From Alphaproteobacteria bacterium (GTDB lineage Bacteria; Pseudomonadota; Alphaproteobacteria; Caulobacterales; Hyphomonadaceae), in contig JAHJSB010000048.1 of assembly GCA_018830285.1 (NCBI GenBank), forward strand, positions 1 through 64,000: a stretch of DNA of 64,000 nt, written 5' to 3'. A program made the position numbers and the translations under genes. The notes under the pieces were generated by a model that saw only the letters and a program-made list of their open reading frames with translations, was not told the origin of the DNA and did no database searches. Each line of letters opens with the position of its first letter. Position 1 is the stretch's first letter. This document shows, in pieces, positions 1-64,000 of this stretch.

Positions 1-7
1 GAGACCC

Positions 8-379
8 ATGGCGACCTATTACACAGAAGACCATGAGTGGATCAGCGTCGAGGGCGACACTGGCCGGGTGGGCATCACGGCCTATGCGGCCGGGCAACTG
101 GGCGATGTCGTGTTCGTCGAGACGCCGGAAGCCGGAACGAAAGTGAAGAAGGGCGACGACATGGCTGTTGTCGAGAGCGTCAAGGCGGCGTCTGACGTCT
201 ATGCGCCCGTCAGCGGCGAAGTGGTCGAGGCGAACGCCGCCCTGGCCGATGCGCCGGAGACCGTGAACGAGAGCCCCGAAGGCGAGGGCTGGTTCTGCGT
301 GATCAAACTGTCCGACAGCGGAGAGCTGGACGGCTTGATGGACGAAGCCGCCTATACTGAATTCTGCAAGGGACTTTAG
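8..379 (+). CDS. gcvH: Glycine cleavage system H protein
   Basis: This is the lipoyl carrier protein of the glycine cleavage complex. It shuttles the aminomethyl group from the P protein to the T protein and is reoxidised by the L protein. At 123 residues it has the usual family length. The lipoyl hairpin is visible as [14 protein letters not shown], with Lys59 as the attachment site. The start codon follows a short GAGACCC leader at the window edge, so an upstream gene, probably gcvT, is likely just outside. The P-protein genes follow on the same strand after a 136-bp gap that holds a long inverted repeat. Family assignment is secure. Confidence 0.97.
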
Positions 380-399
380 ACAACCGCTGCTCTGCAGCG

Positions 400-486
400 C
401 TCATCCTGAGCGAAGTCGAAGGATAAGAGCGTGGGCAGCGCAGACATCAAGCCAACACCTCGTCCTTCGACTTCGCTCAGGATGAG
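400..486. repeat. Perfect 24-bp inverted repeat (REP-like) between gcvH and gcvPA
   Basis: Positions 400-423 and 463-486 are exact reverse complements, separated by 39 bases. The arm contains CTGAGCGAAGTCGAAGGA, a word I recognise as a common intergenic repeat in many GC-rich proteobacteria. It could fold into a long stem in the gcv transcript. There is no T run, so it is not a classical terminator. Whether it is mobile, a protein-binding site or an mRNA stabiliser cannot be told from one copy. Confidence 0.8.
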
Positions 487-515
487 GTGTTCCGAAAGAA
501 AGAGACGAGAGAGAC

Positions 516-1859
516 ATGAGATACCTTCCCCTCACGGACGACGACCGCAAGGCCATGCTGGACGTGATCGGCGCGAAATCAGTCGATGATTTCTACGCGG
601 ATGTGCCGGAAAGCGCCCGGCTCGGCGGCAAGGTGGCCGGCCTGCCGGACCATCAGGGGGAGCTGGCGGTGGAGCGGCATCTCTCGAAGCTGGCCGCGAA
701 GAACCGGTCGGCCTCGTCCGGGCCGTTCTTTGTCGGCTGCGGCGCCTACAAGCACCATATCCCGGCCAGCGTGGACATGGTGATCCAGCGGTCTGAATTC
801 CTGACGACCTATACGCCCTACCAGCCTGAAATCGCGCAGGGTACGCTGCAGAGCCTGTTTGAATTCCAGACGCAGGTGGCGGCGCTGACGGCGATGGATG
901 TGGCGAATGCGTCCATGTATGACGGCTCGACGGCGTGCGCCGAGGCGGCCGTGATGGCCTGCCGCGTGACGCGCCGGAAAAAGGTGGTCCTGTCCGGCGG
1001 CCTGCATCCGCATTATGCGGCAGCAACGAAACTGCTCTGCGAGGCGCAGGGACTGGACGTCGTGCACCTGGCGGTCGCGGTCGATGGCGAGATGGCGCTG
1101 GCCGATGCGGTGGATGAAGAAACAGCCTGCGTGATCGGGCAGAGCCCGAACATTTTCGGCACGGTGACGGACATGTCCGGCGTCGCGGACGCAGCGCATG
1201 GCAAGGGCGCGCTGTTCGTGTCCGTGTTCACCGAGGCGGTGGCGCTCGGACTTGTGACGCCTCCGGGCGAAATGGGCGCGGACATTGCCGTGGGCGAAGG
1301 CCAGTCGATCGGCGTGCCGCTCGGCTTTGGCGGGCCCTATGTCGGCCTGTTTGCGTGCACGGAAAAACTGGTGCGCCAGATGCCGGGACGGTTGTGCGGC
1401 GAGACGGTGGACGCTGACGGCAAGCGCGGCTTTGTGCTGACGCTGTCGACTCGCGAGCAGCATATTCGCCGCGATAAGGCGACATCGAATATCTGTACCA
1501 ATTCCGGACTCTGTGCGCTGGCCTTCACCGCGCACATGACGCTGCTGGGCGACAAGGGATTGCGCGGCCTCGCGCTGCTGAACCACGAGGCGGCGTGCGA
1601 CCTGGCCGACGCGCTGGAAGCAGTGCCGGGCGTGGAAATCCTGACGCCGCGTTTCTTCAATGAGTTTGCGTTCCGTACGCCAATGAACGCGGAAGCCGTG
1701 CTGGCCATGCTGGACGAGGCCGGTATTGTCGGCGGCGTACGCGCGAGCCGCCTGTTCCCGGGCGAGCATATGGGTGATGTCATCGTCTGCGCGGCCACCG
1801 AGTGCACGACGCCGGAAGATATTGAAGCCTATGCGGCTGCACTGAAGGAGATTGTCTGA
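516..1859 (+). CDS. gcvPA: Glycine dehydrogenase (decarboxylating) subunit 1
   Basis: This is the N-terminal half of a split P protein, the pyridoxal-phosphate enzyme that decarboxylates glycine and loads the aminomethyl group onto lipoyl-GcvH. At 447 residues it matches the two-subunit form rather than the fused ~950-residue form. The start [15 protein letters not shown] is typical of the family. It contains the conserved stretches [26 protein letters not shown] and [16 protein letters not shown]. It carries no PLP lysine; that is in subunit 2. Its TGA overlaps the ATG of gcvPB by one base (TGATG), which implies translational coupling. Confidence 0.97.
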
Positions 1860-3430
1860 TGACCATGAACACGCAAGGCCGCCCGACGGCGCCGACATCC
1901 TCTTCCGTATCCGACATCGAGACGGTGTCCGGCTCGCGGGGCCTGTTGCAGGCTGAGGGGCTGATCTTCGAGATCGGGACAGCTGAGACGACCGGCGTTG
2001 ACCTGCCGGCGCCGAAGAACCGGACGGGCCGCCTCGGCGGCGTCGCGCGCAAGGTGGCGACCGGCCTGCCGGGCCTGTCGGAGCCGGAAATGGTGCGCCA
2101 TTACATGCGCCTGTCGCAGAGGAATTATGCGATCGACCTCGGCTTCTTCCCGCTGGGCAGCTGCACGATGAAGCACAATCCGCGCCTCAACGAGAAGATG
2201 GCGCGCCTGGCCGGATTTGGCGACATCCACCCGATGCAGCCGCAGGCGACGGTGCAGGGCGCGCTGGAACTGATCGACGAGCTGGCGACCTGGCTGAAGA
2301 CGCTGACCAACATGCCCTTCGTGGCGATGAGCCCGAAGGCGGGCGCGCATGGCGAGCTGGCGGGCATGCTGGCGATCCGGCAGGCGCTGATCGCGCGCGG
2401 CGAGGGCGAGACGAGGAAGCGCGTGCTGGTGCCCGCCTCGGCGCATGGTACGAACCCGGCGACGGCGGTGCAGTGCGGCTTCATCGTCGACGAGATCAAG
2501 GCGAATGCGCGCGGGCGGGTCGACATGGACATGCTGCGCGAGAAGCTGAAGCATACGGATGACGTGGCCGGCATCATGCTGACCAATCCGAACACGTGCG
2601 GCCTGTTCGAGACCGACATCAAGGAGATTGCCGACCTGATCCATGCGGCTGGCGGCTATTTCTATTGTGACGGCGCGAACTTCAACGCCATCGTCGGTCG
2701 TGTGCGGCCGGGCGACCTGGGCGTCGATGCGATGCACATCAACCTGCACAAGACCTTCTCCACGCCGCATGGCGGCGGTGGGCCGGGCTCGGGCCCGACC
2801 GTGCTGTCGGCAGCGCTGGCGCCCTATGCGCCCGTGCCTTTCGTGGTGAAGAACGGTGATGGCGTGTTCAGCCTTGTGGAAGATGTAGACGGCGAGGCGA
2901 GCGAGAGCTTTGGCCGCATGGTCGCCTTCCATGGCCAGATGGGCATGTTCGTGCGGGCGCTGGCCTATATTCTCAGCCATGGCGCGGACGGATTGAAACA
3001 GGTGGCCGAGGACGCCGTGCTGAACGCGAACTATATCGCGGCGAAGCTGAAGCATGTGATGACGCCGGCTTTTGAAGGCTATTGCATGCATGAGGCGCTG
3101 TTCTCGGACGCGTTCACGGCCGACGGCATCGAGACGCTCGACATCGCCAAGGCGCTGATCGACGAGGGCTATCACCCGATGACCATGTACTTCCCGCTAG
3201 TGGTGCATGGCGCGATGCTGATCGAGCCGACCGAGACCGAGAGCAAGGCGACGCTCGACCAGTTCTGCGCCTCGCTGGAGAGCATTGCGCGGCGGGCGGC
3301 ACAGGGCGATGAGACGCTCAAAGGGGCGCCTTACCTTGCGCCGATGCGGCGGCTCGACGAGACGCGGGCGGCGCGCAAGCCGGTGCTGAAATGGACAGCG
3401 CCTGCAGCCGATACGGTCGCGGCGGAATAG
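1859..3430 (+). CDS. gcvPB: Glycine dehydrogenase (decarboxylating) subunit 2
   Basis: This is the PLP-binding half of the split glycine decarboxylase. The Schiff-base lysine is Lys298 in INLHKTFSTPHGGGGPGSGP, followed by the glycine-rich phosphate-binding loop. The 523-residue length is normal for subunit 2. LGSCTMKHNPR near residue 100 and HGTNPATA near residue 195 are further family signatures. It is the last gene of the visible gcv operon. The next gene is convergent, starts 9 bp downstream at its 3' end, and no clear terminator is seen between them. Confidence 0.97.
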   Translation: MTMNTQGRPTAPTSSSVSDIETVSGSRGLLQAEGLIFEIGTAETTGVDLPAPKNRTGRLGGVARKVATGLPGLSEPEMVRHYMRLSQRNYAIDLGFFPLGSCTMKHNPRLNEKMARLAGFGDIHPMQPQATVQGALELIDELATWLKTLTNMPFVAMSPKAGAHGELAGMLAIRQALIARGEGETRKRVLVPASAHGTNPATAVQCGFIVDEIKANARGRVDMDMLREKLKHTDDVAGIMLTNPNTCGLFETDIKEIADLIHAAGGYFYCDGANFNAIVGRVRPGDLGVDAMHINLHKTFSTPHGGGGPGSGPTVLSAALAPYAPVPFVVKNGDGVFSLVEDVDGEASESFGRMVAFHGQMGMFVRALAYILSHGADGLKQVAEDAVLNANYIAAKLKHVMTPAFEGYCMHEALFSDAFTADGIETLDIAKALIDEGYHPMTMYFPLVVHGAMLIEPTETESKATLDQFCASLESIARRAAQGDETLKGAPYLAPMRRLDETRAARKPVLKWTAPAADTVAAE

Positions 3431-3438
3431 GCGTCCAT

Positions 3439-4809
3439 TCAGTTTGGCGCGGGCGTGCGGCGCGATGCGTCAAACATTTTTCCGCGCCATGTCCGGAACA
3501 TGCGGACCATCGGCCTTTCGACATAGTTGTAGCTCAGCAGCGACAGCCAAATGGATGCGCCCACGCAGACAAGCGTGTAGATGACATTGTCGAGCAGGCC
3601 GGGGTGACCAACCCTGAACACGGGGGCAAGCGGCTCGATCTTGCCCAGGGCGTGGAAGACGAGGCGTAGCGCGACGATGACGATCGTGTGTATGAGATAC
3701 AGCGAATAGGAGGCATCGCCGATCCGCACGAACCACGCCTTCACGGTGCCAAGCGGAGGGCCGAGCGCACGGATGGCCTGAGGGCGGACCTGTCCGCCGA
3801 GCCAGCCTGCCCAGAGGGTTGCCAGCATGGCGAGCGCGCCGACAGACACGGCCAGGATCGTTCCTCCCCGCCGCAGGGCGATCGGACTTGTATCGACGGT
3901 GCCATAGAGCTGGAACACAATGACGCAGACCGCGCACCCGATAGCTGCCGGGACCAGCCAGGCCATGCGGTCAGCCATCTCCAGCGTGACAATGCCGTAA
4001 ATGAGCACTGTGCTGGGTATGCCGTACAGGAGGACGCGACCCCATTGCAGGGTGTGCTCCGTTTCGACGCCCTGTATGCACAGGGCGGCGCACAGGGCGA
4101 GGGCGGAAAGGAGCGTGATGCTGCCAGGGCGCCATGCCAGGCCGGATGTCACGATGAGCCCCGTCGCGGCACCGAGGATGAATTCCATGGTCATGGGGAA
4201 GAAGACGAGCGCCGACAGGTCGACGGCCCGAGGACCGGACAATCCGAACATGGACCCCGCAACGACGGCAATGCCCCATGCCAGCAACAGGGCGGGCCAC
4301 CACGTCTTGCTGGCGAGCAGGAACAGCGAGAAGACGAGGTAGAAGTAGACCTCGTGAACGAGGGTCCAGCCGACGGCGAGCACAGGGTCGTCTGCCTGTG
4401 GCAGAAGGGCGAAGGATTTCAGGACGTAGGGCACGGTCGGCTCGGCGTGTCCGAAGGCCGGCCAGCCTTCGCCATAACCGCCCAGTCCATGGAGGCCGAC
4501 CATGTAGATCGTCGTGATGCCTGCGAAGAACCACCAGATCGGGTAGACCCGGGTCAGCCGGGCGAACAGGAAGTCTGCGGCTGTGCGCATGCCGCGCGGC
4601 TGATTTGTCGTCACGAATACCATGATGAAGCCGGAGATGACGAAGAACAGGTCCACGCCGGCGAACCCGTTCGTCACGATTCCTGTGAGCCATGACGGTT
4701 CCGAGCCGCCGTTGGCGGCTATGCTGCGGAATTCCTGAGCACGCGTATGATAGAATACAACCAGCAGCGCCGCGAGGCCGCGCAGAATCTGGATGGACTG
4801 TAGTTTCAT
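3439..4809 (-). CDS. Acyltransferase 3 family membrane protein (OafA-like)
   Basis: This is a polytopic inner-membrane acyltransferase of the OafA/YrhL type, which O-acylates surface sugars or other exported substrates. The start at 4809 (MKLQSIQILRGLAALLVVFYHTR) was chosen because the family begins with this RGLAAL..V...H motif; the longer frame adds an unrelated dozen residues. About ten hydrophobic segments follow, including NGFAGVDLFFVISGFIM, the second family signature, and a late SYSLYLIHTIVIV helix. It is 456 residues long. There is no glycan biosynthesis cluster nearby, so the substrate is unknown. It is convergent with gcvPB. Confidence 0.9.
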   Translation of the reverse strand: MKLQSIQILRGLAALLVVFYHTRAQEFRSIAANGGSEPSWLTGIVTNGFAGVDLFFVISGFIMVFVTTNQPRGMRTAADFLFARLTRVYPIWWFFAGITTIYMVGLHGLGGYGEGWPAFGHAEPTVPYVLKSFALLPQADDPVLAVGWTLVHEVYFYLVFSLFLLASKTWWPALLLAWGIAVVAGSMFGLSGPRAVDLSALVFFPMTMEFILGAATGLIVTSGLAWRPGSITLLSALALCAALCIQGVETEHTLQWGRVLLYGIPSTVLIYGIVTLEMADRMAWLVPAAIGCAVCVIVFQLYGTVDTSPIALRRGGTILAVSVGALAMLATLWAGWLGGQVRPQAIRALGPPLGTVKAWFVRIGDASYSLYLIHTIVIVALRLVFHALGKIEPLAPVFRVGHPGLLDNVIYTLVCVGASIWLSLLSYNYVERPMVRMFRTWRGKMFDASRRTPAPN

Positions 4810-4949
4810 GCCGTCCTCATGCCCGGTTCCCGCAATTGACAGCAAGAAGTTTTACAATTGTAGCAATCGGGTAACGCTGTTGCCAGACTTTGAACACATC
4901 CTGATGATTTCATTAGCCGGAATAACGTAGACCCCCCATATCACCCAGA

Positions 4950-5303
4950 ATGGCTGACGACGAAGCGAACCCGATGACCGAAACTGCCTCCCTGCCGCCC
5001 CAAAGGCCGGCTGCCCCCCTCCGTTCCGGCTTTAACACCGCGTTCCGTCAGCTCCTCGCCCTGATCGGCCTGTTGATGATCGCCTTGTCGATTCCGATCG
5101 GCATCGTGACACCGCTGATTCCGATCGGCCTGCCATTCGGTATCCTGGGCGTTATCCTGTTGGGCCGAAACTCTGTCTGGGGACATCGCTGGATGGAAAG
5201 CGTGCTGAAGCGCCACCCTGATGTCGAACGGTTTGCGCCCAACTGGCTGATGAAGCTGGTTTTTGCCCGCGAAAAGAACGTTGCGCCGCCGCGCAAGCGC
5301 TGA
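4950..5303 (+). CDS. Small two-helix membrane protein
   Basis: This is a 117-residue protein with one long hydrophobic hairpin (about residues 32-72) containing the repeated pattern IPIGIVTPLIPIGLPFGILGVILLGRN. A basic tail ending in PPRKR follows. The hairpin with its central Pro-Ile-Gly turns resembles the small putative transmembrane PGPGW proteins, but the exact motif is not present, so I do not assign a family. An alternative start is the Met at residue 9 (MTETASL). It precedes the amidohydrolase pair by 80 bp. Function is unknown. Confidence 0.7.
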   Translation: MADDEANPMTETASLPPQRPAAPLRSGFNTAFRQLLALIGLLMIALSIPIGIVTPLIPIGLPFGILGVILLGRNSVWGHRWMESVLKRHPDVERFAPNWLMKLVFAREKNVAPPRKR

Positions 5304-5383
5304 ACACGCCGCCCCCCTTGCCGCAGAGGCAAATCTGAGCACAAATAGCCCCGTAATCACTACAGCGAGCGGGGCTGACACAG

Positions 5384-6781
5384 ATGAACCGAATTTCCCT
5401 GGCGGGCCTGTCGTGCCTTGCCCTGATTCTGGCCGCATGCGGTGGCTCGGACAAGGCTGACAGCAAGGACAATATCACGGTTCCCAAGGACCCGTTCCCC
5501 TCGACCTATGCGCCTTACCCGAACCCGTCCGTGTTTATTGCGAACGCCACGATCATTGATGGTACGGGCGCGCTGATCGAAAAGGGTGGCCTTCTTATCG
5601 AGGATGGCAAAGTGTCGGCAATCGGCAAGGACCTGACCGCGCCGGGCGATGCCAAGGTGATCGATGCCGCCGGACGCTGGGTGACGCCCGGCATCGTCGA
5701 CAATCACAGCCATCTCGGCGTCTATCCCTCGCCGGGCGTCAGCGCGCATGGCGACGGCAATGAGATTTCCGGGCCAGTGACCGCCGAGGTCTGGTCCGAG
5801 CACGGCATCTGGCCGCAGGACCCCGGTTTCACGCGGGCGCTGGCGGGCGGGATTACGTCGCTGCAGGTGCTGCCGGGCAGCGCGAACCTGTTCGGCGGGC
5901 GCGGTGTGACGCTGAAGAATGTTCCCAGCCGCACCGTGCAGGGCATGAAGTTCCCCGGCGCGCCCTACACGCTGAAAATGGCCTGCGGCGAGAACCCGAA
6001 GCGGGTCTATGGCAGCGGCAACTATCCCGGCGGCTCGCCCTATTCGCGCATGGGAAAAGTCGCCGGCTATCGCGAGTCGTGGATCCGGGCCGCTGACTAC
6101 AAGCGCAAATGGGAAAAGTACGAGAACGAAGGCGGTGATGCGCCGATGCGCGACCTGGAGCTGGACACGCTGAAAGGCGTGCTTGACGGCGACATCCTCG
6201 TTCACATGCACTGCTATCGCGCCGACGAGATGGCGCAAGTCATGGATATCTCGAAGGAATTTGGCTACAAGGTGACTGCCTTCCACCACGCCGTCGAATC
6301 CTACAAGATTGCCGACAAGCTGGCGGAATATGGTGCCTGTTCGTCGATGTGGGCCGACTGGTGGGGCTTCAAGATGGAAGCCTATGACGGCATCAAGGAA
6401 AACATCCCGATGGTGCACAAGGCCGGTGCCTGCGCCATCGTGCATTCCGACAGCGATATCGGCATCCAGCGCCTCAACCAGGAAGCCGCCAAGGCCTGGG
6501 CCGACGGCAAGAAGATCGGCATCAACATTCCCGAGGAAGAGGCGTGGCAATGGTTGTCGCTGAACCCGGCCAAATCACTCGGCATTGACGGCAAGACCGG
6601 CAGCCTCGTGCCCGGCAAGATGGCCGATGTGGTCGTCTGGTCCGGCAATCCGTTCAGCGTCTACACCAAGGCCGACCAGGTCTTCGTGGATGGTGCCCTG
6701 ATGTATGATCGCAGCGATGCGGCCAACCGGCCCGTGATGGATTTCGAACTCGGCCAGCCCGGTGAAGGAGACCTGAAATGA
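5384..6781 (+). CDS. Amidohydrolase-family lipoprotein (metal-dependent hydrolase)
   Basis: This is an imidazolonepropionase/dihydroorotase-like hydrolase exported as a lipoprotein. The lipobox LILAAC puts the lipidated cysteine at residue 19. The TIM-barrel metal ligands appear in order: GIVDNHSH (His108, His110), HMHCYR, FHHAVESYK and a late HSDSDIG aspartate. The C-terminal strand KMADVVVWSGNPFSV is typical of the superfamily. It has 465 residues. The substrate is unknown; relatives hydrolyse cyclic amides, dipeptides or xenobiotics. The stop overlaps the start of the next amidohydrolase (ATGA), and the two probably act together in the periplasm. Confidence 0.92.
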   Translation: MNRISLAGLSCLALILAACGGSDKADSKDNITVPKDPFPSTYAPYPNPSVFIANATIIDGTGALIEKGGLLIEDGKVSAIGKDLTAPGDAKVIDAAGRWVTPGIVDNHSHLGVYPSPGVSAHGDGNEISGPVTAEVWSEHGIWPQDPGFTRALAGGITSLQVLPGSANLFGGRGVTLKNVPSRTVQGMKFPGAPYTLKMACGENPKRVYGSGNYPGGSPYSRMGKVAGYRESWIRAADYKRKWEKYENEGGDAPMRDLELDTLKGVLDGDILVHMHCYRADEMAQVMDISKEFGYKVTAFHHAVESYKIADKLAEYGACSSMWADWWGFKMEAYDGIKENIPMVHKAGACAIVHSDSDIGIQRLNQEAAKAWADGKKIGINIPEEEAWQWLSLNPAKSLGIDGKTGSLVPGKMADVVVWSGNPFSVYTKADQVFVDGALMYDRSDAANRPVMDFELGQPGEGDLK

Positions 6782-8058
6782 GCGTGCGCCATATTGCCAG
6801 CCTGATCGCCGTGGCTGCGTGCCTTGCGCTGCCCGTGCTTGCCGCGCCGGTCGCTATTGTCGGCGGAAATGTCTGGACAGGAACAAGCCAAGGCACGATT
6901 CCGAGCGGGATTGTCGTGATCGACAAGGGGCGGGTTGTCTCGGTGAGCAAGGCAGGATCGCCCGTGCCGCTGGAGGCGACCGTCATCGATGCCACCGGAA
7001 AATGGGTCAGCCCGGGTTTTATTTCCGCCTTCTCGCGCACTGGCATCGTGGAAGTCGATGCCGAAGACGCGACCGATGACACGTCGGCAGGCAGCTCCGA
7101 CTATTCCGTGGCGCTGGACGCGGCGGATGGATTCAATCCGGATTCGACCGCTGTAGCCGTGACGCGCGTCGAAGGGGTCACGCGGATTGTCGTGGCACCT
7201 GAGGCCAGTTCGAACCTGTTTGCCGGTCAGGGCTTTGTCGCTGACACAAGCGGCGGCGTCGATACCGAGATTTCGCGCAAGGCCTTTCTCCTGATATCGC
7301 TGGGCGACCACGGCGCCGCGCTGGCGGGTGGTTCGCGTCCGGCAGCCTGGGCGCAGTTCCGTGCCGCGCTGGACGATGCGGGTGCCTATCCGGCCCGATA
7401 CTTCACCGGCAATGACGGCACGGCGCTTGGCCGGGCGGATGCCGAGGCGCTGGGGCCAGCGGCACGGGGGGAGCAATTGATCCTGATCGAAGCGCACAAG
7501 GCCAGTGATCTCAACGCAATCATGGACTTTGCCGCAGCGAACCCGGGCCTGAAGATTGCCATTGTCGGGGCCGATGAGGGGTGGCGCGTGGCGCCGCGGC
7601 TGGCGAGATCCGGTATTCCCGTGATCGTCGATGCCTTTTCAAACCTGCCGGCCAGTTTCGAGCAACTCGGCGCTACGGCAGAAAACGCGTCTCGCATGAT
7701 GGATGCCGGCGTGACAATCGCGATTTCGCATCTCGGTGATTCCAGCCATCAGGCCCGCCTGGCGGTCCAGGTGGCCGGCAATGCGGTGGCCAATGGCATG
7801 TCGCACGATGATGCGATGAAAGCGCTGACGACGGCGCCGGCAGAGATATTCGGACTTCAGGGCCTCGGCGTGATCGGCCCGGGCGCCCGCGCAGATATCG
7901 TGGTCTGGGATGGCGATCCGCTGGAAATCACGTCCAATCCGGACGTTGTGATGATTGATGGGGACGTCCAGTCCCTGACAACGCGCCAGACCGAATTGCG
8001 CGATCGCTATCTGAAGCTCGATGAGCGCACCCGGCCGCTCGCGTACGTGAAACCCTGA
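6778..8058 (+). CDS. Amidohydrolase-like protein lacking the HxH metal motif (likely pseudoenzyme)
   Basis: This is a secreted paralogue of the gene just upstream, with signal peptide ending near LPVLAAP (residues 1-23). The barrel start aligns as WVSPGFISAFSRTG where the neighbour has WVTPGIVDNHSH. Both metal-binding histidines are replaced, by Phe85 and Arg87. The C-terminal GARADIVVWDGDPLEI strand is intact. With 426 residues the fold looks complete, so this is not a decayed gene. I infer a non-catalytic partner of the preceding enzyme. The two genes overlap by 4 bp, which fits a stoichiometric pair. Confidence 0.88.
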   Translation: MSVRHIASLIAVAACLALPVLAAPVAIVGGNVWTGTSQGTIPSGIVVIDKGRVVSVSKAGSPVPLEATVIDATGKWVSPGFISAFSRTGIVEVDAEDATDDTSAGSSDYSVALDAADGFNPDSTAVAVTRVEGVTRIVVAPEASSNLFAGQGFVADTSGGVDTEISRKAFLLISLGDHGAALAGGSRPAAWAQFRAALDDAGAYPARYFTGNDGTALGRADAEALGPAARGEQLILIEAHKASDLNAIMDFAAANPGLKIAIVGADEGWRVAPRLARSGIPVIVDAFSNLPASFEQLGATAENASRMMDAGVTIAISHLGDSSHQARLAVQVAGNAVANGMSHDDAMKALTTAPAEIFGLQGLGVIGPGARADIVVWDGDPLEITSNPDVVMIDGDVQSLTTRQTELRDRYLKLDERTRPLAYVKP

Positions 8059-8171
8059 CAGGCAGCGCTGTTCAACTCCCATAAATCCTTGGCGGCCTAG
8101 GATGGTCGCCATACGTGCTTTTTTTCCTTTGCCGCATGGTTGCCGCAAATGTGGACAAAAGTTCAGTCGGG

Positions 8172-8921
8172 ATGGTTTTGTCGATGTGGCTTGCACTACT
8201 CATGGCGTTTTCGCTGGTGACCGGAACCGGTCCGATGGACTCGGCTTTGTCGGCGACCGAGGCTCCGAAAACGCTGCGCGCTGCCTTTACCGTGGAACTG
8301 GAGAGCGACCGGGCCAAGCGTGTCTATGCCTTTGACCCGCGCAAAGCGGGCGCTGAACGCTGGCAAGTGCTCGACTGGCAAGGTGAAGATGACGAACTGG
8401 AGGAAGTGGCTGCCAACTGGGCCGCCGAGGCCGCGCCTGACGGGCGGCTGTTCCCGGATGACCTGCGCGCGAGCCTGGGTAGCAGCGTCCAGGTCGATGA
8501 TCGGGGGCATGCCTGGCAAATCTCATTCCGGCATACGCCGTCCAAGAATGATGGCGAATTCGACGTATGGGCGGCCGAACGGCTGCAGGCGACAGCCTGG
8601 CTGGATCCGGTCGGTGAACGGTTCCTGCGGATCGACTATTCGCTGCCTCAGCCGGTTGCCGGGCCGGAAGGTGGCCGCCTGACGATGTATAACCAGAGTT
8701 ATTTCCTGCGAACCGAGCCGCGCTGGGGCATGAGCTATGTGTCCGGGTTTTCAGTCGAGCTGGAGGCGCGGGCAGCGTTCCGGAAAATCGAACGGCGCTA
8801 TTCAGCAACCATTGTGAATGCCGAGTTCTTCTTCGCCAGTGTCCAGGCGCAGCGGGATTTCGAGCGCGGCAAAGCAGCCAAACCCACATTGATGACTGGA
8901 TTGGATGGCCCGGCGCGTTAG
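8172..8921 (+). CDS. Hypothetical secreted protein
   Basis: I do not recognise the family. The frame is open from 8115. I placed the start at 8172 (MVLSMWLALLMAFSLVTGTG) because it gives a clean signal peptide, but 8136 and 8115 are also possible and no start has a strong ribosome site. The mature part of about 225 residues is rich in aromatic and acidic residues and contains no recognisable catalytic motif. Repeated beta-like stretches such as QATAWLDPVGERFLRIDYSLPQ suggest an all-beta periplasmic domain. It lies 10 bp upstream of the DUF1489 gene on the same strand. Confidence 0.65.
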   Translation: MVLSMWLALLMAFSLVTGTGPMDSALSATEAPKTLRAAFTVELESDRAKRVYAFDPRKAGAERWQVLDWQGEDDELEEVAANWAAEAAPDGRLFPDDLRASLGSSVQVDDRGHAWQISFRHTPSKNDGEFDVWAAERLQATAWLDPVGERFLRIDYSLPQPVAGPEGGRLTMYNQSYFLRTEPRWGMSYVSGFSVELEARAAFRKIERRYSATIVNAEFFFASVQAQRDFERGKAAKPTLMTGLDGPAR

Positions 8922-8931
8922 TCTTCAGGCC

Positions 8932-9348
8932 ATGACGATTCACATGGTGAAACTGTGCGTGGGCGCCGATACGATCGAAGACCTCGCTGACTGGCAGACG
9001 CGGCTGTTGCAGCGCCTCGACCATCCCGTCCATCACACCCGCATGGCGCCGAAGCGAGCGGAGGAAATGCTCGACGGCGGTTCGATCTATTGGGTGATCA
9101 AGCGGGCGATCCGGGTGCGCCAGCAGATCATTGATATCCGCGCGATCCAGGATGATGAAGGCCGCGCCATGTGCGAGCTGGTGTTTGACCCGAACCTGGT
9201 GCGAACCTATGCGCAGGCCAAGCGCCCGTTCCAGGGCTGGCGCTACCTGAAGCCGACAGACGCCCCGCGCGACCTGAAGACCGGTGAGGCGGCGCTGGAC
9301 ATTCCGCCCGATCTTGATGCCGCGCTGAAGCAGGCCGGCGTCTGGTAG
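8932..9348 (+). CDS. DUF1489 family protein
   Basis: This is a conserved alphaproteobacterial protein of unknown function. The start at 8932 (MTIHMVKLCVGADTIEDLADWQ) matches the invariant N terminus of the family; the open frame starts 27 bp earlier. At 138 residues it has the normal length. Family landmarks visible are HHTRMAPKR, GSIYWVIKRAIRVRQQI and the C-terminal FQGWRYLKPTDAPRDL. It has no signal peptide or membrane helix, so it is cytoplasmic. The family is usually a single-copy housekeeping gene, which supports the view that this part of the window is core chromosome. Confidence 0.9.
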   Translation: MTIHMVKLCVGADTIEDLADWQTRLLQRLDHPVHHTRMAPKRAEEMLDGGSIYWVIKRAIRVRQQIIDIRAIQDDEGRAMCELVFDPNLVRTYAQAKRPFQGWRYLKPTDAPRDLKTGEAALDIPPDLDAALKQAGVW

Positions 9349-9350
9349 TC

Positions 9351-10508
9351 TCAAAGGACGAAGCGCGCGTGTTCGTTAGCATCAAGGAATTCGATCATCT
9401 CGTCGGTGGAGGCTTTCTCGAGCATCTTGAGCGCATCGACTTTCCGGGCGGGTAAATTGCTGGAGGTAAATTGCTGAAACGCAGCGTTCACCTGGGCCGC
9501 ATAAAGTTCCATGCGGGCGAGTTCGCGTTGCGGGTGAAGGCCTTCCTCGACCGAGCGCGTGCCGACGGCGAGGATGGCGAAGACGATTGCGAAGGAACCC
9601 ACGACCGTCTGGTCGATTGCGGCGATCGGCCATATGGCTATCATGAGAGCCAGAAAGTTCGACAGGAAAGCCAGAAGCACCAGCGCAAACATTGTATTTC
9701 CCAGCATGGCAATCTGCTTGCGGGGCAGCGACCAGAACGAGCCCTCAGAAGACAGGACATAGTTTGTATACTGGGCCTGACCGAGGAGGCGGGTCTCCTC
9801 ACAGGCCGAAAAGATTTCTTCCAGGACGCCGCCAGAATCGGCTGGCAGCTTGCGGGCGACCGCCTTGGCCCAGGCCGGATCGATCCAGAAGGCTTGCTGG
9901 CCTGCCCGGTCGACGATGGTCTGCCCCATATGGCCGACAGCTTCCCGGCGCGTATATTTCGTGTATTCGCTGCTGATCTGGCTGAGAAACGAGCGTTGGA
10001 AACGTTCGAAGGCGAGGTCGCGGGCCGCAACATATCCGGTGCGTCCTGCCTCAGATCCGGCAGCAGCGACAATGTCCGCCATGTGCGCGGTGATATATTG
10101 CGCCTGCCACTGGCGCATGCGCTCGGTCATCAGGCGCATCTGCAGCCAGCGACGCTTGCTCTTGCCAAAGGCGAGACCGAGGTTGCCGAAGATGATCGCC
10201 AGCACGCCGCAGACGGCACCGATAATGGCGATGGCCTTGAACAGGTTGAGGGATACAGCCGGCGTGCCGGATGCCGCAGCGATAAGAGGTTCAAGGGGGA
10301 ACGTCAGCAGCGACGCAACGGCGAAACCGAGTGTCAGGCAACCAATCGCTCGGCTGCGCTTCTTGGCGGCATTGGCCAGCCGGTCCACCCGTTGGAACTC
10401 GGCGCGCAGATCTGGATGGTCCATGGCGAAGAAGATGCGCGGGTATTTCTTCTGGGCGAGGTCGCGGTCGCCGGCGCTGAGCAACAGCTCATCGTTGAAT
10501 CTGAACAT
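9351..10508 (-). CDS. Four-helix membrane protein, SLATT/DUF4231-like
   Basis: This is a 385-residue inner-membrane protein with two hydrophobic hairpins (about 54-72 with 90-114, and 268-293 with 300-317). The start at 10508 (MFRFNDELLLSAGD) removes an unlikely N-terminal extension. After the first hairpin comes SKRRWLQMRLMTERMRQWQAQYI, shown here only by its key residues Trp121, Arg125, Glu129 and Arg132. After the second comes a long amphipathic helix (RELARMELYAAQV). This layout resembles SLATT two-helix effectors of bacterial conflict systems, which pair with nucleotide-signal enzymes. It is divergent from the TIR gene at 10703. The family call is my inference from pattern, not a database match. 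Confidence 0.6.
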   Translation of the reverse strand: MFRFNDELLLSAGDRDLAQKKYPRIFFAMDHPDLRAEFQRVDRLANAAKKRSRAIGCLTLGFAVASLLTFPLEPLIAAASGTPAVSLNLFKAIAIIGAVCGVLAIIFGNLGLAFGKSKRRWLQMRLMTERMRQWQAQYITAHMADIVAAAGSEAGRTGYVAARDLAFERFQRSFLSQISSEYTKYTRREAVGHMGQTIVDRAGQQAFWIDPAWAKAVARKLPADSGGVLEEIFSACEETRLLGQAQYTNYVLSSEGSFWSLPRKQIAMLGNTMFALVLLAFLSNFLALMIAIWPIAAIDQTVVGSFAIVFAILAVGTRSVEEGLHPQRELARMELYAAQVNAAFQQFTSSNLPARKVDALKMLEKASTDEMIEFLDANEHARFVL

Positions 10509-10702
10509 CCACTCACCCTTTCGCGGCGTCGCGCACGGCGCGTTCCGCCAGCCGTCTGGCGCAATCCTGCTTTGGGCCATGCAGGAAAGCAATGGTCATT
10601 GGTGGATTTCGATCCTGTTTGGAAAACCAAAAATTCTGTGTCATCGTGGACACTTAGCTGGCTTTCCTGACGTATCCAAAGAGCCGCTTTGTGGGGACAT
10701 GA

Positions 10703-12397
10703 ATGGCAAACGTTTTTCTCTCCTATAGCCGGGCGGACAGGGCGAAAGCGCAGCAGGTGGCTGCGGCGCTTGAGGAAGACGGCTTGACGGTCTGGTGGGA
10801 CAAGGTTCTCAAGGCAGGACAGACTTATGACGAGGTGACGGAAGGCATGCTGCGGAATGCCGACGTCGTGGTCGTTCTCTGGTCGACGGTATCGGTAAAG
10901 TCTAAATGGGTGCGCGCTGAGGCGACACTCGGCGAACGCTATTCGGCCGTGATTCCGGCGATGATCGAGACAGCTGACCGGCCGATCCTGTTCGAGCTGA
11001 CGCAGACGGCTGACCTGATCGGCTGGGACGGTGACCGGAGCGAACAGAGATGGGCCGATTTTGTCACCGACCTTCGGCACGCCATCTCACGGAAAACTGC
11101 CCAGAAAGCCGAGGCGGGCGTGGGCGCGAAACCCGCTGCCGTGCCGGTTGCTCCGGCGCCCACGCCTGCCGCGCCTTTAGCCCGGTCGCCGGCCGATGAC
11201 GGCACGATCGAGAATACGTTCTGGACGTCGATCCAGACATCGACCGATGCGGCCGATTTCGCCGCTTACCTGAAGCGCTATCCGACAGGTCATTACGCCG
11301 ATCTCGCCCGCAATCGGATTGCCGCCCTGGGAACGAAGGCAAAAGCGCCTGAACCTGTTGTGGTGGCTGGGCGTTCGCCCGCCGCGAAATCCTGGTCGTC
11401 CTTGGTGCCGATGATTGCCGGCGGTGTGGTCTTGCTCATTGGCGCCGGATGGGGCGTGAGCAAGATGATACCGTCCCGTGAAGACGCAGCCACGGTCATG
11501 GACGTGGCGCAGATTGATGAAGCGCCGCCGACCGAAGATGCGGCTGTTGAGACTGTCGATACGGGTGTGGTTGCCGCGGTGAACATGGTAGACGCGGTCG
11601 ACACGGCCGGGATTACTCTGGATACAGGGCCAGTTGAGCCCGAACCTGTTGAGGTTGTCGAAGTAGTGATCGAGCCGGAGGCCGTCCAAACCGGCCCGCA
11701 GCGCGACTGTGAAACCTGTCCGGTCGTAACCGCCATTCCGGGCGGCGCGTTCATGATGGGATCACCCGACTCAGAATCCGGACGGGTTGGCAATGAAGGG
11801 CCCCTGCATAGCGTGACACTCGCGCCGTTCGTGATGAGCCGTAGCGAGATCACCTACGAGAACTGGGATGCCTGCCTCGCCGATGGCGGCTGCGGCGGCT
11901 ATCGGCCGGGAGATACGGGCATGCGCGGCGACATGCCGGTCATGTCGGTTTCCTGGAAGGACGCGCAAGCCTACGCAAACTGGCTGTCGGGCAAGGCCGG
12001 GCGGAGATATCGCCTGCCGACCGAGGCGGAGTGGGAATATGCTGCGCGTGGCGGGACACAGACAGCGTACTGGTGGGGCGACAGTTTCGACCGGTCCAAA
12101 GTCTCAACCGGCGGTCCGCAGGCGAGCGCCAGCCTGCCGGAGAACGGGTTTGGCCTGGTCGGGACGCTCGGCAATGTCCGCGAATGGGTCGAGGATTGTT
12201 ACGTCAACAATTTCAGTGCGGCACCGACGGACGGCCGCGCCGTCCTGACCGGCAGCTGTGACCTGCGTGTGATCCGCGGCGGGGCCTGGTCGGATAATAC
12301 GGCGACGCACCGGGCGGCGAACCGGGCGCGGGTGTCGCGCGGTACGCGGGACCGGAAGATCGGGTTCCGGGTCGTCTCGTCCGAAGCGGCCCCCTAG
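10703..12397 (+). CDS. TIR domain - transmembrane - SUMF1/FGE-like domain protein
   Basis: The 564-residue protein has three parts. Residues 1-130 are a TIR domain (FLSYSRADRAKAQQVAAAL, then SKWVRAE with Glu73 in the position of the NADase catalytic glutamate). A Pro/Ala linker leads to a single membrane helix at about 233-252. Residues 340-560 form a formylglycine-enzyme-like fold (IPGGAFMMGS, RLPTEAEWEYAARGG, GNVREWVEDCY, RGGAWSD, KIGFRV). The copper-binding cysteine pair of true FGE enzymes is not evident, so I expect ligand binding rather than catalysis. The TIR part lies in the cytoplasm and the SUMF1 part in the periplasm. The role may be signalling or defence. Confidence 0.85.
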   Translation: MANVFLSYSRADRAKAQQVAAALEEDGLTVWWDKVLKAGQTYDEVTEGMLRNADVVVVLWSTVSVKSKWVRAEATLGERYSAVIPAMIETADRPILFELTQTADLIGWDGDRSEQRWADFVTDLRHAISRKTAQKAEAGVGAKPAAVPVAPAPTPAAPLARSPADDGTIENTFWTSIQTSTDAADFAAYLKRYPTGHYADLARNRIAALGTKAKAPEPVVVAGRSPAAKSWSSLVPMIAGGVVLLIGAGWGVSKMIPSREDAATVMDVAQIDEAPPTEDAAVETVDTGVVAAVNMVDAVDTAGITLDTGPVEPEPVEVVEVVIEPEAVQTGPQRDCETCPVVTAIPGGAFMMGSPDSESGRVGNEGPLHSVTLAPFVMSRSEITYENWDACLADGGCGGYRPGDTGMRGDMPVMSVSWKDAQAYANWLSGKAGRRYRLPTEAEWEYAARGGTQTAYWWGDSFDRSKVSTGGPQASASLPENGFGLVGTLGNVREWVEDCYVNNFSAAPTDGRAVLTGSCDLRVIRGGAWSDNTATHRAANRARVSRGTRDRKIGFRVVSSEAAP

Positions 12398-12428
12398 CCA
12401 GTGGCGGGCGGGCCCGCTAAGCGAAGGC

Positions 12429-13253
12429 ATGATCGACATTTTCCTGCAATACTGGCCGCTCTTGCTGGGGCTCGCGGCGGCCGGGGCGGCTGCGGGCCTC
12501 GCAGCGGGCATGTTCGGCATCGGCGGCGGCGCAGTGATTGTGCCGGTCCTGTACTTCCTGTTCGATGGCATGGGCTATGGCGAGACGGCGATGCATGTGG
12601 CGGTGGCGACGTCACTGGCGACGATCATCCTGACATCGGCGCGCAGCGTGATGGCGCACAATAGCCATGGCGCGGTCGACTGGGACATCATCCGGTCATG
12701 GGCGCCCTGGATCGTGGTCGGCGCCTTGATCGGGATGGGCCTCAGCGGGTTCCTTTCCAAACAGGCACTGCTCGGCATTTTCGGGACGATGGCCTTTGTC
12801 CTGTCGGCGCAACTGTTCTTCGGGCGGCCAACCTGGCGATTGGCCGACGAGATGCCGGGCGGCGTTTTACGCGGTGGGCTGGGCATGGCGATCGGTGCTC
12901 TGTCGGCGCTGATGGGGATTGGCGGTGGCACGTTCGGGGTAAGCCTGATGACGCTGTATGGCCGCCCGATCCACCGGGCCGTGGCGACGGCTGCCGGCTG
13001 GGGCGTTGCGATTGGCCTGCCGTCGGCGATTGTGGCGATCTTCATTGGCTGGGGGCACCCGAACCTGCCGCCGTTTTCATTCGGCTATGTAAACCTCGCC
13101 GCCTTTGCGCTGATTTCCGTGTTCACGGTGACCATGGCCCCCGTCGGGGCGAAGCTGGCCCACAGCCTGGATGCGGTTTTGCTAAAGCGCTTGTTTGCTG
13201 TGCTTCTGGCGCTGGTGGCGGCGCGGATGTTGTGGAAGGCGCTGGGGCTCTAG
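12429..13253 (+). CDS. TauE/SafE (TSUP) family sulfite or sulfur-anion exporter
   Basis: This is a polytopic membrane transporter of 274 residues with about eight helices and the internal duplication typical of TSUP proteins. The two copies of the glycine-rich signature are MFGIGGGAVIVP (about residue 33) and LMGIGGGTFGVSLM (about residue 162). Substrates in the family are sulfite, sulfoacetate, thiosulfate or related organosulfur anions. No sulfur-metabolism gene is adjacent, so the substrate is open. It starts 31 bp after the TIR-SUMF1 gene and may be cotranscribed with it. Confidence 0.92.
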   Translation: MIDIFLQYWPLLLGLAAAGAAAGLAAGMFGIGGGAVIVPVLYFLFDGMGYGETAMHVAVATSLATIILTSARSVMAHNSHGAVDWDIIRSWAPWIVVGALIGMGLSGFLSKQALLGIFGTMAFVLSAQLFFGRPTWRLADEMPGGVLRGGLGMAIGALSALMGIGGGTFGVSLMTLYGRPIHRAVATAAGWGVAIGLPSAIVAIFIGWGHPNLPPFSFGYVNLAAFALISVFTVTMAPVGAKLAHSLDAVLLKRLFAVLLALVAARMLWKALGL

Positions 13254-13256
13254 GCG

Positions 13257-14228
13257 TCAGGCGAGGACGTTGACGATCCGCTCGATCGCCCAATAGGCGC
13301 CTGTGATGCCGATGGCGTAGGCCGCGACGATGCGGGCCGGTGCCAATGGCAGGCGGGCGAGACGTGTGGCGAGGACAACCAGGAGCAGGACCGCGCCGAC
13401 AAAGGCGACCTGGCCAGCTTCGACGCCGAGATTGAACAGCAGCAAGGCCAGCACTTCGGCGCCCTTGGGCAGGCCGATTTCGGCGAGCGCGCCCGCAAAT
13501 CCGAACCCGTGGACCAGGCCGAAGCCGAAGGCGATGAGCCAGGGCTTTCGCTGGCTGAGGGTCTCGCGGCCCCGGCTGCGATAGATGGTTTCAGCGCCGA
13601 GCAGCGCGATGCTCATGGCGATCACGATCTCGACCGGCGGGCCGGGCAGGATGATGCCACCGAGGGCGGCGGCGGCGAGGGTGATGGAGTGGGCGAGAGT
13701 GAAGGCGGTGACCGTGGCAAGGAGCTGGCGGGGCCGGACCAGCAGGACCAGGCCGAGCACGAAGAGCAGATGGTCAAAACCGAACAGGATATGTTCCACG
13801 CCGATGCGGAAATAGGTCGCCGTCGGGGCGCCTTTGGGGGATGCGAGATCGAGCTGCAGCGCGCCGGGGCGAAGCACCGCAGAGAGATCGTCGCCGGTGA
13901 GGCGGTCAACGCGGACGAAGGCATCCGTGAGTGTGCGCTCCAACCCGGCGATTTCGATCTGGCCGGTGAAGAGATCGCAATGCATCTCCCAGCGCTGGAC
14001 CAGTGTGCCACCTGCAGCTTCGGCGCGTTCGCGTTCACGGTCGCACCCGTCGGGAAAGATGGGGTCTAGCTTCAGGCGGCGTCCGTCCAGGACGGGCTGC
14101 TTCCAGGTCACGGCGAACGTGCCTGGTTCTGTTTCTGTCACTTCCAGATAGGCAGGCCGGACTTCATGCGCGCTGGCCGGCAGGGCGATGCAAAACAGGG
14201 CCAGGAGCGCGAGGACGATCCGTCTCAT
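13257..14228 (-). CDS. HupE/UreJ family membrane protein
   Basis: This is a 323-residue protein with a cleavable signal peptide (residues 1-20, ending PASA), a beta-rich periplasmic region to about residue 125, and a C-terminal block of about six or seven helices. The signature HILFGFDHLLFVLGLVLL and HGFGFAGAL are those of the HupE/UreJ-2 family, proposed nickel or cobalt permeases. Its start overlaps the stop of the PPIase gene by 4 bp (ATGA), so it is the third gene of the DUF3604-PPIase-HupE operon. Metal transport is inferred from the family only. Confidence 0.88.
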   Translation of the reverse strand: MRRIVLALLALFCIALPASAHEVRPAYLEVTETEPGTFAVTWKQPVLDGRRLKLDPIFPDGCDRERERAEAAGGTLVQRWEMHCDLFTGQIEIAGLERTLTDAFVRVDRLTGDDLSAVLRPGALQLDLASPKGAPTATYFRIGVEHILFGFDHLLFVLGLVLLVRPRQLLATVTAFTLAHSITLAAAALGGIILPGPPVEIVIAMSIALLGAETIYRSRGRETLSQRKPWLIAFGFGLVHGFGFAGALAEIGLPKGAEVLALLLFNLGVEAGQVAFVGAVLLLVVLATRLARLPLAPARIVAAYAIGITGAYWAIERIVNVLA

Positions 14229-15049
14229 TCGGCGCCTTCGATGCGGATCCTGTAGCGCTTGATGATGTTCGCGATAGCGGTCTCGTTGGCGGTGCGCAGG
14301 GCGTCGTCACGCCAGTCTGCCTCGACTCGCGAACGAACCTCTTCAAAGGGGCGCAGGCTGCCCTCGTCCTTCGCGACCAGGTGCACGAGATGCAGGCCGA
14401 GGGCGGACCTGACCGGGCCTTGCCATGCGTCGCTGGCGTCCAGTGCGAACAGCGCGGCCGCGAAGTCTGTCCCGAACAGGCGGACGGTTTCGCGAAACGG
14501 GAGATCGCCATAGGCGCGCTGGAGAATGAAGGGGTCGCCGAGGGTGCGCCAGTCGGGTGGTGAGGTGGCGTTGAGGGTGTTGAGGAGGGTGGTTGTGTCC
14601 GCATCCGTCCGGTCCGTGCTGAGGAATACGTGCTCGAACGTGACGCTCGGTGGTGCGGTGTAGGCGTCCGTGTGGGCGTTGTACCAGACGCGGAGTGTTG
14701 TCTCGTCGGGTTCGGGCGTGTCAGCGAGATCGGAGACCATGAAGCTCATCTTCTGGGCGAGGCGGCGTTCGATGATCGTGTCGCCGGCGTCGAGGCCGAG
14801 GCGGCGGGCCTCGCGAGACAGGGCTTCATCACGGATCTTGTCCGAGACCATCGCCGCCATGTCCGCCTGCGAGGGCAGTGCGCCCGATTCCGACGCATAC
14901 AGGGCGGCCATGCGCTGCATGTCTTCCTGGGTCACGGTAATGGTGCCGTTCCGGGCAGCGACGTGCGATGTCCACGCCGCATGGCCCGCGAACACGAGCA
15001 ATGCGACGATGATGAAATGGACGAGCGGCTCGCGTAGCAGCTGTCGCAT
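14225..15049 (-). CDS. Membrane-anchored peptidyl-prolyl cis-trans isomerase (parvulin/SurA type)
   Basis: This is a 274-residue protein with an N-terminal membrane anchor (VHFIIVALLVFAGHAAW, residues 11-27). A SurA-N-like helical region follows (MVSDKIRDEALSREARRLGLDAGD) and then a parvulin-like rotamase domain (VTFEHVFLS through GLHLVHLVAKDEGS). The role is folding or quality control of exported proteins. It starts one base after the stop of the DUF3604 gene and overlaps the HupE gene, so it is the middle gene of a tight operon and may serve its partners. The catalytic parvulin residues cannot be fully checked by eye. Confidence 0.85.
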   Translation of the reverse strand: MRQLLREPLVHFIIVALLVFAGHAAWTSHVAARNGTITVTQEDMQRMAALYASESGALPSQADMAAMVSDKIRDEALSREARRLGLDAGDTIIERRLAQKMSFMVSDLADTPEPDETTLRVWYNAHTDAYTAPPSVTFEHVFLSTDRTDADTTTLLNTLNATSPPDWRTLGDPFILQRAYGDLPFRETVRLFGTDFAAALFALDASDAWQGPVRSALGLHLVHLVAKDEGSLRPFEEVRSRVEADWRDDALRTANETAIANIIKRYRIRIEGAE

Positions 15050-16957
15050 CTAGGCCGGTGGAATGTACCAGATCGGCGACGTGTAGGCGCGTTCCTGGAT
15101 CGTTGTGGGCAGGTCGGGATTGGGCGGCGTGCCGTTGCGGTTGGCCTCCCAGGTCGACCAGCGGCAGGTCGGATTTTCGAGCACACGGACATAATAGGTT
15201 GCGCGCTGGCCGGGCACGAAGTCCGGGTCGGTCCAGAGCGCTTTCAGTTCGCCGGCGCCTGTGCCGTCTGTCGTCGTGCATGTTGCAATGTCGACGCTGG
15301 CCCCATTGTCGGGGCAGCGATGACTGGCATCGGGTGTGGTTCCGCCGGAGCAGGCCGCGTCATAGACGGCTTCGCCGCCGCTCGTGACCTTGACGACCTG
15401 CACGCGCTGGAGTGGTGCCGAGTTCGCATCGCGGATGGCCCACGCGATGAAGTTGGGCGCCTCGCCTGTGCCGACAAGGTCGCCGCCCATGGCCACGCCG
15501 CCGGCATAGGCCTGCTTGGCGAGGTCGGTGGCGTTCAGCGTGTCAGCTGTGTAGCCGAAGCCGCCGAAGAAGCGGACCTTCATGCGCGGGCCGGTCGTGG
15601 CGAAGGTTTCCTTGCGGCGGAAGGCGTCGAAGATGGCGTCGCGGGTGTTTTCCTCGGCCCAGACGCCGGTGAGGCCCGACGCTGACCAGCGCGAGAACCA
15701 GTGCTTCGCGCTCTGTGTGGTCTGGTTGTCAGGTTGATCTGCCCAGTCTGTGATGCCGGGCGTGGGCACCGAACCGCGCTGGAATGGCAGGCCGTCGACA
15801 ATGCCGATTTTCGACCAGAAATCATTCTCCGCATAGGCGCCACCGGCGACATGGCTGTCAGAGGCGGCCGTCATGCCGAAACGGAAGGGGTCGAAGCCCT
15901 GCTCCTCCTGGAATTTAAGTCCGTTCTGGTAGGCTTCGCGGACATAGGAGCCATTGGTTTTCGAGACGATATTGCTGGCGAGCAATTCATCATAGATCTC
16001 GAAATTGGCCCACTCGTCATTGGGGGACAGGTCGGGGTGGGTTTCGGATGTGCCCTTGACTTGCGTGACCTCGACGAGCGGTTCGTTGCGATTGCGCTGG
16101 TCGGCATAGGCGGCATCGAGCGGATCGCCATTATAGGTTTCGAGCCGGAACATCTGGCCGTCGGACACATTCGAATTGTGCGGGATGGCGATCGACTCGC
16201 GGCCATCGGCGCGTTGCGCGTCCATCCAGTCCCAGAGGTCTTCAGGATTCGTGGAATCAAGGGTTGAAAAGGCGCGGTCGGGTGCTTCGCCGCGGAAGAA
16301 GACATTGCGGTGCAGGTTGCCGCCGCCGAATCCGCCTTCATCGTCTTCGGTCGTGACCGACGTGAATTCGTAGGCCGAGAAGGTCGTGAACACACCGGGC
16401 TCATTATACTTTTCGGCAGCTGCTATGTTCTGCCCCCAGACCGAATTGATCAGCGGTTCGTCATACATCTCCGCGATCTTGTCGCCTGAGCGGACCGAGG
16501 CGCCCACACCCTGGAAGGCTGCCTGGATCTTGGCGGGATCGGTGGAGAACATGTCCTTGGAGCGCGGCAGTTCGGAGAGCGGCGAGTCCTTGGAGTTCAT
16601 CGCGGGAAGGATGCCGAGATATTCGGCGTGGTCGGTGACGGTGTAGAAGTCGAGCGGGCCGCCGGCAATGGTCATGTCGAAACCGGACGGGTGCTTGATC
16701 GTCTCGCCTTTAGCGAAGCGATAGGCGTCATCTGCGGTGCGGCGGACGTTGAAGATGTAGGCGTCGAAACTGTTGCGTGTGTGGATGTGCATGTCGCCGA
16801 AATAGGCGTTGCGCTCTGCGCTGTAGCCGGGGGTTGCCCCGTCCGGGGCTGTGCTTTCCGGAGTCGCCGCAATGTCAGCGGGTGCCTCGTCAGACTTGTT
16901 GCCGCTGCACGCGACCAGCGCGAGCGCCGTGGTGACGAGCGTCAGTGTTTTCCACAT
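15050..16957 (-). CDS. DUF3604 domain lipoprotein
   Basis: This is a 635-residue exported protein. The N terminus MWKTLTLVTTALALVACSG carries a lipobox with Cys17. The family hallmark YFGDMHIHTRNSFDAY (about residue 50) looks like the PHP-type metal-binding start, and TDHAEYLG, AIPHNSN and ASDSHVAGG supply further His/Asp residues, so a metal-dependent hydrolase is plausible. Substrates of DUF3604 proteins are not established. It heads an operon with a PPIase and a HupE-like protein, an arrangement that suggests a metal-loaded surface or periplasmic enzyme with its own foldase and metal permease. Confidence 0.88.
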   Translation of the reverse strand: MWKTLTLVTTALALVACSGNKSDEAPADIAATPESTAPDGATPGYSAERNAYFGDMHIHTRNSFDAYIFNVRRTADDAYRFAKGETIKHPSGFDMTIAGGPLDFYTVTDHAEYLGILPAMNSKDSPLSELPRSKDMFSTDPAKIQAAFQGVGASVRSGDKIAEMYDEPLINSVWGQNIAAAEKYNEPGVFTTFSAYEFTSVTTEDDEGGFGGGNLHRNVFFRGEAPDRAFSTLDSTNPEDLWDWMDAQRADGRESIAIPHNSNVSDGQMFRLETYNGDPLDAAYADQRNRNEPLVEVTQVKGTSETHPDLSPNDEWANFEIYDELLASNIVSKTNGSYVREAYQNGLKFQEEQGFDPFRFGMTAASDSHVAGGAYAENDFWSKIGIVDGLPFQRGSVPTPGITDWADQPDNQTTQSAKHWFSRWSASGLTGVWAEENTRDAIFDAFRRKETFATTGPRMKVRFFGGFGYTADTLNATDLAKQAYAGGVAMGGDLVGTGEAPNFIAWAIRDANSAPLQRVQVVKVTSGGEAVYDAACSGGTTPDASHRCPDNGASVDIATCTTTDGTGAGELKALWTDPDFVPGQRATYYVRVLENPTCRWSTWEANRNGTPPNPDLPTTIQERAYTSPIWYIPPA

Positions 16958-17050
16958 TGTAAAATTCCTCCCGTGGGCACTCTAATGGCACCGTGTGTGC
17001 CATATGTTCAGGGAATATTGCAGAAGTCCAGATTTACGGCGGAGAAATTT

Positions 17051-18505
17051 TCAACCCTGCCAGAAGCGGCGCGTCAGCACGACGAAGACCGAAATGAACT
17101 CAAGCCGGCCAAGCAACATGGCGATGGCGCAGATCCATTTGGCGGCATCGGGCAGGGTCTGGAATGTGCCGGATGGCCCAATGACCGGGCCGAGGCCGGG
17201 GCCGACATTCGAGACGCTGGTCGCCGAGGCGGAGATGGCTTCCAAGGCATCCAGGCCGCACAGCGAGAGCAGCGCAGCGGCAATCATGAAGGTCGAAATG
17301 AACAGGAAGAGGAAGACCATGACCGACTGGAGCGTATCTTCGTCCAGTGTCCGGCCGCCATAACGCACCGGCGTGCGGCGGTGCGGCATGGTCATTTTGT
17401 GCGAATAGGCGACAAGCGCCTTCGCGGTAATTTCGAGGCGGAACATTTTGAGGCCTCCGGCTGCGGAGCCAGCGCAGCCACCCAGGAATGTGATGCATAG
17501 AAACAGCGCCAACATGGGCTGACCCCATGTGTCATAAGGTGCCGAAGCGTACCCGGTTCCGGTCATCACCGATACGACATTGAAGAGGCAGATCTTCAGG
17601 TTGCCCAGGAGGGTGCCTGTGCCGTCTGTGTCGATCGCGGTTTCATAATAGACCGTGACGATCAGCGTAAGCACGGCAGCGAGGCCAAAATAGAATCGCG
17701 GCTGCGGATCCTTCAAGAGTGGCAAGGGGCGGCCCTGCAGGACGAGCATGGCCAGCAGGGCGAATGGGAGGCCTGCAAACATCATGAAGGGTGCTGCAAT
17801 CCAGGCGGCGGGCGTTTCGTTGAAGTATCCGAATGAAGCATCGTGTGTGGAGTAGCCCCCCGCCGACATCGTGGTCATGGCGTGGGTGATGGCATCGAAC
17901 CAGCTCATGCCGGCAAGGAAATAGAGCAGGGCGCAGAGTGAGGAGATCAGCAGATAGGTGAAGCCGAGATAGGCTGCTATGTCGGTGATGCGCGGCAGGA
18001 ACTTGCCCGATATGTCCGAGCTTTCGAGCTGGAACAGCTGCATGCCGCCGACGCGCAGCTGAGGCAGGATGGCGATGGCGGCAACGATAATGCCGATGCC
18101 GCCGATCCATTGCAGGATCGCGCGCCAGAGCAGCAGGCCGCGCGGCAGATCGTCGAGGCCCGTGAGGACGGTCGAGCCAGTCGTGGTCATACCGGATATG
18201 CATTCGAAAACGGCGTCCGTGAACGACATGCCGGACGCCAGGAACGGGATGGATGCCATCGCAGGCAGGAAAACCCATGCCATAACGGTCAGCAGGAAGG
18301 CCTCACGCTGCCCGGTGCGCTGGTCTCCGCCGCGGGCGAGGACCCAGAGGCAGGTGCCGATGAAAATCGTGCCGAATGACGAGACCGCGAAGACGTGCGC
18401 TTCCGGACGCTTGTCGGCCAAATCCATCAGCGCGCACGGAATCATCGCCGCGCCAAGCAGGATGGTCATGATGCCGATGGCAAGGATGATGGGACGTAGC
18501 TGCAT
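17051..18505 (-). CDS. trkH: TrkH family potassium uptake protein
   Basis: This is the integral membrane subunit of a Trk K+ uptake system, 484 residues with the fourfold M1-P-M2 repeat. Visible selectivity-loop segments are GMTTTGSTVLTGLDDLP, TMSAGGYSTHDASF, SVMTGTGYASAPYD and SATSVSNVGPGLG, each giving one of the four filter strands. LGGCAGSAAGGLKMFR is another family motif. No trkA regulatory subunit is next to it. It reads alone on the minus strand, divergent from the amino-acid dehydrogenase. Confidence 0.94.
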   Translation of the reverse strand: MQLRPIILAIGIMTILLGAAMIPCALMDLADKRPEAHVFAVSSFGTIFIGTCLWVLARGGDQRTGQREAFLLTVMAWVFLPAMASIPFLASGMSFTDAVFECISGMTTTGSTVLTGLDDLPRGLLLWRAILQWIGGIGIIVAAIAILPQLRVGGMQLFQLESSDISGKFLPRITDIAAYLGFTYLLISSLCALLYFLAGMSWFDAITHAMTTMSAGGYSTHDASFGYFNETPAAWIAAPFMMFAGLPFALLAMLVLQGRPLPLLKDPQPRFYFGLAAVLTLIVTVYYETAIDTDGTGTLLGNLKICLFNVVSVMTGTGYASAPYDTWGQPMLALFLCITFLGGCAGSAAGGLKMFRLEITAKALVAYSHKMTMPHRRTPVRYGGRTLDEDTLQSVMVFLFLFISTFMIAAALLSLCGLDALEAISASATSVSNVGPGLGPVIGPSGTFQTLPDAAKWICAIAMLLGRLEFISVFVVLTRRFWQG

Positions 18506-18739
18506 TTTATGCGCGGAGGATACGCGTCAATTCCTGAGAAGGAGTCAATTTTCTGAAGGTTAACAAGTGGTTTCTGGCCGGGTGGACGGGGTGTGGCAAG
18601 GGTGTGGCAGGCGGTGGGTAGCAATCAGGCAAGGATTGGGCCAGTGGTGCCTGTGTCGCGGTCATTGTGATTGACCCAAGGGAAGCGAGAACCTAAACGC
18701 TGCGCTTCGTTTCATCTGCAACCAAATGCGATTTCGCCC

Positions 18740-19780
18740 ATGTTCGACCATCCCTCCTACGATTCCCATGAAGGCGTGCACCTGTTCCAGGATGCGGCCA
18801 GCGGCCTGAAGGCCATAATCGCTATCCATTCCACGGCACGTGGCCCGGCGGCCGGTGGAACACGTATGTGGAATTTCGCATCCGGCGAGGCCATGCTGAA
18901 GGACGTACTGCGCCTCAGCCAGGGCATGAGCTACAAGAATGCCATGGCGGACCTGCCGCTGGGCGGTGGCAAGGCAGTGATCTGGGGCAATGCCAAGACC
19001 GACAAGTCTCCGGCCCTTTTCCGGGCCTTTGGCCGGGCTGTGGAAAGCCTGCAGGGACGTTATTACACGGCTGAGGATGTCGGGATCGACGTCGCCGACA
19101 TGGCGATCGTCCGGCAGGAGACTGCCTATGTCGCCGGGCTCGACCAGGGCGAAGCGGCGAGTGGCGACCCGTCGCCGGTCACGGCGCGCGGCGTGTACCT
19201 CGGCATTGTCGAAACGGCGAAGCGTGCGCTCGGCAGTGAGGACCTGACCGGACGGACGATTGCTGTGCAGGGTGTCGGTTCAGTCGGTGGCTATACGTGC
19301 GACCATCTCGCCAAGGCGGGGGCGAACCTGATCATCACCGATATAGACCAGGCGGCACTGAAGGCGGTGGCCGACCGGACAGGCGCGCGTATCGTTGCGC
19401 CGGACGAAATCTATGATGTCGAGGCGGATATTTTCTCGCCTTGCGCGCTGGGCGCCGTGATCAACGAAAAGACGCTGGACCGGTTCAGGGTGAAAGCGAT
19501 TGCGGGCGGCGCAAACAACCAGCTCGTCATGCCGGAAATGGGCGAGCTGCTGCGGCGCAAGGGCATCCTCTATGCGCCAGATTATGTGATCAATGGCGGC
19601 GGCATCATCAATGTGGCGGCCGAGATTTCTGGCAATTATTCCAGCGAATGGGTAGACGCCAAGCTGGCGCGCCTGGTCCAGACACTTGGCGAAGTGCTGG
19701 ATGAAGCGCTGACCAGCGGCCAGCCGACCAATGCGGTCGCCGATCGGATCGCGCGGGCAAGGATCGCTGCCGCGCGCTAG
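18740..19780 (+). CDS. Glu/Leu/Phe/Val family amino-acid dehydrogenase (leucine-type)
   Basis: This is an NAD-dependent oxidative deaminase of branched-chain or aromatic amino acids. The start at 18740 (MFDHPSYDSHEGVHLFQDA) matches leucine dehydrogenases; the frame is open 69 bp earlier. AAGGTRMW and MSYKNAMADLPLGGGKAV contain the two active-site lysines and the substrate-binding loop. VQGVGSVGGYTCDHLAKAGANLIITDID is the Rossmann NAD site. At 346 residues it is close to leucine and phenylalanine dehydrogenases and shorter than GdhA. Exact substrate choice is not decided by what I can see. Confidence 0.9.
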   Translation: MFDHPSYDSHEGVHLFQDAASGLKAIIAIHSTARGPAAGGTRMWNFASGEAMLKDVLRLSQGMSYKNAMADLPLGGGKAVIWGNAKTDKSPALFRAFGRAVESLQGRYYTAEDVGIDVADMAIVRQETAYVAGLDQGEAASGDPSPVTARGVYLGIVETAKRALGSEDLTGRTIAVQGVGSVGGYTCDHLAKAGANLIITDIDQAALKAVADRTGARIVAPDEIYDVEADIFSPCALGAVINEKTLDRFRVKAIAGGANNQLVMPEMGELLRRKGILYAPDYVINGGGIINVAAEISGNYSSEWVDAKLARLVQTLGEVLDEALTSGQPTNAVADRIARARIAAAR

Positions 19781-19867
19781 GGGAATCTGCGTAGTTCGCC
19801 GAAACCGGGCCAGATGGTAGACTGTTTGTAAGTTGAACAAGTCCCATCACCTGGAGGTACATGTCCC

Positions 19868-20701
19868 ATGTCAGTCGTCGCTGTGTTGCAGGGAACCGAA
19901 AAAGACGATCGTCAGAGCACGCTTACAGCTCTCGAACTCGCGCGGCGCCTGAATACGCCGGTCACCGGCCTGTTTGCCTTGCCGGACCCGAACGCGGTGC
20001 TGATGGTCTCGGCCACGCCGGAAGCGGCAGGCCTGACGGCGAGCACGGCGCAAAGCATTGTCGAAATGCAACTTGCGATGAAGCGCACGGCCGAGACGGC
20101 GTTTCATGACGTCACCAGCATGGGTGCACATGGACTGGACTGCGACTTCTTCCATGAGGTCAACACGGTGGAACGTGCCTGCGCCAACGCGGCAACGCTG
20201 GCGCAGGCCGTGGTGTTTCCCCGCTCGGCGGCCAAGAATGGCACGCCGCTATACCTGGCGTTCGAGCATGTCATGATGGATGCACGGCTGCCGGTTGTGC
20301 TGGCAGGCAGTGACGAATTCAGCGCGGGGCCGGTGGTCATCGCCTGGGATGGCAGCAATGGCGCAGCGCGGGCTGTGCGTTTCCACCTTCCGCTTATCCG
20401 GGCTCTGGGCAATGTCATCATCGCGCAGGCACCGAAAGACCTCGAACGCGACGCGGCCCGCCCGGCGGCCGAACCGGGAACGCTGGAAAGCTGGCTGAAA
20501 CGGCACGGTGTAACGGCAAAGACAGCAGAGATCGACGGCGATGTCGGCAGCGGCCTGCTGGCCCTGGCGAAGGGCAGCGGAGCGTCCATGATCGTCGCCG
20601 GCGCCTACGGACATTCGCGGCTCGGCGAGCGCCTGTTCGGTGGGACCACGCGGCGAATGCTGGAAGCAGCTCACGCGCCGGTGCTCGCGCTGGCCCGCTA
20701 A
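19868..20701 (+). CDS. Universal stress protein family (tandem domain)
   Basis: This is a 277-residue UspA-type protein. The C-terminal domain is clear: VVIAWDGSNGAARAVR opens the domain and GASMIVAGAYGHSRLGERLFGGTTRRMLEAAHAPVLAL is the nucleotide-binding G-x-x-G end, shown by Gly-Ala-Tyr-Gly-His-Ser. The N-terminal half is a diverged copy. A ribosome site TGGAGG lies about 8 bases before the ATG. ATP binding is likely. It lies 34 bp upstream of a small conserved gene on the same strand. Confidence 0.88.
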   Translation: MSVVAVLQGTEKDDRQSTLTALELARRLNTPVTGLFALPDPNAVLMVSATPEAAGLTASTAQSIVEMQLAMKRTAETAFHDVTSMGAHGLDCDFFHEVNTVERACANAATLAQAVVFPRSAAKNGTPLYLAFEHVMMDARLPVVLAGSDEFSAGPVVIAWDGSNGAARAVRFHLPLIRALGNVIIAQAPKDLERDAARPAAEPGTLESWLKRHGVTAKTAEIDGDVGSGLLALAKGSGASMIVAGAYGHSRLGERLFGGTTRRMLEAAHAPVLALAR

Positions 20702-20735
20702 TTTTTCGACACTTCAACCGACAAAGGAAATCAGC

Positions 20736-21104
20736 ATGGCTCTCAGCCGCATCACACTCCAACTGGCGCGCAATCCCGGTCTTCCGGGTGGCGACCCAAG
20801 CGAAGGCTACACGATGGTGGCCCCTTTGACGGCAGACGGCCAACTGGATGTGGACGCCTGGCGCGCCGCGCGCAAGAAATGCCGCGTCGTACGCTTTTCC
20901 TCTGATGAATCAGAGCACGCAGATGGCTTGCTGACACATCGCGGCGATCGCTGGTTCTTTCATTATGACGAGGATGACGAAGGCGACGACGAGGCGGGCT
21001 ACCGGCTCGGCGACCATGTCTTCAAGGAAGGCGAATACGTGACTGTCACCAGCCATGGTGAAACGCCCTTGACCTACAAGGTGACCGACGTCTCTCTCGT
21101 GTGA
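20736..21104 (+). CDS. Conserved hypothetical protein
   Basis: This is a 122-residue acidic cytoplasmic protein with no signal peptide. The start at 20736 (MALSRITLQLARNPGLPGG) follows AAAGGAAATCAGC, a reasonable ribosome site; the open frame runs back into the preceding gene. It has a conserved look: WRAARKKCRVVRF, then GDRWFFHYDEDDEGDDEAGYRLGDHVF, with a beta-rich C terminus. I have seen similar unnamed proteins in alphaproteobacteria but cannot give a function. It is cotranscribed with the universal stress protein and the YedK gene by position. Confidence 0.75.
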   Translation: MALSRITLQLARNPGLPGGDPSEGYTMVAPLTADGQLDVDAWRAARKKCRVVRFSSDESEHADGLLTHRGDRWFFHYDEDDEGDDEAGYRLGDHVFKEGEYVTVTSHGETPLTYKVTDVSLV

Positions 21105-21129
21105 GCCATTACACGAGTGGGAGCAGGGC

Positions 21130-21804
21130 ATGTGCGGACGGTTCTTCAGGCACGGGGTGACCTGGGCAGAATACCATGATGCCCTGGGGCTGGTTCCGCC
21201 GGACGGGGTCGCGCCTCCGGAGGCGACCTATAATGCGGCCCCGACCACGATCCAGCCGGTAATCCGCCGCGCTGAGCATGCCGGTCATGTGGAAATGGCG
21301 CCGGCGCGCTGGGGCCTGATCCCGTCCTGGTGGACAAAGCCCCTGTTGGAAATGAAATTCTCGACCTTCAACGCGCAGGCGGAGACGGCGGCCGAAAAGC
21401 CCGTTTTCCGTGGTGCGTTCCGGCACAAGCGCTGCCTTGTTCCCGTGTCCGGCTTCTATGAATGGACCGGGGCCAAAGGTGCCAAAATCCCGTTTGCAAT
21501 CGGCTTGCGCAACCGGCGCTGGTTCTGCCTGGCCGGCCTGTGGGACTCCGCGCTGATCGACGGGTCGGAGATCCAGAGCTTCACCGTTCTCACGACGAAG
21601 CCGAATGACCTGATGGCCGGACTTCACAACCGGATGCCGGTGATCGTGTCACCGGAGGACTATGCATTGTGGCTGGATCCCGCTGCCGGTGACCCGGCGC
21701 GCCTGTTTGAGCCGTTTCCAACGGATGCCATGCATGCCTGGCCCGTCGGGCAGGCGGTAGGCAATGTCCGGAACAATTCTCCAGCGCTGATCGCGCAAGC
21801 CTGA
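21130..21804 (+). CDS. SOS response-associated peptidase (YedK/HMCES family)
   Basis: This protein crosslinks to abasic sites in single-stranded DNA and shields them. The reactive cysteine is Cys2 in MCGRFF, exposed after removal of Met1. The other active-site residues are in YNAAPTT (Asn), GFYEWTG (Glu) and the C-terminal MHAWPVGQAVGNVRN (His). At 224 residues it has the usual length. It lies 25 bp downstream of the small conserved gene. Function is well supported for the family; regulation by LexA cannot be judged, as no clear SOS box was found. Confidence 0.95.
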   Translation: MCGRFFRHGVTWAEYHDALGLVPPDGVAPPEATYNAAPTTIQPVIRRAEHAGHVEMAPARWGLIPSWWTKPLLEMKFSTFNAQAETAAEKPVFRGAFRHKRCLVPVSGFYEWTGAKGAKIPFAIGLRNRRWFCLAGLWDSALIDGSEIQSFTVLTTKPNDLMAGLHNRMPVIVSPEDYALWLDPAAGDPARLFEPFPTDAMHAWPVGQAVGNVRNNSPALIAQA

Positions 21805-21854
21805 CGAGAGCTGCGTTAACCAAGTTTTTCCTAAAACAAGGTTTTATATCGCGC

Positions 21855-22280
21855 ATGATAGAAAAGATAATGCTCCCCTTGATCCTGATGTTCGGCGCCC
21901 TGCTGTATTTCACGCGTGATGCCGGCATGGATTTCACCAAGGCGTCGAGCGAGCATCGCGCAGCGTTTGCGGACCGGCAAACGCGGGCCTGGGTCAGCAA
22001 GGCCGGACTGACCCCGGTGTTTCGGTCCGAACTTGTCCGCCTGGAATCGCGCGATAACAGCAATATCGTGATCGTCCATATCCGATTGGGAAACGACACG
22101 ACATTGGTCCAGAAGCGACAGGAAACCTACGCACGTGCGTGCACTGCCTATATGAATAGCCGCCTGTCAGAATTCGCGATCACCCAAACAGTGCGCTTTG
22201 AATCCGACACCGGCGCCCTGAAAGCGAATTTCACTTTCAAACCGAGCAGATGCGCGAAATATGCGCCCGAGCCGGTATGA
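21855..22280 (+). CDS. Hypothetical membrane-anchored protein
   Basis: This is a 141-residue protein with one N-terminal hydrophobic segment (MLPLILMFGALLYFT, residues 6-20) and a soluble remainder. It contains only two cysteines apart from the N-terminal region, near residues 96 and 137 (ACTAYM and SRCAKY). It is not recognised. The periplasmic or anchored part has the pattern of a small alpha-beta domain (SNIVIVHIRLGNDTTLVQKRQETYARACTAYM). It stands alone between the YedK gene and a convergent TonB receptor. Confidence 0.65.
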   Translation: MIEKIMLPLILMFGALLYFTRDAGMDFTKASSEHRAAFADRQTRAWVSKAGLTPVFRSELVRLESRDNSNIVIVHIRLGNDTTLVQKRQETYARACTAYMNSRLSEFAITQTVRFESDTGALKANFTFKPSRCAKYAPEPV

Positions 22281-22284
22281 AAGA

Positions 22285-22312
22285 AGGCCAGGCGCGCAAA
22301 GCGGCCCGGCCT
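22285..22312. terminator. Imperfect hairpin between convergent genes
   Basis: AGGCC at 22285-22289 pairs with GGCCT at 22308-22312, and inner GC-rich bases pair imperfectly. Short T/A-rich flanks follow on both strands (CATTTC and CTTCTTTC). The place, between two convergent stop codons, suits a weak bidirectional terminator. Confidence 0.35.
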
Positions 22313-22338
22313 CATTTCAAATATCGATTTAAAGTGTT

Positions 22339-24594
22339 CTAGAATTCCCAACGCAGTTGCGCGCCGTAGGTGCGCGGTTCATTGACGAAGCCTGTGAGGT
22401 TGTTGAAGTCGATGGCGCCTGTCAGGGCCTCTTCATCCAGGATGTTGCGGGCAAAGATGGACACGTCATAGCCGGCATCCGACTTGTAACCGACCTTCAG
22501 GCCGCCTTCCCAATACCCGTCCTGACCGAACTCCACGCTGTCATACAGGAAGAAGTTCGTGTCGCCCTTGTAGGCCCAGTCCGTATAGCCGTAGAGCTCG
22601 CCGGCCTCGAGCGGGATGGCATAGCGGGCCGTCATGTTGGCGATCCATTCCGGCGCGTTCGGGAAGGAATTGCCGGAGATGTTGTAGCCGAGCAGGGTCG
22701 TGCCATCCGTGTCGTACACGGCCGGGTCGAGCACGGTGCAGCCGCCGCCACAACCGGGCGCCAGCAGGACATCGTCCTTGAACTCGGTCTTGTTGTAGGA
22801 CAGGCCTGCCGTCAGGAAGAGGTTCGCGATCGGCGCGGCTTCGATGTCGGCTTCGAAGCCATAGCCTTCGCTCTTGTCAGCATTGAACAGGGCGACGGTG
22901 TTGTTCAGGCCACCTACGATTGTCAGCTGCTGGTCATTGAATTCGAAGAAGAACACATCGGCATTCAGGCGGACGCGGTTGTCGAGCAGTTCCGACTTGA
23001 TGCCCGCTTCGTAGGAGAGGACGGTTTCGCTGTCGGCGCTGGAGACGTCATTGGCAAAAACCAGGCGGCCCTGGGTCGAGGGACCGCGGAAGCCCTTGGC
23101 GACACGGGCATACAGATTCATATCGTCCGTAGCCCGATAGGTTGCAGATACGTCCCAGCTGACCTGGTCGTCAGACACGCTGCCGGATACAGGGCCGAAG
23201 GGGCCCGAGCCAAACGGGCCGAGGGTCCGTTCGACCACGAAGTCTTTTGACTCATCGGTCCAGCGGGCGCCGCCCGACACGGTCAGGCGGTCCGAGACGT
23301 CATAGGCAAGCGAGGCGAAGATGCCTGTGCTTTCCGTCTCGTTCTGGCGTGTCGCGATTCCGTTGACAGGACGTCCCGGTGCAAGCGTGTCGAAGCTTTT
23401 TGACGTGATCGTGACGTTCTCGTCAAACAGGAAAATGCCGGTCTGGGCCCGAAGCGGGCCGCCGTTGTCGAAGGCGAAGCGGAGTTCGTGCGTGGTCTGG
23501 TGGAGGGCATCGACCGCGCCGGAGCTTTCCGACGGGAAGGGAATGAAGCCGGGACCGAAATTGCCCGCGCCAAGGAAGACAGCGCCGAAGCCGCCGTCAA
23601 TGTCGCCGCGGCTTTCGATCGTGGCCTGTTCGTTGCCAAAAACATAGGTGACCTTGACCGCGTCGGTGAGGCCTTTCTCGAGGCGCAGGGTAGCGCCGTG
23701 CGCGTCCTGCGTCAGGAAGTTGTCGCCGTCGAAATAGACCGTGTCGCGGTCAAAATTCGAGCCGACTCCCTTGGAGCCGGCATCAATGATATTGGCGCGG
23801 AACAGGCGTGCGTCGCCTTCGTTCGAACGGCCATGAATGTTCAGCAGGGCGGAAAAATCCGTTCCGGTCGGCGTAAACAGGACCTGGGCGCGGCCAGCGA
23901 GCTCGTCGAAGCCCTCGTAGCGGTTTTTCTCGCCGGTGAAGGCATTGTCGACATAGGGGTCTCGCTGCTGGGAAATGCCGGAGAGCCTGACGGCAAGCTC
24001 GTCTGTGAAGATGGGCAGGTTCACTGCGCCTTCGATCTCGCGCGTATTGTAGTTGCCGTAGGAGCCGCGGACATAGCCTTCGAACGCGTGCACGGGCTTG
24101 GCCGAGTCGAACTTGATGATGCCGCCTGGCGTGTTGCGGCCGAACAGCGTGCCCTGTGGGCCGCGCAGGACTTCAATAGAGTCGAGGTCGAAAACCGGGA
24201 AGCCTTTCAGGATCGGGCTTTCATAAGGCACATCGTCATAGACGAGCGAAACCGGCTGGGACGCGTTGAGATCGAAATCGGTATTGCCGATTCCGCGGAT
24301 ATAGAAGCGCGGGAAGGCCCGGCCGAACGAGCTTTCGGCGATGACGCTGGGTACGCGGGCCGAGAGGAAGCGCACGTCTGCACCGGACGATTTCAAAACG
24401 TCGAGTTTTTCGTCGGCGAGCGTCGTGATCGAGATCGGTACATCCTGGATGTTTTCTTCGACACGCTGGGCCGTCACTGTAATGGAGGGAAGGCGTGCTT
24501 CGGCATCAGCCGACTGGGCGACCGCGGGCAGCGCTGTCGCGAGGAGGACGCTTGTGCCGAGAAGCAGCGTGCGAAGGGCGGGTCTGTGTTGCAT
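22339..24594 (-). CDS. TonB-dependent receptor
   Basis: This is an outer-membrane TonB-gated receptor of 751 residues. The signal peptide is MQHRPALRTLLLGTSVLLATALPAVAQS. The TonB box-like ITVTAQRVEENIQDVPISITTL leads into the plug (ADVRFLSARVPSVIAESSFG, RGPQGTLFGRNTPGGIIKFDS). The barrel ends in the canonical YGAQLRWEF with a terminal Phe. This NIQDVP plug type is the abundant group of Sphingomonadales and Hyphomonadaceae receptors, usually for plant- or xenobiotic-derived molecules rather than proven siderophores. No adjacent gene identifies the ligand. Confidence 0.93.
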   Translation of the reverse strand: MQHRPALRTLLLGTSVLLATALPAVAQSADAEARLPSITVTAQRVEENIQDVPISITTLADEKLDVLKSSGADVRFLSARVPSVIAESSFGRAFPRFYIRGIGNTDFDLNASQPVSLVYDDVPYESPILKGFPVFDLDSIEVLRGPQGTLFGRNTPGGIIKFDSAKPVHAFEGYVRGSYGNYNTREIEGAVNLPIFTDELAVRLSGISQQRDPYVDNAFTGEKNRYEGFDELAGRAQVLFTPTGTDFSALLNIHGRSNEGDARLFRANIIDAGSKGVGSNFDRDTVYFDGDNFLTQDAHGATLRLEKGLTDAVKVTYVFGNEQATIESRGDIDGGFGAVFLGAGNFGPGFIPFPSESSGAVDALHQTTHELRFAFDNGGPLRAQTGIFLFDENVTITSKSFDTLAPGRPVNGIATRQNETESTGIFASLAYDVSDRLTVSGGARWTDESKDFVVERTLGPFGSGPFGPVSGSVSDDQVSWDVSATYRATDDMNLYARVAKGFRGPSTQGRLVFANDVSSADSETVLSYEAGIKSELLDNRVRLNADVFFFEFNDQQLTIVGGLNNTVALFNADKSEGYGFEADIEAAPIANLFLTAGLSYNKTEFKDDVLLAPGCGGGCTVLDPAVYDTDGTTLLGYNISGNSFPNAPEWIANMTARYAIPLEAGELYGYTDWAYKGDTNFFLYDSVEFGQDGYWEGGLKVGYKSDAGYDVSIFARNILDEEALTGAIDFNNLTGFVNEPRTYGAQLRWEF

Positions 24595-24811
24595 GGGGAA
24601 ATCATCCTGATCTGCATGGGGAACAGCCCGTCTGATCGCGGGATCTTATGCGCGGGGATGTCTCACAATTTCGCAAAGTGGGATACGACAAGTGTCACGA
24701 TTTTCACCGGATCGTGGATTTCGGTGACAAGATGTTGCTGCATCGCAACAAAACCGGGCGCCTCTCCTTCGCAGGGAATGAGCGCCTGGGGAATGCGTTG
24801 CCTGAGGCGGT

Positions 24812-26326
24812 TCAATTCCAGGGATTGAAGCGTGTCGTCACTTTTGGAGCCGGCGGCGGCGATTCGTCGGTCGGTTCTTCAGCCTGTTGTGTTTCCATGG
24901 TTTCAGCCGGCGCTTCGAAAGCCTGTTCTTCCGGCTTGGCGGGTTCCGGCTCAGAGACGGATTCCTGGGCGGCGGCTCTGTGGGATGCTGTCTCCCCGCT
25001 GAATTGGAATGGCGCCTGGGATGCCTCGGCGACCGGACCAGGATCGGCTGGTGTATCCGGGCCAGCATCAAATTCCGAAACGGGCATGTCGTCGGGCAGG
25101 TCGATTGTCCCGTCGATGACCAAATGGGCGCGCGCGGTTGACGGCGCGTGCGGTGCACGGACGGCGGGCTCAGCAGGCGCGAGTCCGGCACGGCTGGCCG
25201 ACCCGAGTCCGAATCCCGCGGACATGCCAGACAGGCTGAAGCTGCGCGGGGCTGCTGGTTCAACCGGGGCTGCCTCTGTGGCGCGTGGTGCAGCTTCGTC
25301 ATCCTGCGCCGGGGTCTCATCCGACGAGAATGCGGGCGTGTAAGGGAAAGGTTCTGCCGGGGCTTCGGCTTCGACGGGCGGTTCATCCGTCGCGAACACG
25401 GTTTCCGGCTCCGAGACCGCTTCCGGTTGTGGCGGTGGAGACGTCATGTAGCCGGACAGATTGCCCGCACGGGAGCCAAAATAACCGCTGCCAAAGGCAT
25501 CCGACGCAGGCTCAGCGGCAGGAGGAGCCGGAGCCGGTTCCGGTTCGTTTTCGGGCGCTGCGCTGGCGCTTTCTGTTTCAATTTCCGGGGCGTTTTCATC
25601 GACAGGCCACAACGGTTCTTCCGCTGCCTCGGGGCCGGCGGCCGACTCTGTCTCGACCTCGGGGTCGGCTTCGGGCGTGAATGCCCCGAAATTCACATAG
25701 GCGGCATCGTCCACTTCGGCCGCCGCTTCAGGTTCGCTGGCGTCTTCGGTCTCGTCCTGTTCGCCGTCGAAAGCGGAGTCTGAACTGGCATCCAGTTCGG
25801 TCTCTGGTTCCTGCTCGGTTTCAGGCGTTCCGCCATTCAGTTCGTCGGCCATGCTGGCAACGGCGCGGGCCATGTCGTTTTGTCCCTCGACCTCCGGATA
25901 GGCCTCGGGGAACGAATCGGTGTCGTCGCCCGGATCCTCGATCAGGTCGGCAGGGTCCAGCGCAACCTCGGGCTCCTTTTCCGGAGCGGCGTCGATGGTT
26001 TCGAGCCCCTTGAGAACGGAGTGGATCGCTTTTTCAGTGCCCCGGGCATGTCGGTGTGCTTCGCGATAGAGGTCAGCCACGAAACTGCCATAGGGACGTC
26101 CGGCGGCATCGGTGTCGTCGGAAAACTCTTCCGGCGTGCAGGATTCGATGATCTTGCCGAGTGCATCCGTCAGCAGAACGGCATGCGGTTCCGGCGTCAG
26201 GACGACCCTGTAACCCTCGGTATCATGGGTGATCGTGCCGTTTTCGCCCTCGGACCAGGCAACCCGCTGCTTGCGGGTCATTTCACTCAGCTTGTCGATC
26301 AACCGTTTTGTCGAAGGATGCAGCAT
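24812..26326 (-). CDS. Hypothetical protein with short N-terminal domain and long acidic Pro/Glu/Ala-rich tail
   Basis: The 504-residue product has a plausible folded part only at residues 1-110 (MLHPSTKRLIDKLSEMTRKQ, YRVVLTPEPHAVLLTDALGK, SFVADLYREAHRHARGTEKAI). The rest is low-complexity, dominated by Glu, Pro, Ala, Asp and Ser, and is surely disordered. One basic-hydrophobic island, PRSFSLSGMSAGFGLGSASR near residue 360, interrupts it. It has no signal peptide. I do not recognise it. Divergent-frame readings on the other strand are artefacts of the repetitive codon use. Confidence 0.7.
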   Translation of the reverse strand: MLHPSTKRLIDKLSEMTRKQRVAWSEGENGTITHDTEGYRVVLTPEPHAVLLTDALGKIIESCTPEEFSDDTDAAGRPYGSFVADLYREAHRHARGTEKAIHSVLKGLETIDAAPEKEPEVALDPADLIEDPGDDTDSFPEAYPEVEGQNDMARAVASMADELNGGTPETEQEPETELDASSDSAFDGEQDETEDASEPEAAAEVDDAAYVNFGAFTPEADPEVETESAAGPEAAEEPLWPVDENAPEIETESASAAPENEPEPAPAPPAAEPASDAFGSGYFGSRAGNLSGYMTSPPPQPEAVSEPETVFATDEPPVEAEAPAEPFPYTPAFSSDETPAQDDEAAPRATEAAPVEPAAPRSFSLSGMSAGFGLGSASRAGLAPAEPAVRAPHAPSTARAHLVIDGTIDLPDDMPVSEFDAGPDTPADPGPVAEASQAPFQFSGETASHRAAAQESVSEPEPAKPEEQAFEAPAETMETQQAEEPTDESPPPAPKVTTRFNPWN

Positions 26327-26473
26327 GAAGTCTCGCCTTTCCCAATGTGTTCTGGGCCAGTCTACCCAATAACGGCTGAGAGGCGAACATTCAAACTTTG
26401 GTTCCGCCGATCTGCATGAAATGTCATTTATTCATGCAGATAGCGGCGCACGCGTTGCGATCGAGGTCAGCGC

Positions 26474-27688
26474 TTACTTGTTCGCCGTGGCTGGCTGGGG
26501 GATGAATTTCATCTCCAGCAGAACGGCTTCTTCCTGGTATTCCGCAGACGCGTCATCAAGCCTGCCGTCAAAGTCGCCGCCGGCCCCAAAGGCACGGATG
26601 AAGCGCGGAGACTCCATATTACTGGGGCAGATGACGAGTGAGTCGACCGGTCCGGGCTGCAGCGTGCAGCGGGCCCGCGCCTCCCGGCTCAGGTCCTTGA
26701 GCTTCATCTTGCCGACGGTGCCGCCATCGGGGCCCGTGACGGCCGGGTTGCGGGTCACGACCGACCCGACATTGCCGAGCGTCCAGTCCGGCTCGACCAC
26801 ATAGACAAGGCGGCTGGGCTCATTGGACGTCGCAATCGTCTGGATGAGAAACACCGGGTAGGCCTGTTCTCCGGCAAAGGCACGGTCCGTGAGGATTTCA
26901 TGACCGGGAAAAGCGGCTTTCATGGCGTCCAGCGTGAACGGTGTCTCGCCTGTCAGGCGCATGGTGCCTTCCGGCCCGATCGTGGCCGGCAGGGGCGTGC
27001 CGCCAAACTCCGCCTTGCGCACTTCACCCTTCACCCGTGCGACCTCCTTGAGGAAATCCTTCACCGGTTCGCCGTCCGCGACTGAGAGGTCGGTGCGGAA
27101 GCCGCGGACAACACCGTCCGGCGAGATGAGGATATAGCTGGGTGTCCATGTGATCTTGAGCAGGTCGCGGATGCTGGCATCGGTGTCGAGGACCGTGGGG
27201 TAGCTGTGCCCCTCTTCGGCAAAAAAGCCCTCGACGGACCCGTACGTGCCATACATGTCCTCGTCGCTTGTGCTTTCCGCATTTTGCGGCACGTGGATGG
27301 ACAGGAAATAGAGGTCCGGATCCTGTTCGATTGCCGTCGCAAGGGCTGCTGCGTAGGGCGCATCGCGCTTGCTGTCACCACACCAGACGCCCCAGACCTG
27401 AATCACCATCCAGCGATTGAGGACGGATGAGTCGAATGCCTGGCCGTCAGCCATCGTGGCGGTGAAGTGCGGCAAAGGCTGGCCAAGTAGTCCGTATTCA
27501 ATTGGACGGTCGTGCGCGTCGCCTATCACATCCTTCTCGGAATCTTCCTCGGTTGAGGCCGGCGGCGGGTTTGCAGTGATGATTCCGATGGGACCCGTCG
27601 ACGTCTCGGCCTGCGGGCTGGGAGCCTTTTCTGCCGAACAAGCTGCGAGCACGAGTGCCAAGGCACCAAGGGAGAGTGTTCGAATCAT
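26474..27688 (-). CDS. Lipoprotein with TlpA/thioredoxin-like domain lacking the CXXC pair
   Basis: The start at 27688 (MIRTLSLGALALVLAACSAE) gives a lipobox with Cys17; an upstream in-frame start would bury it. Residues 68-215 form a redoxin fold (FTATMADGQAFDSSVLNRWM, VIQVWGVWCGDSKRDAPYA, TPSYILISPDGVVRGF). The active site reads Trp-Cys-Gly-Asp-Ser, so only the first cysteine (Cys103) is present and disulfide exchange of the CXXC kind is impossible. A second domain of about 170 residues follows and is unassigned. It is divergent from the TonB receptor at 28053. Confidence 0.82.
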   Translation of the reverse strand: MIRTLSLGALALVLAACSAEKAPSPQAETSTGPIGIITANPPPASTEEDSEKDVIGDAHDRPIEYGLLGQPLPHFTATMADGQAFDSSVLNRWMVIQVWGVWCGDSKRDAPYAAALATAIEQDPDLYFLSIHVPQNAESTSDEDMYGTYGSVEGFFAEEGHSYPTVLDTDASIRDLLKITWTPSYILISPDGVVRGFRTDLSVADGEPVKDFLKEVARVKGEVRKAEFGGTPLPATIGPEGTMRLTGETPFTLDAMKAAFPGHEILTDRAFAGEQAYPVFLIQTIATSNEPSRLVYVVEPDWTLGNVGSVVTRNPAVTGPDGGTVGKMKLKDLSREARARCTLQPGPVDSLVICPSNMESPRFIRAFGAGGDFDGRLDDASAEYQEEAVLLEMKFIPQPATANK

Positions 27689-28052
27689 GGAGCAGGCCAT
27701 CCTCTGCAAAGATACTGAGTTGATGCCACACATGCGGTGCGCATTCTGCCCTTACTCTAGTCTGCGCTGTGAGGCAGGCACAAGCGACACCTATGCTTAG
27801 GCGAACCAACTTCAATCATTGGCGGCAAATACATGAAAGAATTGGATTTTTTGTGGGCGGTCGCTTTGGGAGATTTTGCGCCACGTCATTGCCGAACATG
27901 GACGGGATTTAATCGACGGTATGTTGCGGTGCATCAATTCCGGTCAAACAGCTAAAATAAAGTCATGTGACTCCGGTTTGAGTTCACGATGTGGCCGCGT
28001 GGACCAATCCTGATCGAACCATTGCAGATGTTGAAATCAGGAGACCCATTTG
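27689..28052. other. Divergent intergenic region, no gene seen
   Basis: These 364 bp separate the redoxin lipoprotein from a TonB receptor gene. Open frames here are short and lack coding character. The part from 27830 to 27960 is AT-richer and should hold the promoters of both genes. AGGAG at 28039-28043 is the ribosome site for the receptor. No clear operator was found. Confidence 0.6.
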
Positions 28053-30449
28053 ATGCAGAGTTTTTACCGACGAAATGGACGGCGCGCGTCGCTCGCAGCT
28101 TGTGCCTTGCTGGGAAGTGCGAGCTTCGTGCTTCCAGCAAATGCTCAGGAAGCGACTGACGAGGAAGAAGCGCGATATGAGACCGTCGTGGTGCAGGGCC
28201 GGCGCACATCACAAACCGACATTGCCATTGGTCAGGATCAGGCCTCGAACACGGTGGCAGTCACGCGTGAGGAGCTGCTTTCAGCACCTGCAGGCATTTC
28301 GGGCCTGAAGATGCTGGAATCCCTCCCGGGATTCAACGTGCAGACAGATGGGGCGCTTGGCCTCTATGAGTTCGGCAACTCCGTCACTGTAAGGGCGTTC
28401 AACCTGCAGCAGATTGGTTTCGTGCTGGACGGCGTTCCGATGGGGCGTTCCGATGCCTTCGGCGGCAGCCCGATCTTCCGCTATGTCGACAATGAAAACC
28501 TGGGATCGGTGGTCGCATCGCCCGGCGCCGGCGATGTGTCTCTTCCCAGCTATGCTTCGTTGGGGCCGATTGTTTCCTACAATACGATCATGCCGTCCGA
28601 TGAGGCGGGCGGCATCATCTCCTATACACTTGGCGATGATGATCTTCAGCGCTCGTTCGTGAAACTTGAAACCGGCGATATCAATGGCTTCTCGGCTTAT
28701 GTCAGCCGTTCCAAGACGGACAGCAACTTGTGGCGCGGGCCGGGCACGATCGACCGGGAACATATCGAAGCGAAGGCGCGCTACGAATTCGATTCAGATA
28801 CCTTTGTCCAGGCAAGTTATGTCTCGAACGATTTCTTCGATTATGATTCTCCATCAAACTCCCGCGCAGGATTTGACGCGTCAGGCACGGATGCCGGCTA
28901 CTCAGAAACCCTGCCAGCAGGCTGTATTTCCCCAGTCAGTGTGGACTTCGACAATAATGGCACGATCGACAGTAACGACTATGTTCCGCTGCTAACGGGT
29001 GGCGGTTGCACAGGCTACTATCAGGACCGTGTGAATATCCGGCAGGACAGCCTGTATGCGCTGAACTTTGAGTCGGACCTGTTCGAAGGCTTGAGCACCA
29101 AGGTAACAGCCTATTACGAAGACAAGGATGGTTTCGGTGTTTCGCCCGATGGTTTCGGCAATACCGAAGGACGCTATCTGGACCAGGTCGAAGTTGGTTT
29201 GCCGGTCACCTATCCGCGGGGCGTCCAATATGGCTTCTCCGGTGTTGGCGGGACGCGTAAAGGCGCGGTGCTCGGATTTGCGTGGGAACTCGCCAATCAT
29301 ACGGTTGAATTTGGCGGCTGGTATGAAGATGAGGATTATCACCGTACGCAGACCCGCTACAATAATGCCGATGGCAGCACGGATGGCGCGGTGCTCTTCG
29401 ACGAAGTTGCCTATTTCCGCCGGGACTACACGTCTGTGCGGGAGACGATGCAATACTATCTCAAAGATACGATCAGCCTGATGGATGACCAGCTGAACAT
29501 CGAGCTTGGCCTCAAGCTGCTGGACATCGATTACTCGCTGGATGGCTATCGTGACTTCAATGATTACGCCATACGGGTGGGCGGTCCAGGTGGGGGCGAC
29601 ACGCTCCCGGGCTACGGACCGCAAAGCATTTCAGCGAATTATTCGAGCGACGCCATGCCGAATATTGGTGCAGTGTACGACCTGAGCGATACCGATCAGG
29701 TCTTCGCATCTTTCTCCAAAAACTATGCCCTTCCACGTGGAGCAGACGACATTTTCTCGACGGCGACGAGCTTTGCAGCCCCGGCACCGGACGCAGAAGA
29801 GTCGACGAATTACGAGATTGGTTTCCGGACCAACCGTCCGACCTTCAACGGTGCGATTGCGGCCTTCTATACGGCTTTCGACAATCGTCTCGTTTCGGGC
29901 AACGTGATCAACCCGGCCACACTGCAGCCTGAAGGATTCTCGGTAAATGCCGGATCGACGACAGCTTATGGTGTTGAATTGTCGGGGGTGTGGCAGCCGG
30001 AAGTATTCGATCGCAAGCTCTATGGTGACATCAACCTTACGTACAATAATGCGACCAATGACGATGCCTTTCTCGGCAACCCGGCTGGCAGTCTCCTGGC
30101 CGACAGCCCGGAATGGATATTCAGTGGCGGTGTGACGTACGAGCCGACGGAATGGCTCGTGGCCAATCTGTCGACCAAGTATACAGGTGAGCGCTATGCG
30201 GATTTCCAGGAGGCGGCAACCCGTCCGGGCAACAAGATGGAAGGCTACTTCCTCTGGAGTGCTTATGTTGATCTGGGTGGCCCGAACAATTTCGGCCTGC
30301 CGGAAAACGTCGACTTGCGCCTGAACGTCGACAATATTTTCGACGAAGACACGTTGGCCTTCACGTTCACGACAACCGGAGCTGGTAACGCCTTCTTCCG
30401 TCCGCTCAATCCGCGGACAGTTCAGGCGACGTTGTCGGTTACGTTCTAG
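28053..30449 (+). CDS. TonB-dependent receptor with a dockerin-like calcium motif in an extracellular loop
   Basis: This is an outer-membrane receptor of 798 residues. I use the ATG at 28053; a TTG one codon earlier is also open. The signal peptide ends at PANAQ (about residue 32). The TonB box region is ETVVVQGRRTSQTDIAIG, followed by the plug. Around residue 300 lies VDFDNNGTIDSNDYVPLL, an EF-hand/dockerin-type loop (Asp-x-Asp-x-Asn-Gly-x-Ile-Asp) near a Cys-containing stretch. The barrel ends in RTVQATLSVTF. The ligand is unknown. A strong bidirectional terminator follows. Confidence 0.92.
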   Translation: MQSFYRRNGRRASLAACALLGSASFVLPANAQEATDEEEARYETVVVQGRRTSQTDIAIGQDQASNTVAVTREELLSAPAGISGLKMLESLPGFNVQTDGALGLYEFGNSVTVRAFNLQQIGFVLDGVPMGRSDAFGGSPIFRYVDNENLGSVVASPGAGDVSLPSYASLGPIVSYNTIMPSDEAGGIISYTLGDDDLQRSFVKLETGDINGFSAYVSRSKTDSNLWRGPGTIDREHIEAKARYEFDSDTFVQASYVSNDFFDYDSPSNSRAGFDASGTDAGYSETLPAGCISPVSVDFDNNGTIDSNDYVPLLTGGGCTGYYQDRVNIRQDSLYALNFESDLFEGLSTKVTAYYEDKDGFGVSPDGFGNTEGRYLDQVEVGLPVTYPRGVQYGFSGVGGTRKGAVLGFAWELANHTVEFGGWYEDEDYHRTQTRYNNADGSTDGAVLFDEVAYFRRDYTSVRETMQYYLKDTISLMDDQLNIELGLKLLDIDYSLDGYRDFNDYAIRVGGPGGGDTLPGYGPQSISANYSSDAMPNIGAVYDLSDTDQVFASFSKNYALPRGADDIFSTATSFAAPAPDAEESTNYEIGFRTNRPTFNGAIAAFYTAFDNRLVSGNVINPATLQPEGFSVNAGSTTAYGVELSGVWQPEVFDRKLYGDINLTYNNATNDDAFLGNPAGSLLADSPEWIFSGGVTYEPTEWLVANLSTKYTGERYADFQEAATRPGNKMEGYFLWSAYVDLGGPNNFGLPENVDLRLNVDNIFDEDTLAFTFTTTGAGNAFFRPLNPRTVQATLSVTF

Positions 30450-30473
30450 ATTTCAGTTTTCTGACGACGAAAG

Positions 30474-30505
30474 AAGCCCCCGACCATCTCGTCGGGGGCT
30501 TTTTC
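30474..30505. terminator. Bidirectional rho-independent terminator
   Basis: A perfect 11-bp stem (AAGCCCCCGAC at 30474-30484 with GTCGGGGGCTT at 30491-30501) and a 6-base loop are followed by a T run on the plus strand. The minus strand has A-rich DNA that gives a CTTCTTT run. It lies between the convergent TonB receptor and porin genes. Confidence 0.92.
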
Positions 30506-30510
30506 AATGC

Positions 30511-31689
30511 CTAGAAATCGGCCTGGAGGCGGAGGGTGAAGCCTGTGACCGTGTCGCTGGACTGGTTGGCGAGGACGGCGGCGGCAAAGGCCGGGTCGAG
30601 ACCGGAAGTCGTTGTTCCGAGGCTGGCATCCGACTGGAACAGGCTGAGCCCGATACGGGTTTTTGACGTCGGATACCAAGACAGGCCGAGCAGGGCCGTG
30701 TCCAGCGAGCCGCCGTCAACGCCGGAATCAGACAGGTCGACCGTGTCAAACGACGCAGATACAGCGAGCGCGCCATGGCCGCCTTCGGTGACAGGGTTGT
30801 CGACCTTCGGGCGATCGAACTTGCCGTCCTTGTAGGTGCGCCGCCCGCCAAAGAAATAGCCGGCCTCGATCGAGCCGCCGCCAAAGGTCGCGCTGCCGCC
30901 TGCCGTGAGGTCGGACGACAGGATGGCATATTCCGAACTGACCCAGAGGGGGCCGCGCAACATGGCCGCTTCCAGGCCGAGCAGTGTGTCGGACTCGCCG
31001 ACCGACCCGGTCGAGACGATACGGCCCGGAATGTGGGTGAAGGGACGCTGGCGATAGCGCAGGTTCGACTGGTCGTCGCCTTTCTCGCGGTAGCGGACCG
31101 AGGTGCCGAGATGGACAATCATGTCCTCGTTCTGAACCGGCGTGAACGTGCCGCGTGCCGCAAGGGCCATGCCTTCCTGCAAGGGAGTATCGTTCAGGCT
31201 GCCGCCGAAGGCGCCTGCCATGAAGGTCCAGTTCGTGCCCTTGGTATGAGCGGCGATGCCGAAGCGGCGGTCGAACGCGAAGGCATCGGTGAAGGCGGCG
31301 CGTTCAGCGAATGTGATGAAGCGGCCGGAGGTCAGCTCTTCCAGGGAGTTGGGGGTCTTGAACTGGCCAACGCGGATCTTCCATTTGGTGCCAGCGGGCG
31401 CGAAATCGGCATAGACATCAGTTGCGGCGATATCGCCTGCTTCATCGGTTTCGAGTTCAGCCTTGAAGGAAACGATTCCTGTTTTGCCGGAAAGAGCGAG
31501 GCGGGCGCTGCGCAATTCTGTCTCGTCGACATCGAGAGCGGCTGTGTCGGCCTCTGCCTGAGTATAGTCATACAGGATGCGACCCGAGAGTTTCAGGTCC
31601 AGCGGATTGTCCGCCATGGCAGGCAGGACAGGACAGGCGGTGATCGCGACAATCGCGGAGACGGCGCCAGATAATTTGAACTTGCCCAT
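30511..31689 (-). CDS. OprO/OprP-type phosphate-selective porin family protein
   Basis: This is an outer-membrane porin of 392 residues. The signal peptide ends near ACPVLPAMA (residues 1-26). The mature chain begins DNPLDLKLSGRILYDYTQAEAD, the usual first strands of porin O/P. It goes on with DVYADFAPAGTKWKIRVGQFKTPNSLEELTSGR, a strongly conserved family segment represented by its Gly-Gln-Phe-Lys-x-Pro core, and ends in FTLRLQADF with a C-terminal Phe. The pore probably takes anions such as phosphate or pyrophosphate, but family members vary. No pho genes are adjacent. Confidence 0.9.
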   Translation of the reverse strand: MGKFKLSGAVSAIVAITACPVLPAMADNPLDLKLSGRILYDYTQAEADTAALDVDETELRSARLALSGKTGIVSFKAELETDEAGDIAATDVYADFAPAGTKWKIRVGQFKTPNSLEELTSGRFITFAERAAFTDAFAFDRRFGIAAHTKGTNWTFMAGAFGGSLNDTPLQEGMALAARGTFTPVQNEDMIVHLGTSVRYREKGDDQSNLRYRQRPFTHIPGRIVSTGSVGESDTLLGLEAAMLRGPLWVSSEYAILSSDLTAGGSATFGGGSIEAGYFFGGRRTYKDGKFDRPKVDNPVTEGGHGALAVSASFDTVDLSDSGVDGGSLDTALLGLSWYPTSKTRIGLSLFQSDASLGTTTSGLDPAFAAAVLANQSSDTVTGFTLRLQADF

Positions 31690-31817
31690 TTCGAATCTCC
31701 ATTTGGATACTGGACGTGGGCTTTATGGATGTTTTGTGTCGATCGCATATCGCTTTTGTGACGCTTTCGTAAAAGAGTCACACAAGTGCACAAAACGTGT
31801 CGTTCCGATCAGTGGAC

Positions 31818-31850
31818 AAAAAAACGCCCCGGTCGATGAGACCGGGGCGT
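31818..31850 (-). terminator. Rho-independent terminator after the thiolase gene
   Basis: ACGCCCCGGT (31824-31833) pairs exactly with ACCGGGGCGT (31841-31850). On the minus strand the stem is followed by seven T residues (A run at 31818-31824 on the plus strand). It lies 28 bp after the thiolase stop and before the porin promoter. Confidence 0.92.
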
Positions 31851-31878
31851 TCTGGAATATCTGCGAGGCGAAAGAGGC

Positions 31879-33087
31879 CTAGCTGTAGATTTCGAACAGG
31901 CCGGCTGCGCCCATGCCGCCACCGATACACATGGAGACAACACCCCATTTGGCACCGCGACGCTTGCCTTCGAGCAGGACCGAGCCGGTGCAGCGCGCGC
32001 CGGTCATGCCGAACGGGTGACCGATCGAGATTGAGCCGCCATTGACGTTGAATTTCTCAGGATCGATGCCAAGGCGGTCGCGGCTGTAGAGGCACTGCGA
32101 TGCGAAGGCTTCGTTGAGCTCCCACAGATCAATATCGTCGACTGTCAGGCCGTGACGCTCGAGCAGGCGCGGGATGGCGAAGACAGGGCCGATGCCCATT
32201 TCGTCAGGATCGCAACCCGCAACGTTGAAGCCGGCGAAACGACCGAGTGGCGCAAGGCCGCGCTTGGCAGCTTCCTTGGCTTCCATGACGACCACGGCTG
32301 CGGCACCGTCGGAAAGCTGTGACGCGTTGCCGGCGGTGACATACTTGCCTTCCTTGACGACCATGCCGCCGGAAAAAACAGGCTTGAGTCCAGCGAGCGT
32401 TTCATAGGTCGTGCCGGGGCGATTGCACTCATCCTTGTCGCAGACGACGTCCTGGAAGGTTTCTTCGCCGGTTTCCTTGTTGACGAGTTTCATCCGCGTT
32501 TTCAGCGGCGAGATTTCCTCGGCCATGTAGCCATTCTGCTGGAATTCGGCGGTGCGACGCTGGCTCTCGGCAGAGTAGCGATCCTGGTCTTCGCGCGACA
32601 CGCCGTAGCGGTCGGCGACGATTTCTGCCGTTTCGATCATGGACATCCAGATCGCAGGCCATTTCTTCATCAGTTCGTCTTCGGTGTAGCGGAAGAGGTT
32701 CATGTGGCCAGAGCGGGAAACCAGCGAGAGGCTCTCGACGCCGCCACCGACGGTGACAGCTGCACCTTCATTGATGATCGTGTGCGAGGCATTGGCGATG
32801 GCCTGCAGGCCCGACGAGCAGAAACGGTTGATCGTGGCACCGGACGTAGTCGACGGGCAGCCGGCCCAGAGCGCGGCATTGCGAGCGACGTTGTGACCGG
32901 TGGCGCCTTCAGGCTGGGCGGTGCCGAGGAACACGTCTTCGACAGCAGCCGCTTCAATGCCGCCGCGCTCGAGCGCGCTCTTGATGGCGTGACCGGCCAT
33001 CGTGATACCATGGGTGTCGTTGAGCGACCCCCGTCCGGTCTTGGCCATGCCGGTACGGGCATAAGATACGATAACGGCTTCACGCAT
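31879..33087 (-). CDS. Acetyl-CoA C-acyltransferase (thiolase)
   Basis: This is a degradative thiolase of 402 residues, the last step of fatty acid beta-oxidation. The acyl-accepting cysteine is in [15 protein letters not shown] (about residue 90). The second half has [30 protein letters not shown] (catalytic His) and [11 protein letters not shown] (catalytic Cys), so all active-site motifs are intact. It has its own terminator. The fadB-like partner is not beside it, but acyl-CoA dehydrogenase and dienoyl-CoA isomerase-like genes lie 6-12 kb away. Confidence 0.95.
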
Positions 33088-33200
33088 TTGGTATTCCTCC
33101 AGAGTTTTTGCAGAGATTTTCGAATGTTGCGGCGCACACTAACGGGCTGGCGCGCGCGGCGCCAGCCTTCCCTTAACGTCAGCGTCAGGAAACCGCAGCG

Positions 33201-34793
33201 TCAGGCAGGTGTTTTCGCCTTTGGGGCACTGTCCCGCACCGATTCGTCGACATAGGTCTCGAACTTGGCAAAGTTTGCCACGAACATGTCAGCGAGCTTC
33301 GCGGCCTGGCGGTCGTAGGCGACCGGATCGGCCCAGGTCGAGCGCGGATCGAGAATTTTGGCATCGACGCCGGAAAGGGCGGTTGGCACCAGGAATCCGA
33401 AAGTTTCATCCTTGCGGAACGTCGCCTTGTTCAGCGAACCGTCGAGAGCGGCATTGAGAAGGGCGCGTGTCGCCTTGATGGGCATGCGGTTGCCTTGTCC
33501 GTAGGGGCCGCCGGTCCAGCCGGTCGAGACCAGCCAGCAATCGACGTCATACTTGCCGATCAGGTCCCGCAACAGGTTACCGTACTCGGACGGATGGCGT
33601 GGCATGAACGGCCCGCCAAAGCAGGTGGAGAAAGTGGCGGTCGGCTCCGTGACGCCCTTTTCGGTGCCGGCGACCTTGGCGGTATAGCCGGACAGGAAAT
33701 GGTACATGGCCTGCGCCGGTGTGAGCTTGGCGATGGGGGGCATCACGCCGAAGGCATCGGCGGTGAGCATGACCAGGTTTTTCGGCTGGCCGCAGCGGCC
33801 CGATTCCGACGCGTTCGGGATCGCCGAGATCGGATAGGCGCCGCGCGAATTTTCGGCGAGCGTGCCATCGTCGAGATCGAGGTCGCGTGTGACCGGGTCC
33901 ATCACGACGTTTTCGAGCACGGTACCCCATTGTTTGGTGGTCGCGTAGATTTCAGGCTCGGCTTCCGGCGAAAGCTTGATCATCTTGGCGTAGCAGCCGC
34001 CTTCGAAGTTGAAGAGGCCGTTTTCCGACCAGCCATGCTCGTCGTCACCGATCAGGATGCGGCTGGCATCGGCAGACAGGGTCGTCTTGCCGGTGCCCGA
34101 GAGGCCGAAGAAGATTGCCGCGTCATCTTTCTCGGACGTGTTCACCGAGCAGTGCATTGGCATGACGCCCTTGGTCGGCAGGTAATAGTTGAGCGCGGTG
34201 AAAACCGACTTCTTGGTCTCACCTGCATAGGACGTGCCGCCGATCAGGACCATGCGCTTGGCAAAGTTCACGGCGATGACGGTTTCCGATCGGGTCCCGT
34301 GGCGTGCCGGATCGGCGCGGAAGCTCGGGCAATTGATGATCGTGAATTCGGACTTGAAGTTTGTGTATTCTGCATCCGTTGGGAGGCGGAGGAGGTGGCG
34401 AATGAACAGCGAATGCCAGGCGAATTCAGTAACGACGGTGACGGACAGGCGGTGATCAGGGTCAGCGCCGCCAAACAGTTCCTGAACGAAGACGTCCTGA
34501 TTTGCGAGGTGCGTTGTGAAATCTGCGAGCAGCGCGTCGAAATGCGCCGGCGTCATCGAGGTATTATTGTCCCACCAGACGGTCTTCTCGGTGGTTGCGT
34601 CGCGGACGGTGAATTTGTCTTTGGCTGAGCGGCCCGTGTGCTGTCCGGTTTCGACGACGAGTGCGCCGCCATTTGCGACGCGGGATTCTCCGTTCGCAAC
34701 AGACGTTTCGTACAGTCGTGGTTCCTTCCAGTTCTTCCGGACGGATTTCGGGCTCACGCCCAATTCTGCAAGAATGGCTACGGTATCGCTCAT
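33201..34793 (-). CDS. pckA: Phosphoenolpyruvate carboxykinase (ATP)
   Basis: This is the gluconeogenic enzyme converting oxaloacetate and ATP to PEP, CO2 and ADP. It has 530 residues, normal for the ATP type. The P-loop-like kinase-1a motif is [15 protein letters not shown]. Kinase-2 is LIGDDEHGW, and [13 protein letters not shown] and TGWTGGPYG are other signatures. [12 protein letters not shown] near the C terminus is also conserved. It stands alone on the minus strand. Its upstream region (34794-34949) carries no chvGI or hprK homologue of the kind often found next to pckA in other alphaproteobacteria. Confidence 0.97.
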
Positions 34794-34949
34794 GTTTTCC
34801 TCGGAATTTTGTTCGACGCTCTGGCGAATTGGATTGGGCCACTAAATGGCACGGACCAGAAATTTGCAACATTCATGCCCACGACATGGACAGTTTGAAA
34901 CAGTTTTAGCGCTAACATGTTGAATTCGAGACGGATTTGCCTGTCGCGA

Positions 34950-35567
34950 TCACTCGGTCGAGGGCTTGCCACGCAGTCGATCCAGCACGACGTCGCGCCA
35001 TGATTCAGGCAGGGCGTACACCACCCATGCGCCCACCTCATAATGCGCGCGTTTCCAGATATCGACTGGATTCAGGCTGGCCTTCGCACAGGCTGTGCGG
35101 GCTCTCGGGCCGCCTTGTGTGACCGAATGATAGATGATCTTCGCGCGTAGCAGGTGCATGCAATTGGAGACGAACACGAGTTGTTCGGCATCGCTCAACC
35201 CGGGCTGGCTGGCGAGTGTCTGAAGTCCGGAGATCGTGTCGCGCGATGAGACGTCAGCCATGATCCGGGCGCCATAGCCGGACCGGCGGATGGCGGTGAG
35301 CGCCATGTCCTGGCTCCCGACGATACCTTCCTGCGGGCGATGCCCGCCGACCATGACCAGCCGGTCGACCTTGCCCGCCTCAAGCAGGGCGATGCCCTTG
35401 TCGATGCGCGCGTCAGCTTCCCTTGCCGAGTCAGAATAGAAAACAACGCCTGCACCATGGGTGATCTTTCCGGTCTGGTCGACAAAACGGGTCAGGCCGA
35501 AAAAGACGAGTGTTGCCAGGAGGTCCGCAACCAGCAGCCGCACCAACAGGAATCGCAGTTTTTTCAT
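34950..35567 (-). CDS. YdcF/SanA-like DUF218 family protein
   Basis: This is a 205-residue protein with an N-terminal membrane anchor (FLLVRLLVADLLATLVFFGL, residues 6-25) and a periplasmic DUF218 domain. The family landmarks are GVVFYSDSAREADARIDKGIALLEAGKVDRLVMVGG (represented by its Ala-Asp-x-Arg and Val-x-Gly-Gly ends), SSRDTISGLQTLA and FVSNCMHLLRAKIIYHS. E. coli relatives SanA and ElyC act in envelope integrity. The exact reaction is unknown. It follows the NUDIX gene by 18 bp on the same strand and is probably the end of that operon. Confidence 0.82.
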   Translation of the reverse strand: MKKLRFLLVRLLVADLLATLVFFGLTRFVDQTGKITHGAGVVFYSDSAREADARIDKGIALLEAGKVDRLVMVGGHRPQEGIVGSQDMALTAIRRSGYGARIMADVSSRDTISGLQTLASQPGLSDAEQLVFVSNCMHLLRAKIIYHSVTQGGPRARTACAKASLNPVDIWKRAHYEVGAWVVYALPESWRDVVLDRLRGKPSTE

Positions 35568-35585
35568 GCCGCTTCTTAGCAGAAT

Positions 35586-36011
35586 TCAGGCGGTGGGCGA
35601 GGGGACAGGTGTAGTTTTGAGCGTGCCGAGCAGGGCGTGCGTGGGAGTGGTGAGGGGCGTGGGCAGGGCGTCAAGGGGGTACCAGCCAAAACCGCCATGC
35701 TTTTCAGGCTCCATCAGGCGGGGTGTGCCGGAAACGACGCGCGCGTAGAAAATCGGCGAGACCCAGTGGCGACCATCGCCGCCGTCGAGGATTTCCGCGA
35801 TGCAGGCGAGGCCAGTGACATCGATGGCGATCCCCAGCTCTTCGGCAACTTCCCGCCGGGCTGTTTCGCGCGCCGGTTCACCGAAGTCGATCTTGCCGCC
35901 CGGCAGGCCCCACGCGCCGGCTTCCGGTTCGGTAAGGCGCTGGATGAGCAATAACTGGCCTTTCTCGTCGAAAATGGCAGCGCCGCAACCGGCTTCAGGA
36001 TAAGCCGTCAT
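35586..36011 (-). CDS. NUDIX hydrolase
   Basis: This is a 141-residue diphosphatase. The start at 36011 (MTAYPEAGCGAAIFDEKGQ) overlaps the stop of the upstream gene by 4 bp; the longer frame reads through that gene. The NUDIX box is complete: GGKIDFGEPARETARREVAEELGI, with the Arg-Glu and Glu-Glu metal ligands present. The GAWGLPGGK lead-in suggests an ADP-ribose or nucleoside-diphosphate-type substrate. Exact substrate is not determined by the motif. It is third in a four-gene minus-strand set with the dehalogenase, a membrane protein and the DUF218 gene. Confidence 0.92.
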   Translation of the reverse strand: MTAYPEAGCGAAIFDEKGQLLLIQRLTEPEAGAWGLPGGKIDFGEPARETARREVAEELGIAIDVTGLACIAEILDGGDGRHWVSPIFYARVVSGTPRLMEPEKHGGFGWYPLDALPTPLTTPTHALLGTLKTTPVPSPTA

Positions 36012-36400
36012 GCGCGCTCTCCCAGCAGCCAGCGGATCACGTCGACATAGTCGAAGGCCAGCGACACGAGCAGGACTGCGACCGCCGCGACAATCCATTT
36101 TCCGGCCCATGTGCTCGCAACCTGCCAGCTTGCGCGGCGTGCAAGCAGGTAGACGACAAGCGGCGTCCAGGCGACCACATGGCCGAGGCCGAGAATGCGA
36201 CTGTAGCCGAACTGGCTGTAAAGAAGCATGACTCCACCTGCGCCGGCCACCAAGCCAAGCAGGGTCCAGCGTGCTTCCACCCGCACGAAGCTGAACGGGA
36301 TCGATAGGGCCAGAACCCCGACCAGGATATTGAGCCAGACCTGGATCCATTGCGACTGCGTGGCCACGTCTGCATTGAATGCGGCGAAGACGTCCATCAT
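36008..36400 (-). CDS. Hypothetical four-helix membrane protein
   Basis: This is a 130-residue integral membrane protein. The start at 36400 (MMDVFAAFNADVATQSQWIQVWLNILVG) is the first that leaves the upstream dehalogenase gene. Four hydrophobic segments are seen (about residues 18-37, 42-60, 66-82 and 95-115). I know similar small proteins in Hyphomonadaceae only as unnamed. It starts 4 bp before the dehalogenase stop on the gene map (no real gap) and overlaps the NUDIX gene, so it is translationally coupled on both sides. Confidence 0.75.
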   Translation of the reverse strand: MMDVFAAFNADVATQSQWIQVWLNILVGVLALSIPFSFVRVEARWTLLGLVAGAGGVMLLYSQFGYSRILGLGHVVAWTPLVVYLLARRASWQVASTWAGKWIVAAVAVLLVSLAFDYVDVIRWLLGERA

Positions 36401-36404
36401 GGCG

Positions 36405-37307
36405 CTAGAGCTCCCCAAAGGATTGCAGTGCCGCCAGCGCGACGGGTTCGCCCCATTCCTGGACGAAGTGGCCACCATCGGCAACGATCATCGGTTCCGG
36501 GCAGTTGCGGATTGTCTTGCGCAGCTGTTCCATTTGCGGCGGGCCGAGCACCGGGTCCTGCGCGCCGATGGCCATGAAACTGTCACCCGACCAGTCATTC
36601 GTCCACCAGAGCGCGGCCCTTTTGGAAATATCGACGCCTTCCATGCTGGGCGCAACCATGACCAGTTCCGGGAAGGTGCGCACACCAGCCTTGTAGGTCG
36701 CGTCCGGGAAGGGCGCGCCATAGGCAGCCGCTTCCGCATCGGACAGGATCGGCGTGCCGCGCTTCATCAGGGCCGCGACGTCCATATCGGGCTGGGTGCG
36801 CACATAGGCCTTCCACTGGTCGAAACCGGCGCCAGGGGATACGCCGGTGGCGATGGCTGTGTTCATGACGATCAGGCGTTCGAACGTGTCGGGCATGTCC
36901 ATCGGGATTGTCAGGCCCAGCAGGCCGCCCCAGTCCTGGCAGACGAGCGTGACATTCTTCAGGTCCAGTCGCTTGATCAGTTCCAGCATCATGTTGCGAT
37001 GAAAGCTGAATGTGTAGACCGCATCATCGGTGGGCTTGTCGGACCGACCGAAGCCTAGCCAGTCAGGTGCGATGACCCGTGCGCCGCTGTCGAGGAAGAC
37101 GGGAATCATCTTGCGGTAGAGGTAGGCCCAGGTCGGCTCGCCGTGCAGGCAGAGATAGGTGCGGACGGCGTCCTGCGGGCCTTCATCCACATAGTGGACC
37201 CGCAGGCCTTCATAGCCCGGCAGGTCGTCGACATAGTGCGGCGCATAATCGTAGCCGGGCAGGTTATCGAAACGGGCATCCGGTGTGCGTTTGGCGTCGA
37301 GGGGCAT
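36405..37307 (-). CDS. Haloalkane dehalogenase (DhlA/DhmA-type alpha/beta hydrolase)
   Basis: This hydrolase cleaves carbon-halogen bonds by an Asp nucleophile. It has 300 residues, the family length. The oxyanion motif is LCLHGEPTWAYLYRK. The nucleophile elbow is VCQDWGG, with Asp125 followed by the halide-binding Trp126. AIGAQDPVLGPPQM has the late catalytic Asp of subfamily I, and DGGHFVQEWGE the catalytic His. The His-Gly-Glu-Pro variant and the Gln-Asp-Trp elbow separate it from epoxide hydrolases. It opens the four-gene minus-strand operon. In a marine bacterium it could detoxify algal halocarbons (inference). Confidence 0.9.
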   Translation of the reverse strand: MPLDAKRTPDARFDNLPGYDYAPHYVDDLPGYEGLRVHYVDEGPQDAVRTYLCLHGEPTWAYLYRKMIPVFLDSGARVIAPDWLGFGRSDKPTDDAVYTFSFHRNMMLELIKRLDLKNVTLVCQDWGGLLGLTIPMDMPDTFERLIVMNTAIATGVSPGAGFDQWKAYVRTQPDMDVAALMKRGTPILSDAEAAAYGAPFPDATYKAGVRTFPELVMVAPSMEGVDISKRAALWWTNDWSGDSFMAIGAQDPVLGPPQMEQLRKTIRNCPEPMIVADGGHFVQEWGEPVALAALQSFGEL

Positions 37308-37468
37308 GGGGAGTCCTCTGCTGTGCTTCTCAATCTACCATGCGTTAGGGCGCGGTGAATGCCAACAGGGACGCCTTTGCGATGGCGCGCTTATACCGTC
37401 CGGCAAGTATGATAGGATGGTAGGTGCTATGGTTCGAACCGAACCGGAAACACCCTTTGGAGAAAGCC

Positions 37469-37855
37469 ATGCCATACACGATCAACCGGACCATCGCAGC
37501 AGCAAGCTTTGATGAAGTTGACCAACGCACGCGCGCTGCCCTCGCGGGCAAGGGGTTCGGTGTGCTGACGGAGATCGACGTCACTGCCACGATGAAGAAG
37601 AAGCTGGATGTCGACATGCCACCTTACCGTATTCTGGGCGCCTGCAATCCGCAGATGGCATACCAGGCCATCGGGATGGAGCCGCGCGTCGGTGCGATGC
37701 TGCCCTGCAATGTCATCATAAGGCAGGTCGGCGACGCTGTCGAAGTGAGCGCCATTGATCCAGTGGCATCGATGCAGGCGATCGGCAATATCGAACTCAA
37801 GCGCGTTGCTGGTGAGGTGCGTGACCTGCTCGCCGAAGCTATCGCGGATATCTGA
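37469..37855 (+). CDS. DUF302 domain protein
   Basis: This is a 128-residue cytoplasmic protein consisting of one DUF302 domain. The start at 37469 (MPYTINRTIAAASFDEV) is preceded by TTTGGAGAAAGCC. Family marks are KGFGVLTEIDVTATMKKKL, YRILGACNPQMAYQAI and GAMLPCNVIIRQ. Structures of this family are small alpha-beta barrels that may bind heme or other hydrophobic ligands; function is not settled. It lies 14 bp upstream of a VOC protein gene and is divergent from the dehalogenase operon. Confidence 0.88.
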   Translation: MPYTINRTIAAASFDEVDQRTRAALAGKGFGVLTEIDVTATMKKKLDVDMPPYRILGACNPQMAYQAIGMEPRVGAMLPCNVIIRQVGDAVEVSAIDPVASMQAIGNIELKRVAGEVRDLLAEAIADI

Positions 37856-37869
37856 AGAGGAGACGTGAA

Positions 37870-38262
37870 ATGGCAAAGGTGATCGGCCTGGGAGGGTTGT
37901 TTTTCCTGTGCCAGGACGTTGATGCGACACGTTCCTGGTATACGCGGGTGCTCGGTATCGAGATCGACGATTTCGGTGGCAGCAGCTTCAGCCATGCCGG
38001 CGCGGCAGGCGTCTTTCCCAAGGCTGCCCAGACCATCTGGGCGCCGTTCAAGGGAGAGAGTGACTATTTCAAGCCTTCAGGCAGTGACTTCATGATGAAT
38101 CTCATGGTCGACGACCTGCCTGGCGTGCTGGAGCGGGTGAAGGCGGAGGGTGTGGACCTCGAGGGTGAGCCCATGAGCGAGAGCTATGGCCATTTTGCCT
38201 GGATCATGGACCCAGACGGCCGGAAAGTGGAGCTCTGGCAGCCGATTGAACCGGCGGCCTGA
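37870..38262 (+). CDS. VOC family protein (glyoxalase/dioxygenase superfamily)
   Basis: This is a 130-residue protein with two beta-alpha-beta-beta-beta modules. FLCQDVDATRSWYTRVLGIEIDDFG opens the first, keyed by the Asp-x-x-x-x-x-x-Trp-Tyr spacing. DLPGVLERVKAEGVDLEGEP and HFAWIMDPDGRKVELWQP form the second, whose Glu is the usual metal ligand. The ribosome site AGAGGAGACG precedes the ATG. The reaction is unknown. It is the second gene after DUF302. Confidence 0.88.
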   Translation: MAKVIGLGGLFFLCQDVDATRSWYTRVLGIEIDDFGGSSFSHAGAAGVFPKAAQTIWAPFKGESDYFKPSGSDFMMNLMVDDLPGVLERVKAEGVDLEGEPMSESYGHFAWIMDPDGRKVELWQPIEPAA

Positions 38263-38272
38263 TACAGGCCCC

Positions 38273-38306
38273 AAAAAAGCGGCCGCCCCGGTTTCCCGTG
38301 GCGGCC
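38273..38306 (-). terminator. Rho-independent terminator for the small secreted protein gene
   Basis: On the minus strand GGCCGCC (38300-38306) pairs with GGCGGCC (38281-38287) and is followed within two bases by six T residues (A run 38273-38278 on the plus strand). It may also stop plus-strand transcripts of the VOC gene less well. Confidence 0.75.
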
Positions 38307-38339
38307 CGAGGAGAGGCTCTTCAACGTGAAGAGAGAGAG

Positions 38340-38636
38340 TTAGCTCTTCGCCGAGGCCTTACAGGCTTCGATTTCGTCGGCTGTCAGTTCGGACTCGTCG
38401 TTGCGCAGGGCGGTGACGATTCCGACTTCCTTGGCAATCTTCTTGCAGATGCGGAGGGACGGCTTCTTGCGGTCGAGATCGCCGACGCAGGTCGTGCCTT
38501 CGCAGGTCCAGACAACGCTCTCGGCGATGACACGCTTGTCGGCAACAGGGGCAGCCGTTTCGAAAACGTATGTGCCAGCGAGGGCAGGAGCAGCGAGCGC
38601 TAGGGCAGCGGCGCTGATAAGGGCGGAACGTAGCAT
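38340..38636 (-). CDS. Small secreted protein, CC_3452-like
   Basis: This is a 98-residue exported protein with signal peptide MLRSALISAAALALAAPALAG. The mature 78 residues contain SVVWTCEGTTCVGDLDRKKPSLRICKKIAKEVG, represented here by a Cys-x4-Cys pair and a third Cys. ALRNDESELTADEIEACK supplies a fourth Cys, so two disulfides are possible. The layout resembles the CC_3452-type small periplasmic proteins of Caulobacter and sphingomonads; I give that as a resemblance, not proof. It has its own terminator. Confidence 0.75.
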   Translation of the reverse strand: MLRSALISAAALALAAPALAGTYVFETAAPVADKRVIAESVVWTCEGTTCVGDLDRKKPSLRICKKIAKEVGIVTALRNDESELTADEIEACKASAKS

Positions 38637-38886
38637 GGGAGAGTGCCTTTCGTTCGGGGTTCATGATGAGCGTGCAACGCGGTGGAGAAAGGGCAAACTC
38701 CCCCTTCACGTTAATGACTATCAAACGCTGAATATTTGGTCAAGTGTTCAGAATGCAGAATTACTCGAATTCCCCGACCGGAAATCTATCTCTTTCGCGG
38801 TTGCCCCGACGACACAAATTGCTCCCGCCGGTGCCTGAGTTAGAGTGGCCGCAAGAATAGAGGCATGCGCCCGGGAGAGAGACATC

Positions 38887-40227
38887 ATGGACTTTAATAT
38901 TCCGCAGGATATCGCCGATTACCTGGTCGTGCTCGACCAGTTCATCGAGGACACGATCAAGCCGCTTGAACAGCAGGATGATAATATCCGCTTCTTCGAC
39001 CATCGCCGCGAATGGGCGCGCACCGATTTTGAGAATCAGGGACTGCCGCGCAAGGAATGGGAAGAGCTGCTGGGCAAGGCGAGGCGTCTCGCGGATGAAG
39101 CAGGACACTTGCGGTATGGCTTGCCGAAGGAATATGGCGGCCAGAATGGATCCAACCTGGCCATGGCGATCATCCGCGAACATCTCGCGCGCAAAGGGCT
39201 CGGCCTGCACAATGATTTGCAGAACGAGCATTCCATCGTCGGCAACATGCCGCAGATCCTGATGCTGCGCGACTTTGCCCGCGAAGACCAGAAGCACCTC
39301 GCGACGGCAGCCCTTGAGGGCAAGTTCCGCGCGACGTTCGGCCTGACCGAGCCCAATCACGGCTCTGACGCGACGCACATGGAAACCCGCGCCGTTCGCC
39401 ACAAGAAAGACGGCAAGGATGGTTGGCTGATCAATGGCGAGAAGATGTGGATCACGGGCATGCACCACGCCACGCACATGATGTGCTTTGTCCGCACCAG
39501 CGGCGAGGACGGCGATGCGCGCGGCATTACCTGCCTGCTCGTGCCGGCGGACGATCCGGGCATCGAGATCCTCGAATACATGTGGACGTTCAACATGCCG
39601 ACCGATCACCCGCGCCTGACCATCAAGGATGTCTGGGTGCCCGACAGCGCCGTGTTCGGCCCGCCGGAAGGTGGCCTCGCACTGGCCCAGCATTTCGTGC
39701 ACGAGAATCGCATTCGCCAGGCTGCCAGCTCGGTTGGCGCCGCCCTCTTCTGCATCGACGAGTCGATCGACTATGCCAACACGCGCGCGCCGTTCGGCAA
39801 GAAACTGTCGACCAACCAGGCGATCCAGTTCCCCATCGTGGAGCTCTCATCGGAAGCCGAGATGCTCCGTCTGCTGATCTTCAAGACGGCGTGGGAAATG
39901 GATCAGATGTCCAAGCCGGAAGTTGCGATCAAGCTGTCGGACAAGGTGTCGATGTGCAACTATCGCGCTAACCGGCTCTGCTGCAACGCCGCCGACCGGG
40001 CGATGCAGATCCATGGTGGCATGGGTTATTCCCGCCACACGCCGTTCGAGCACATCTATCGCCACCACCGCCGCTATCGCATCACCGAGGGGTCTGAAGA
40101 GATCCAGATGCGCAAGGTCGCCGGGCACCTTTTCGGGTTCATGGGCGCGCAGAAACACGGCCAGCCCCGCGGCGAAAAAGACGCCAAGGGCAAGAGCACG
40201 GAACCAACGGATTTTGCGGTTCGGTAG
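38887..40227 (+). CDS. Acyl-CoA dehydrogenase family protein
   Basis: This is an FAD-dependent dehydrogenase of 446 residues. The start at 38887 (MDFNIPQDIADYLVVLDQF) follows GGGAGAGAGACATC. FGLTEPNHGSDATHM is the flavin-adjacent family motif, and KMWITGMHHATHMMCFVRT the second. NAADRAMQIHGGMGYSRHTPFEHIYRHHRRYRITEGSEEIQ is the C-terminal signature, here with Arg-Ile-Thr-Glu-Gly as the catalytic-base region. The long N terminus and His-rich C-terminal arm suggest long-chain or unusual substrates. It probably supports the beta-oxidation genes elsewhere in the window. Confidence 0.92.
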   Translation: MDFNIPQDIADYLVVLDQFIEDTIKPLEQQDDNIRFFDHRREWARTDFENQGLPRKEWEELLGKARRLADEAGHLRYGLPKEYGGQNGSNLAMAIIREHLARKGLGLHNDLQNEHSIVGNMPQILMLRDFAREDQKHLATAALEGKFRATFGLTEPNHGSDATHMETRAVRHKKDGKDGWLINGEKMWITGMHHATHMMCFVRTSGEDGDARGITCLLVPADDPGIEILEYMWTFNMPTDHPRLTIKDVWVPDSAVFGPPEGGLALAQHFVHENRIRQAASSVGAALFCIDESIDYANTRAPFGKKLSTNQAIQFPIVELSSEAEMLRLLIFKTAWEMDQMSKPEVAIKLSDKVSMCNYRANRLCCNAADRAMQIHGGMGYSRHTPFEHIYRHHRRYRITEGSEEIQMRKVAGHLFGFMGAQKHGQPRGEKDAKGKSTEPTDFAVR

Positions 40228-40343
40228 GCGCCAAATTGCACCCGGCGGGAGGCAAATCCCCGCCGGGCGGCAAAGGGTTAATTTCGCGGTAACTTTCGTG
40301 GGGGCAGAGTCGGTGAAAGATTCACCATTCTGGAGTTCCCGCC

Positions 40344-41945
40344 ATGTCCCTGCTCGAACGGGTGATCCGTGCGCACCGTTGCACGTCGACACATCACCAT
40401 ATCGCGTTCAATGCGCTCGACCTGATTGGCGCGGATGAGGCCGGGAAGTGGAAGTCGCTGTTCCTGGTGCACCATGAGCACCTGCTGAAGGGGGCCAAGG
40501 CGCCGGACACGACCTTCAAGGATTTCCGCAATCACGTCCTGCACATTTCCGAAGGCGAGTGGGGCGGCGCGCGTGACAAGGCCACTGAATGGTATGCCAC
40601 GGCCGTCGACCTGCTTTCGCGCAAGAAGTGGAGCGAGGCAGCCTATGCGCTGGGCGTCCTGAGCCATTACTATGCCGATCCGCTGCAGCCCTTCCATACC
40701 GGCCAGACCGAGGAGGAGGGCGCCATCCACCGCGCTGTTGAATGGAGTATCGCCAGGTCCAATACAGAAATCACGGCGCGCATCGAGGCCAGTGGCTATC
40801 CAGATATCGAGGTGCCGGATGGCGTGGGCTTCGTGTCCGACATGGTGCGGGCAGGCGCCGAGCGGTCGCACCCGCATTACCAGACGTTCATTGATCACTA
40901 CGATCTCGATGTTGGCGTGAAGGATCCGCCAGCGGGGCTCGACGAGACCATGCTGGAGATCGTCGCCGACCTTGTCGCCTATGCAACGGCGGGCATGGCG
41001 ACGCTGATGTCGCGCGCCATCCAGGAGGCGGCCGTGGCGCCGCCCAAGGTGAACCTGACGATCCAGGGCTATATCGAGACGCTGGATATTCCGCTTCGCA
41101 AGTTGTCGCGGAAAATCGCGGATGTGGATGACCGCCGCCAGGTCGAGCGCATGTATGCCGAGTTCCAGAAGACCGGCAAAGTGGTCAAGACGCTGCCCGA
41201 CGACGACAAGGCGATCCGCAAGCTGCATGCGAAACAGGTGCTGCGTGTGCCGCTGAAACAGCTCGACGCGCAGGAGCTCGCGCCGCTTGGCAGCGCACGG
41301 GTGAAGCCCTTGGATGAGGCGCCGGTGATCAAGAGCGAAAAGCCGGCACTGAAACCGGAAGCAAAGCCGAAACCCGCGCCTGTGCCCGAGGTCAAAGCCG
41401 CTGCGAAGCCAGACCCAAAGCCGGCGCCCCAGCCTGTACCGGTCAAGGAAGCGCCCAAGCCGGAGGCTGTGTCCGTCTCAGAGGCTGAACCTGAATCAGC
41501 GCCCGTCGAATCCATTGGCGGTCACGGTGCCCTGACGCGGGAATCGCCGGTCGTGGATGCACCGTCCGTTGGCCGCAAGACGGCGCGACGTCTTGGAAAA
41601 GTCGGGATCATGAATGTCGGCGACCTGCTGGACTGCGATATCGATGAGACCGTGCATCTGCTGAACGCCCGCCACATTGATGCGGAGGCGCTGACAGACT
41701 GGCAGGACCAGTCGCGCCTGATGATGGATGTGCCGGGCCTGCGCGTGCATGATACGCAAATCCTCGTGGGCGCCGGAATACGCAACGCAGCTGACCTTGC
41801 GGCTGCCTCGGCCCGGGATGTTTTCCTGTCGGCGATGGACTTCCTGACGACGCCGCAGGGTGATCGGGTGCTGTGGGAAGATGCGGAGTTCGAGGAACAG
41901 GAAGTCGAAGGCTGGATCAGCATGGCGCAGGCGAGCGCTGCCTGA
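40344..41945 (+). CDS. Zinc phospholipase C/P1 nuclease-like domain fused to a DUF4332-type helix-hairpin-helix domain
   Basis: The 533-residue protein has two parts. Residues 1-215 resemble bacterial zinc-dependent phospholipase C: HRCTSTHHHIAFNAL, FRNHVLHI and LSHYYADPLQPFHTG provide a cluster of His and Asp residues in the right order. Residues 330-395 are a Lys/Pro/Ala-rich linker. The C terminus (about 400-533) has PSVGRKTARRLGKVGIMNVGDLLD and GAGIRNAADLAAASARDVF, tandem helix-hairpin-helix repeats of the DUF4332 kind. There is no signal peptide, which is odd for a phospholipase C. The combination suggests a cytoplasmic role. Confidence 0.78.
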   Translation: MSLLERVIRAHRCTSTHHHIAFNALDLIGADEAGKWKSLFLVHHEHLLKGAKAPDTTFKDFRNHVLHISEGEWGGARDKATEWYATAVDLLSRKKWSEAAYALGVLSHYYADPLQPFHTGQTEEEGAIHRAVEWSIARSNTEITARIEASGYPDIEVPDGVGFVSDMVRAGAERSHPHYQTFIDHYDLDVGVKDPPAGLDETMLEIVADLVAYATAGMATLMSRAIQEAAVAPPKVNLTIQGYIETLDIPLRKLSRKIADVDDRRQVERMYAEFQKTGKVVKTLPDDDKAIRKLHAKQVLRVPLKQLDAQELAPLGSARVKPLDEAPVIKSEKPALKPEAKPKPAPVPEVKAAAKPDPKPAPQPVPVKEAPKPEAVSVSEAEPESAPVESIGGHGALTRESPVVDAPSVGRKTARRLGKVGIMNVGDLLDCDIDETVHLLNARHIDAEALTDWQDQSRLMMDVPGLRVHDTQILVGAGIRNAADLAAASARDVFLSAMDFLTTPQGDRVLWEDAEFEEQEVEGWISMAQASAA

Positions 41946-42926
41946 TCAGAGCCCGCGTGGCGACAGGCCGGCCGCGCGATAGATCGCGTCGATTGCGGCC
42001 ATGTTTCCGACAGCATCCCGGCCGCCGGTGAGCGCATGCGTGCGTCGCGCCAGCACGTCCAGGACGTGACCGAGCTGGTGGTCGTAAGTGGTCTGGCCGG
42101 GGGCCGTAAGGGTGCGGTTGTCGCCGTCGATCATGGTGGTGATCATGTGGCCGCGATGGGGGTGGATCGGGTTTTTGATCTCTAGCTGGCCCAGCGAGCC
42201 CTCGACCCTTATCCACGCATCAAACTTTGTATCCGGTGCCATCGTCGTGTGGATAGATCCGGTTTCTCCGCCCGGAAAGCGCAGTTCTGCGGCCATGCTT
42301 GTATCGACGCCCGGGCGGTCGCAATGGGAGGTCGCTGAGACGATCTCGGGCTCGGTGCCGACCAGCGTGCGCACCCAGTGGACGGGATAGCAGCCGAGGT
42401 CCATCAGCGCGCCGCCGCCCACCTCCAGCGTGTGGCGTAACTCGCCCGGCCTGTAGGGGATCGTCACGTCAAAGGCGGCATCGACCCGGCGGATCATGCC
42501 AAGCCGTCCGCTGCGCACGATATCGAAGACGCGCTGGAAGGCCGGGTGGAAGCGATAATGGAACGCTTCGACAAGCACGCGTCCGGTGCGCTTTGCGGCG
42601 TCGACCATGCGGGCTGCTTCGATCGCATTCATGGCGAACGGTTTCTCGCAGAGCACGGCCTTGCCGGCTTCGAGCGCGGCGATGGTGAGGTCGGCATGAC
42701 GGTGCGGCGGCAGGGCATTGTAGATGAGGTCGATATCGTCCCGCGCGATCAGGGCTTCGTAGGAATCGGCAATATCGCGAATGTTGTTTTCATCGGCCCA
42801 CGACCGGGCGCGCGCCCTGTCGCGCGCGGCAACGGCGACGACTTCGCAATCGTCGCGCAGCCGGGCCGGGTTTATGAGCGCAGGCGGTGCAATTTTTGCC
42901 GCGCCGAGGATTCCGATCTTGATCAT
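41946..42926 (-). CDS. Gfo/Idh/MocA family oxidoreductase
   Basis: This is an NAD(P)-dependent sugar or inositol-type dehydrogenase of 326 residues. The start at 42926 (MIKIGILGAAKIAPPALINPA) begins directly with the Rossmann strand; the longer frame adds 19 unlikely residues. NALPPHRHADLTIAALEAGKAVLCEKPFAMN contains the Glu-Lys-Pro signature, with the Lys as the catalytic base. DLGCYPVHWVRTLVG is the second family motif. The stop is immediately adjacent to the stop of the convergent phospholipase-like gene. Substrate unknown. Confidence 0.93.
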   Translation of the reverse strand: MIKIGILGAAKIAPPALINPARLRDDCEVVAVAARDRARARSWADENNIRDIADSYEALIARDDIDLIYNALPPHRHADLTIAALEAGKAVLCEKPFAMNAIEAARMVDAAKRTGRVLVEAFHYRFHPAFQRVFDIVRSGRLGMIRRVDAAFDVTIPYRPGELRHTLEVGGGALMDLGCYPVHWVRTLVGTEPEIVSATSHCDRPGVDTSMAAELRFPGGETGSIHTTMAPDTKFDAWIRVEGSLGQLEIKNPIHPHRGHMITTMIDGDNRTLTAPGQTTYDHQLGHVLDVLARRTHALTGGRDAVGNMAAIDAIYRAAGLSPRGL

Positions 42927-43131
42927 TGGAAGTGCCTTGTTTTTGTTCAGTCTGATTGCGATCTGTGGACAGTGCGTAAACACAAATCACGCTCCTGTTT
43001 ACCCCGACCTAACAGCGCTTAACGTTAAATCGCAAATCTGGCTGTTTGCGATGGTGCGCGGTAACGAAACGGAAAGCATGTGGGAGGTTAATGGGGGTTC
43101 CGGAGCCATTAATCCTAGGAGTGCCACGCTA

Positions 43132-43554
43132 ATGCTGAATGTTCTCATTGCGCACATCGCTAAAATCAATGGACTCTCGGAACCTACTGCCAAGACGGCG
43201 CTGGGGATTGTGTTGAATTCAGCTGAGCGACAGGCTTCATCCTTCGCACCGGCAATGTTCAAGGCCATTCCCGGCGCTCGGGCACTCGCAGCCCGCACGG
43301 GCTCAGAGTTCGGCGCCGCCACAGGAATCATTGCCCGCCTTATCGAGCAGACTCCCGGCGGCAAACGCGTCGTCGCACAGACCATGATCGGCTCGCTTCA
43401 TACGATCGGCCTGGACCACAAGGCGATTGGCCACCTGCTGCCATCGATCTCGACCTTCATGGAAGAGCATTACGACATGGCAGGCTTCGGGCATCTGGGC
43501 GACCTGATCGGCCATGACATGGATGCGGAAATCAGCGCGGCCAAAGCGGCCTGA
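43132..43554 (+). CDS. Hypothetical helical protein
   Basis: This is a 140-residue predicted all-helical cytoplasmic protein. I choose 43132 (MLNVLIAHIAKINGLSEPTA), preceded by CTAGGAG about ten bases upstream; 43051 and 43078 are other in-frame ATGs and cannot be excluded. It is rich in Ala, Gly, Ile and His, with HTIGLDHKAIGHLLPSISTFMEEHYD near the end. I do not recognise the family. A clear terminator follows. Confidence 0.65.
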   Translation: MLNVLIAHIAKINGLSEPTAKTALGIVLNSAERQASSFAPAMFKAIPGARALAARTGSEFGAATGIIARLIEQTPGGKRVVAQTMIGSLHTIGLDHKAIGHLLPSISTFMEEHYDMAGFGHLGDLIGHDMDAEISAAKAA

Positions 43555-43583
43555 CCTGCACTCCGGACTCGCACCGAACAAAC

Positions 43584-43610
43584 AAAGCCGCCTGACAGGG
43601 CGGCTTTTTT
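43584..43610 (+). terminator. Rho-independent terminator
   Basis: AAAGCCGCC (43584-43592) pairs with GGCGGCTTT (43599-43607) around a 6-base loop and runs into six T residues (43605-43610). It ends the helical-protein gene. Confidence 0.93.
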
Positions 43611-43714
43611 GATTCCTGCCACGCTTGTCCCGACCCGCTTGCCAGGGCCGTGCTCTTTTCTTTGTCCGCGCGTGTGGCTACAGCGGTGCCAGCTGAATTG
43701 AACGAGGATACGAA

Positions 43715-43990
43715 ATGCGAACCGACACCGGACTGCGCGCCGACGAAGCACTGGCACTGGACCTGATGGCTGCGATCCGCGCCGACGCCGAAACGCGTTG
43801 TGCCCCGGACAAGGTGGAACTCGTCTCCGTGACAATCGACGTCACTGGTGCTGACGTGGCCGGAACGCCAGTGTTCAATGCCCGGGTCGACCGCAAGACC
43901 CGCACAGTGCTGTTCACCGGCGGCTCGGCTACGTGCGGCGACGAGACCGTGATGACCGCGACAGCCGTTTACCGGATTGTTTCGGCCTAA
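43715..43990 (+). CDS. Small hotdog-like (PaaI thioesterase-type) protein
   Basis: This is a 91-residue protein with ribosome site CGAGGA about 6 bases before the ATG. The chain VELVSVTIDVTGADVAGTPVFNARVDRKTRTVLFTGG then ETVMTATAVYRI has the strand pattern of the C-terminal half of a PaaI-type hotdog domain, but the catalytic half with its Asn/Asp and HxGG motif is missing. It may be a non-catalytic family member. Evidence is by strand pattern only. The gene is convergent with the crotonase gene and 2 bp from it. Confidence 0.6.
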   Translation: MRTDTGLRADEALALDLMAAIRADAETRCAPDKVELVSVTIDVTGADVAGTPVFNARVDRKTRTVLFTGGSATCGDETVMTATAVYRIVSA

Positions 43991-43992
43991 GC

Positions 43993-44838
43993 CTACATCG
44001 GCGTATCGCGCAGTTTCATCAGGTCCGGGAATTCCGGGTCGCGCTTTTCGGCGCGTGCCGCGAAGGCTTCCTGCATGTGTGGCGGCGGGATCATGCCGGC
44101 ATTCCACACACCGATATAATCGAGCGTGTCGGCCGTGTTGTGGTCGCGCCCGTAATTGATCAGCGTCTTGCAGCCGGTCACCGTCAGCGGGTCTTTCGAC
44201 GCGATCTCTTTCGCCGTCGCCAGAACATGCGCCAGCACTTCTTCATGCGTATCGAAAACGTCGTTCACTAAGCCGATTTCCTTGGCTTTGGCGGAATCGA
44301 TGCGACGGCCCGTATAGGCCATTTCCTTGACCCAGCCTTCGGGGATGTAGCGCTGCAGGCGCGGGAATGTGCCGACATCGGCGGTCATCGCGATATTGGT
44401 TTCCATGATCGTGAAGAAGGCGTCCTTCGTGCACCAGCGAATGTCGCCGGCGGAGATCATGTCGATGGCGCCGCCGATGACGCCGCCCTGAAGGGCGAAG
44501 AGAACCGGCACGCGGGCCTCTTCCAGCGCATTGAAGCTGGACTGGATCTGGCGGATATTGGAGCGGAAGGCTTCGGCTGCGACGTAGCGATCGACCTTTC
44601 CGCCACCCTCGCCTGAGCCGAAGACGGCCAGGTCCATGCCGGCCGAGAAATGCTTGCCGGTGGACGAGATGACGATGCAGCGGGCACGCGCATTCATATC
44701 GATATCGCGGACAATGGCGGGCAATTCGTTCCAGAACGCCTTGTTCATCGTGTTCATCGCCTCGGGGCGGTTCATCTTGATGTGGGCGACCTTGTCATTG
44801 ATCTCGACGGTGAAGGCTTCGTATGTTTTCTGCAGCAT
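43993..44838 (-). CDS. Crotonase family protein, dienoyl-CoA isomerase-like
   Basis: This is a 281-residue enoyl-CoA hydratase/isomerase. The oxyanion-hole loop is KHFSAGMDLAVFG. GGAIDMISAGDIRWCTKDAFFTIMETNIAMTADVGTFPRL (keyed by Asp-Met, Met-Glu-Thr and Ala-Asp-Val-Gly-Thr) carries the Asp, Glu and Asp positions used by delta(3,5)-delta(2,4)-dienoyl-CoA isomerase (ECH1) rather than the two Glu of enoyl-CoA hydratase. This would help degrade polyunsaturated fatty acids. Together with the thiolase and acyl-CoA dehydrogenase in this window it fits fatty-acid catabolism. Confidence 0.88.
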   Translation of the reverse strand: MLQKTYEAFTVEINDKVAHIKMNRPEAMNTMNKAFWNELPAIVRDIDMNARARCIVISSTGKHFSAGMDLAVFGSGEGGGKVDRYVAAEAFRSNIRQIQSSFNALEEARVPVLFALQGGVIGGAIDMISAGDIRWCTKDAFFTIMETNIAMTADVGTFPRLQRYIPEGWVKEMAYTGRRIDSAKAKEIGLVNDVFDTHEEVLAHVLATAKEIASKDPLTVTGCKTLINYGRDHNTADTLDYIGVWNAGMIPPPHMQEAFAARAEKRDPEFPDLMKLRDTPM

Positions 44839-44957
44839 GGGGGCGTTTCCTCGATTTTACCGAAGACTAGCACAGGCCAGTTGCACGGCCAGATGTGACG
44901 CTGGGGGAAGCCTCAGGCGTGCATCCTTCCTCGACCAGATGCCGCCTGGCTGACAGC

Positions 44958-45080
44958 TCAAACGGGACCCAACACGCGCAAGGCGAGAAAGCCGGCAAAT
45001 AGTATGGCGGCCGGAACCCGGATCCATCTTGGCAAGGGAGGCGGCCCATATTGTCCGCTCCTGTTATCGTCCCATCCCAT
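44958..45080 (-). CDS. Possible 40-residue single-helix membrane protein
   Basis: The frame starting at 45080 gives MGWDDNRSGQYGPPPLPRWI followed by RVPAAILFAGFLALRVLGPV, a Pro-rich head and one good membrane helix ending at the C terminus. It is divergent from the nuclease lipoprotein gene at 45130. It has the look of a real short gene but lacks a strong ribosome site, and the longer frame upstream is not coding. Confidence 0.4.
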   Translation of the reverse strand: MGWDDNRSGQYGPPPLPRWIRVPAAILFAGFLALRVLGPV

Positions 45081-45129
45081 GCCGGTGAACCCGTTTCTGC
45101 AAATGCATGAATCATGATCAGCTTGAGCC

Positions 45130-45636
45130 ATGAGACAGAAGCATACCGGCACTTTTTCAATGATCTTGCTCCTTGCCGCCTGCGGACAGATCAACGGCGA
45201 TGCGGGGCGCGCTGTCCCGGCGGGCGATCCCTCAGATCGGATTGCCGGTGTCGCGTCCGTTATTGACGGCGACACAATCGAGATACACGGGCAGCGTATC
45301 CGCCTCTCGGGATTTGACTCGCCCGAGCGCGGGAAGACCTGCGCTGGCACCAATGTCTACCAGAAGGCGGCGCTTTACCTGTCCGACCAGATTGGTCGCC
45401 GAACCGTAACCTGCACCAGCACCGGAAAGGACTCGTACGAGCGCACCGTCGCCACGTGCAATGTAAGCGGCGCCGACCTCGGCGACCTCATGGTAGGCGC
45501 TGGCTGGGCCCGCGACTGGCCGAAATACAGCCAGGGTGCCTACGCGGATTCGGAAGTACGAGCCCGCGCTGCGCGAAAGGGAGTTTGGAATCTTGACTGC
45601 CCGGATGACCTCTGGGGCAATCGGAAATATGACTAG
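45130..45636 (+). CDS. Thermonuclease-family (SNase) lipoprotein
   Basis: This is an exported staphylococcal-nuclease-like enzyme of 168 residues. MILLLAACGQ gives a lipobox (Cys near residue 18). The catalytic set is VIDGDTIEI (Asp ligands), RIRLSGFDSPERG (Arg and Glu) and SYERTVATC (second Arg). Four cysteines in the mature chain may form disulfides. It degrades DNA or RNA in a Ca-dependent way if active. A stem GCGGTCC (45638-45644) with GGACCGC (45656-45662) follows the stop but has no T run. Confidence 0.92.
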   Translation: MRQKHTGTFSMILLLAACGQINGDAGRAVPAGDPSDRIAGVASVIDGDTIEIHGQRIRLSGFDSPERGKTCAGTNVYQKAALYLSDQIGRRTVTCTSTGKDSYERTVATCNVSGADLGDLMVGAGWARDWPKYSQGAYADSEVRARAARKGVWNLDCPDDLWGNRKYD

Positions 45637-46462
45637 GGCGGTCCTTCCTGTGTCTGGACCGCTCCAGAACATGTTTATCTAACGCTCAAACTTGTCCTGC
45701 CTGTCGACATCCGCCGGAGGGGCGATCCATCCTGGCCGAAATATCGAAATCTGTTGCGCAACGGCGGCAGTATGCCGAGGCAGCAGGTATGCCAGAGGGC
45801 GATACGGAGCGGATCGAGCGGGCACATCGGCGCGGCTTGCTGGTCTAGGGGCTGTGGGCAATCCATATAACACAGGCCCATAGCGGCGCCCGCGCGGTTC
45901 ACGAAAATCCCATGCCGGATACCCTTCACACACTGGAGGATTACAAAAAGTGGCCCTCCGGCGGGACAGAGAGCCTCCACAGGCAGCGGCCCTTGCCGGC
46001 GGGTGCGTGGGCGAGCGGCTCGAGACACAGGTCACGGAACGTACCGGACACATAGGTAACACATTCGGCTATGGAAGAACGCCTTCGATGGCGTGCCCGC
46101 TTGCCTGAGGGCGAAAGCGTGATCGATTTTGGACCGCTGCAAGGTGGGCGGATTGACGGACCCACGATCAGTTGCTGAGAGGTCCGCAGGGGAGGGAGTG
46201 GCTTATTGTGGTGCCTCAAGTGATCCCGGTCATTCGATGTCATGACTATCGCCTTGCCGTTCCAGTTGCTGCGCGTTTCTTTTGCCGCATGACGCGAGTT
46301 TCTCGTTGAGTCTCGTGATGCCCGGCTCATGAAGGAAAGCTCGGTGCTGGCGATGCATGAGGGCGATGACATGAGGCATGCAGGTGGGAGTGCGGAGGAT
46401 GCACCAATCCTGTCCGGATGTGTGGATCGCGGTTCACTTTACGGTGCCCGAGGATGCGAGCC
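45637..46462. other. Gene-poor, apparently eroded region
   Basis: No intact gene of normal size was found in these 826 bp. Short stretches have coding flavour. One frame ending at the TAG at 45846-45848 reads ILAEISKSVAQRRQYAEAAG then MPEGDTERIERAHRRGLLV. A second starts at 45911 (MPDTLHTLEDYKKWPSGG) and soon loses character. A third begins at 46071 (MEERLRWRARLPEGESVIDF) and stops after 35 codons. They may be remnants of decayed genes at the border of the accessory region. Minus-strand frames here look like shadows. Confidence 0.45.
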
Positions 46463-46750
46463 ATGACCGGCGGCAGGCCGAGAGCAGCGCGGGCGCCTTC
46501 TGAAATGGATTTACGGGTCTCCGCGCATCTGCGGGCGCATCGTCAGGCCTGCAGCATGACGCTTGTGGAGCTCGCCGGGCTTCTGGGCATATCGCATCAG
46601 CAGTTGCAGAAGTACGAGACCGGCATAAACCGGATTTCTGCAGGCATGCTGTACGAGGCAGCAAAGCGGCTCGACGTGCCTCTTGCCGACTTCTTTGCGT
46701 GCGAGGAGCCTGATGAGGGCGATTTCGTCTCACAGTCGCCAACCACCTGA
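46463..46750 (+). CDS. XRE-family transcriptional regulator
   Basis: This is a 95-residue DNA-binding protein. The start at 46463 (MTGGRPRAARAPSEMDLRVS) is preferred to a longer frame; the Met at residue 14 is also possible. The helix-turn-helix is plain: LVELAGLLGISHQQLQKYETGINRI, followed by LYEAAKRLDVPLADFF. This is the short XRE type common in alphaproteobacteria. It sits at the left border of the lasso region, but there is no direct link to it. Target unknown. Confidence 0.85.
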   Translation: MTGGRPRAARAPSEMDLRVSAHLRAHRQACSMTLVELAGLLGISHQQLQKYETGINRISAGMLYEAAKRLDVPLADFFACEEPDEGDFVSQSPTT

Positions 46751-47115
46751 GGTGAAGTGACAGCGCCGCGCGCGTTCCGATGAAGGGCGCTGGTTGCGCC
46801 CTACAAACTCCCATGCCCCGTCGCTGGGATGTCGGTGCGCGGTCAAATCGTGCCGCATCAGGATGTCTCCGAATTCCATGACGTGCCGGATATGCATTCG
46901 CTGAGCCTCCCGTGGCCAGACAGGCAGCATGGATGCAAAAATGCAATCATAAGAGGAAATGTTGGATTTTCCGCCAACCGTATGTCGAGGCGTTTCAATC
47001 TGAATAGTATAACTATAATCAATACTAACTCTCGTGATGCGAGGATCAGGATATCTGCGCCAAAAAGTATGCTAAGGTAGAAAAATAGGAGACCGAATAT
47101 TGATTAGGATGCCTC
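46751..47115. other. Intergenic region upstream of the ABC exporter
   Basis: These 365 bp hold no gene I can support. A 55-codon minus-strand frame (46730-46897, MHIRHVMEFGDILMRHDLTA) has fair codon use but overlaps the regulator's end and has no ribosome site. From 46940 the DNA becomes strikingly AT-rich compared with everything to the left, and it contains a promoter-like element described separately. Confidence 0.5.
46993..47019 (+). promoter_or_regulatory. Candidate sigma-70 promoter of the ABC exporter gene
   Basis: A perfect -10 box TATAAT (47014-47019) lies 15 bases after TTTCAA (46993-46998). The -10 overlaps short inverted repeats (ATAGT-ATA-ACTAT at about 47004-47016, and AGTAT at 47006-47010 with ATACT at 47022-47026), which could be an operator. 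The predicted leader to the ATG at 47116 is about 90 bases, with AGGA at 47106-47109 as the ribosome site. Confidence 0.4.
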
Positions 47116-48924
47116 ATGCGGCCAGCTAATTGGTACAATCTAGGCCGTGTCATTCCTGCGCTGCGGAAAGAGCTCGACGCTGCGGATGTTGTCAACATTC
47201 TGATCGCGCTGGCCTGCGTCGTCGGCATGTCGGTCCTTGGCGCATTGGGGCCTCTCGCACTTAAGCTCCTGATCGACGGACTTTCAGCTCATGGCACAAA
47301 TAGCTTTCAGCAGAAGCAGGGTCTCATTCTGGCTGCGCTGTTGGCATCCTATGTGGCCGCGCAGGTGCTTAGCCGGATCGCAGCTGAGGTCAGGATGTTC
47401 CTGTTCGGGGCCGCCGACCAGGCAGTCGCCCGTAAGCTCGGGCGAAAGGTGTTCGCCCATGTGATTGCACTGCCTCTCTCGTTCCACCGTGAGACGTCGA
47501 CCGGTGCTTTGACGCAAACAGTCGAGAATGGCCTGCAGGGGGTTCGGCTTGTGATGCAGCATGCCTTCTTCACGATCCTACCGGGCGTGATTGAAGTCGT
47601 GCTCATGAGCCTTGTCATTGCCCGTGTGCTTGACCTTGCTTTCCTGGCCATATTCAGCGCCTGCGCCCTAGCTTATGCGGTCGTCTTTTCTGCAGGCGCG
47701 CGGACAATCATGCAAGCAAGCCGCGCAATCTCATCAGCTCGGATTGAGGCGAATGCGGCGCTGGCCGACAGCCTGCTCAATGTCGAGACCGTCAAGGCGT
47801 TCGGGGGTGAGGAGGCGGTCATCGGCAGGTTCGACACAGCTCTCGCCTATGCGCAAGAACGCTGGCGATCCTTCTATCGCGCGCGATTTACGAACGGTCT
47901 GCTTATCGCCTTTGTATTCTGCGCGGGCCTGACCGCGACACTCTGCCTTGCGATCCTCCAAGTCCGATCCGGCGCCATGACGGTCGGTGATCTCGTCCTG
48001 GTCAACACCTACATGCTTCAGGTCGTCCGGCCGATGGAACTGCTCGGTGCCGGCGTGAGGGATATCGGACAAGGCACTGCGTTCGCGGAGCGACTGCTCG
48101 ATCTGCTTGATACGCCCCTCAGGGAAAAGTCAGACGCGGGTGGAGCGCGGGTCTCTCCGGATGCAGCGCTGCCGGCGATCCGTTTCGAAGACGTGCACTT
48201 TGCCTACCAGGCACAGCAAACTGTACTCGATGGCGTGAGCTTCGACATTGCTCCTGGTTCCACAACTGCGATTGTGGGGACTTCAGGCGCTGGCAAATCG
48301 ACCATCTGTCGCCTGCTCTTGCGGTTTCATGAACCGGATTCGGGCCGCATCCTTATCAACGGCACTCCGATTTCTCATTATGCACCGGCTGACCTGCAGC
48401 AGCTGATTGCCGTGATTCCTCAAGACACAACGCTTTTTAATACCAGTCTGGCCTCCAATATCGCATTCCCTGACCTCGAGGCTGCGACAGAGGAAGTCGA
48501 ATGGGCTGCGCGACTCGCCCATCTCGAACACCTCATTTCGGGCCTTCCTGACGGTCTTGCTACGATTGTCGGTGAGCGAGGCCTCAAACTTTCAGGGGGT
48601 GAGAAGCAACGCGTTGCCATAGCCCGGGCCATGCTCCGCCATCCAAAATTGCTCATAGCGGACGAGGCGACTTCTGCGCTCGATTCACGCGCCGAGGCGA
48701 GCATCCTTCGCAATATCAAAATGGCGGCACAGGGAACTACCGCGATAATCATCGCCCATCGCCTTTCCAGCATCATAGACGCCGATCAAATCATCGTTCT
48801 GGACAAGGGACGGGTCGCCGAAGGCGGTCGTCACGAAGACCTGCTACAAACTGATGGTCTGTATGCAACGCTTTGGAGAGCTCAGAATCGGGAATCTGAA
48901 CCGAATGAAAGTAAAACAATGTAG
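47116..48924 (+). CDS. ABC exporter, fused permease-ATPase (Atm1-like; candidate lasso-peptide exporter)
   Basis: This is a 602-residue half-transporter that should work as a homodimer. Residues 1-320 have six membrane helices; SFHRETSTGALTQTVENGL and NVETVKAFGGEE are coupling-helix motifs typical of the Atm1/HMT group. The ATPase has Walker A GTSGAGKST, Q-loop IPQDTTLFNTS, signature LSGGEKQRVAIARA, Walker B LLIADEATSALD and H-loop IIIAHRLS, all intact. It starts the accessory region and lies on the same strand as the sigma/anti-sigma/receptor genes, so peptide export is a fair guess, but glutathione-conjugate or metal export as in Atm1 is the alternative. Confidence 0.85.
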   Translation: MRPANWYNLGRVIPALRKELDAADVVNILIALACVVGMSVLGALGPLALKLLIDGLSAHGTNSFQQKQGLILAALLASYVAAQVLSRIAAEVRMFLFGAADQAVARKLGRKVFAHVIALPLSFHRETSTGALTQTVENGLQGVRLVMQHAFFTILPGVIEVVLMSLVIARVLDLAFLAIFSACALAYAVVFSAGARTIMQASRAISSARIEANAALADSLLNVETVKAFGGEEAVIGRFDTALAYAQERWRSFYRARFTNGLLIAFVFCAGLTATLCLAILQVRSGAMTVGDLVLVNTYMLQVVRPMELLGAGVRDIGQGTAFAERLLDLLDTPLREKSDAGGARVSPDAALPAIRFEDVHFAYQAQQTVLDGVSFDIAPGSTTAIVGTSGAGKSTICRLLLRFHEPDSGRILINGTPISHYAPADLQQLIAVIPQDTTLFNTSLASNIAFPDLEAATEEVEWAARLAHLEHLISGLPDGLATIVGERGLKLSGGEKQRVAIARAMLRHPKLLIADEATSALDSRAEASILRNIKMAAQGTTAIIIAHRLSSIIDADQIIVLDKGRVAEGGRHEDLLQTDGLYATLWRAQNRESEPNESKTM

Positions 48925-48934
48925 ACGGAAATGA

Positions 48935-49261
48935 TCAACCGCCCTTCAATGCTTCCAGCATTTTCTGGGTCCGGACTAATTGCTTGTCATTCATATTTGC
49001 GAGAATGCCGTTTATATTGCGAAGCGTTTCTCCTCGAGCGCCAGAAGGAAATGACTTTGCGCCCAACAGGTCTTGTGGGGAGACTCCAAGAGTCGTGGCA
49101 ATCTTTTCTACAGTTTCAAATAGCGGCGCTGAAATGCCACGTTCAATTTTCCCAATAGTTTCTCGCGAGACGCCAACCTCGCCAGCCAATTGTTCAAGAG
49201 TCCAACCTACTGCACGCCTGTGGTGTCGAACGTTGGCCCCAAAAATTTTTTGAAGTTCCAT
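48935..49261 (-). CDS. XRE-family transcriptional regulator next to the sigma-factor gene
   Basis: This is a 108-residue HTH protein. WTLEQLAGEVGVSRETIGKIERGISAP is the helix-turn-helix, and LFETVEKIATTLGVSPQDLLG the usual continuation. A C-terminal helix (NGILANMNDKQLVRTQKMLEAL) may mediate dimerisation. The gene is antisense to and convergent with the ABC exporter (10 bp apart) and divergent from the sigma-factor gene. The 149-bp divergent region between them carries matching direct repeats, so self-regulation and control of the sigma gene are likely. Confidence 0.88.
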   Translation of the reverse strand: MELQKIFGANVRHHRRAVGWTLEQLAGEVGVSRETIGKIERGISAPLFETVEKIATTLGVSPQDLLGAKSFPSGARGETLRNINGILANMNDKQLVRTQKMLEALKGG

Positions 49262-49318
49262 GGATCAGCTCTCCTCCGAGCAGAGGAAGGTGAGCCGGGG
49301 TGCGTTACGAGAAATAGG

Positions 49319-49362
49319 AACTTTACATTTTTAGAAATGAGAACTACAACTTTACATTGTTT
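49319..49362. promoter_or_regulatory. Divergent promoter with direct repeats, likely XRE operator
   Basis: AACTTTACATT occurs twice, at 49319-49329 and 49349-49359, exactly 30 bp apart (about three helical turns). The first copy contains TTTACA (49322-49327), which with TACAAC (49345-49350) and a 17-base spacer makes a plausible promoter for the sigma-factor gene. On the minus strand TTGTAG and TAAAGT, 18 bases apart, could serve the XRE gene. Occupation of the repeats would block both. Confidence 0.5.
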
Positions 49363-49410
49363 CAATATGGAAAGTAGGGCGCGTTCTCTTTTTGAGATCG
49401 CGGAGACTGA

Positions 49411-50085
49411 ATGTCCGAAGCGCGCAACGATTCTCAATTCTCAAAACGGCACGTGAGAGATTCGTCCAGCTCTCACGAAAGCAGCTCCAGTTCGAAATCT
49501 CGACAATCAGCAACTCTCATCGATTTCCATCATGAGCCTGGCCACCTAGTAGGGTCTGAAGCCCTGAATCATATCTTCCGGCTTCATCGCAGCGAACTTC
49601 TTCGATTCAGCCGTGCACGAATTGGCAACTCCGATGATGCTGAAGATCTTGTCCAGGAAGCCTTCATCTCGGCAGGGCGTGCCTACAGCGACAAGCCCAT
49701 CCAAGAATTGCGACCTCTCCTGTTCACGATTCTGCGGAATCTGACCCGCGACTACCTGAAGTCGGGTTATACGCGGAGCTGGCGTGACAGTGCCGACATC
49801 GGGGCGCTGGGCGACAGGCTGGCCTGCCGCCAGACGATGACGCCGGAACAACAGGTTCTGGATGCGCAATTGCTCGCGATTGCGGAAACAGTCATCGCGG
49901 GACTCAAATCTCGTGAAAGACAGGCGCTTCAGTTGCATCGACTGGAGGGATTGACCCATGAGGCCATTGCGATTCGTCTGTCCGTGTCGCCAAGAACCGT
50001 CAGAAGTGATATAGCCGCAGCGCTGGCAGCCATCGCGAAAGTCCTTTCGCGTTCCGGCGGCTGGCGTCCAGATACGGCTGAGTGA
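49411..50085 (+). CDS. FecI-like ECF sigma factor
   Basis: This is a 224-residue extracytoplasmic-function sigma factor. Region 2 is visible as LNHIFRLHRSELLRFSRARIGNSDDAEDLVQEAFIS (core Asp-Ala-Glu-Asp-Leu-Val-Gln-Glu), and region 4 as RERQALQLHRLEGLTHEAIAIRLSVSPRTV. The N-terminal 50 residues are Ser-rich and not part of the fold; an internal start near the region 2 end is possible. Its stop overlaps the start of the FecR gene, the normal arrangement for a sigma/anti-sigma pair controlling a TonB receptor. Confidence 0.92.
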   Translation: MSEARNDSQFSKRHVRDSSSSHESSSSSKSRQSATLIDFHHEPGHLVGSEALNHIFRLHRSELLRFSRARIGNSDDAEDLVQEAFISAGRAYSDKPIQELRPLLFTILRNLTRDYLKSGYTRSWRDSADIGALGDRLACRQTMTPEQQVLDAQLLAIAETVIAGLKSRERQALQLHRLEGLTHEAIAIRLSVSPRTVRSDIAAALAAIAKVLSRSGGWRPDTAE

Positions 50086-51110
50086 TCGACGTGATGACAG
50101 ATATTGAGGAGGAAACGGGCAGGCTAGATGCCGCCGCTCGCTGGTACAGCGAACTCCAGCGCGAAGACGTCGAGGTCGAGACGTGGGACGAATTTCTCGC
50201 TTGGGAACGTGATCCACAAAACGCCGCAGCGTTCCGCCAGATCCAGGCAAACCTCGCGATCATTGACCGGTCACTGCGTGCGGGCACCAGGACTGCTGGT
50301 TCAGGTCCACAGGCCAAGTCGCCGTCGGGATCAACACTGCGAAAGCGCGCCTGGCTATCCGGCCTGGCGGCCGTGCTTTCTTTCGCAGCTCTTGGCTGGT
50401 GGGTTGTAAGCAAAAACACAAAAGTTGAACCCGAGACTTTCACAACACTTGTTGGGGAGCAGCGGACTGTCACGCTATCTGATGGCTCTACGATCACGCT
50501 CAACACGGATACGTCGCTCGAAGTGATGTACTCAGTACGCGAGCGTCTGATCGGCCTCCGACAGGGCCAGGCCTTTTTCGATGTCGCAAGGGCGGACGTG
50601 CCATTCCATGTCGACGCAGGCGGCAGTCGTACGACGGCACTCGGAACACAATTCGACATCTATGCGCAGCCAGGCCAAGTGGCCGTAACCTTGCTGGAAG
50701 GTTCTGTTGTGGTTTCCGACTCACCTGAGCGTGAGAGGGGCTTTGTCAGTCCAGAACGCTCAGACACCGCCGAGCCAAGAAGCCAGATGCTCACACCCGG
50801 CGAAAGGCTCGAAATCATGCAGGACGGATCTCAAACCCTGTCCAGGGTGGAGCCTGCAACTGCGCTGCAATGGCGCAGCGGCGTCCTTCAATTTGAAAAT
50901 GTCACACTGGCTGAAGCCGTCGCCGAACTGAACCGCTATTCGGAAACGAGGATTAGTGTACCCGATCATGATCTCGCCTCAGAACGCCTGAGCGGAAGCT
51001 TCCCGACAGGTGAGCCTGAAGAATTCGTATCGAGTCTCGCGCTTTTCCTGCCAGTCAGGCCAGAGCGATCCGAAAATCTGATCACACTTATGCCCATCGA
51101 CCCTGATTAA
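50082..51110 (+). CDS. FecR-like anti-sigma factor
   Basis: This is a 342-residue membrane-spanning regulator. The GTG at 50082 overlaps the sigma stop (GTGA); the ATG at 50094 is an equal alternative. The N-terminal cytoplasmic part has the DUF4880-type DAAARWYSELQREDVEVETWDEFLAWERDPQNAAAFRQIQ (key Trp and Asp-Pro-x-Asn). A helix at about 85-105 crosses the membrane (AWLSGLAAVLSFAALGWWVV). The periplasmic FecR domain follows (VGEQRTVTLSDGSTITLNTDTSLEV). Its C terminus would contact the receptor's STN domain. It holds the sigma factor until ligand signal arrives. Confidence 0.92.
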   Translation: MIDVMTDIEEETGRLDAAARWYSELQREDVEVETWDEFLAWERDPQNAAAFRQIQANLAIIDRSLRAGTRTAGSGPQAKSPSGSTLRKRAWLSGLAAVLSFAALGWWVVSKNTKVEPETFTTLVGEQRTVTLSDGSTITLNTDTSLEVMYSVRERLIGLRQGQAFFDVARADVPFHVDAGGSRTTALGTQFDIYAQPGQVAVTLLEGSVVVSDSPERERGFVSPERSDTAEPRSQMLTPGERLEIMQDGSQTLSRVEPATALQWRSGVLQFENVTLAEAVAELNRYSETRISVPDHDLASERLSGSFPTGEPEEFVSSLALFLPVRPERSENLITLMPIDPD

Positions 51111-51712
51111 CGCGGAAACAGTGTGAGTGGCGAATAGCTGAGATTGCTACCAATCGGATCTCCTGAAGAAGATCAACGTTCCTTAGATTTTTTTGAGCAG
51201 GCTTGTCCAGACCCCTGGAGATATCGGCTTCTGCCATCGCCGGCTTATGGGTGCGCAATTAACGCGCCTTGCTATTGGCAATGACGCGCGCCGGTACGTC
51301 CTCTTCTATCGGGCCCTGAAGCAGGGACGTCTTACCTGTATCAAGCGCGGACTCTCTGTGCAGACTTCTCCTTACGCACAAGGTTCACCTCACCCGTATG
51401 CGGATACTCAGGCCCGCGTGCCTGCCAGAGATGGCGCCTTGTGGACGGCTCTGTGAATTCAAGGTCGGACTCCGGAAGCGGTCGATTTCCTGCTCGATTC
51501 CTTCGCAGCCGGGACGGATTCTGCTTGTCAAGTCTGTAACGTATCCCATCGTAATTCGTGCGTGGGCGGATGCCGTTCGTACTAGTCGGGGCGGGATGAG
51601 GCCCCTAACGGCCTATCGGATTATCAGACTGCCACATCTTCCTTCCCGCTCGTTGAACCTGGTGTGCGTCCGGGCCGAAGCCCTGGCGGGAAAAAATAAT
51701 CCGGAGGGGAAT
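51111..51712. other. Long leader region before the lasso receptor gene
   Basis: No convincing gene lies in these 602 bp; the receptor frame is open back to 51398 but the residues there are not signal-like. TGTAACG (51535-51541) with CGT at 51557-51559, 15 bases apart, resembles an ECF -35 (AAC) and -10 (CGT) and could be the target of the FecI-like factor. GGAGGGG just before 51713 is the ribosome site. A T7 run at 51189-51195 follows no clear stem. Confidence 0.4.
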
Positions 51713-54472
51713 ATGTTCAACAAGACACAATTCAACGCGCGGCTGTTTAGCGCCGCGGCTGCATCGATCATCCTGTCGACAGGCCTGACCGGCGCATGTG
51801 CCGATGCGCTCACACCAGGAGGTCAGGTCGAATTCGACATTGACGCACCCGTGCTCGCAGACGCGTTACGCGCGTTTGGTGCGCAGTCGGGTACGCCCAT
51901 CCTGTTTGCCGAAGCGTTGGTCGCAGGGCGCAAGGCGCCAAGACTCAACGGAAATTTTGTGCCGACTGATGCGCTGGACCGCCTCCTTCTGGGGAGCGGG
52001 CTTGTAGCGGTCAAGGGCCCGGGTCGGGCGATCATCATTCGGGCGCAGGCTAATGCACCGGAGCAGGCGCCTCCGCCAGCGCGTGAGGGTCGGGCGGAGG
52101 TGCCTGCACAGACTCTGGCAGATCCCGGCGTCGCCGAGTCAGATGATAGCACATTGCGGGTCGATACCGTCACCGTCACGGGCACAAGCTTGCGGGGGAT
52201 ATCTCCAGAAAGTTCGCCTTTGCAGATATACCGCCGGGAGGATATCCTCGGATCGGGCGTCACAACGACCGAACAATTCATCCGGACTTTGCCGCAGAAT
52301 TTTGGTGGCGGTTCCAGCGAGTTCGCCCCCGGTGGCCTGCCGAATGACATCAATTCGCGCCAGAATAATACGTTTGGCACCAGCGCCAATCTTCGCGGGC
52401 TGGGGTCACGCGGGACGCTGGTCCTGCTCAATGGCAACCGCCTGGCACCGACATCCAAGGTGGGCGATTTCGTTGACCTGTCCCTGATTCCCGTCTCGGC
52501 GCTTGAGCGGATCGATGTCCTCACTGATGGAGCGTCTTCGATCTATGGCGGAGACGCTGTGGCAGGCGTCATCAACTTTGTCCTCCGGGACGATTTCGAA
52601 GGGGCCGAGACCAACGCTCGGCTCGGCTCTGTGACTGACGGCGACATGAAGGAATACCGTCTCAGCCAGACGCTCGGTTCGGCCTGGAGAAGCGGAAACA
52701 TCCTCGGCACTTATGAATATTTTGACCGCGGAAATCTGACACTCGCGGACCGGCCGAATATTGGTCTCCCTCTGCTGACGAATGGTGAGCCAGTACCGGA
52801 CACGGGCGCAGTCGATCTCCTGCCCAAGCAGCGTCGACACAGCGCTGTTGTGTCCGTGCGGCAAGCATTCGGCCCGGCACTCGAACTCACTGGTTCAGGG
52901 GTCTACTCAAAGCGGGATGTGGTCAGTCACTCTATCCTGAGTTCGGCGCCGGGATATAAACAGATTTACAACACGAAATCAGAATCGCTCTCGGGGAGCT
53001 TTGGAGTTGATTATGAATTGGCCCCAGGCTGGTTTGCTGCTGCCGATGCGACCTATAGTCAGATCCGCAACGAAGAGACGCTGACATTCTTTCTGACGCA
53101 GGATCCGAGCGTTGATCAAACGGAAAGTCGGTCGGATCTCTGGTCGCTCGATGCACAGCTCAATGGCGATCTGCTGACTATTCCAGGCGGTCGGATTAAG
53201 GCAGCGCTGGGAGGACATTTTCGGCGGGAATCCTTCACAAATGAGTCGCAATCAAGCGGGGTGAACCGCGATGCTGAACGGGATGTGTCGGCTGTCTATG
53301 GTGAACTGCTCCTGCCGATAGTCGGAGAAGGCAACACGCTGCCACTGGCAAGACGTCTTGAACTGAACCTGTCAGGCCGGTTTGATGACTATTCCGATTT
53401 CGGCAGCAGTTTCAGCCCCAAGGCTGGGATTTTATGGTCGCCTGCGTCGGGATTGAACCTGCGCACTTCCTACAGTGAGTCCTTCGCGCCGCCTCCGCTG
53501 GGAAGGGTCGGCGCGCTCGACAGGACAGGAAGCGTCTCGCCCTACCAGCTTATTCTCGACCGACTTGGCTTGCCACTACCGGATGCCTCGCTGGCGGGTG
53601 TTGACTACATGGTTCTTGGCGGCACCGCAGAAAATCTTGATGCAGAAGAGTCACGTACGTTTACAGCCGGACTGGATTTTTCTCGTGACGCGGGCAGCCA
53701 TGCATGGTCAGCAACAGCCAACTATTACGACATCACGTTTGACGGGCGTCTCGGCAGCACACCTGTGCCGGGGAATGTGAACATAAACGCCGCACCGGGC
53801 ATTGCATTTACGATGCCCGGATCGTTTCCCGATGGCATCATCATTTTCAATCCGTCACCGGAAGAATTGAGCGCTATCCTAGCGGGCCTATCCCATCCGG
53901 TGCGGCTCAATTCAGGGGCAAGTCTCGACAATATCGCGATTGTAAATTCGGTAAATGTCGTGCGAAACATTGCGGAAACACAGACACGGGGTCTGGATGC
54001 GCAGATCACCTACAGTGCCGACACGCGGATTGGCCGGATATCAACGGGACTGAATGCGAACTATATTCTGGAATTTAGCGAGCAAGCCGCTGCAACGACA
54101 CCGCCAGTCGAATCGACGAATACACTTTATAACCCTGTCGACCTGAAAATTCGGGCAAATGCCGGAATTAACCGGGGCGGGTTCAAGGGCACGCTCTTTC
54201 TCAATTATTCTGACAGCTACCAGACCGATACGACGGCTGATGCGTCCGACATCGGGTCATGGACCACAGTCGATGCCGCCGTATCATACACATTCGAAGA
54301 CCGGGTTGGATGGCTTGATGGTGCCGCCGCCAGTCTTTCAGTTACGAACCTGTTCGACATGAACCCACCATCGGCTCCGTCGCGCGGTTCCTTCCTGATC
54401 TCGGGCTTTGATCCGACCAATGCATCACCGCTTGGCAGATTTGTGGCCCTCGAATTGCGCAAGCGCTTCTGA
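51713..54472 (+). CDS. STN-domain TonB-dependent receptor (candidate lasso-peptide receptor)
   Basis: This is an outer-membrane receptor of 919 residues. The start at 51713 is set by GGAGGGGAAT and a good signal peptide (MFNKTQFNARLFSAAAASII, then LSTGLTGACA). Residues 38-105 are the secretin/TonB short N-terminal signalling domain (FDIDAPVLADALRAFGAQSGTPILF, DALDRLLLGSGLVAV). The plug has TVTVTGTSLRGISPESSPLQ and NLRGLGSRGTLVLLNGNRL. The barrel ends VALELRKRF. A STN receptor next to FecI/FecR and an isopeptidase is the known uptake arm of lasso loci in alphaproteobacteria, so the ligand is inferred to be the lasso peptide. Confidence 0.93.
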   Translation: MFNKTQFNARLFSAAAASIILSTGLTGACADALTPGGQVEFDIDAPVLADALRAFGAQSGTPILFAEALVAGRKAPRLNGNFVPTDALDRLLLGSGLVAVKGPGRAIIIRAQANAPEQAPPPAREGRAEVPAQTLADPGVAESDDSTLRVDTVTVTGTSLRGISPESSPLQIYRREDILGSGVTTTEQFIRTLPQNFGGGSSEFAPGGLPNDINSRQNNTFGTSANLRGLGSRGTLVLLNGNRLAPTSKVGDFVDLSLIPVSALERIDVLTDGASSIYGGDAVAGVINFVLRDDFEGAETNARLGSVTDGDMKEYRLSQTLGSAWRSGNILGTYEYFDRGNLTLADRPNIGLPLLTNGEPVPDTGAVDLLPKQRRHSAVVSVRQAFGPALELTGSGVYSKRDVVSHSILSSAPGYKQIYNTKSESLSGSFGVDYELAPGWFAAADATYSQIRNEETLTFFLTQDPSVDQTESRSDLWSLDAQLNGDLLTIPGGRIKAALGGHFRRESFTNESQSSGVNRDAERDVSAVYGELLLPIVGEGNTLPLARRLELNLSGRFDDYSDFGSSFSPKAGILWSPASGLNLRTSYSESFAPPPLGRVGALDRTGSVSPYQLILDRLGLPLPDASLAGVDYMVLGGTAENLDAEESRTFTAGLDFSRDAGSHAWSATANYYDITFDGRLGSTPVPGNVNINAAPGIAFTMPGSFPDGIIIFNPSPEELSAILAGLSHPVRLNSGASLDNIAIVNSVNVVRNIAETQTRGLDAQITYSADTRIGRISTGLNANYILEFSEQAAATTPPVESTNTLYNPVDLKIRANAGINRGGFKGTLFLNYSDSYQTDTTADASDIGSWTTVDAAVSYTFEDRVGWLDGAAASLSVTNLFDMNPPSAPSRGSFLISGFDPTNASPLGRFVALELRKRF

Positions 54473-54554
54473 GTAGATGCTCGGTCGTGCGTTGGAGCGC
54501 CGCAGAGAAGCGGCGCACGCGTCCTTTATTCTCCAGAACCTGGTAACGCCCATC

Positions 54555-57134
54555 ATGCTCAGACGTTTCCGAGATACGATCACGCTCTTCATCGTGAGTA
54601 CCATCATCGCCTACTTTCCAACCGCTCTGGCGGAGCCCCGTGCCTTTGGGCTTGATGACCTCCTTCACATGGAAGGGCTGGGTGCTGCCGGTGCCGACCC
54701 GCAAGGTAAGTGGATGATGGTCGAAAAGATCCGACCTTATGACGGGATCACCGATTACAGCTTTCGGACCTATGCTTACCAGAAAAGTGGTCATCAGATA
54801 TGGAGATACGATATGCGGGCAGGCGGCGAGCCTGAACGGCTTCCGGGCCTTGATCCGGAGCCGCACACCTATCTCCAGGGCTTTTCACCTTGGGGCAAGT
54901 ATCTCCTGCTGATGCAGTACCATTCGGGTGCGCTATCGATGCTTGCTTATGAGATGGATAGTGAGACGGTTCGGACGTTCAAGAAGACGCCCGCGTTCAG
55001 CCGTTCAGGTGAGCATAATCCCGTCTGGATCAGCGACACGGCCTTTGTATTCGCAGCGCTTCCGGACGGGGACCTGCCGGCCACTACGAGTGTGCGCGCG
55101 AGAACCGGAAAGGCATTGGCCAAGGGTTGGAGGGACGCCTGGAGTGGAGAAGCGGCGACAGCTGTCGAAGTACGTACTTATGCGGAGGATCAGTCAAATC
55201 AACCCGAAGCCGGAGAACTGGTCGTCGCAGATGCCGACACAGGCCGTGTCGAAGTGCTCGCTGAGGGGCTCTATGCAGACCTTCGTGTGTCACCTGACCA
55301 GAGGTGGCTTGCTGGTCTGGCGGTATCGAAACCGCGACCGGCCGATCCCGATCGACTGCTTGACCGCGAACCGCGCCGTTACAAGCTGGTTATGTTTGAT
55401 CTCGAGACCCGGCGGGAAGTCCGTCTGGCCGAGAATCTCGAATTCTATCCCTATACGATTACCTGGTCACCGGATAGCCGACGCCTCGCCGCCTATGGCT
55501 GGGAGCGCGACAAAGATGCGGCAGAAGGCAGATTTCATGTCATCGATATCGCGTCGGGTTCCGTTACCCGTTATGACCATCCTGGGCTCGATCTCGTCTC
55601 TGAGCGTGAACGCGGATGGCGGCAAAGGCCGGAACGAGCCCTTTTTATCGGTGACAGGTTGGCCGTATTTGCGCGGCGCGCGGCTGCAGGATCTGATCCG
55701 GGCGGCACATTCACCGATCGCAATTTCATGCAGACCGGACTTGGCCGGGCTGATTGGTACACCCTCGCAAGGGATGGCAAAGTACACAATCTGACAGCTT
55801 CGCTGTCGGATGTGTCTGGCATTCCGGTCCATGCAGGCCCTGGCCACGTCACGCTAAAGGCCGCTGATGGCGTCTATCGCTATTACAGGGATGGAGGTGT
55901 GCGCCGACTAAGCCCGAACCTCGATGGGCAGCTGCAGATGCTGACGCCTGGCACATTTGCAACGCGTAGCAGCGTCATCCGGCCGGAATTCAGCACTGAG
56001 GCACTTTTCTCCGTGACTGGAGCGGGAGTAGCCAGGATACTCATGCTGGATCTGCGGGAAGATCAAACCGTATCGCCGGTCCTGATCGACGCGCCGAACA
56101 GCCAAGCCTCTCCTCTGGCCGGAAGTCTTGCCGCCGGGACCGTGCTGTTTCGAACGGAGAATGGGGCCCAGTCGCATCTGTTTCTTGCGCGCTCAGGCTC
56201 GCAACGGCGTCCCAAGGAGATCATGCGCATCAATTCGCATATGGCAGGACTCGATTTCGGTGAGTGGAGAATTTTGTCCTACAGCTTAGCGGATCCTGAA
56301 GGCCTCCTGAAAAACCAGACCGTGGAGAGCTGTATCCTTCTGCCTCCGGACTTCGATCCGCATGCGCCGCCACCTTTAGTCGTGGATATTTATCCCGATA
56401 TCGGGCCGACTTGCCGCAAGGGAGGACCGAAACTTGCCTATCCGGATCCGGATTCGCCTTACGTATGGGCCAGCAAAGGCTATGCGTACGCGCGGCTTAC
56501 GACCCCGCGAGAGCTGATCCGCACTGACGAGGGGCCGATTGCCGGAATGGATGAGGTCATTGGAGCGGGGGTCGATGCCATTCTCAAGGAGAGACTCGCC
56601 GATCCAGAGCGTATCGCGCTTTACGGGTTCAGTCAGGGCGGCGTATCTGCGCTCTACGTGGCGGCTCATTCAGATCGATACAAAGCAGTGATCGCGGCAA
56701 ATAGCTGGGCAGATCTGTTCAGTAACTATTTCGGGCCCGCCGGAGTGTATTCCTACCTGTATGGATCCTTTGGGGCGTTCGGCCGGTATGATGCAACCAG
56801 CGGCAGCGATTTCGGTATCGGCCGTACGCCCTTTCAGGATCCGGAAGTCTATTATCGCAATTCGCCCGTATTCCTCGCACCACAGATCGATATTCCCGTC
56901 CTCCTTCTCCATTCCGACATGGACGAATTCTCAATGTCACAATTCGACGAAATGTATGGCGCACTGTTCCGGGCGGGAAAGGATGCCCGCTACGTCCGGT
57001 ATTGGGGCGAGGGCCATGGCCCATCGGGGCGAGCAAATATAAGGGACATGTGGGAACGGTTTGACCAGTTTCTCAGTGACACCCATGTTGCACCTGAGAA
57101 TGGTGCTATGCCTGCCTGTCAGGCGTGTCGATGA
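54555..57134 (+). CDS. S9 family lasso-peptide isopeptidase (Atxe2-like)
   Basis: This is a secreted prolyl-oligopeptidase-fold hydrolase, 859 residues from the ATG at 54555, which gives a signal peptide MLRRFRDTITLFIVSTIIAY ending at ALAEP; a frame start at 54477 lies 4 bp after the receptor stop. The propeller covers about 60-560. The catalytic triad is Ser693 in GFSQGGVS, Asp790 in LLHSDMDEFSMSQ and His821 in WGEGHGPSG. It should open the isopeptide bond of the imported lasso peptide in the periplasm. The last 29 bp overlap the cyclase gene on the other strand. It is longer than characterised Atxe2-type enzymes. Confidence 0.9.
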   Translation: MLRRFRDTITLFIVSTIIAYFPTALAEPRAFGLDDLLHMEGLGAAGADPQGKWMMVEKIRPYDGITDYSFRTYAYQKSGHQIWRYDMRAGGEPERLPGLDPEPHTYLQGFSPWGKYLLLMQYHSGALSMLAYEMDSETVRTFKKTPAFSRSGEHNPVWISDTAFVFAALPDGDLPATTSVRARTGKALAKGWRDAWSGEAATAVEVRTYAEDQSNQPEAGELVVADADTGRVEVLAEGLYADLRVSPDQRWLAGLAVSKPRPADPDRLLDREPRRYKLVMFDLETRREVRLAENLEFYPYTITWSPDSRRLAAYGWERDKDAAEGRFHVIDIASGSVTRYDHPGLDLVSERERGWRQRPERALFIGDRLAVFARRAAAGSDPGGTFTDRNFMQTGLGRADWYTLARDGKVHNLTASLSDVSGIPVHAGPGHVTLKAADGVYRYYRDGGVRRLSPNLDGQLQMLTPGTFATRSSVIRPEFSTEALFSVTGAGVARILMLDLREDQTVSPVLIDAPNSQASPLAGSLAAGTVLFRTENGAQSHLFLARSGSQRRPKEIMRINSHMAGLDFGEWRILSYSLADPEGLLKNQTVESCILLPPDFDPHAPPPLVVDIYPDIGPTCRKGGPKLAYPDPDSPYVWASKGYAYARLTTPRELIRTDEGPIAGMDEVIGAGVDAILKERLADPERIALYGFSQGGVSALYVAAHSDRYKAVIAANSWADLFSNYFGPAGVYSYLYGSFGAFGRYDATSGSDFGIGRTPFQDPEVYYRNSPVFLAPQIDIPVLLLHSDMDEFSMSQFDEMYGALFRAGKDARYVRYWGEGHGPSGRANIRDMWERFDQFLSDTHVAPENGAMPACQACR

Positions 57135-58941
57135 TCCTTGTCCAGGTGCGTAACCAGGCTTCAATTGCGTATGTGACAAGGAGACTGCGACCGAGCCTGT
57201 GAATGCTTAGATTTTCGCGGCGTGTCATCCTCTCAAGTTCATCCCTGTCCATGAGACCAAGCTCTGCGAGTACGCCGGAGCGGAGAGTATTCGCGAGCGT
57301 TTCAGAGTTGGATTCGAGAAATTCCATGAAATAACTGGACGCGCTTCCTTTTGTCATTCTGCGCCCAATGCTGTCAGGTATCCTACCTGAGAAAGCCTGG
57401 CGCACGAGGCCGCGGCTCTCACCGTTCGCCAAAAGCAGCGAGACAGGCAGCCGCAGGCAGAGCTCCATGAGAGGCTGGGAGATGAGAGGATGAACAACCG
57501 CCACAGTGTCGGGTCGCGTCGCGGAATCTGAAACCTGCACCATATGCTGTAGGGAGCTTACCTGCAGGAATTTGGCAGGCGGCAACCCTTTTGCGTTTCT
57601 GACCCATTCCGGCAAACTACCGTCCACGCTGGCGCCGGCGTCGACATGTTCTGACATCGCCTCCTGCCGGTGGCGGAAGGCAGATTGCATGACGCTTTCG
57701 CGTCGACCAAGAAGAAGGGCGGGCAGGCAAGCGTACAAGACGTCCCATATCGATCGCTGGGAGAGACGTGACGCGCGGAGCAGGGCAGGCAGTGTACCTG
57801 CAAACAAGCCATGGGTCAGTATGTAGTCGGCGAATGCCAGGGGTGTCCTGCGCTCCAGGAAGAGATGATCGCCCCCCTGGCCGGTGAATAGCGCCGCGTG
57901 CTCGCCCGGAGAAATCCTTCCTGCCTGCGAGGGCGCTTCGCCGATAAAGGACCTGTAGGGCCGGGCCGTTGGAGGATGAGTTGCCACATTCGGCAGGACG
58001 CTGTTTGGACGAACACGTATGGTTTCAAGCGGAACATCTGCAAGGGCCGCTGCGGACTTCGCATGGCTTTCTTCCGACAGGTCGCCAGATTCAAGGCGAT
58101 AATGTATTGCCCCTACATTTCGCCCTCGTTCAGCGTTGGCGAGACATGCAAGCACAATAGCTGAATCAAGCCCGCCCGAAAGACTTACATCGACTCTGTC
58201 GAAGCGCGATGCCCACGCCTTAACAACCATCTGGCTGGTCTCCAATAGCCGACGTGCTGCTTCCTTCTGGTCTGGTAACAAGACATCAGCGGCAAAATCT
58301 CTTGGGTCCCAGGCTAGCTCTGTCATTGTACGGGAGGACGTGACCACAAGCCGCTCGCCGCCCAACAACTCCCTGACTTCGTTGAGGCCGGTCTCACCCG
58401 TCTGAACTTTGTCATAGATGACCAGTTTCGAGATGAAGTCACGATTCAGGGTAAAGGCGGACCTGTCGATGAAGTGGCAATCCTGAAGATGGGAGAAAAC
58501 GAGTGTGACCCCACACTGATCGGCATGGAAACAGGGTAGGGAGGCGCTCGGATCCCTGACAATGACAAAATGATCGCCACAATCGAGGAAGCTTATATAG
58601 CTTCCCCAATAATCCCTTAGGAGTGCATCACCGCGTGAGCGGCAGATGCGGGATGAAAAGGGAGGGCCGCTTGCCGCGATGTCAGGCGCTGACAGCGATT
58701 TACCGAACCTGTCGAACAGGCTGCCGAAGATGGCGCCTCCGACACCGTCGGGTGAGCTGGGCAAGACAAGGATATTACCGTCGCAGGGCAAGCGGGAGAA
58801 GTCAAAAAGTTCGAGGCCTGGCCGCGTAAAGTGGGGGTGCGGTGCAAGGCCACCTTTCTCCATCCGTAAGCGGATATCCGTCACCAGATCGGCCGCCGCT
58901 GGGTCTTTTTCTTCCCAGATCATGGCAAAATAGGAAAGCAT
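57106..58941 (-). CDS. Lasso-peptide cyclase, asparagine synthetase-like (C protein)
   Basis: This is the ATP-dependent macrolactam synthetase, 611 residues. It activates the Asp/Glu side chain of the core as an AMP ester and joins it to Gly1. The N-terminal glutaminase-like domain begins MLSYFAMIWEEKDP and lacks the Cys2 nucleophile of true asparagine synthetase. The ATP-pyrophosphatase loop is VSLSGGLDSAIVLACL (SGGLDS at 255-260). FTGQGGDHLFLERR and a C-terminal KGSASSYFMEFLE are other family features. It starts 12 bp after the B gene, without a clear ribosome site, which suggests coupling. Confidence 0.94.
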   Translation of the reverse strand: MLSYFAMIWEEKDPAAADLVTDIRLRMEKGGLAPHPHFTRPGLELFDFSRLPCDGNILVLPSSPDGVGGAIFGSLFDRFGKSLSAPDIAASGPPFSSRICRSRGDALLRDYWGSYISFLDCGDHFVIVRDPSASLPCFHADQCGVTLVFSHLQDCHFIDRSAFTLNRDFISKLVIYDKVQTGETGLNEVRELLGGERLVVTSSRTMTELAWDPRDFAADVLLPDQKEAARRLLETSQMVVKAWASRFDRVDVSLSGGLDSAIVLACLANAERGRNVGAIHYRLESGDLSEESHAKSAAALADVPLETIRVRPNSVLPNVATHPPTARPYRSFIGEAPSQAGRISPGEHAALFTGQGGDHLFLERRTPLAFADYILTHGLFAGTLPALLRASRLSQRSIWDVLYACLPALLLGRRESVMQSAFRHRQEAMSEHVDAGASVDGSLPEWVRNAKGLPPAKFLQVSSLQHMVQVSDSATRPDTVAVVHPLISQPLMELCLRLPVSLLLANGESRGLVRQAFSGRIPDSIGRRMTKGSASSYFMEFLESNSETLANTLRSGVLAELGLMDRDELERMTRRENLSIHRLGRSLLVTYAIEAWLRTWTRIIDTPDRQA

Positions 58942-58953
58942 CGCGTGTGGATT

Positions 58954-59676
58954 CTAAACGGACATGATTTTTCTGTATTCTGAGACGTGACCCAAATGGT
59001 CATTGAGCACTATGCCGTCATGTTCGATCCAGCAATGGGCACTGAAAGGTAGCGGTCTCACGCCGAACTCCCAGTTGGCGCTTATGCCCATCAGGGACAG
59101 AAATTTGAGAAGGACAAGACTCCGGAAAAAGCAGGCTTCATGGCTGGTGAAGACGTAGGGCGTGAAGCTGTGAAAACGCCGTGTCAGTTCCAAGACATAA
59201 TCCTTTGAGCAATGCGATGGAGCGACGGCTGCCCATTTTCTGGCGGAGGCGAGCGTTTGCTTCAGGTGAGAAGTCCGTCTGACATGAGTTGCTACCGCAA
59301 ACGCAAGTAGAAAGGCGGTCATGGTTCGCCAATGCATGAGCGGTTCTGCACATGGCGACAAGTCGTATAGCGACGTATGAGGATTCGGCCGGATCGGACG
59401 GTTCAGGTCGGGCCCCTCAGGCTGATGGTGCGTGATCAGGTTCATGTCGAGAAGGCGTCGCGCAAATCGGACAGCCGCTGCTGATAATGATGAACACTCG
59501 CAAGCCCCACAGATTTCGGCAAACCAATCGGATTGTTGGCCAGTGAACCGGAAGTAGCGATCCGTACTGCAGTCAAGCAGAATGTAAGACGTTTTGAATT
59601 CGCACACGTAGACATCCGGGCTCAGGGAGTAACTGCGTCTCAGGAATGGCAGGTCTTGGGCGGATGCAGGTTGCAT
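58954..59676 (-). CDS. Lasso-peptide leader peptidase, fused B1-B2 (RRE plus transglutaminase-like)
   Basis: The 240-residue B protein binds and removes the leader. The start at 59676 (MQPASAQDLPFLRRSYSLS) is preferred, because the frame start at 59727 would place the N terminus inside a strong hairpin. Residues 10-85 are a PqqD-like leader-recognition element (YVCEFKTSYILLDCSTDRYFRFTG, core Leu-Asp-x-x-x-Asp-Arg-Tyr). Residues 110-240 are the transglutaminase-like protease with Cys182 (HEACFFRSL), His214 (SAHCWIEHDG) and Asp226 (VLNDHLG). The fused form is the rule in proteobacterial lasso clusters. Confidence 0.93.
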   Translation of the reverse strand: MQPASAQDLPFLRRSYSLSPDVYVCEFKTSYILLDCSTDRYFRFTGQQSDWFAEICGACECSSLSAAAVRFARRLLDMNLITHHQPEGPDLNRPIRPNPHTSLYDLSPCAEPLMHWRTMTAFLLAFAVATHVRRTSHLKQTLASARKWAAVAPSHCSKDYVLELTRRFHSFTPYVFTSHEACFFRSLVLLKFLSLMGISANWEFGVRPLPFSAHCWIEHDGIVLNDHLGHVSEYRKIMSV

Positions 59677-59698
59677 GTGCTCTATCTCTTCGGCAAAA

Positions 59699-59724
59699 GC
59701 GGGGGCGCAACATTGCGCCCCCGC
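59699..59724 (-). terminator. Perfect 12-bp hairpin between lasso A and B genes (attenuator)
   Basis: GCGGGGGCGCAA (59699-59710) and TTGCGCCCCCGC (59713-59724) are exact reverse complements with only two bases between. On the minus strand the stem is followed by TTTT. It lies in the 63-bp gap after the precursor stop. It should stop most transcripts or protect the precursor mRNA, giving much more precursor than enzyme. Confidence 0.85.
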
Positions 59725-59739
59725 CATGGTTTACCGGGC

Positions 59740-59877
59740 CTATTCGCGGCTATTGACGCTGCCCTGGTTGAACTCGTCACCGAGGGGACCGATCCCACGT
59801 GTTTCCACGCTGACCGATCCAAGTTCGATGGGCTCGAACTCTTCATCCCGATAGCGGTCTTCTGTCTGGGTATTCAT
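59740..59877 (-). CDS. Lasso-peptide precursor (A)
   Basis: This is a 45-residue precursor. ATG at 59877 follows AAAGGAGAATTAGTC, a strong ribosome site; an upstream in-frame start at 59970 lies in the promoter. The leader is MNTQTEDRYRDEEFEPIELG then SVSVETR (27 residues), with Thr26 at position -2 and an IELG..S.ET(R) end like astexin leaders. The core is GIGPLGDEFNQGSVNSRE. Gly1 is the ring amine. Glu8 (8-residue ring, as in caulosegnins) or Asp7 is the ring acid. The unmodified lasso form has a hand-computed monoisotopic mass of 1856.87 Da. Neighbouring B and C genes make the call firm. Confidence 0.9.
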   Translation of the reverse strand: MNTQTEDRYRDEEFEPIELGSVSVETRGIGPLGDEFNQGSVNSRE

Positions 59878-59928
59878 GACTAATTCTCCTTTCGGTTTGA
59901 GGGATGTCGCTGGCCGGGCGACAAGTAG

Positions 59929-59957
59929 AAAATGCATCCAATCTAAAATTGAGTCAA
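59929..59957 (-). promoter_or_regulatory. Candidate promoter of the lasso A-B-C operon
   Basis: On the minus strand TTGACT (59957-59952) is followed after 17 bases by CATTTT (59934-59929), a good -35 with a weak -10. Transcription would start about 45 bases before the precursor ATG. The surrounding 197-bp gap to the TPR gene is AT-rich and holds no other gene. Confidence 0.4.
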
Positions 59958-60074
59958 CGCTTCGAAACATGAAAAATCGTTTATAAAACAGGATACTAAG
60001 CGTGCTTTTTTCTCCGCCACCAGCTTATCTCGCGGTGTCGCTCAAGCGCTCATATTCAATCCGGTTCGATAACC

Positions 60075-61502
60075 CTATTTTCTCGAACCGGGCTCCTGGC
60101 TTTCTTCCAGGCAGCGGTCTGCGAGATCCATCTGCGTGGCGGGCAAGGGGCCGTCATCGCCAAGGCGCGCCAGCGCGACCGGAACTGGTGATTGGCGCAA
60201 GAGTGCGGCTGCCTTCTTACTGTCTCCCCGCTTCAGTGCCTTGTCGGCGCGCGACAGGGCATAATAGGCGCGGGTATACGGATCGACTTGAAACAGCGCC
60301 GGCGAACTGATGGCCGAGGCAAATCCTCTATCCGGCGTCTGCCAGCCCGGCCCATAGGTTTCAGCAAGATAGCGTTCGGGGTTGTCAGGGATGTTACAGG
60401 TCCGGCCCTTGAAATTTACCGCCTTCAGCCCGAACGGCGTGAACCGCCAGGCCACATCACCATTGGCCCGCCCAAGGCCGCACTCCAGGCGGCCACCTTT
60501 GGGTTCATAAATAAATATGTCGACACTGATCCCCAGCAAAGTGAGAGCAAAATACCGGTCCCCCGGACGTGCGCGTCGGGCAAGACAAAGATCGGGATGC
60601 TCGCGAATTATCCGTGCCACATCTTCCATTCCGTCCGGGCTGGCGAGTATGCCGATATCCACATCACGATCATGCGCCAGTGGCTGGCCAGAACGGTAGA
60701 ACCCGAGCAAGGTGCCTGCTGCGAGGAAGAAGGGAATTCCGGCAGCTTCCAGGATTTCGGCCATGCAGTCTAGCGCGTCGACCGCCCCTTCTGTGCTGAA
60801 GCAGGCAAGCGGATGGCTGGATTCTGGGCCGCGCCGCAGCGATACGGCGCTTTGCTTGTGATAGAGGGCTTCACGAAAATCTCCCGACTCATATCGCGCT
60901 CGGGCGAGGCAGTCATGGACCTTTGCGACGCCCGGTAGCCTGGCTGCGTACCTGGTGATGAAGGCGATCGCAGCGGACGCGCGATGCGCGTCAAGAAGCG
61001 CTGCGGCGCAGCTGGTAAAGAGGCGGGCTGCAGGCTGCCCGCTGCTGCAAAGGCGTACCAGCGCATCTGCGGCCTGTTCGAGAGCGTGGATGCGCTCCTC
61101 CTCGACTGGAGTGATGTCTGCGATCGATTGCCAGGATACCCACGCGTCCCGGCTTGCTGACGTGACTGCTCGGAAGGCTGCAAGCGCCTCGTCGCGCTTA
61201 TCAAGCGCATCGAGGGCAAGGCCCCGTCCATGCTGCGCCTGCGACTCTGTAGGATCGAGACCCAGAACCTCATTGAAACAGGCCAGAGCCATGTCCGCCT
61301 GTCCGGCGCGCAACCAGGCTGTTGCGAGCGATAGCACAATGGGAATACGCCCTGGCTGAAGGCGACTGGCTAGCCGCAGGGAAGGGATAGCATCACCTGG
61401 CCGCCCTGCTGCCAGGCATTGCTGGCCCGCGCGCAGGCATTCCTGCCAGGTGGCGGCCATGGCCGGTCGTTCCAGATCCGATCCTGCCGTGCGAGGGTTC
61501 AT
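60075..61502 (-). CDS. TPR-repeat protein with LicD/fukutin-like nucleotidyltransferase domain
   Basis: This is a 475-residue protein, taken from ATG 61502 (MNPRTAGSDLERPAMAATWQ) after GAGAGG. Residues 15-230 are tetratricopeptide-like repeats (AGQQCLAAGRPGDAIPSLRLASRLQPG, LRAGQADMALACFNEVLGLDP). Residues 240-420 resemble LicD/FKRP phosphotransferases: GIPFFLAAGTLLGFYRSGQPLAHDRDVDIGI, keyed by Gly-Thr-Leu-Leu-Gly and Asp-x-Asp-Val-Asp-Ile. It transcribes toward the lasso genes and ends 197 bp before the precursor. It could modify the peptide or a surface glycan; the first would be new for this type of locus. No signal peptide. Confidence 0.78.
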   Translation of the reverse strand: MNPRTAGSDLERPAMAATWQECLRAGQQCLAAGRPGDAIPSLRLASRLQPGRIPIVLSLATAWLRAGQADMALACFNEVLGLDPTESQAQHGRGLALDALDKRDEALAAFRAVTSASRDAWVSWQSIADITPVEEERIHALEQAADALVRLCSSGQPAARLFTSCAAALLDAHRASAAIAFITRYAARLPGVAKVHDCLARARYESGDFREALYHKQSAVSLRRGPESSHPLACFSTEGAVDALDCMAEILEAAGIPFFLAAGTLLGFYRSGQPLAHDRDVDIGILASPDGMEDVARIIREHPDLCLARRARPGDRYFALTLLGISVDIFIYEPKGGRLECGLGRANGDVAWRFTPFGLKAVNFKGRTCNIPDNPERYLAETYGPGWQTPDRGFASAISSPALFQVDPYTRAYYALSRADKALKRGDSKKAAALLRQSPVPVALARLGDDGPLPATQMDLADRCLEESQEPGSRK

Positions 61503-61699
61503 GGCAGCCTCTCGCCTGTGAGCGGGCTGAGGGGCGGGAAAGGTACGCGGCAGGGCGGCGTCGCCGCCGGCACTTCGCAATCCGACCGGCAATACCCTGT
61601 GAGCGCGTTCGGCGGTCTATTCGGATCAGGGGTTCTTTCTGTGAACATGGCTCTCGCGCGGTGAATGTGCTTGGCATCGCAAGCAAAATGCATGTCGCT

Positions 61700-61718
61700 G
61701 CCTGAAGCGGCTTCAGGC
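61700..61718. promoter_or_regulatory. 19-bp perfect palindrome, candidate LuxR operator
   Basis: GCCTGAAGC (61700-61708) and GCTTCAGGC (61710-61718) are exact reverse complements around one central base. Size and the CTG...CAG layout resemble lux-type boxes. It lies between the divergent TPR-LicD and luxR genes, about 200 bp from the TPR start and 240 bp from luxR. No T run follows, so it is not a terminator. Confidence 0.4.
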
Positions 61719-61838
61719 CGTTGTCAGTCCTGTTGCTTACCGTCCCGCCGGAAGATCCCGTTCGCTGTAATTTGCGGATCGGCACGTGATCATGAGCGGT
61801 ATTGAATTGTGCCCCATTAAACCATAGGTAGGAAATTT

Positions 61839-61931
61839 ATGCAACATGACATGCGTGCTCCGGTACGTCGGCGCCCCCTGCTGATCCGGGGGCCGGATGT
61901 TTCGGCGGCGCCAGGTAAAAGAGGTTATTAA
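61839..61931 (+). CDS. Possible 30-residue upstream ORF before luxR
   Basis: The ATG at 61839 follows ATAGGTAGGAAATTT, a better ribosome site than that of luxR itself. It encodes MQHDMRAPVRRRPLLIRGPD then VSAAPGKRGY and stops 16 bp before the luxR ATG. The product is basic and has no known motif. It may be a leader peptide that sets luxR translation or a chance frame. Confidence 0.3.
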   Translation: MQHDMRAPVRRRPLLIRGPDVSAAPGKRGY

Positions 61932-61947
61932 GAGCGAGACAGGTTCC

Positions 61948-62676
61948 ATGCGCGACTATGACGGGTCTGCCGTCCTTCATGCCATCCGGCTGATATTGAC
62001 GACGACGACGAGTGCCGAGACGATCACGGCGCTTGCCGGTTTCATCGAATCCTATGGCTTCAACAGGGTTTTCCTCGGACAGCTCGTCAACCCGCTGAAT
62101 GTTCCGTTAAAGGACATACTTTATGTTTCCAACTGGCCTGATGAACTTAAGGCCGCGCGGAGAAACCAGGCAGCGATCCTTCATGATCCGATCGCCCTTT
62201 GCGCCCTGCGCTCAAAGCGACCCTTCACCTGGGCTGAGGCGCGCGCCTACGCTTCACGCGCGGGCAGAAAGGTCGTCGACATGGTGCATGATTTTGGCAT
62301 CACTGATGGCATGATGTTCCCGATGCACGCTCTTGAAAGCGTGTCCGGAGGCGTGTCGCTGGGCGGCCATTCGAAATCCGACCTCTCTCCGCTCGAGGTC
62401 GCGGAACTGGAGCTCGTATGCCAGGTCGCCTACTATCATCTGGAGGTCATGCATGGTCCATTTCCCTATCAGAGGGTCGCCGAACTTACGGCCAGGGAGA
62501 CCGAATGCGTTCAGTTTGTGGCTGCCGGAAAGTCAAACTGGGAAATCGCAAAAATACTGGGAATCCAGGAAGACACGGTGAAAAAGACCCTCCGCAGGGC
62601 ATGTGACAAGTTCGGCGCCGTCAACCGGGCCCACTTGGTTGCGAGCGCGATCGCCCGCCATCAGATCTTTCCCTGA
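61948..62676 (+). CDS. LuxR-family quorum-sensing transcriptional regulator
   Basis: This is a 242-residue acyl-homoserine-lactone receptor. I use ATG 61948 (MRDYDGSAVLHAIRLI); the frame is open 51 bp earlier. Residues 15-165 are the autoinducer-binding domain (VSNWPDELKAARRNQAAILHDPIALCAL, with the conserved Trp and Asp, and KRPFTWAEARAY). Residues 175-240 are the LuxR HTH: LTARETECVQFVAAGKSNWEIAKILGIQEDTVKKTLRRACDKFGAVNRAHLVA (keyed by Gly-Lys-Ser-Asn-x-Glu-Ile-Ala). It pairs with the luxI gene 79 bp downstream. Confidence 0.94.
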   Translation: MRDYDGSAVLHAIRLILTTTTSAETITALAGFIESYGFNRVFLGQLVNPLNVPLKDILYVSNWPDELKAARRNQAAILHDPIALCALRSKRPFTWAEARAYASRAGRKVVDMVHDFGITDGMMFPMHALESVSGGVSLGGHSKSDLSPLEVAELELVCQVAYYHLEVMHGPFPYQRVAELTARETECVQFVAAGKSNWEIAKILGIQEDTVKKTLRRACDKFGAVNRAHLVASAIARHQIFP

Positions 62677-62679
62677 CAA

Positions 62680-62695
62680 GTCCCCGAAAGGGGAC
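62680..62695. promoter_or_regulatory. Palindrome upstream of luxI, candidate LuxR operator
   Basis: GTCCCC (62680-62685) and GGGGAC (62690-62695) are inverted around GAAA. The element lies 3 bp after the luxR stop and 60 bp before the luxI ATG, where an activator site is expected. No T run follows, so a terminator is less likely, though weak attenuation of luxR-luxI readthrough is possible. Confidence 0.45.
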
Positions 62696-62755
62696 ATTAC
62701 ACGGGACCCGTCACCGCGGAATACTGCTCCTGCCAGTCAGTCAGGAGGCCAGCCC

Positions 62756-63406
62756 ATGTTCAAGATTGTTACACCCGATACATATAGCGAGCACCAGGAT
62801 ATGCTCGATGCCATGCATCAAATGCGCTACCGTGTCGTTGTCGGCGAATGGGGCTGGGACATCCCGGGCATCCAGCCGGGGTATGACAAGGACCAGTTCG
62901 ATACCGATGCGACTGTCTATGTCATTGTCCGCACGTCAGAAGGAGAGGTCGTCGGAACATCAAGGCTCAATCCCACGATGCGGCCTCACATGCTCAGCGA
63001 CCTCTTTGCCGACTATTGCAACCTTCAGCCCTATCCGGTCGGGAAGGATGTCTGGGAATGCTCTCGCTTTGTCATGGACCGGTCGCTGACAACCAGTGCC
63101 GTCGATGATTTTCGCGTCCGGTGTCGCATCGGGCTCGGATTGACCGCTTATTGCCTCGACAATCACATATCCCGGCTGAGCTGGCTCACGCACCAGAAGT
63201 TCTTCAACCTCGTCCAGAGGGTATGGCATACGGAACCTCTCGGTCTGCCAAGACGGAATGGGGATGACTGGGCCTGGATTCCAGCCGTGTCGCGCATTGA
63301 TGAAGCGACATTTGATCGCCAGCTTGATCGTTATCGCAATGCCGAGGAGATCGTTGCCAACTATTCGGGGACCAGGCAGGCCTCTGAACGAAGTCATGTC
63401 GCATGA
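62756..63406 (+). CDS. Acyl-homoserine-lactone synthase (LuxI family)
   Basis: This enzyme makes an N-acyl-homoserine lactone from SAM and an acyl donor. The start at 62756 (MFKIVTPDTYSEHQDML) follows AGGAGG at 62742-62747. The 216 residues keep the invariant positions: Arg24 in MRYRVV, Trp34, Asp46 and Asp49 in DKDQFDTDA, Arg70 in VGTSR, and Glu101 and Arg104 in WECSRF. The Thr/Ser that favours 3-oxo acyl chains is not readable with confidence. Its TGA overlaps the ATG of the dioxygenase gene (ATGA). Confidence 0.95.
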   Translation: MFKIVTPDTYSEHQDMLDAMHQMRYRVVVGEWGWDIPGIQPGYDKDQFDTDATVYVIVRTSEGEVVGTSRLNPTMRPHMLSDLFADYCNLQPYPVGKDVWECSRFVMDRSLTTSAVDDFRVRCRIGLGLTAYCLDNHISRLSWLTHQKFFNLVQRVWHTEPLGLPRRNGDDWAWIPAVSRIDEATFDRQLDRYRNAEEIVANYSGTRQASERSHVA

Positions 63407-64000
63407 CAGAACAGGATCTATCGCTTCCGACACCGGCGCAGCAGGCGACGTTCACACGCGACGGCGTCGTTTGTTTGCGGAACGTTCTGGCGCCTGGCGA
63501 AATTGACCATCTGCGCCAGGCCGTCACCCGCCAGATGCGCGATTTGCGGGCATCCCCGACTGGCTATGACTTCGAAGCCCTTGCCCGCCAGGTCTGGGAC
63601 AATGACGGGCCCATCGACACGGGCGCTGCAGAGCGGTTCGACATGGCGCGCATGAGAGCGCTCGTGCTAGCCGACGAAAGGGCTCGCCCGCTGCTGGAAG
63701 AGGATTCATCCGGCCACGAAGGGATGTTCTTCTATGATGTCGCTGCCTGGAAGCATGACCGGGGCGTTCGGGAAGTCGCCTTTGATTCAGCCCTTCCGGG
63801 GATCGTCAGCTCCCTGCTGGATGCACGTTACCTGAATTTCTGGGAGGACTCGACCTTCATCAAAGCGCCGCACACACGCCAGAAAACGGCCTTTCACCAG
63901 GATCTCGCCTATTTCCAGATCGAAGGCGAGCAGTGCGTGATCGTTTGGATACCGCTTGACCCAGCCGACCTTGAAAACGGCGTGGCACAATATGTCCGAG
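63403..64000 (+). CDS. Phytanoyl-CoA dioxygenase family protein (partial, cut by window end)
   Basis: This frame runs open off the right edge, so only the first 199 residues are seen. FTRDGVVCLRNVLAPGEIDHLRQAV is the family N terminus. KTAFHQDLAYF contains the iron-binding His165-x-Asp167, and CVIVWIPLDPADLENGVAQYV is the double-stranded beta-helix core that follows. It is a 2-oxoglutarate/Fe(II) oxygenase. It overlaps luxI by 4 bp. A phytanoyl-dioxygenase gene beside luxI is known in sphingomonads; its substrate is unknown, but the link to signal synthesis or a quorum-controlled product is suggestive. Confidence 0.9.
   Translation, partial: MTEQDLSLPTPAQQATFTRDGVVCLRNVLAPGEIDHLRQAVTRQMRDLRASPTGYDFEALARQVWDNDGPIDTGAAERFDMARMRALVLADERARPLLEEDSSGHEGMFFYDVAAWKHDRGVREVAFDSALPGIVSSLLDARYLNFWEDSTFIKAPHTRQKTAFHQDLAYFQIEGEQCVIVWIPLDPADLENGVAQYVR

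Follow-up and report, generated by a model that had tools for sequence, protein, structure and literature searches.

We found that the window, by which we mean the whole stretch of 64,000 nucleotides analysed, from a Hyphomonas bacterium, holds a lasso-peptide operon with genes for a precursor (A), a leader peptidase (B) and a macrolactam synthetase (C). Family profile matches and catalytic residues confirm the operon predicted at 57106-59877, where A, B and C lie on the reverse strand. The surrounding cassette comprises an ABC exporter, FecI, FecR, a TonB-dependent receptor, an S9 peptidase, TPR-LicD and LuxR-LuxI-PhyH. Our main reading, to which we assign a probability of about 0.8, is that this is a functional lasso cluster of the receptor/isopeptidase kind, with a Gly1-Glu8 ring, reuptake and linearisation of the peptide, production tied to cell density and tailoring by TPR-LicD; the product, its modification and its regulation we infer.

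Biosynthetic genes and the predicted ring

The features of the operon are the following:
57106..58941, (-), C, asparagine-synthetase-like macrolactam synthetase, 611 aa (PF00733 and SGGLDS)
58954..59676, (-), B, RRE fused to a transglutaminase-like leader peptidase, 240 aa (NF033537, alignment and AlphaFold model)
59698..59726, (-), stem-loop between A and B, 12 bp stem
59740..59877, (-), precursor gene A, 45 aa (PF24178 match and 26 distinct related cores)
~59743-59796, (-), A core, GIGPLGDEFNQGSVNSRE
~59797-59877, (-), A leader, MNTQTEDRYRDEEFEPIELGSVSVETR

Reading of the open reading frame bore out both the 45-residue length claimed for A and its Thr at -2, and the strong ribosome site described before it is present as AAAGGAG with proper spacing. 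A combines Thr at -2 with Gly1 and an acid at core positions 7-9, the pattern of a lasso precursor, and matches Pfam PF24178 'Subterisin' with 31.9 bits (cut-off 27); against the benenodin precursor family NF033522 it scores 24.2 bits, under the cut-off of 33. PF24178 covers the clade poorly, because just 9 of the 105 genomes of the family Hyphomonadaceae exceed its cut-off, and its best match in the source genome is a second, unrelated lasso locus (41.7 bits). Related precursors lie upstream of B and C in 20/105 family genomes. No precursor was found at five of 31 scanned loci (L022, L023, L024, L030 and L031), which either belong to a remoter clade or hold a gene fragment; a second scan left one of 29 loci blank at first (L081), and its precursor was then found in an ORF reading.

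The core had been taken for a new one, which holds only in part. An identical core is encoded in the public MAG Hyphomonas sp. BRH_c22 (0/18 residues changed, 2 silent changes); the string GIGPLGDEF is absent from the open-licence papers searched, a scope that makes this a weak absence. Because the BRH_c22 core sits beneath a diverged leader (10/27 residues differ), we consider the core to be under selection, though not unique.

B matches NF033537 (lasso_biosyn_B2) with 65.5 bits (cut-off 33). The triad proposed for it, Cys182/His214/Asp226, holds for the first two residues as invariant among 23 aligned sequences; position 226 varies between Asp and Glu, so Asp226 is correct for this protein and not an invariant residue. 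An AlphaFold model (pLDDT 89.3) supports an RRE at the N-terminal end of B. Among its best PDB matches are TbiB1, a lasso RRE protein, in complex with its leader (E 6.9e-3, probability 1.0) and, in 11th place, 6jx3, a lasso B1 entry (E 0.55); the scores are moderate, none of them reaching E 0.001. B would bind the leader through this domain and cleave after Thr-Arg.

C matches PF00733 with 76.6 bits (cut-off 21) and, as anticipated, has the SGGLDS motif (residues 255-260) and is missing the glutaminase Cys2; it falls below the narrower NCBIfam models NF033535 (47.3 bits, cut-off 525) and NF033561 (81.7 bits, cut-off 300). C matches occur in 23/105 family genomes, a recurrence that, together with the related precursors in 20 of them, goes beyond chance. 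In a plasmid collection C has matches in 66 of the 72,556 records, all at <60% identity and, for the ten listed, at 25-29%. At two places (G170 and G047:C5) A and B stand without a neighbouring C match, and a search of the PDB gave no sequence relatives of A, B or C.

From its sequence, C is expected to link the Gly1 amine to the Glu8 side chain, so that a tail of 10 residues threads a ring of eight. This architecture had been proposed with the caveat that the adjacent Asp7 and Glu8 leave the ring size ambiguous; comparison of related cores supports it as the best reading and largely settles the ambiguity in favour of Glu8. Among 26 distinct cores from related loci, all obtained with search patterns that left position 8 free, position 8 is Glu in 26/26, whereas only four have an acid at position 7 and not one has it at position 9, which makes Gly1-Glu8 the most likely ring. 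Three cores found later were left out of this count because their search had fixed an acid at position 8. Seven-residue lasso rings are known and Asp7 does exist in the core, but with Glu8 universal and an acid at position 7 so rare among the 26, ring closure at Asp7 is very improbable. The accessible part of one source names positions 7, 8 and 9 for the acid of lasso cores (PMC11006600). Recomputed masses of the unmodified macrolactam ([M+H]+ 1857.8725, [M+2H]2+ 929.4399) agree with the earlier figures of 1857.87 and 929.44.

The stem-loop between A and B is a strong one, with a folding energy of -41.4 kcal/mol over 89 nt and z of -3.69, and the structure is retained in BRH_c22 with one two-sided paired stem change (compared by eye). 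It is perhaps a transcript stabiliser or attenuator that sets A above B and C.

TPR-LicD and the conserved tail motif

Two further features lie upstream of A:
60075..61502, (-), TPR-LicD, 475 aa, TPR solenoid and fukutin/LicD-type transferase domain (profile, alignment and co-occurrence)
61817..61844, (-), conserved promoter-like element TTGCAT-N17-TTTAA(T) upstream of TPR-LicD-A-B-C

The operon had been called complete, which is too narrow: TPR-LicD sits ahead of A on its strand, and receptor and peptidase genes converge on C, so that the interval leaves out both the TPR-LicD gene and the wider conserved cassette. TPR-LicD matches PF04991 with 27.2-27.4 bits (cut-off 22.6), as do 14 of 22 aligned members at E 0.001, and sequence comparison matches its LicD domain to human FKRP (E 6.2e-5). 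D278, D280 and D282 are invariant in the 22 aligned sequences, and we take them to be the Asp catalytic motif of LicD/fukutin-type transferases. The gene occurs in 20/105 family genomes, every one of them among the 23 with a C match (kinship ignored), and searches of the family and order found it adjoining lasso genes at 34 of 35 places, the remaining one being cut by a contig end. The lasso operon probably starts with TPR-LicD.

TPR-LicD most likely modifies the lasso peptide, and the best candidate site is a conserved tail Ser/Thr, here Ser16. A tail Ser/Thr followed by Arg/Lys ([ST][RK]) is present in 24/26 clade cores versus 1/32 control cores, and shuffled cores gave a mean of 4.7 and a maximum of 12 of 26. 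The controls were chosen by eye from ORFs with a lasso-like leader; other ORFs were dropped, among them the GGLGG/GGLLG-type peptide of L090/L092/L096, which lies kilobases away. It is quite possible that the motif is instead a steric lock and recognition element, with TPR-LicD acting elsewhere (immunity, envelope decoration or a carrier). The Ser/Thr falls at position 14-16 in 25 of 26 motif-bearing cores (12 in the other), at an almost constant distance from Glu8 and in the place expected of a plug, and Arg and Lys are bulky. A lock would not, however, favour what is seen in the two clade cores without the motif, which carry NSQ and NSM and so retain the hydroxyl residue where Arg/Lys is lost; nor would it favour the rarity of the motif in the controls, which come from loci without TPR-LicD and include the second lasso peptide of the source genome.

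Preferring modification by TPR-LicD, we can outline a more specific and tentative version: the enzyme may put a phosphodiester-linked group on the tail Ser/Thr, and the peptide may report back through the TonB receptor, FecR and FecI under AHL gating. The donor could be, for example, CDP-activated; such donors are used by FKRP and LicD enzymes. The build of the protein would then resemble that of O-GlcNAc transferase, a TPR solenoid presenting a peptide to the transferase. If true, this would be the first fukutin/LicD-type modification of a ribosomal peptide known to us, and the lasso peptide would have a signalling role in two layers.

The promoter-like element was considered as a regulon motif and rejected: it occurs once in the window, is present at two Henriciella loci that lack LuxR, and had no match at p up to 0.015 in the stretch scanned at 18 of 31 other TPR-LicD loci (at L067 it is visible in the sequence but beyond that stretch). 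A generic scan for promoters and terminators across 57000-62000 found sites in a number not above shuffled expectation.

Receptor, peptidase and AHL genes

On the forward strand the cassette continues on both sides of the operon:
47116..48924, (+), ABC exporter, candidate D, optional (kin of exporters beside C in other proteobacterial lasso loci)
49411..50085, (+), FecI-type ECF sigma factor
50082..51110, (+), FecR-type anti-sigma/signal transducer
51713..54472, (+), TonB-dependent receptor with an STN domain at its N-terminus (may take up and sense the lasso peptide)
54477..57134, (+), S9 prolyl-oligopeptidase-like protein, candidate isopeptidase for the lasso, 3' end overlapping the end of C
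61897..62676, (+), LuxR-type AHL receptor, divergent from the lasso operon (PF03472 and PF00196)
62672..63406, (+), LuxI-type AHL synthase (PF00765)
63403..63999, (+), PhyH-type dioxygenase, continuing beyond the window end

Domains and synteny suggest a route for the peptide. It would leave the cell through the ABC exporter, although in the genus that exporter is at or near lasso loci at only 4 of 10 listed places, and probably re-enter through the TonB-dependent receptor, matched at 25 of the 27 loci L055-L081 (none at L063; the contig ends at L079). The STN domain of the receptor may signal through FecR and FecI, a loop that is not constant, because FecR is matched at only 13/27 loci, two of these matches possibly belonging to a neighbouring cassette.

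The S9 peptidase would then linearise the peptide. It matches PF00326 with 52 bits, and an alignment of 23 sequences shows no variation at Ser719, Asp814, Asp816 and His847, which include the Ser/Asp/His triad. An S9 match follows C at 26/27 loci (L063 has none; L065 is weak, L068 was seen in a later search and L072 is cut short). The protein could be a general exported peptidase rather than a lasso isopeptidase, since it scores 38.6 bits with the AtxE2 isopeptidase model NF033523, far under the cut-off of 400, and its divergence does not correlate with that of the core (partial rho 0.05, p 0.28, 19 loci). We consider this unlikely, as the gene is convergent next to C at nearly all loci, the triad is intact and NF033523 is still the NCBIfam model that fits best, albeit weakly, both this protein and the three relatives scanned (L069, L056 and L077). 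The same model is passed by an Asticcacaulis locus (798.6 bits) and the second locus of the source genome (773.9) and failed by a Caulobacter locus (81.0). A PDB search by sequence returned S9 peptidases and lipases/hydrolases only, with no entry named lasso isopeptidase.

Co-evolution with the core was assessed at 19 of the 27 listed loci, L065 and L068 being removed by hand and the rest for missing or short genes. The receptor gave p 0.083 with the whole core and 0.023 with the ring; the lowest value was 0.007 (ring versus TPR-LicD, given C), followed by 0.011-0.012 (ring and core versus C, given TPR-LicD). Because ten tests were run and the effects were 0.17-0.24, we make no claim for any pair.

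LuxR has both an autoinducer-binding domain (PF03472, 80.9 bits) and a GerE domain (PF00196, 51 bits), as an AHL receptor should, and LuxI matches the AHL synthase family PF00765 with 70.3 bits (cut-off 24). LuxI is present in 16/18 lasso-positive versus 0/24 lasso-negative Hyphomonas genomes (n=42; kinship ignored), and 20 of the 21 LuxI loci in these genomes are at or near lasso loci; beyond the genus we found no link between the two. Since the lasso operon, which probably starts with TPR-LicD, faces the LuxR-LuxI-PhyH unit, and given their co-inheritance, its expression is probably tied to cell density. A rather doubtful alternative is that the unit is a mere neighbour, brought into the genus along with the cluster and having no control over the operon. 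It would explain why no lux box is common to the loci: between LuxR and TPR-LicD at 13 loci, the best dyads of 18-22 bp disagree from locus to locus, and at the two loci whose dyad was matched by only 1/30 shuffles the sequences differ. LuxI is also missing at the Henriciella and Marinicaulis-type loci and in the lasso-positive Hyphomonas genomes G037 (two cassettes) and G070, and PhyH lies beside LuxI in sphingomonads in a source whose accessible text names no lasso genes and does not contain the word 'lasso' (PMC4288048). A mere neighbour would not, however, be expected to be absent from every lasso-free genome among the 42, to be present in two copies, one per cassette, in three genomes with two cassettes each (G039, G043 and G047), or to recur as a LuxR-LuxI-PhyH block ~10-12.5 kb from C in the second, unrelated lasso cluster of the source genome.

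With density-tied production as the preferred reading, the co-inheritance of an AHL system, a receptor and a candidate tailoring enzyme with the biosynthetic genes offers a direct test of the peptide's role. The clade makes the natural role of receptor/isopeptidase-type lasso peptides testable, and the accessible part of one review reports no antimicrobial activity among known members other than astexin-1 (PMC9266682). Since the clade includes named isolates, such as H. oceanitis, H. jannaschiana, H. chukchiensis, H. atlantica and Marinicaulis flavus, the first three with the LuxI-linked form, this can be done without a metagenome.

Comparison with known lasso systems

None of the open-licence papers searched, a scope that makes this a weak absence, combines Hyphomonas or Hyphomonadaceae with 'lasso peptide', and among them 'lasso peptide' and LicD are mentioned together in one listed paper, on a lichenysin-producing Bacillus. 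Likeness to the Subterisin family consists in the profile match of A to PF24178. The rubrinodin cluster is set apart by its description, which in the part accessible mentions no LuxI/LuxR or LicD partner. Seven papers name lasso peptides together with LuxI and LuxR; in one of these, according to the accessible text, capistruin is repressed by the AHL-responsive regulator ScmR and not by a cluster LuxI (PMC6963729).

In the paeninodin and pseudomycoidin clusters, as far as the accessible text describes them, a tail Ser is modified by cluster enzymes, a tailoring kinase and the nucleotidyltransferase PsmN, respectively (PMC9266682, PMC8498205). The likeness lies in the tail Ser as modification site and in one enzyme being nucleotidyltransferase-like. 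Unlike in paeninodin, no kinase was seen in the cassette, where the enzyme is of the TPR-LicD/fukutin type; the Ser/Thr here is internal, preceding Arg/Lys.

The sphingocin cluster of Sphingomonas BPH has A, B, C, a divergent isopeptidase and a TonB receptor without a D gene, and its B mutant lost phenanthrene use; its precursor is described as of the benenodin family, and LuxI and LicD go unmentioned in the accessible part of that report (PMC11006600). Closest in layout are the astexin, sphingopyxin and benenodin clusters, which, in the accessible part of the review, share with the present one A, B, C, an S9/prolyl-oligopeptidase-like gene, a TonB-dependent receptor and a sigma/anti-sigma pair (PMC9266682). 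In contrast to that type, the S9 protein here lies far outside the AtxE2 model, TPR-LicD and LuxR-LuxI-PhyH are present where a GntR-like regulator is described there, and an ABC exporter gene is close by.

The lasso operon, its ring and its core

The window covers the first 64000 of the 64071 bases of contig C44, in a genome of 3.56 Mb. The three genes of the original prediction were present as described:

57106-58941, minus strand: C, the macrolactam synthetase, with SGGLDS and without Cys2
58954-59676, minus strand: B, RRE and Cys/His leader peptidase (65.5 bits on the lasso B2 model, above its cut-off of 33)
59740-59877, minus strand: A, the precursor, with Thr-Arg at the leader end and the core GIGPLGDEFNQGSVNSRE

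The strong ribosome site of A, and in C the SGGLDS motif and the lack of Cys2, were borne out, and the predicted mass was right when recomputed. A passes the Pfam Subterisin model (31.9 bits, cut-off 27) and stays below the NCBIfam benenodin cut-off (24.2 bits against 33). A 12-bp stem-loop 3' of A (z -3.69) is retained in the MAG Hyphomonas sp. BRH_c22, where comparison by eye gave one two-sided paired change. BRH_c22 is also the closest named relative (76% identity in C); further records of Hyphomonas, Henriciella and Marinicaulis come next. The plasmid collection contained nothing closely related to C.

The proposed catalytic residues of B held for Cys182 and His214, which are invariant in 23 aligned sequences, whereas position 226, given as Asp, is either Asp or Glu. 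The predicted model of B (pLDDT 89.3) begins as an RRE does, with short strands and then two helices. Its top PDB match was TbiB1, a lasso RRE protein, with its leader (E 6.9e-3, probability 1.0); entry 6jx3, a lasso B1 protein, ranked 11th (E 0.55), and none of the PDB structures matched at E 0.001. Leader removal and ring closure are supported as well as sequence allows.

The adjacent Asp7 and Glu8 had left the predicted 8-residue ring ambiguous. Precursors were collected in two scans that had many loci in common: one of 31 C-bearing loci (30 from the C search of family genomes plus the second lasso locus of this genome), with a precursor read at 26, and one of 29 loci (27 named records, the window and one more genome), with a precursor at 28. 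The search patterns required an acid at position 7, 8 or 9 (for the Luteimonas record, Glu at 8 to 10), so that the acid itself was imposed and its place was free. Among the 26 distinct cores, from which the second locus of this genome was left out, position 8 was Glu in all, position 7 was acidic in four and position 9 in none; this makes Asp7 probably an incidental residue and Gly1-Glu8 the most likely ring. When the window is compared with BRH_c22, the core has 0 amino-acid changes and 2 silent ones over 19 codons (stop included), beside 10 amino-acid changes in the 27 codons of the leader: purifying selection acts on the core.

TPR-LicD and the tail of the core

Upstream of A lies a candidate tailoring enzyme:

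60075-61502, minus strand: TPR-LicD

By the B2 model 26 of the 105 family genomes were lasso-positive, and TPR-LicD occurred in 20 of these 26 and in 0 of the other 79. All 20 fell within the 23 genomes in which C was matched at E 1e-30; the other three carry only distant C proteins (29-30% identity). A draw of 398 order genomes yielded 34 TPR-LicD places in 24 genomes, five of which belong to two other families, and the addition of G050, from outside the draw, brought the places to 35. Lasso genes adjoin TPR-LicD at 34 of the 35, and at the remaining one (G052:C488) the contig stops at the expected site of A. Some of these loci seem incomplete: those of G250 and G052:C186 also meet an early contig stop, and G215 holds two distant loci whose TPR-LicD is 28-30% identical.

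At G047:C5:77600-82700 (L152) and G170:C2:50500-55600 (L175) TPR-LicD, A and B are present and a C match was not found; the G047:C5 cassette also has LuxR, LuxI and PhyH. Perhaps these cassettes are decaying, or G047 uses the C of its other cassette. Two clade cassettes stand in tandem in G187 and G207 (L172-L174), about 13 kb apart and each with its own precursor.

In the predicted model of TPR-LicD (pLDDT 86.9) a TPR solenoid leads into an alpha/beta domain. The model matched TPR proteins in the PDB, among them O-GlcNAc transferase, and also FKRP, which the LicD domain alone matches by sequence as well (E 6.2e-5). FKRP and LicD use CDP-activated donors. Across 22 aligned sequences G263, T264, L266, G267, R270, D278, R279, D280 and D282 are invariant.

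In 24 of the 26 clade cores the ring is followed by Ser/Thr and then Arg/Lys, the remaining two having NSQ and NSM. Shuffled tails gave a mean of 4.7 and a maximum of 12 of 26, and the motif occurred in 1 of 32 control cores, which were picked by eye at lasso loci lacking TPR-LicD. It is also absent from the core of this genome's second lasso locus, at which no TPR-LicD match was found. A modification site would be expected to look like this. Arg/Lys at a fixed register would also fit a steric lock, and the two readings are compatible.

Receptor, peptidase, exporter and quorum genes

On the plus strand an ABC exporter, FecI, FecR, a TonB-dependent receptor with STN domain and an S9 peptidase follow one another and converge on C-B-A-TPR-LicD (minus strand), from whose TPR-LicD end LuxR-LuxI-PhyH (plus strand) diverges. 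The ends of the S9 and C genes overlap.

47116-48924: ABC protein, candidate exporter

Of the 27 loci L055-L081, 26 have an S9 match next after C (absent from L063, weak in L065, cut short in L072; L068 was counted on a separate inspection) and a receptor match occurs in 25 (absent from L063; the L079 contig ends). LuxI and PhyH were found in 14, and FecR in only 13, so FecI/FecR are not constant members.

The catalytic triad of S9 does not vary across 23 aligned sequences, and by eye the N-terminus of S9 resembles a signal peptide. The score of S9 on the AtxE2 model (38.6 bits) is far below the cut-off of 400, whereas the S9 protein of the second lasso locus is well above it (773.9 bits); the clade thus has an S9 subfamily of its own. 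We infer that S9 is an isopeptidase; no correspondence was found between S9 and core divergence.

Identity to the ABC protein is 91% in BRH_c22, and 58% both in a Marinicaulis locus and in one from another family, with the gene near FecI. In 11 other proteobacterial lasso loci measured, a homologue lies no more than 200 bases from C in five and 0.9-2.8 kb away in six; within the genus only 4 of the 10 places listed are at or near lasso loci. The exporter is a probable, though optional, part of the cassette. Between it and fecI a 108-aa ORF (48935-49261, minus strand) looks by eye like a helix-turn-helix regulator. Two further TonB-dependent receptor genes (22339-24594, minus strand; 28050-30449, plus strand) are distant from the lasso cluster.

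LuxI (PF00765) occurs in 16 of 42 Hyphomonas genomes, all among the 18 lasso-positive ones and none among the 24 lasso-negative (Fisher p 9e-10, uncorrected for descent); LuxR gives the same picture plus one extra distant match (17/42). The lasso-positive G037 (two cassettes) and G070 lack LuxI. Nineteen of the 21 Hyphomonas LuxI loci adjoin TPR-LicD. Another, on G000:C8, is separated by about 11 kb from the C gene of this genome's second, unrelated lasso cluster (about 60322-75400; L151, L133), so that the genome has a LuxI gene near each of its two lasso loci. That cluster has a benenodin-family precursor (core GQAIFDIDVSGGQLRYVAGSAAD, 35.6 bits against 33), its AtxE2-type isopeptidase, a TonB receptor, a FecI-like gene and, 9-12.5 kb past C, a block of GntR, PhyH-like, LuxI and LuxR genes (GntR and PhyH named by eye). 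At G055:C20:61556-63600 (L153) LuxR-LuxI-PhyH had no lasso-gene match in the 14 kb examined, and is possibly the relic of a lost cassette.

Outside Hyphomonas the linkage fails: LuxI is missing from the cassettes of Henriciella and Marinicaulis-type loci, and in other genera LuxI either occurs where there are no lasso genes or sits on a different contig from them. Weak LuxI matches 4-6 kb from lasso B in proteobacterial MAGs (L103, 4159-4692; L110, 3681-4996, also with LuxR) are perhaps a second, independent pairing. The cassette also appears in Luteimonas sp. XNQY3, a record with a gammaproteobacterial label (L081, about 7900-15000; the remaining one of the 29 scanned loci). There A, with core GSIGQVTEGAGPNSMPL, is displaced to a site beyond the S9 gene; horizontal transfer and contamination are candidate explanations.

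No lux box common to the loci was found. The promoter-like TTGCAT-N17-TTTAAT occurs once in the window and is matched in 13 of 31 other TPR-LicD loci, including two from Henriciella that lack LuxR; a match was one reached by few or no mononucleotide shuffles (p up to 0.015).

Relation to known lasso systems

We infer uptake, feedback, linearisation, quorum control and decoration, with strength falling in about that order. Lasso clusters with a receptor and an isopeptidase are a known kind, according to a review (PMC9266682). As far as the searched literature goes, two features are new: TPR-LicD as a constant partner, together with the tail motif, and the co-inheritance of lasso genes with LuxI in Hyphomonas.
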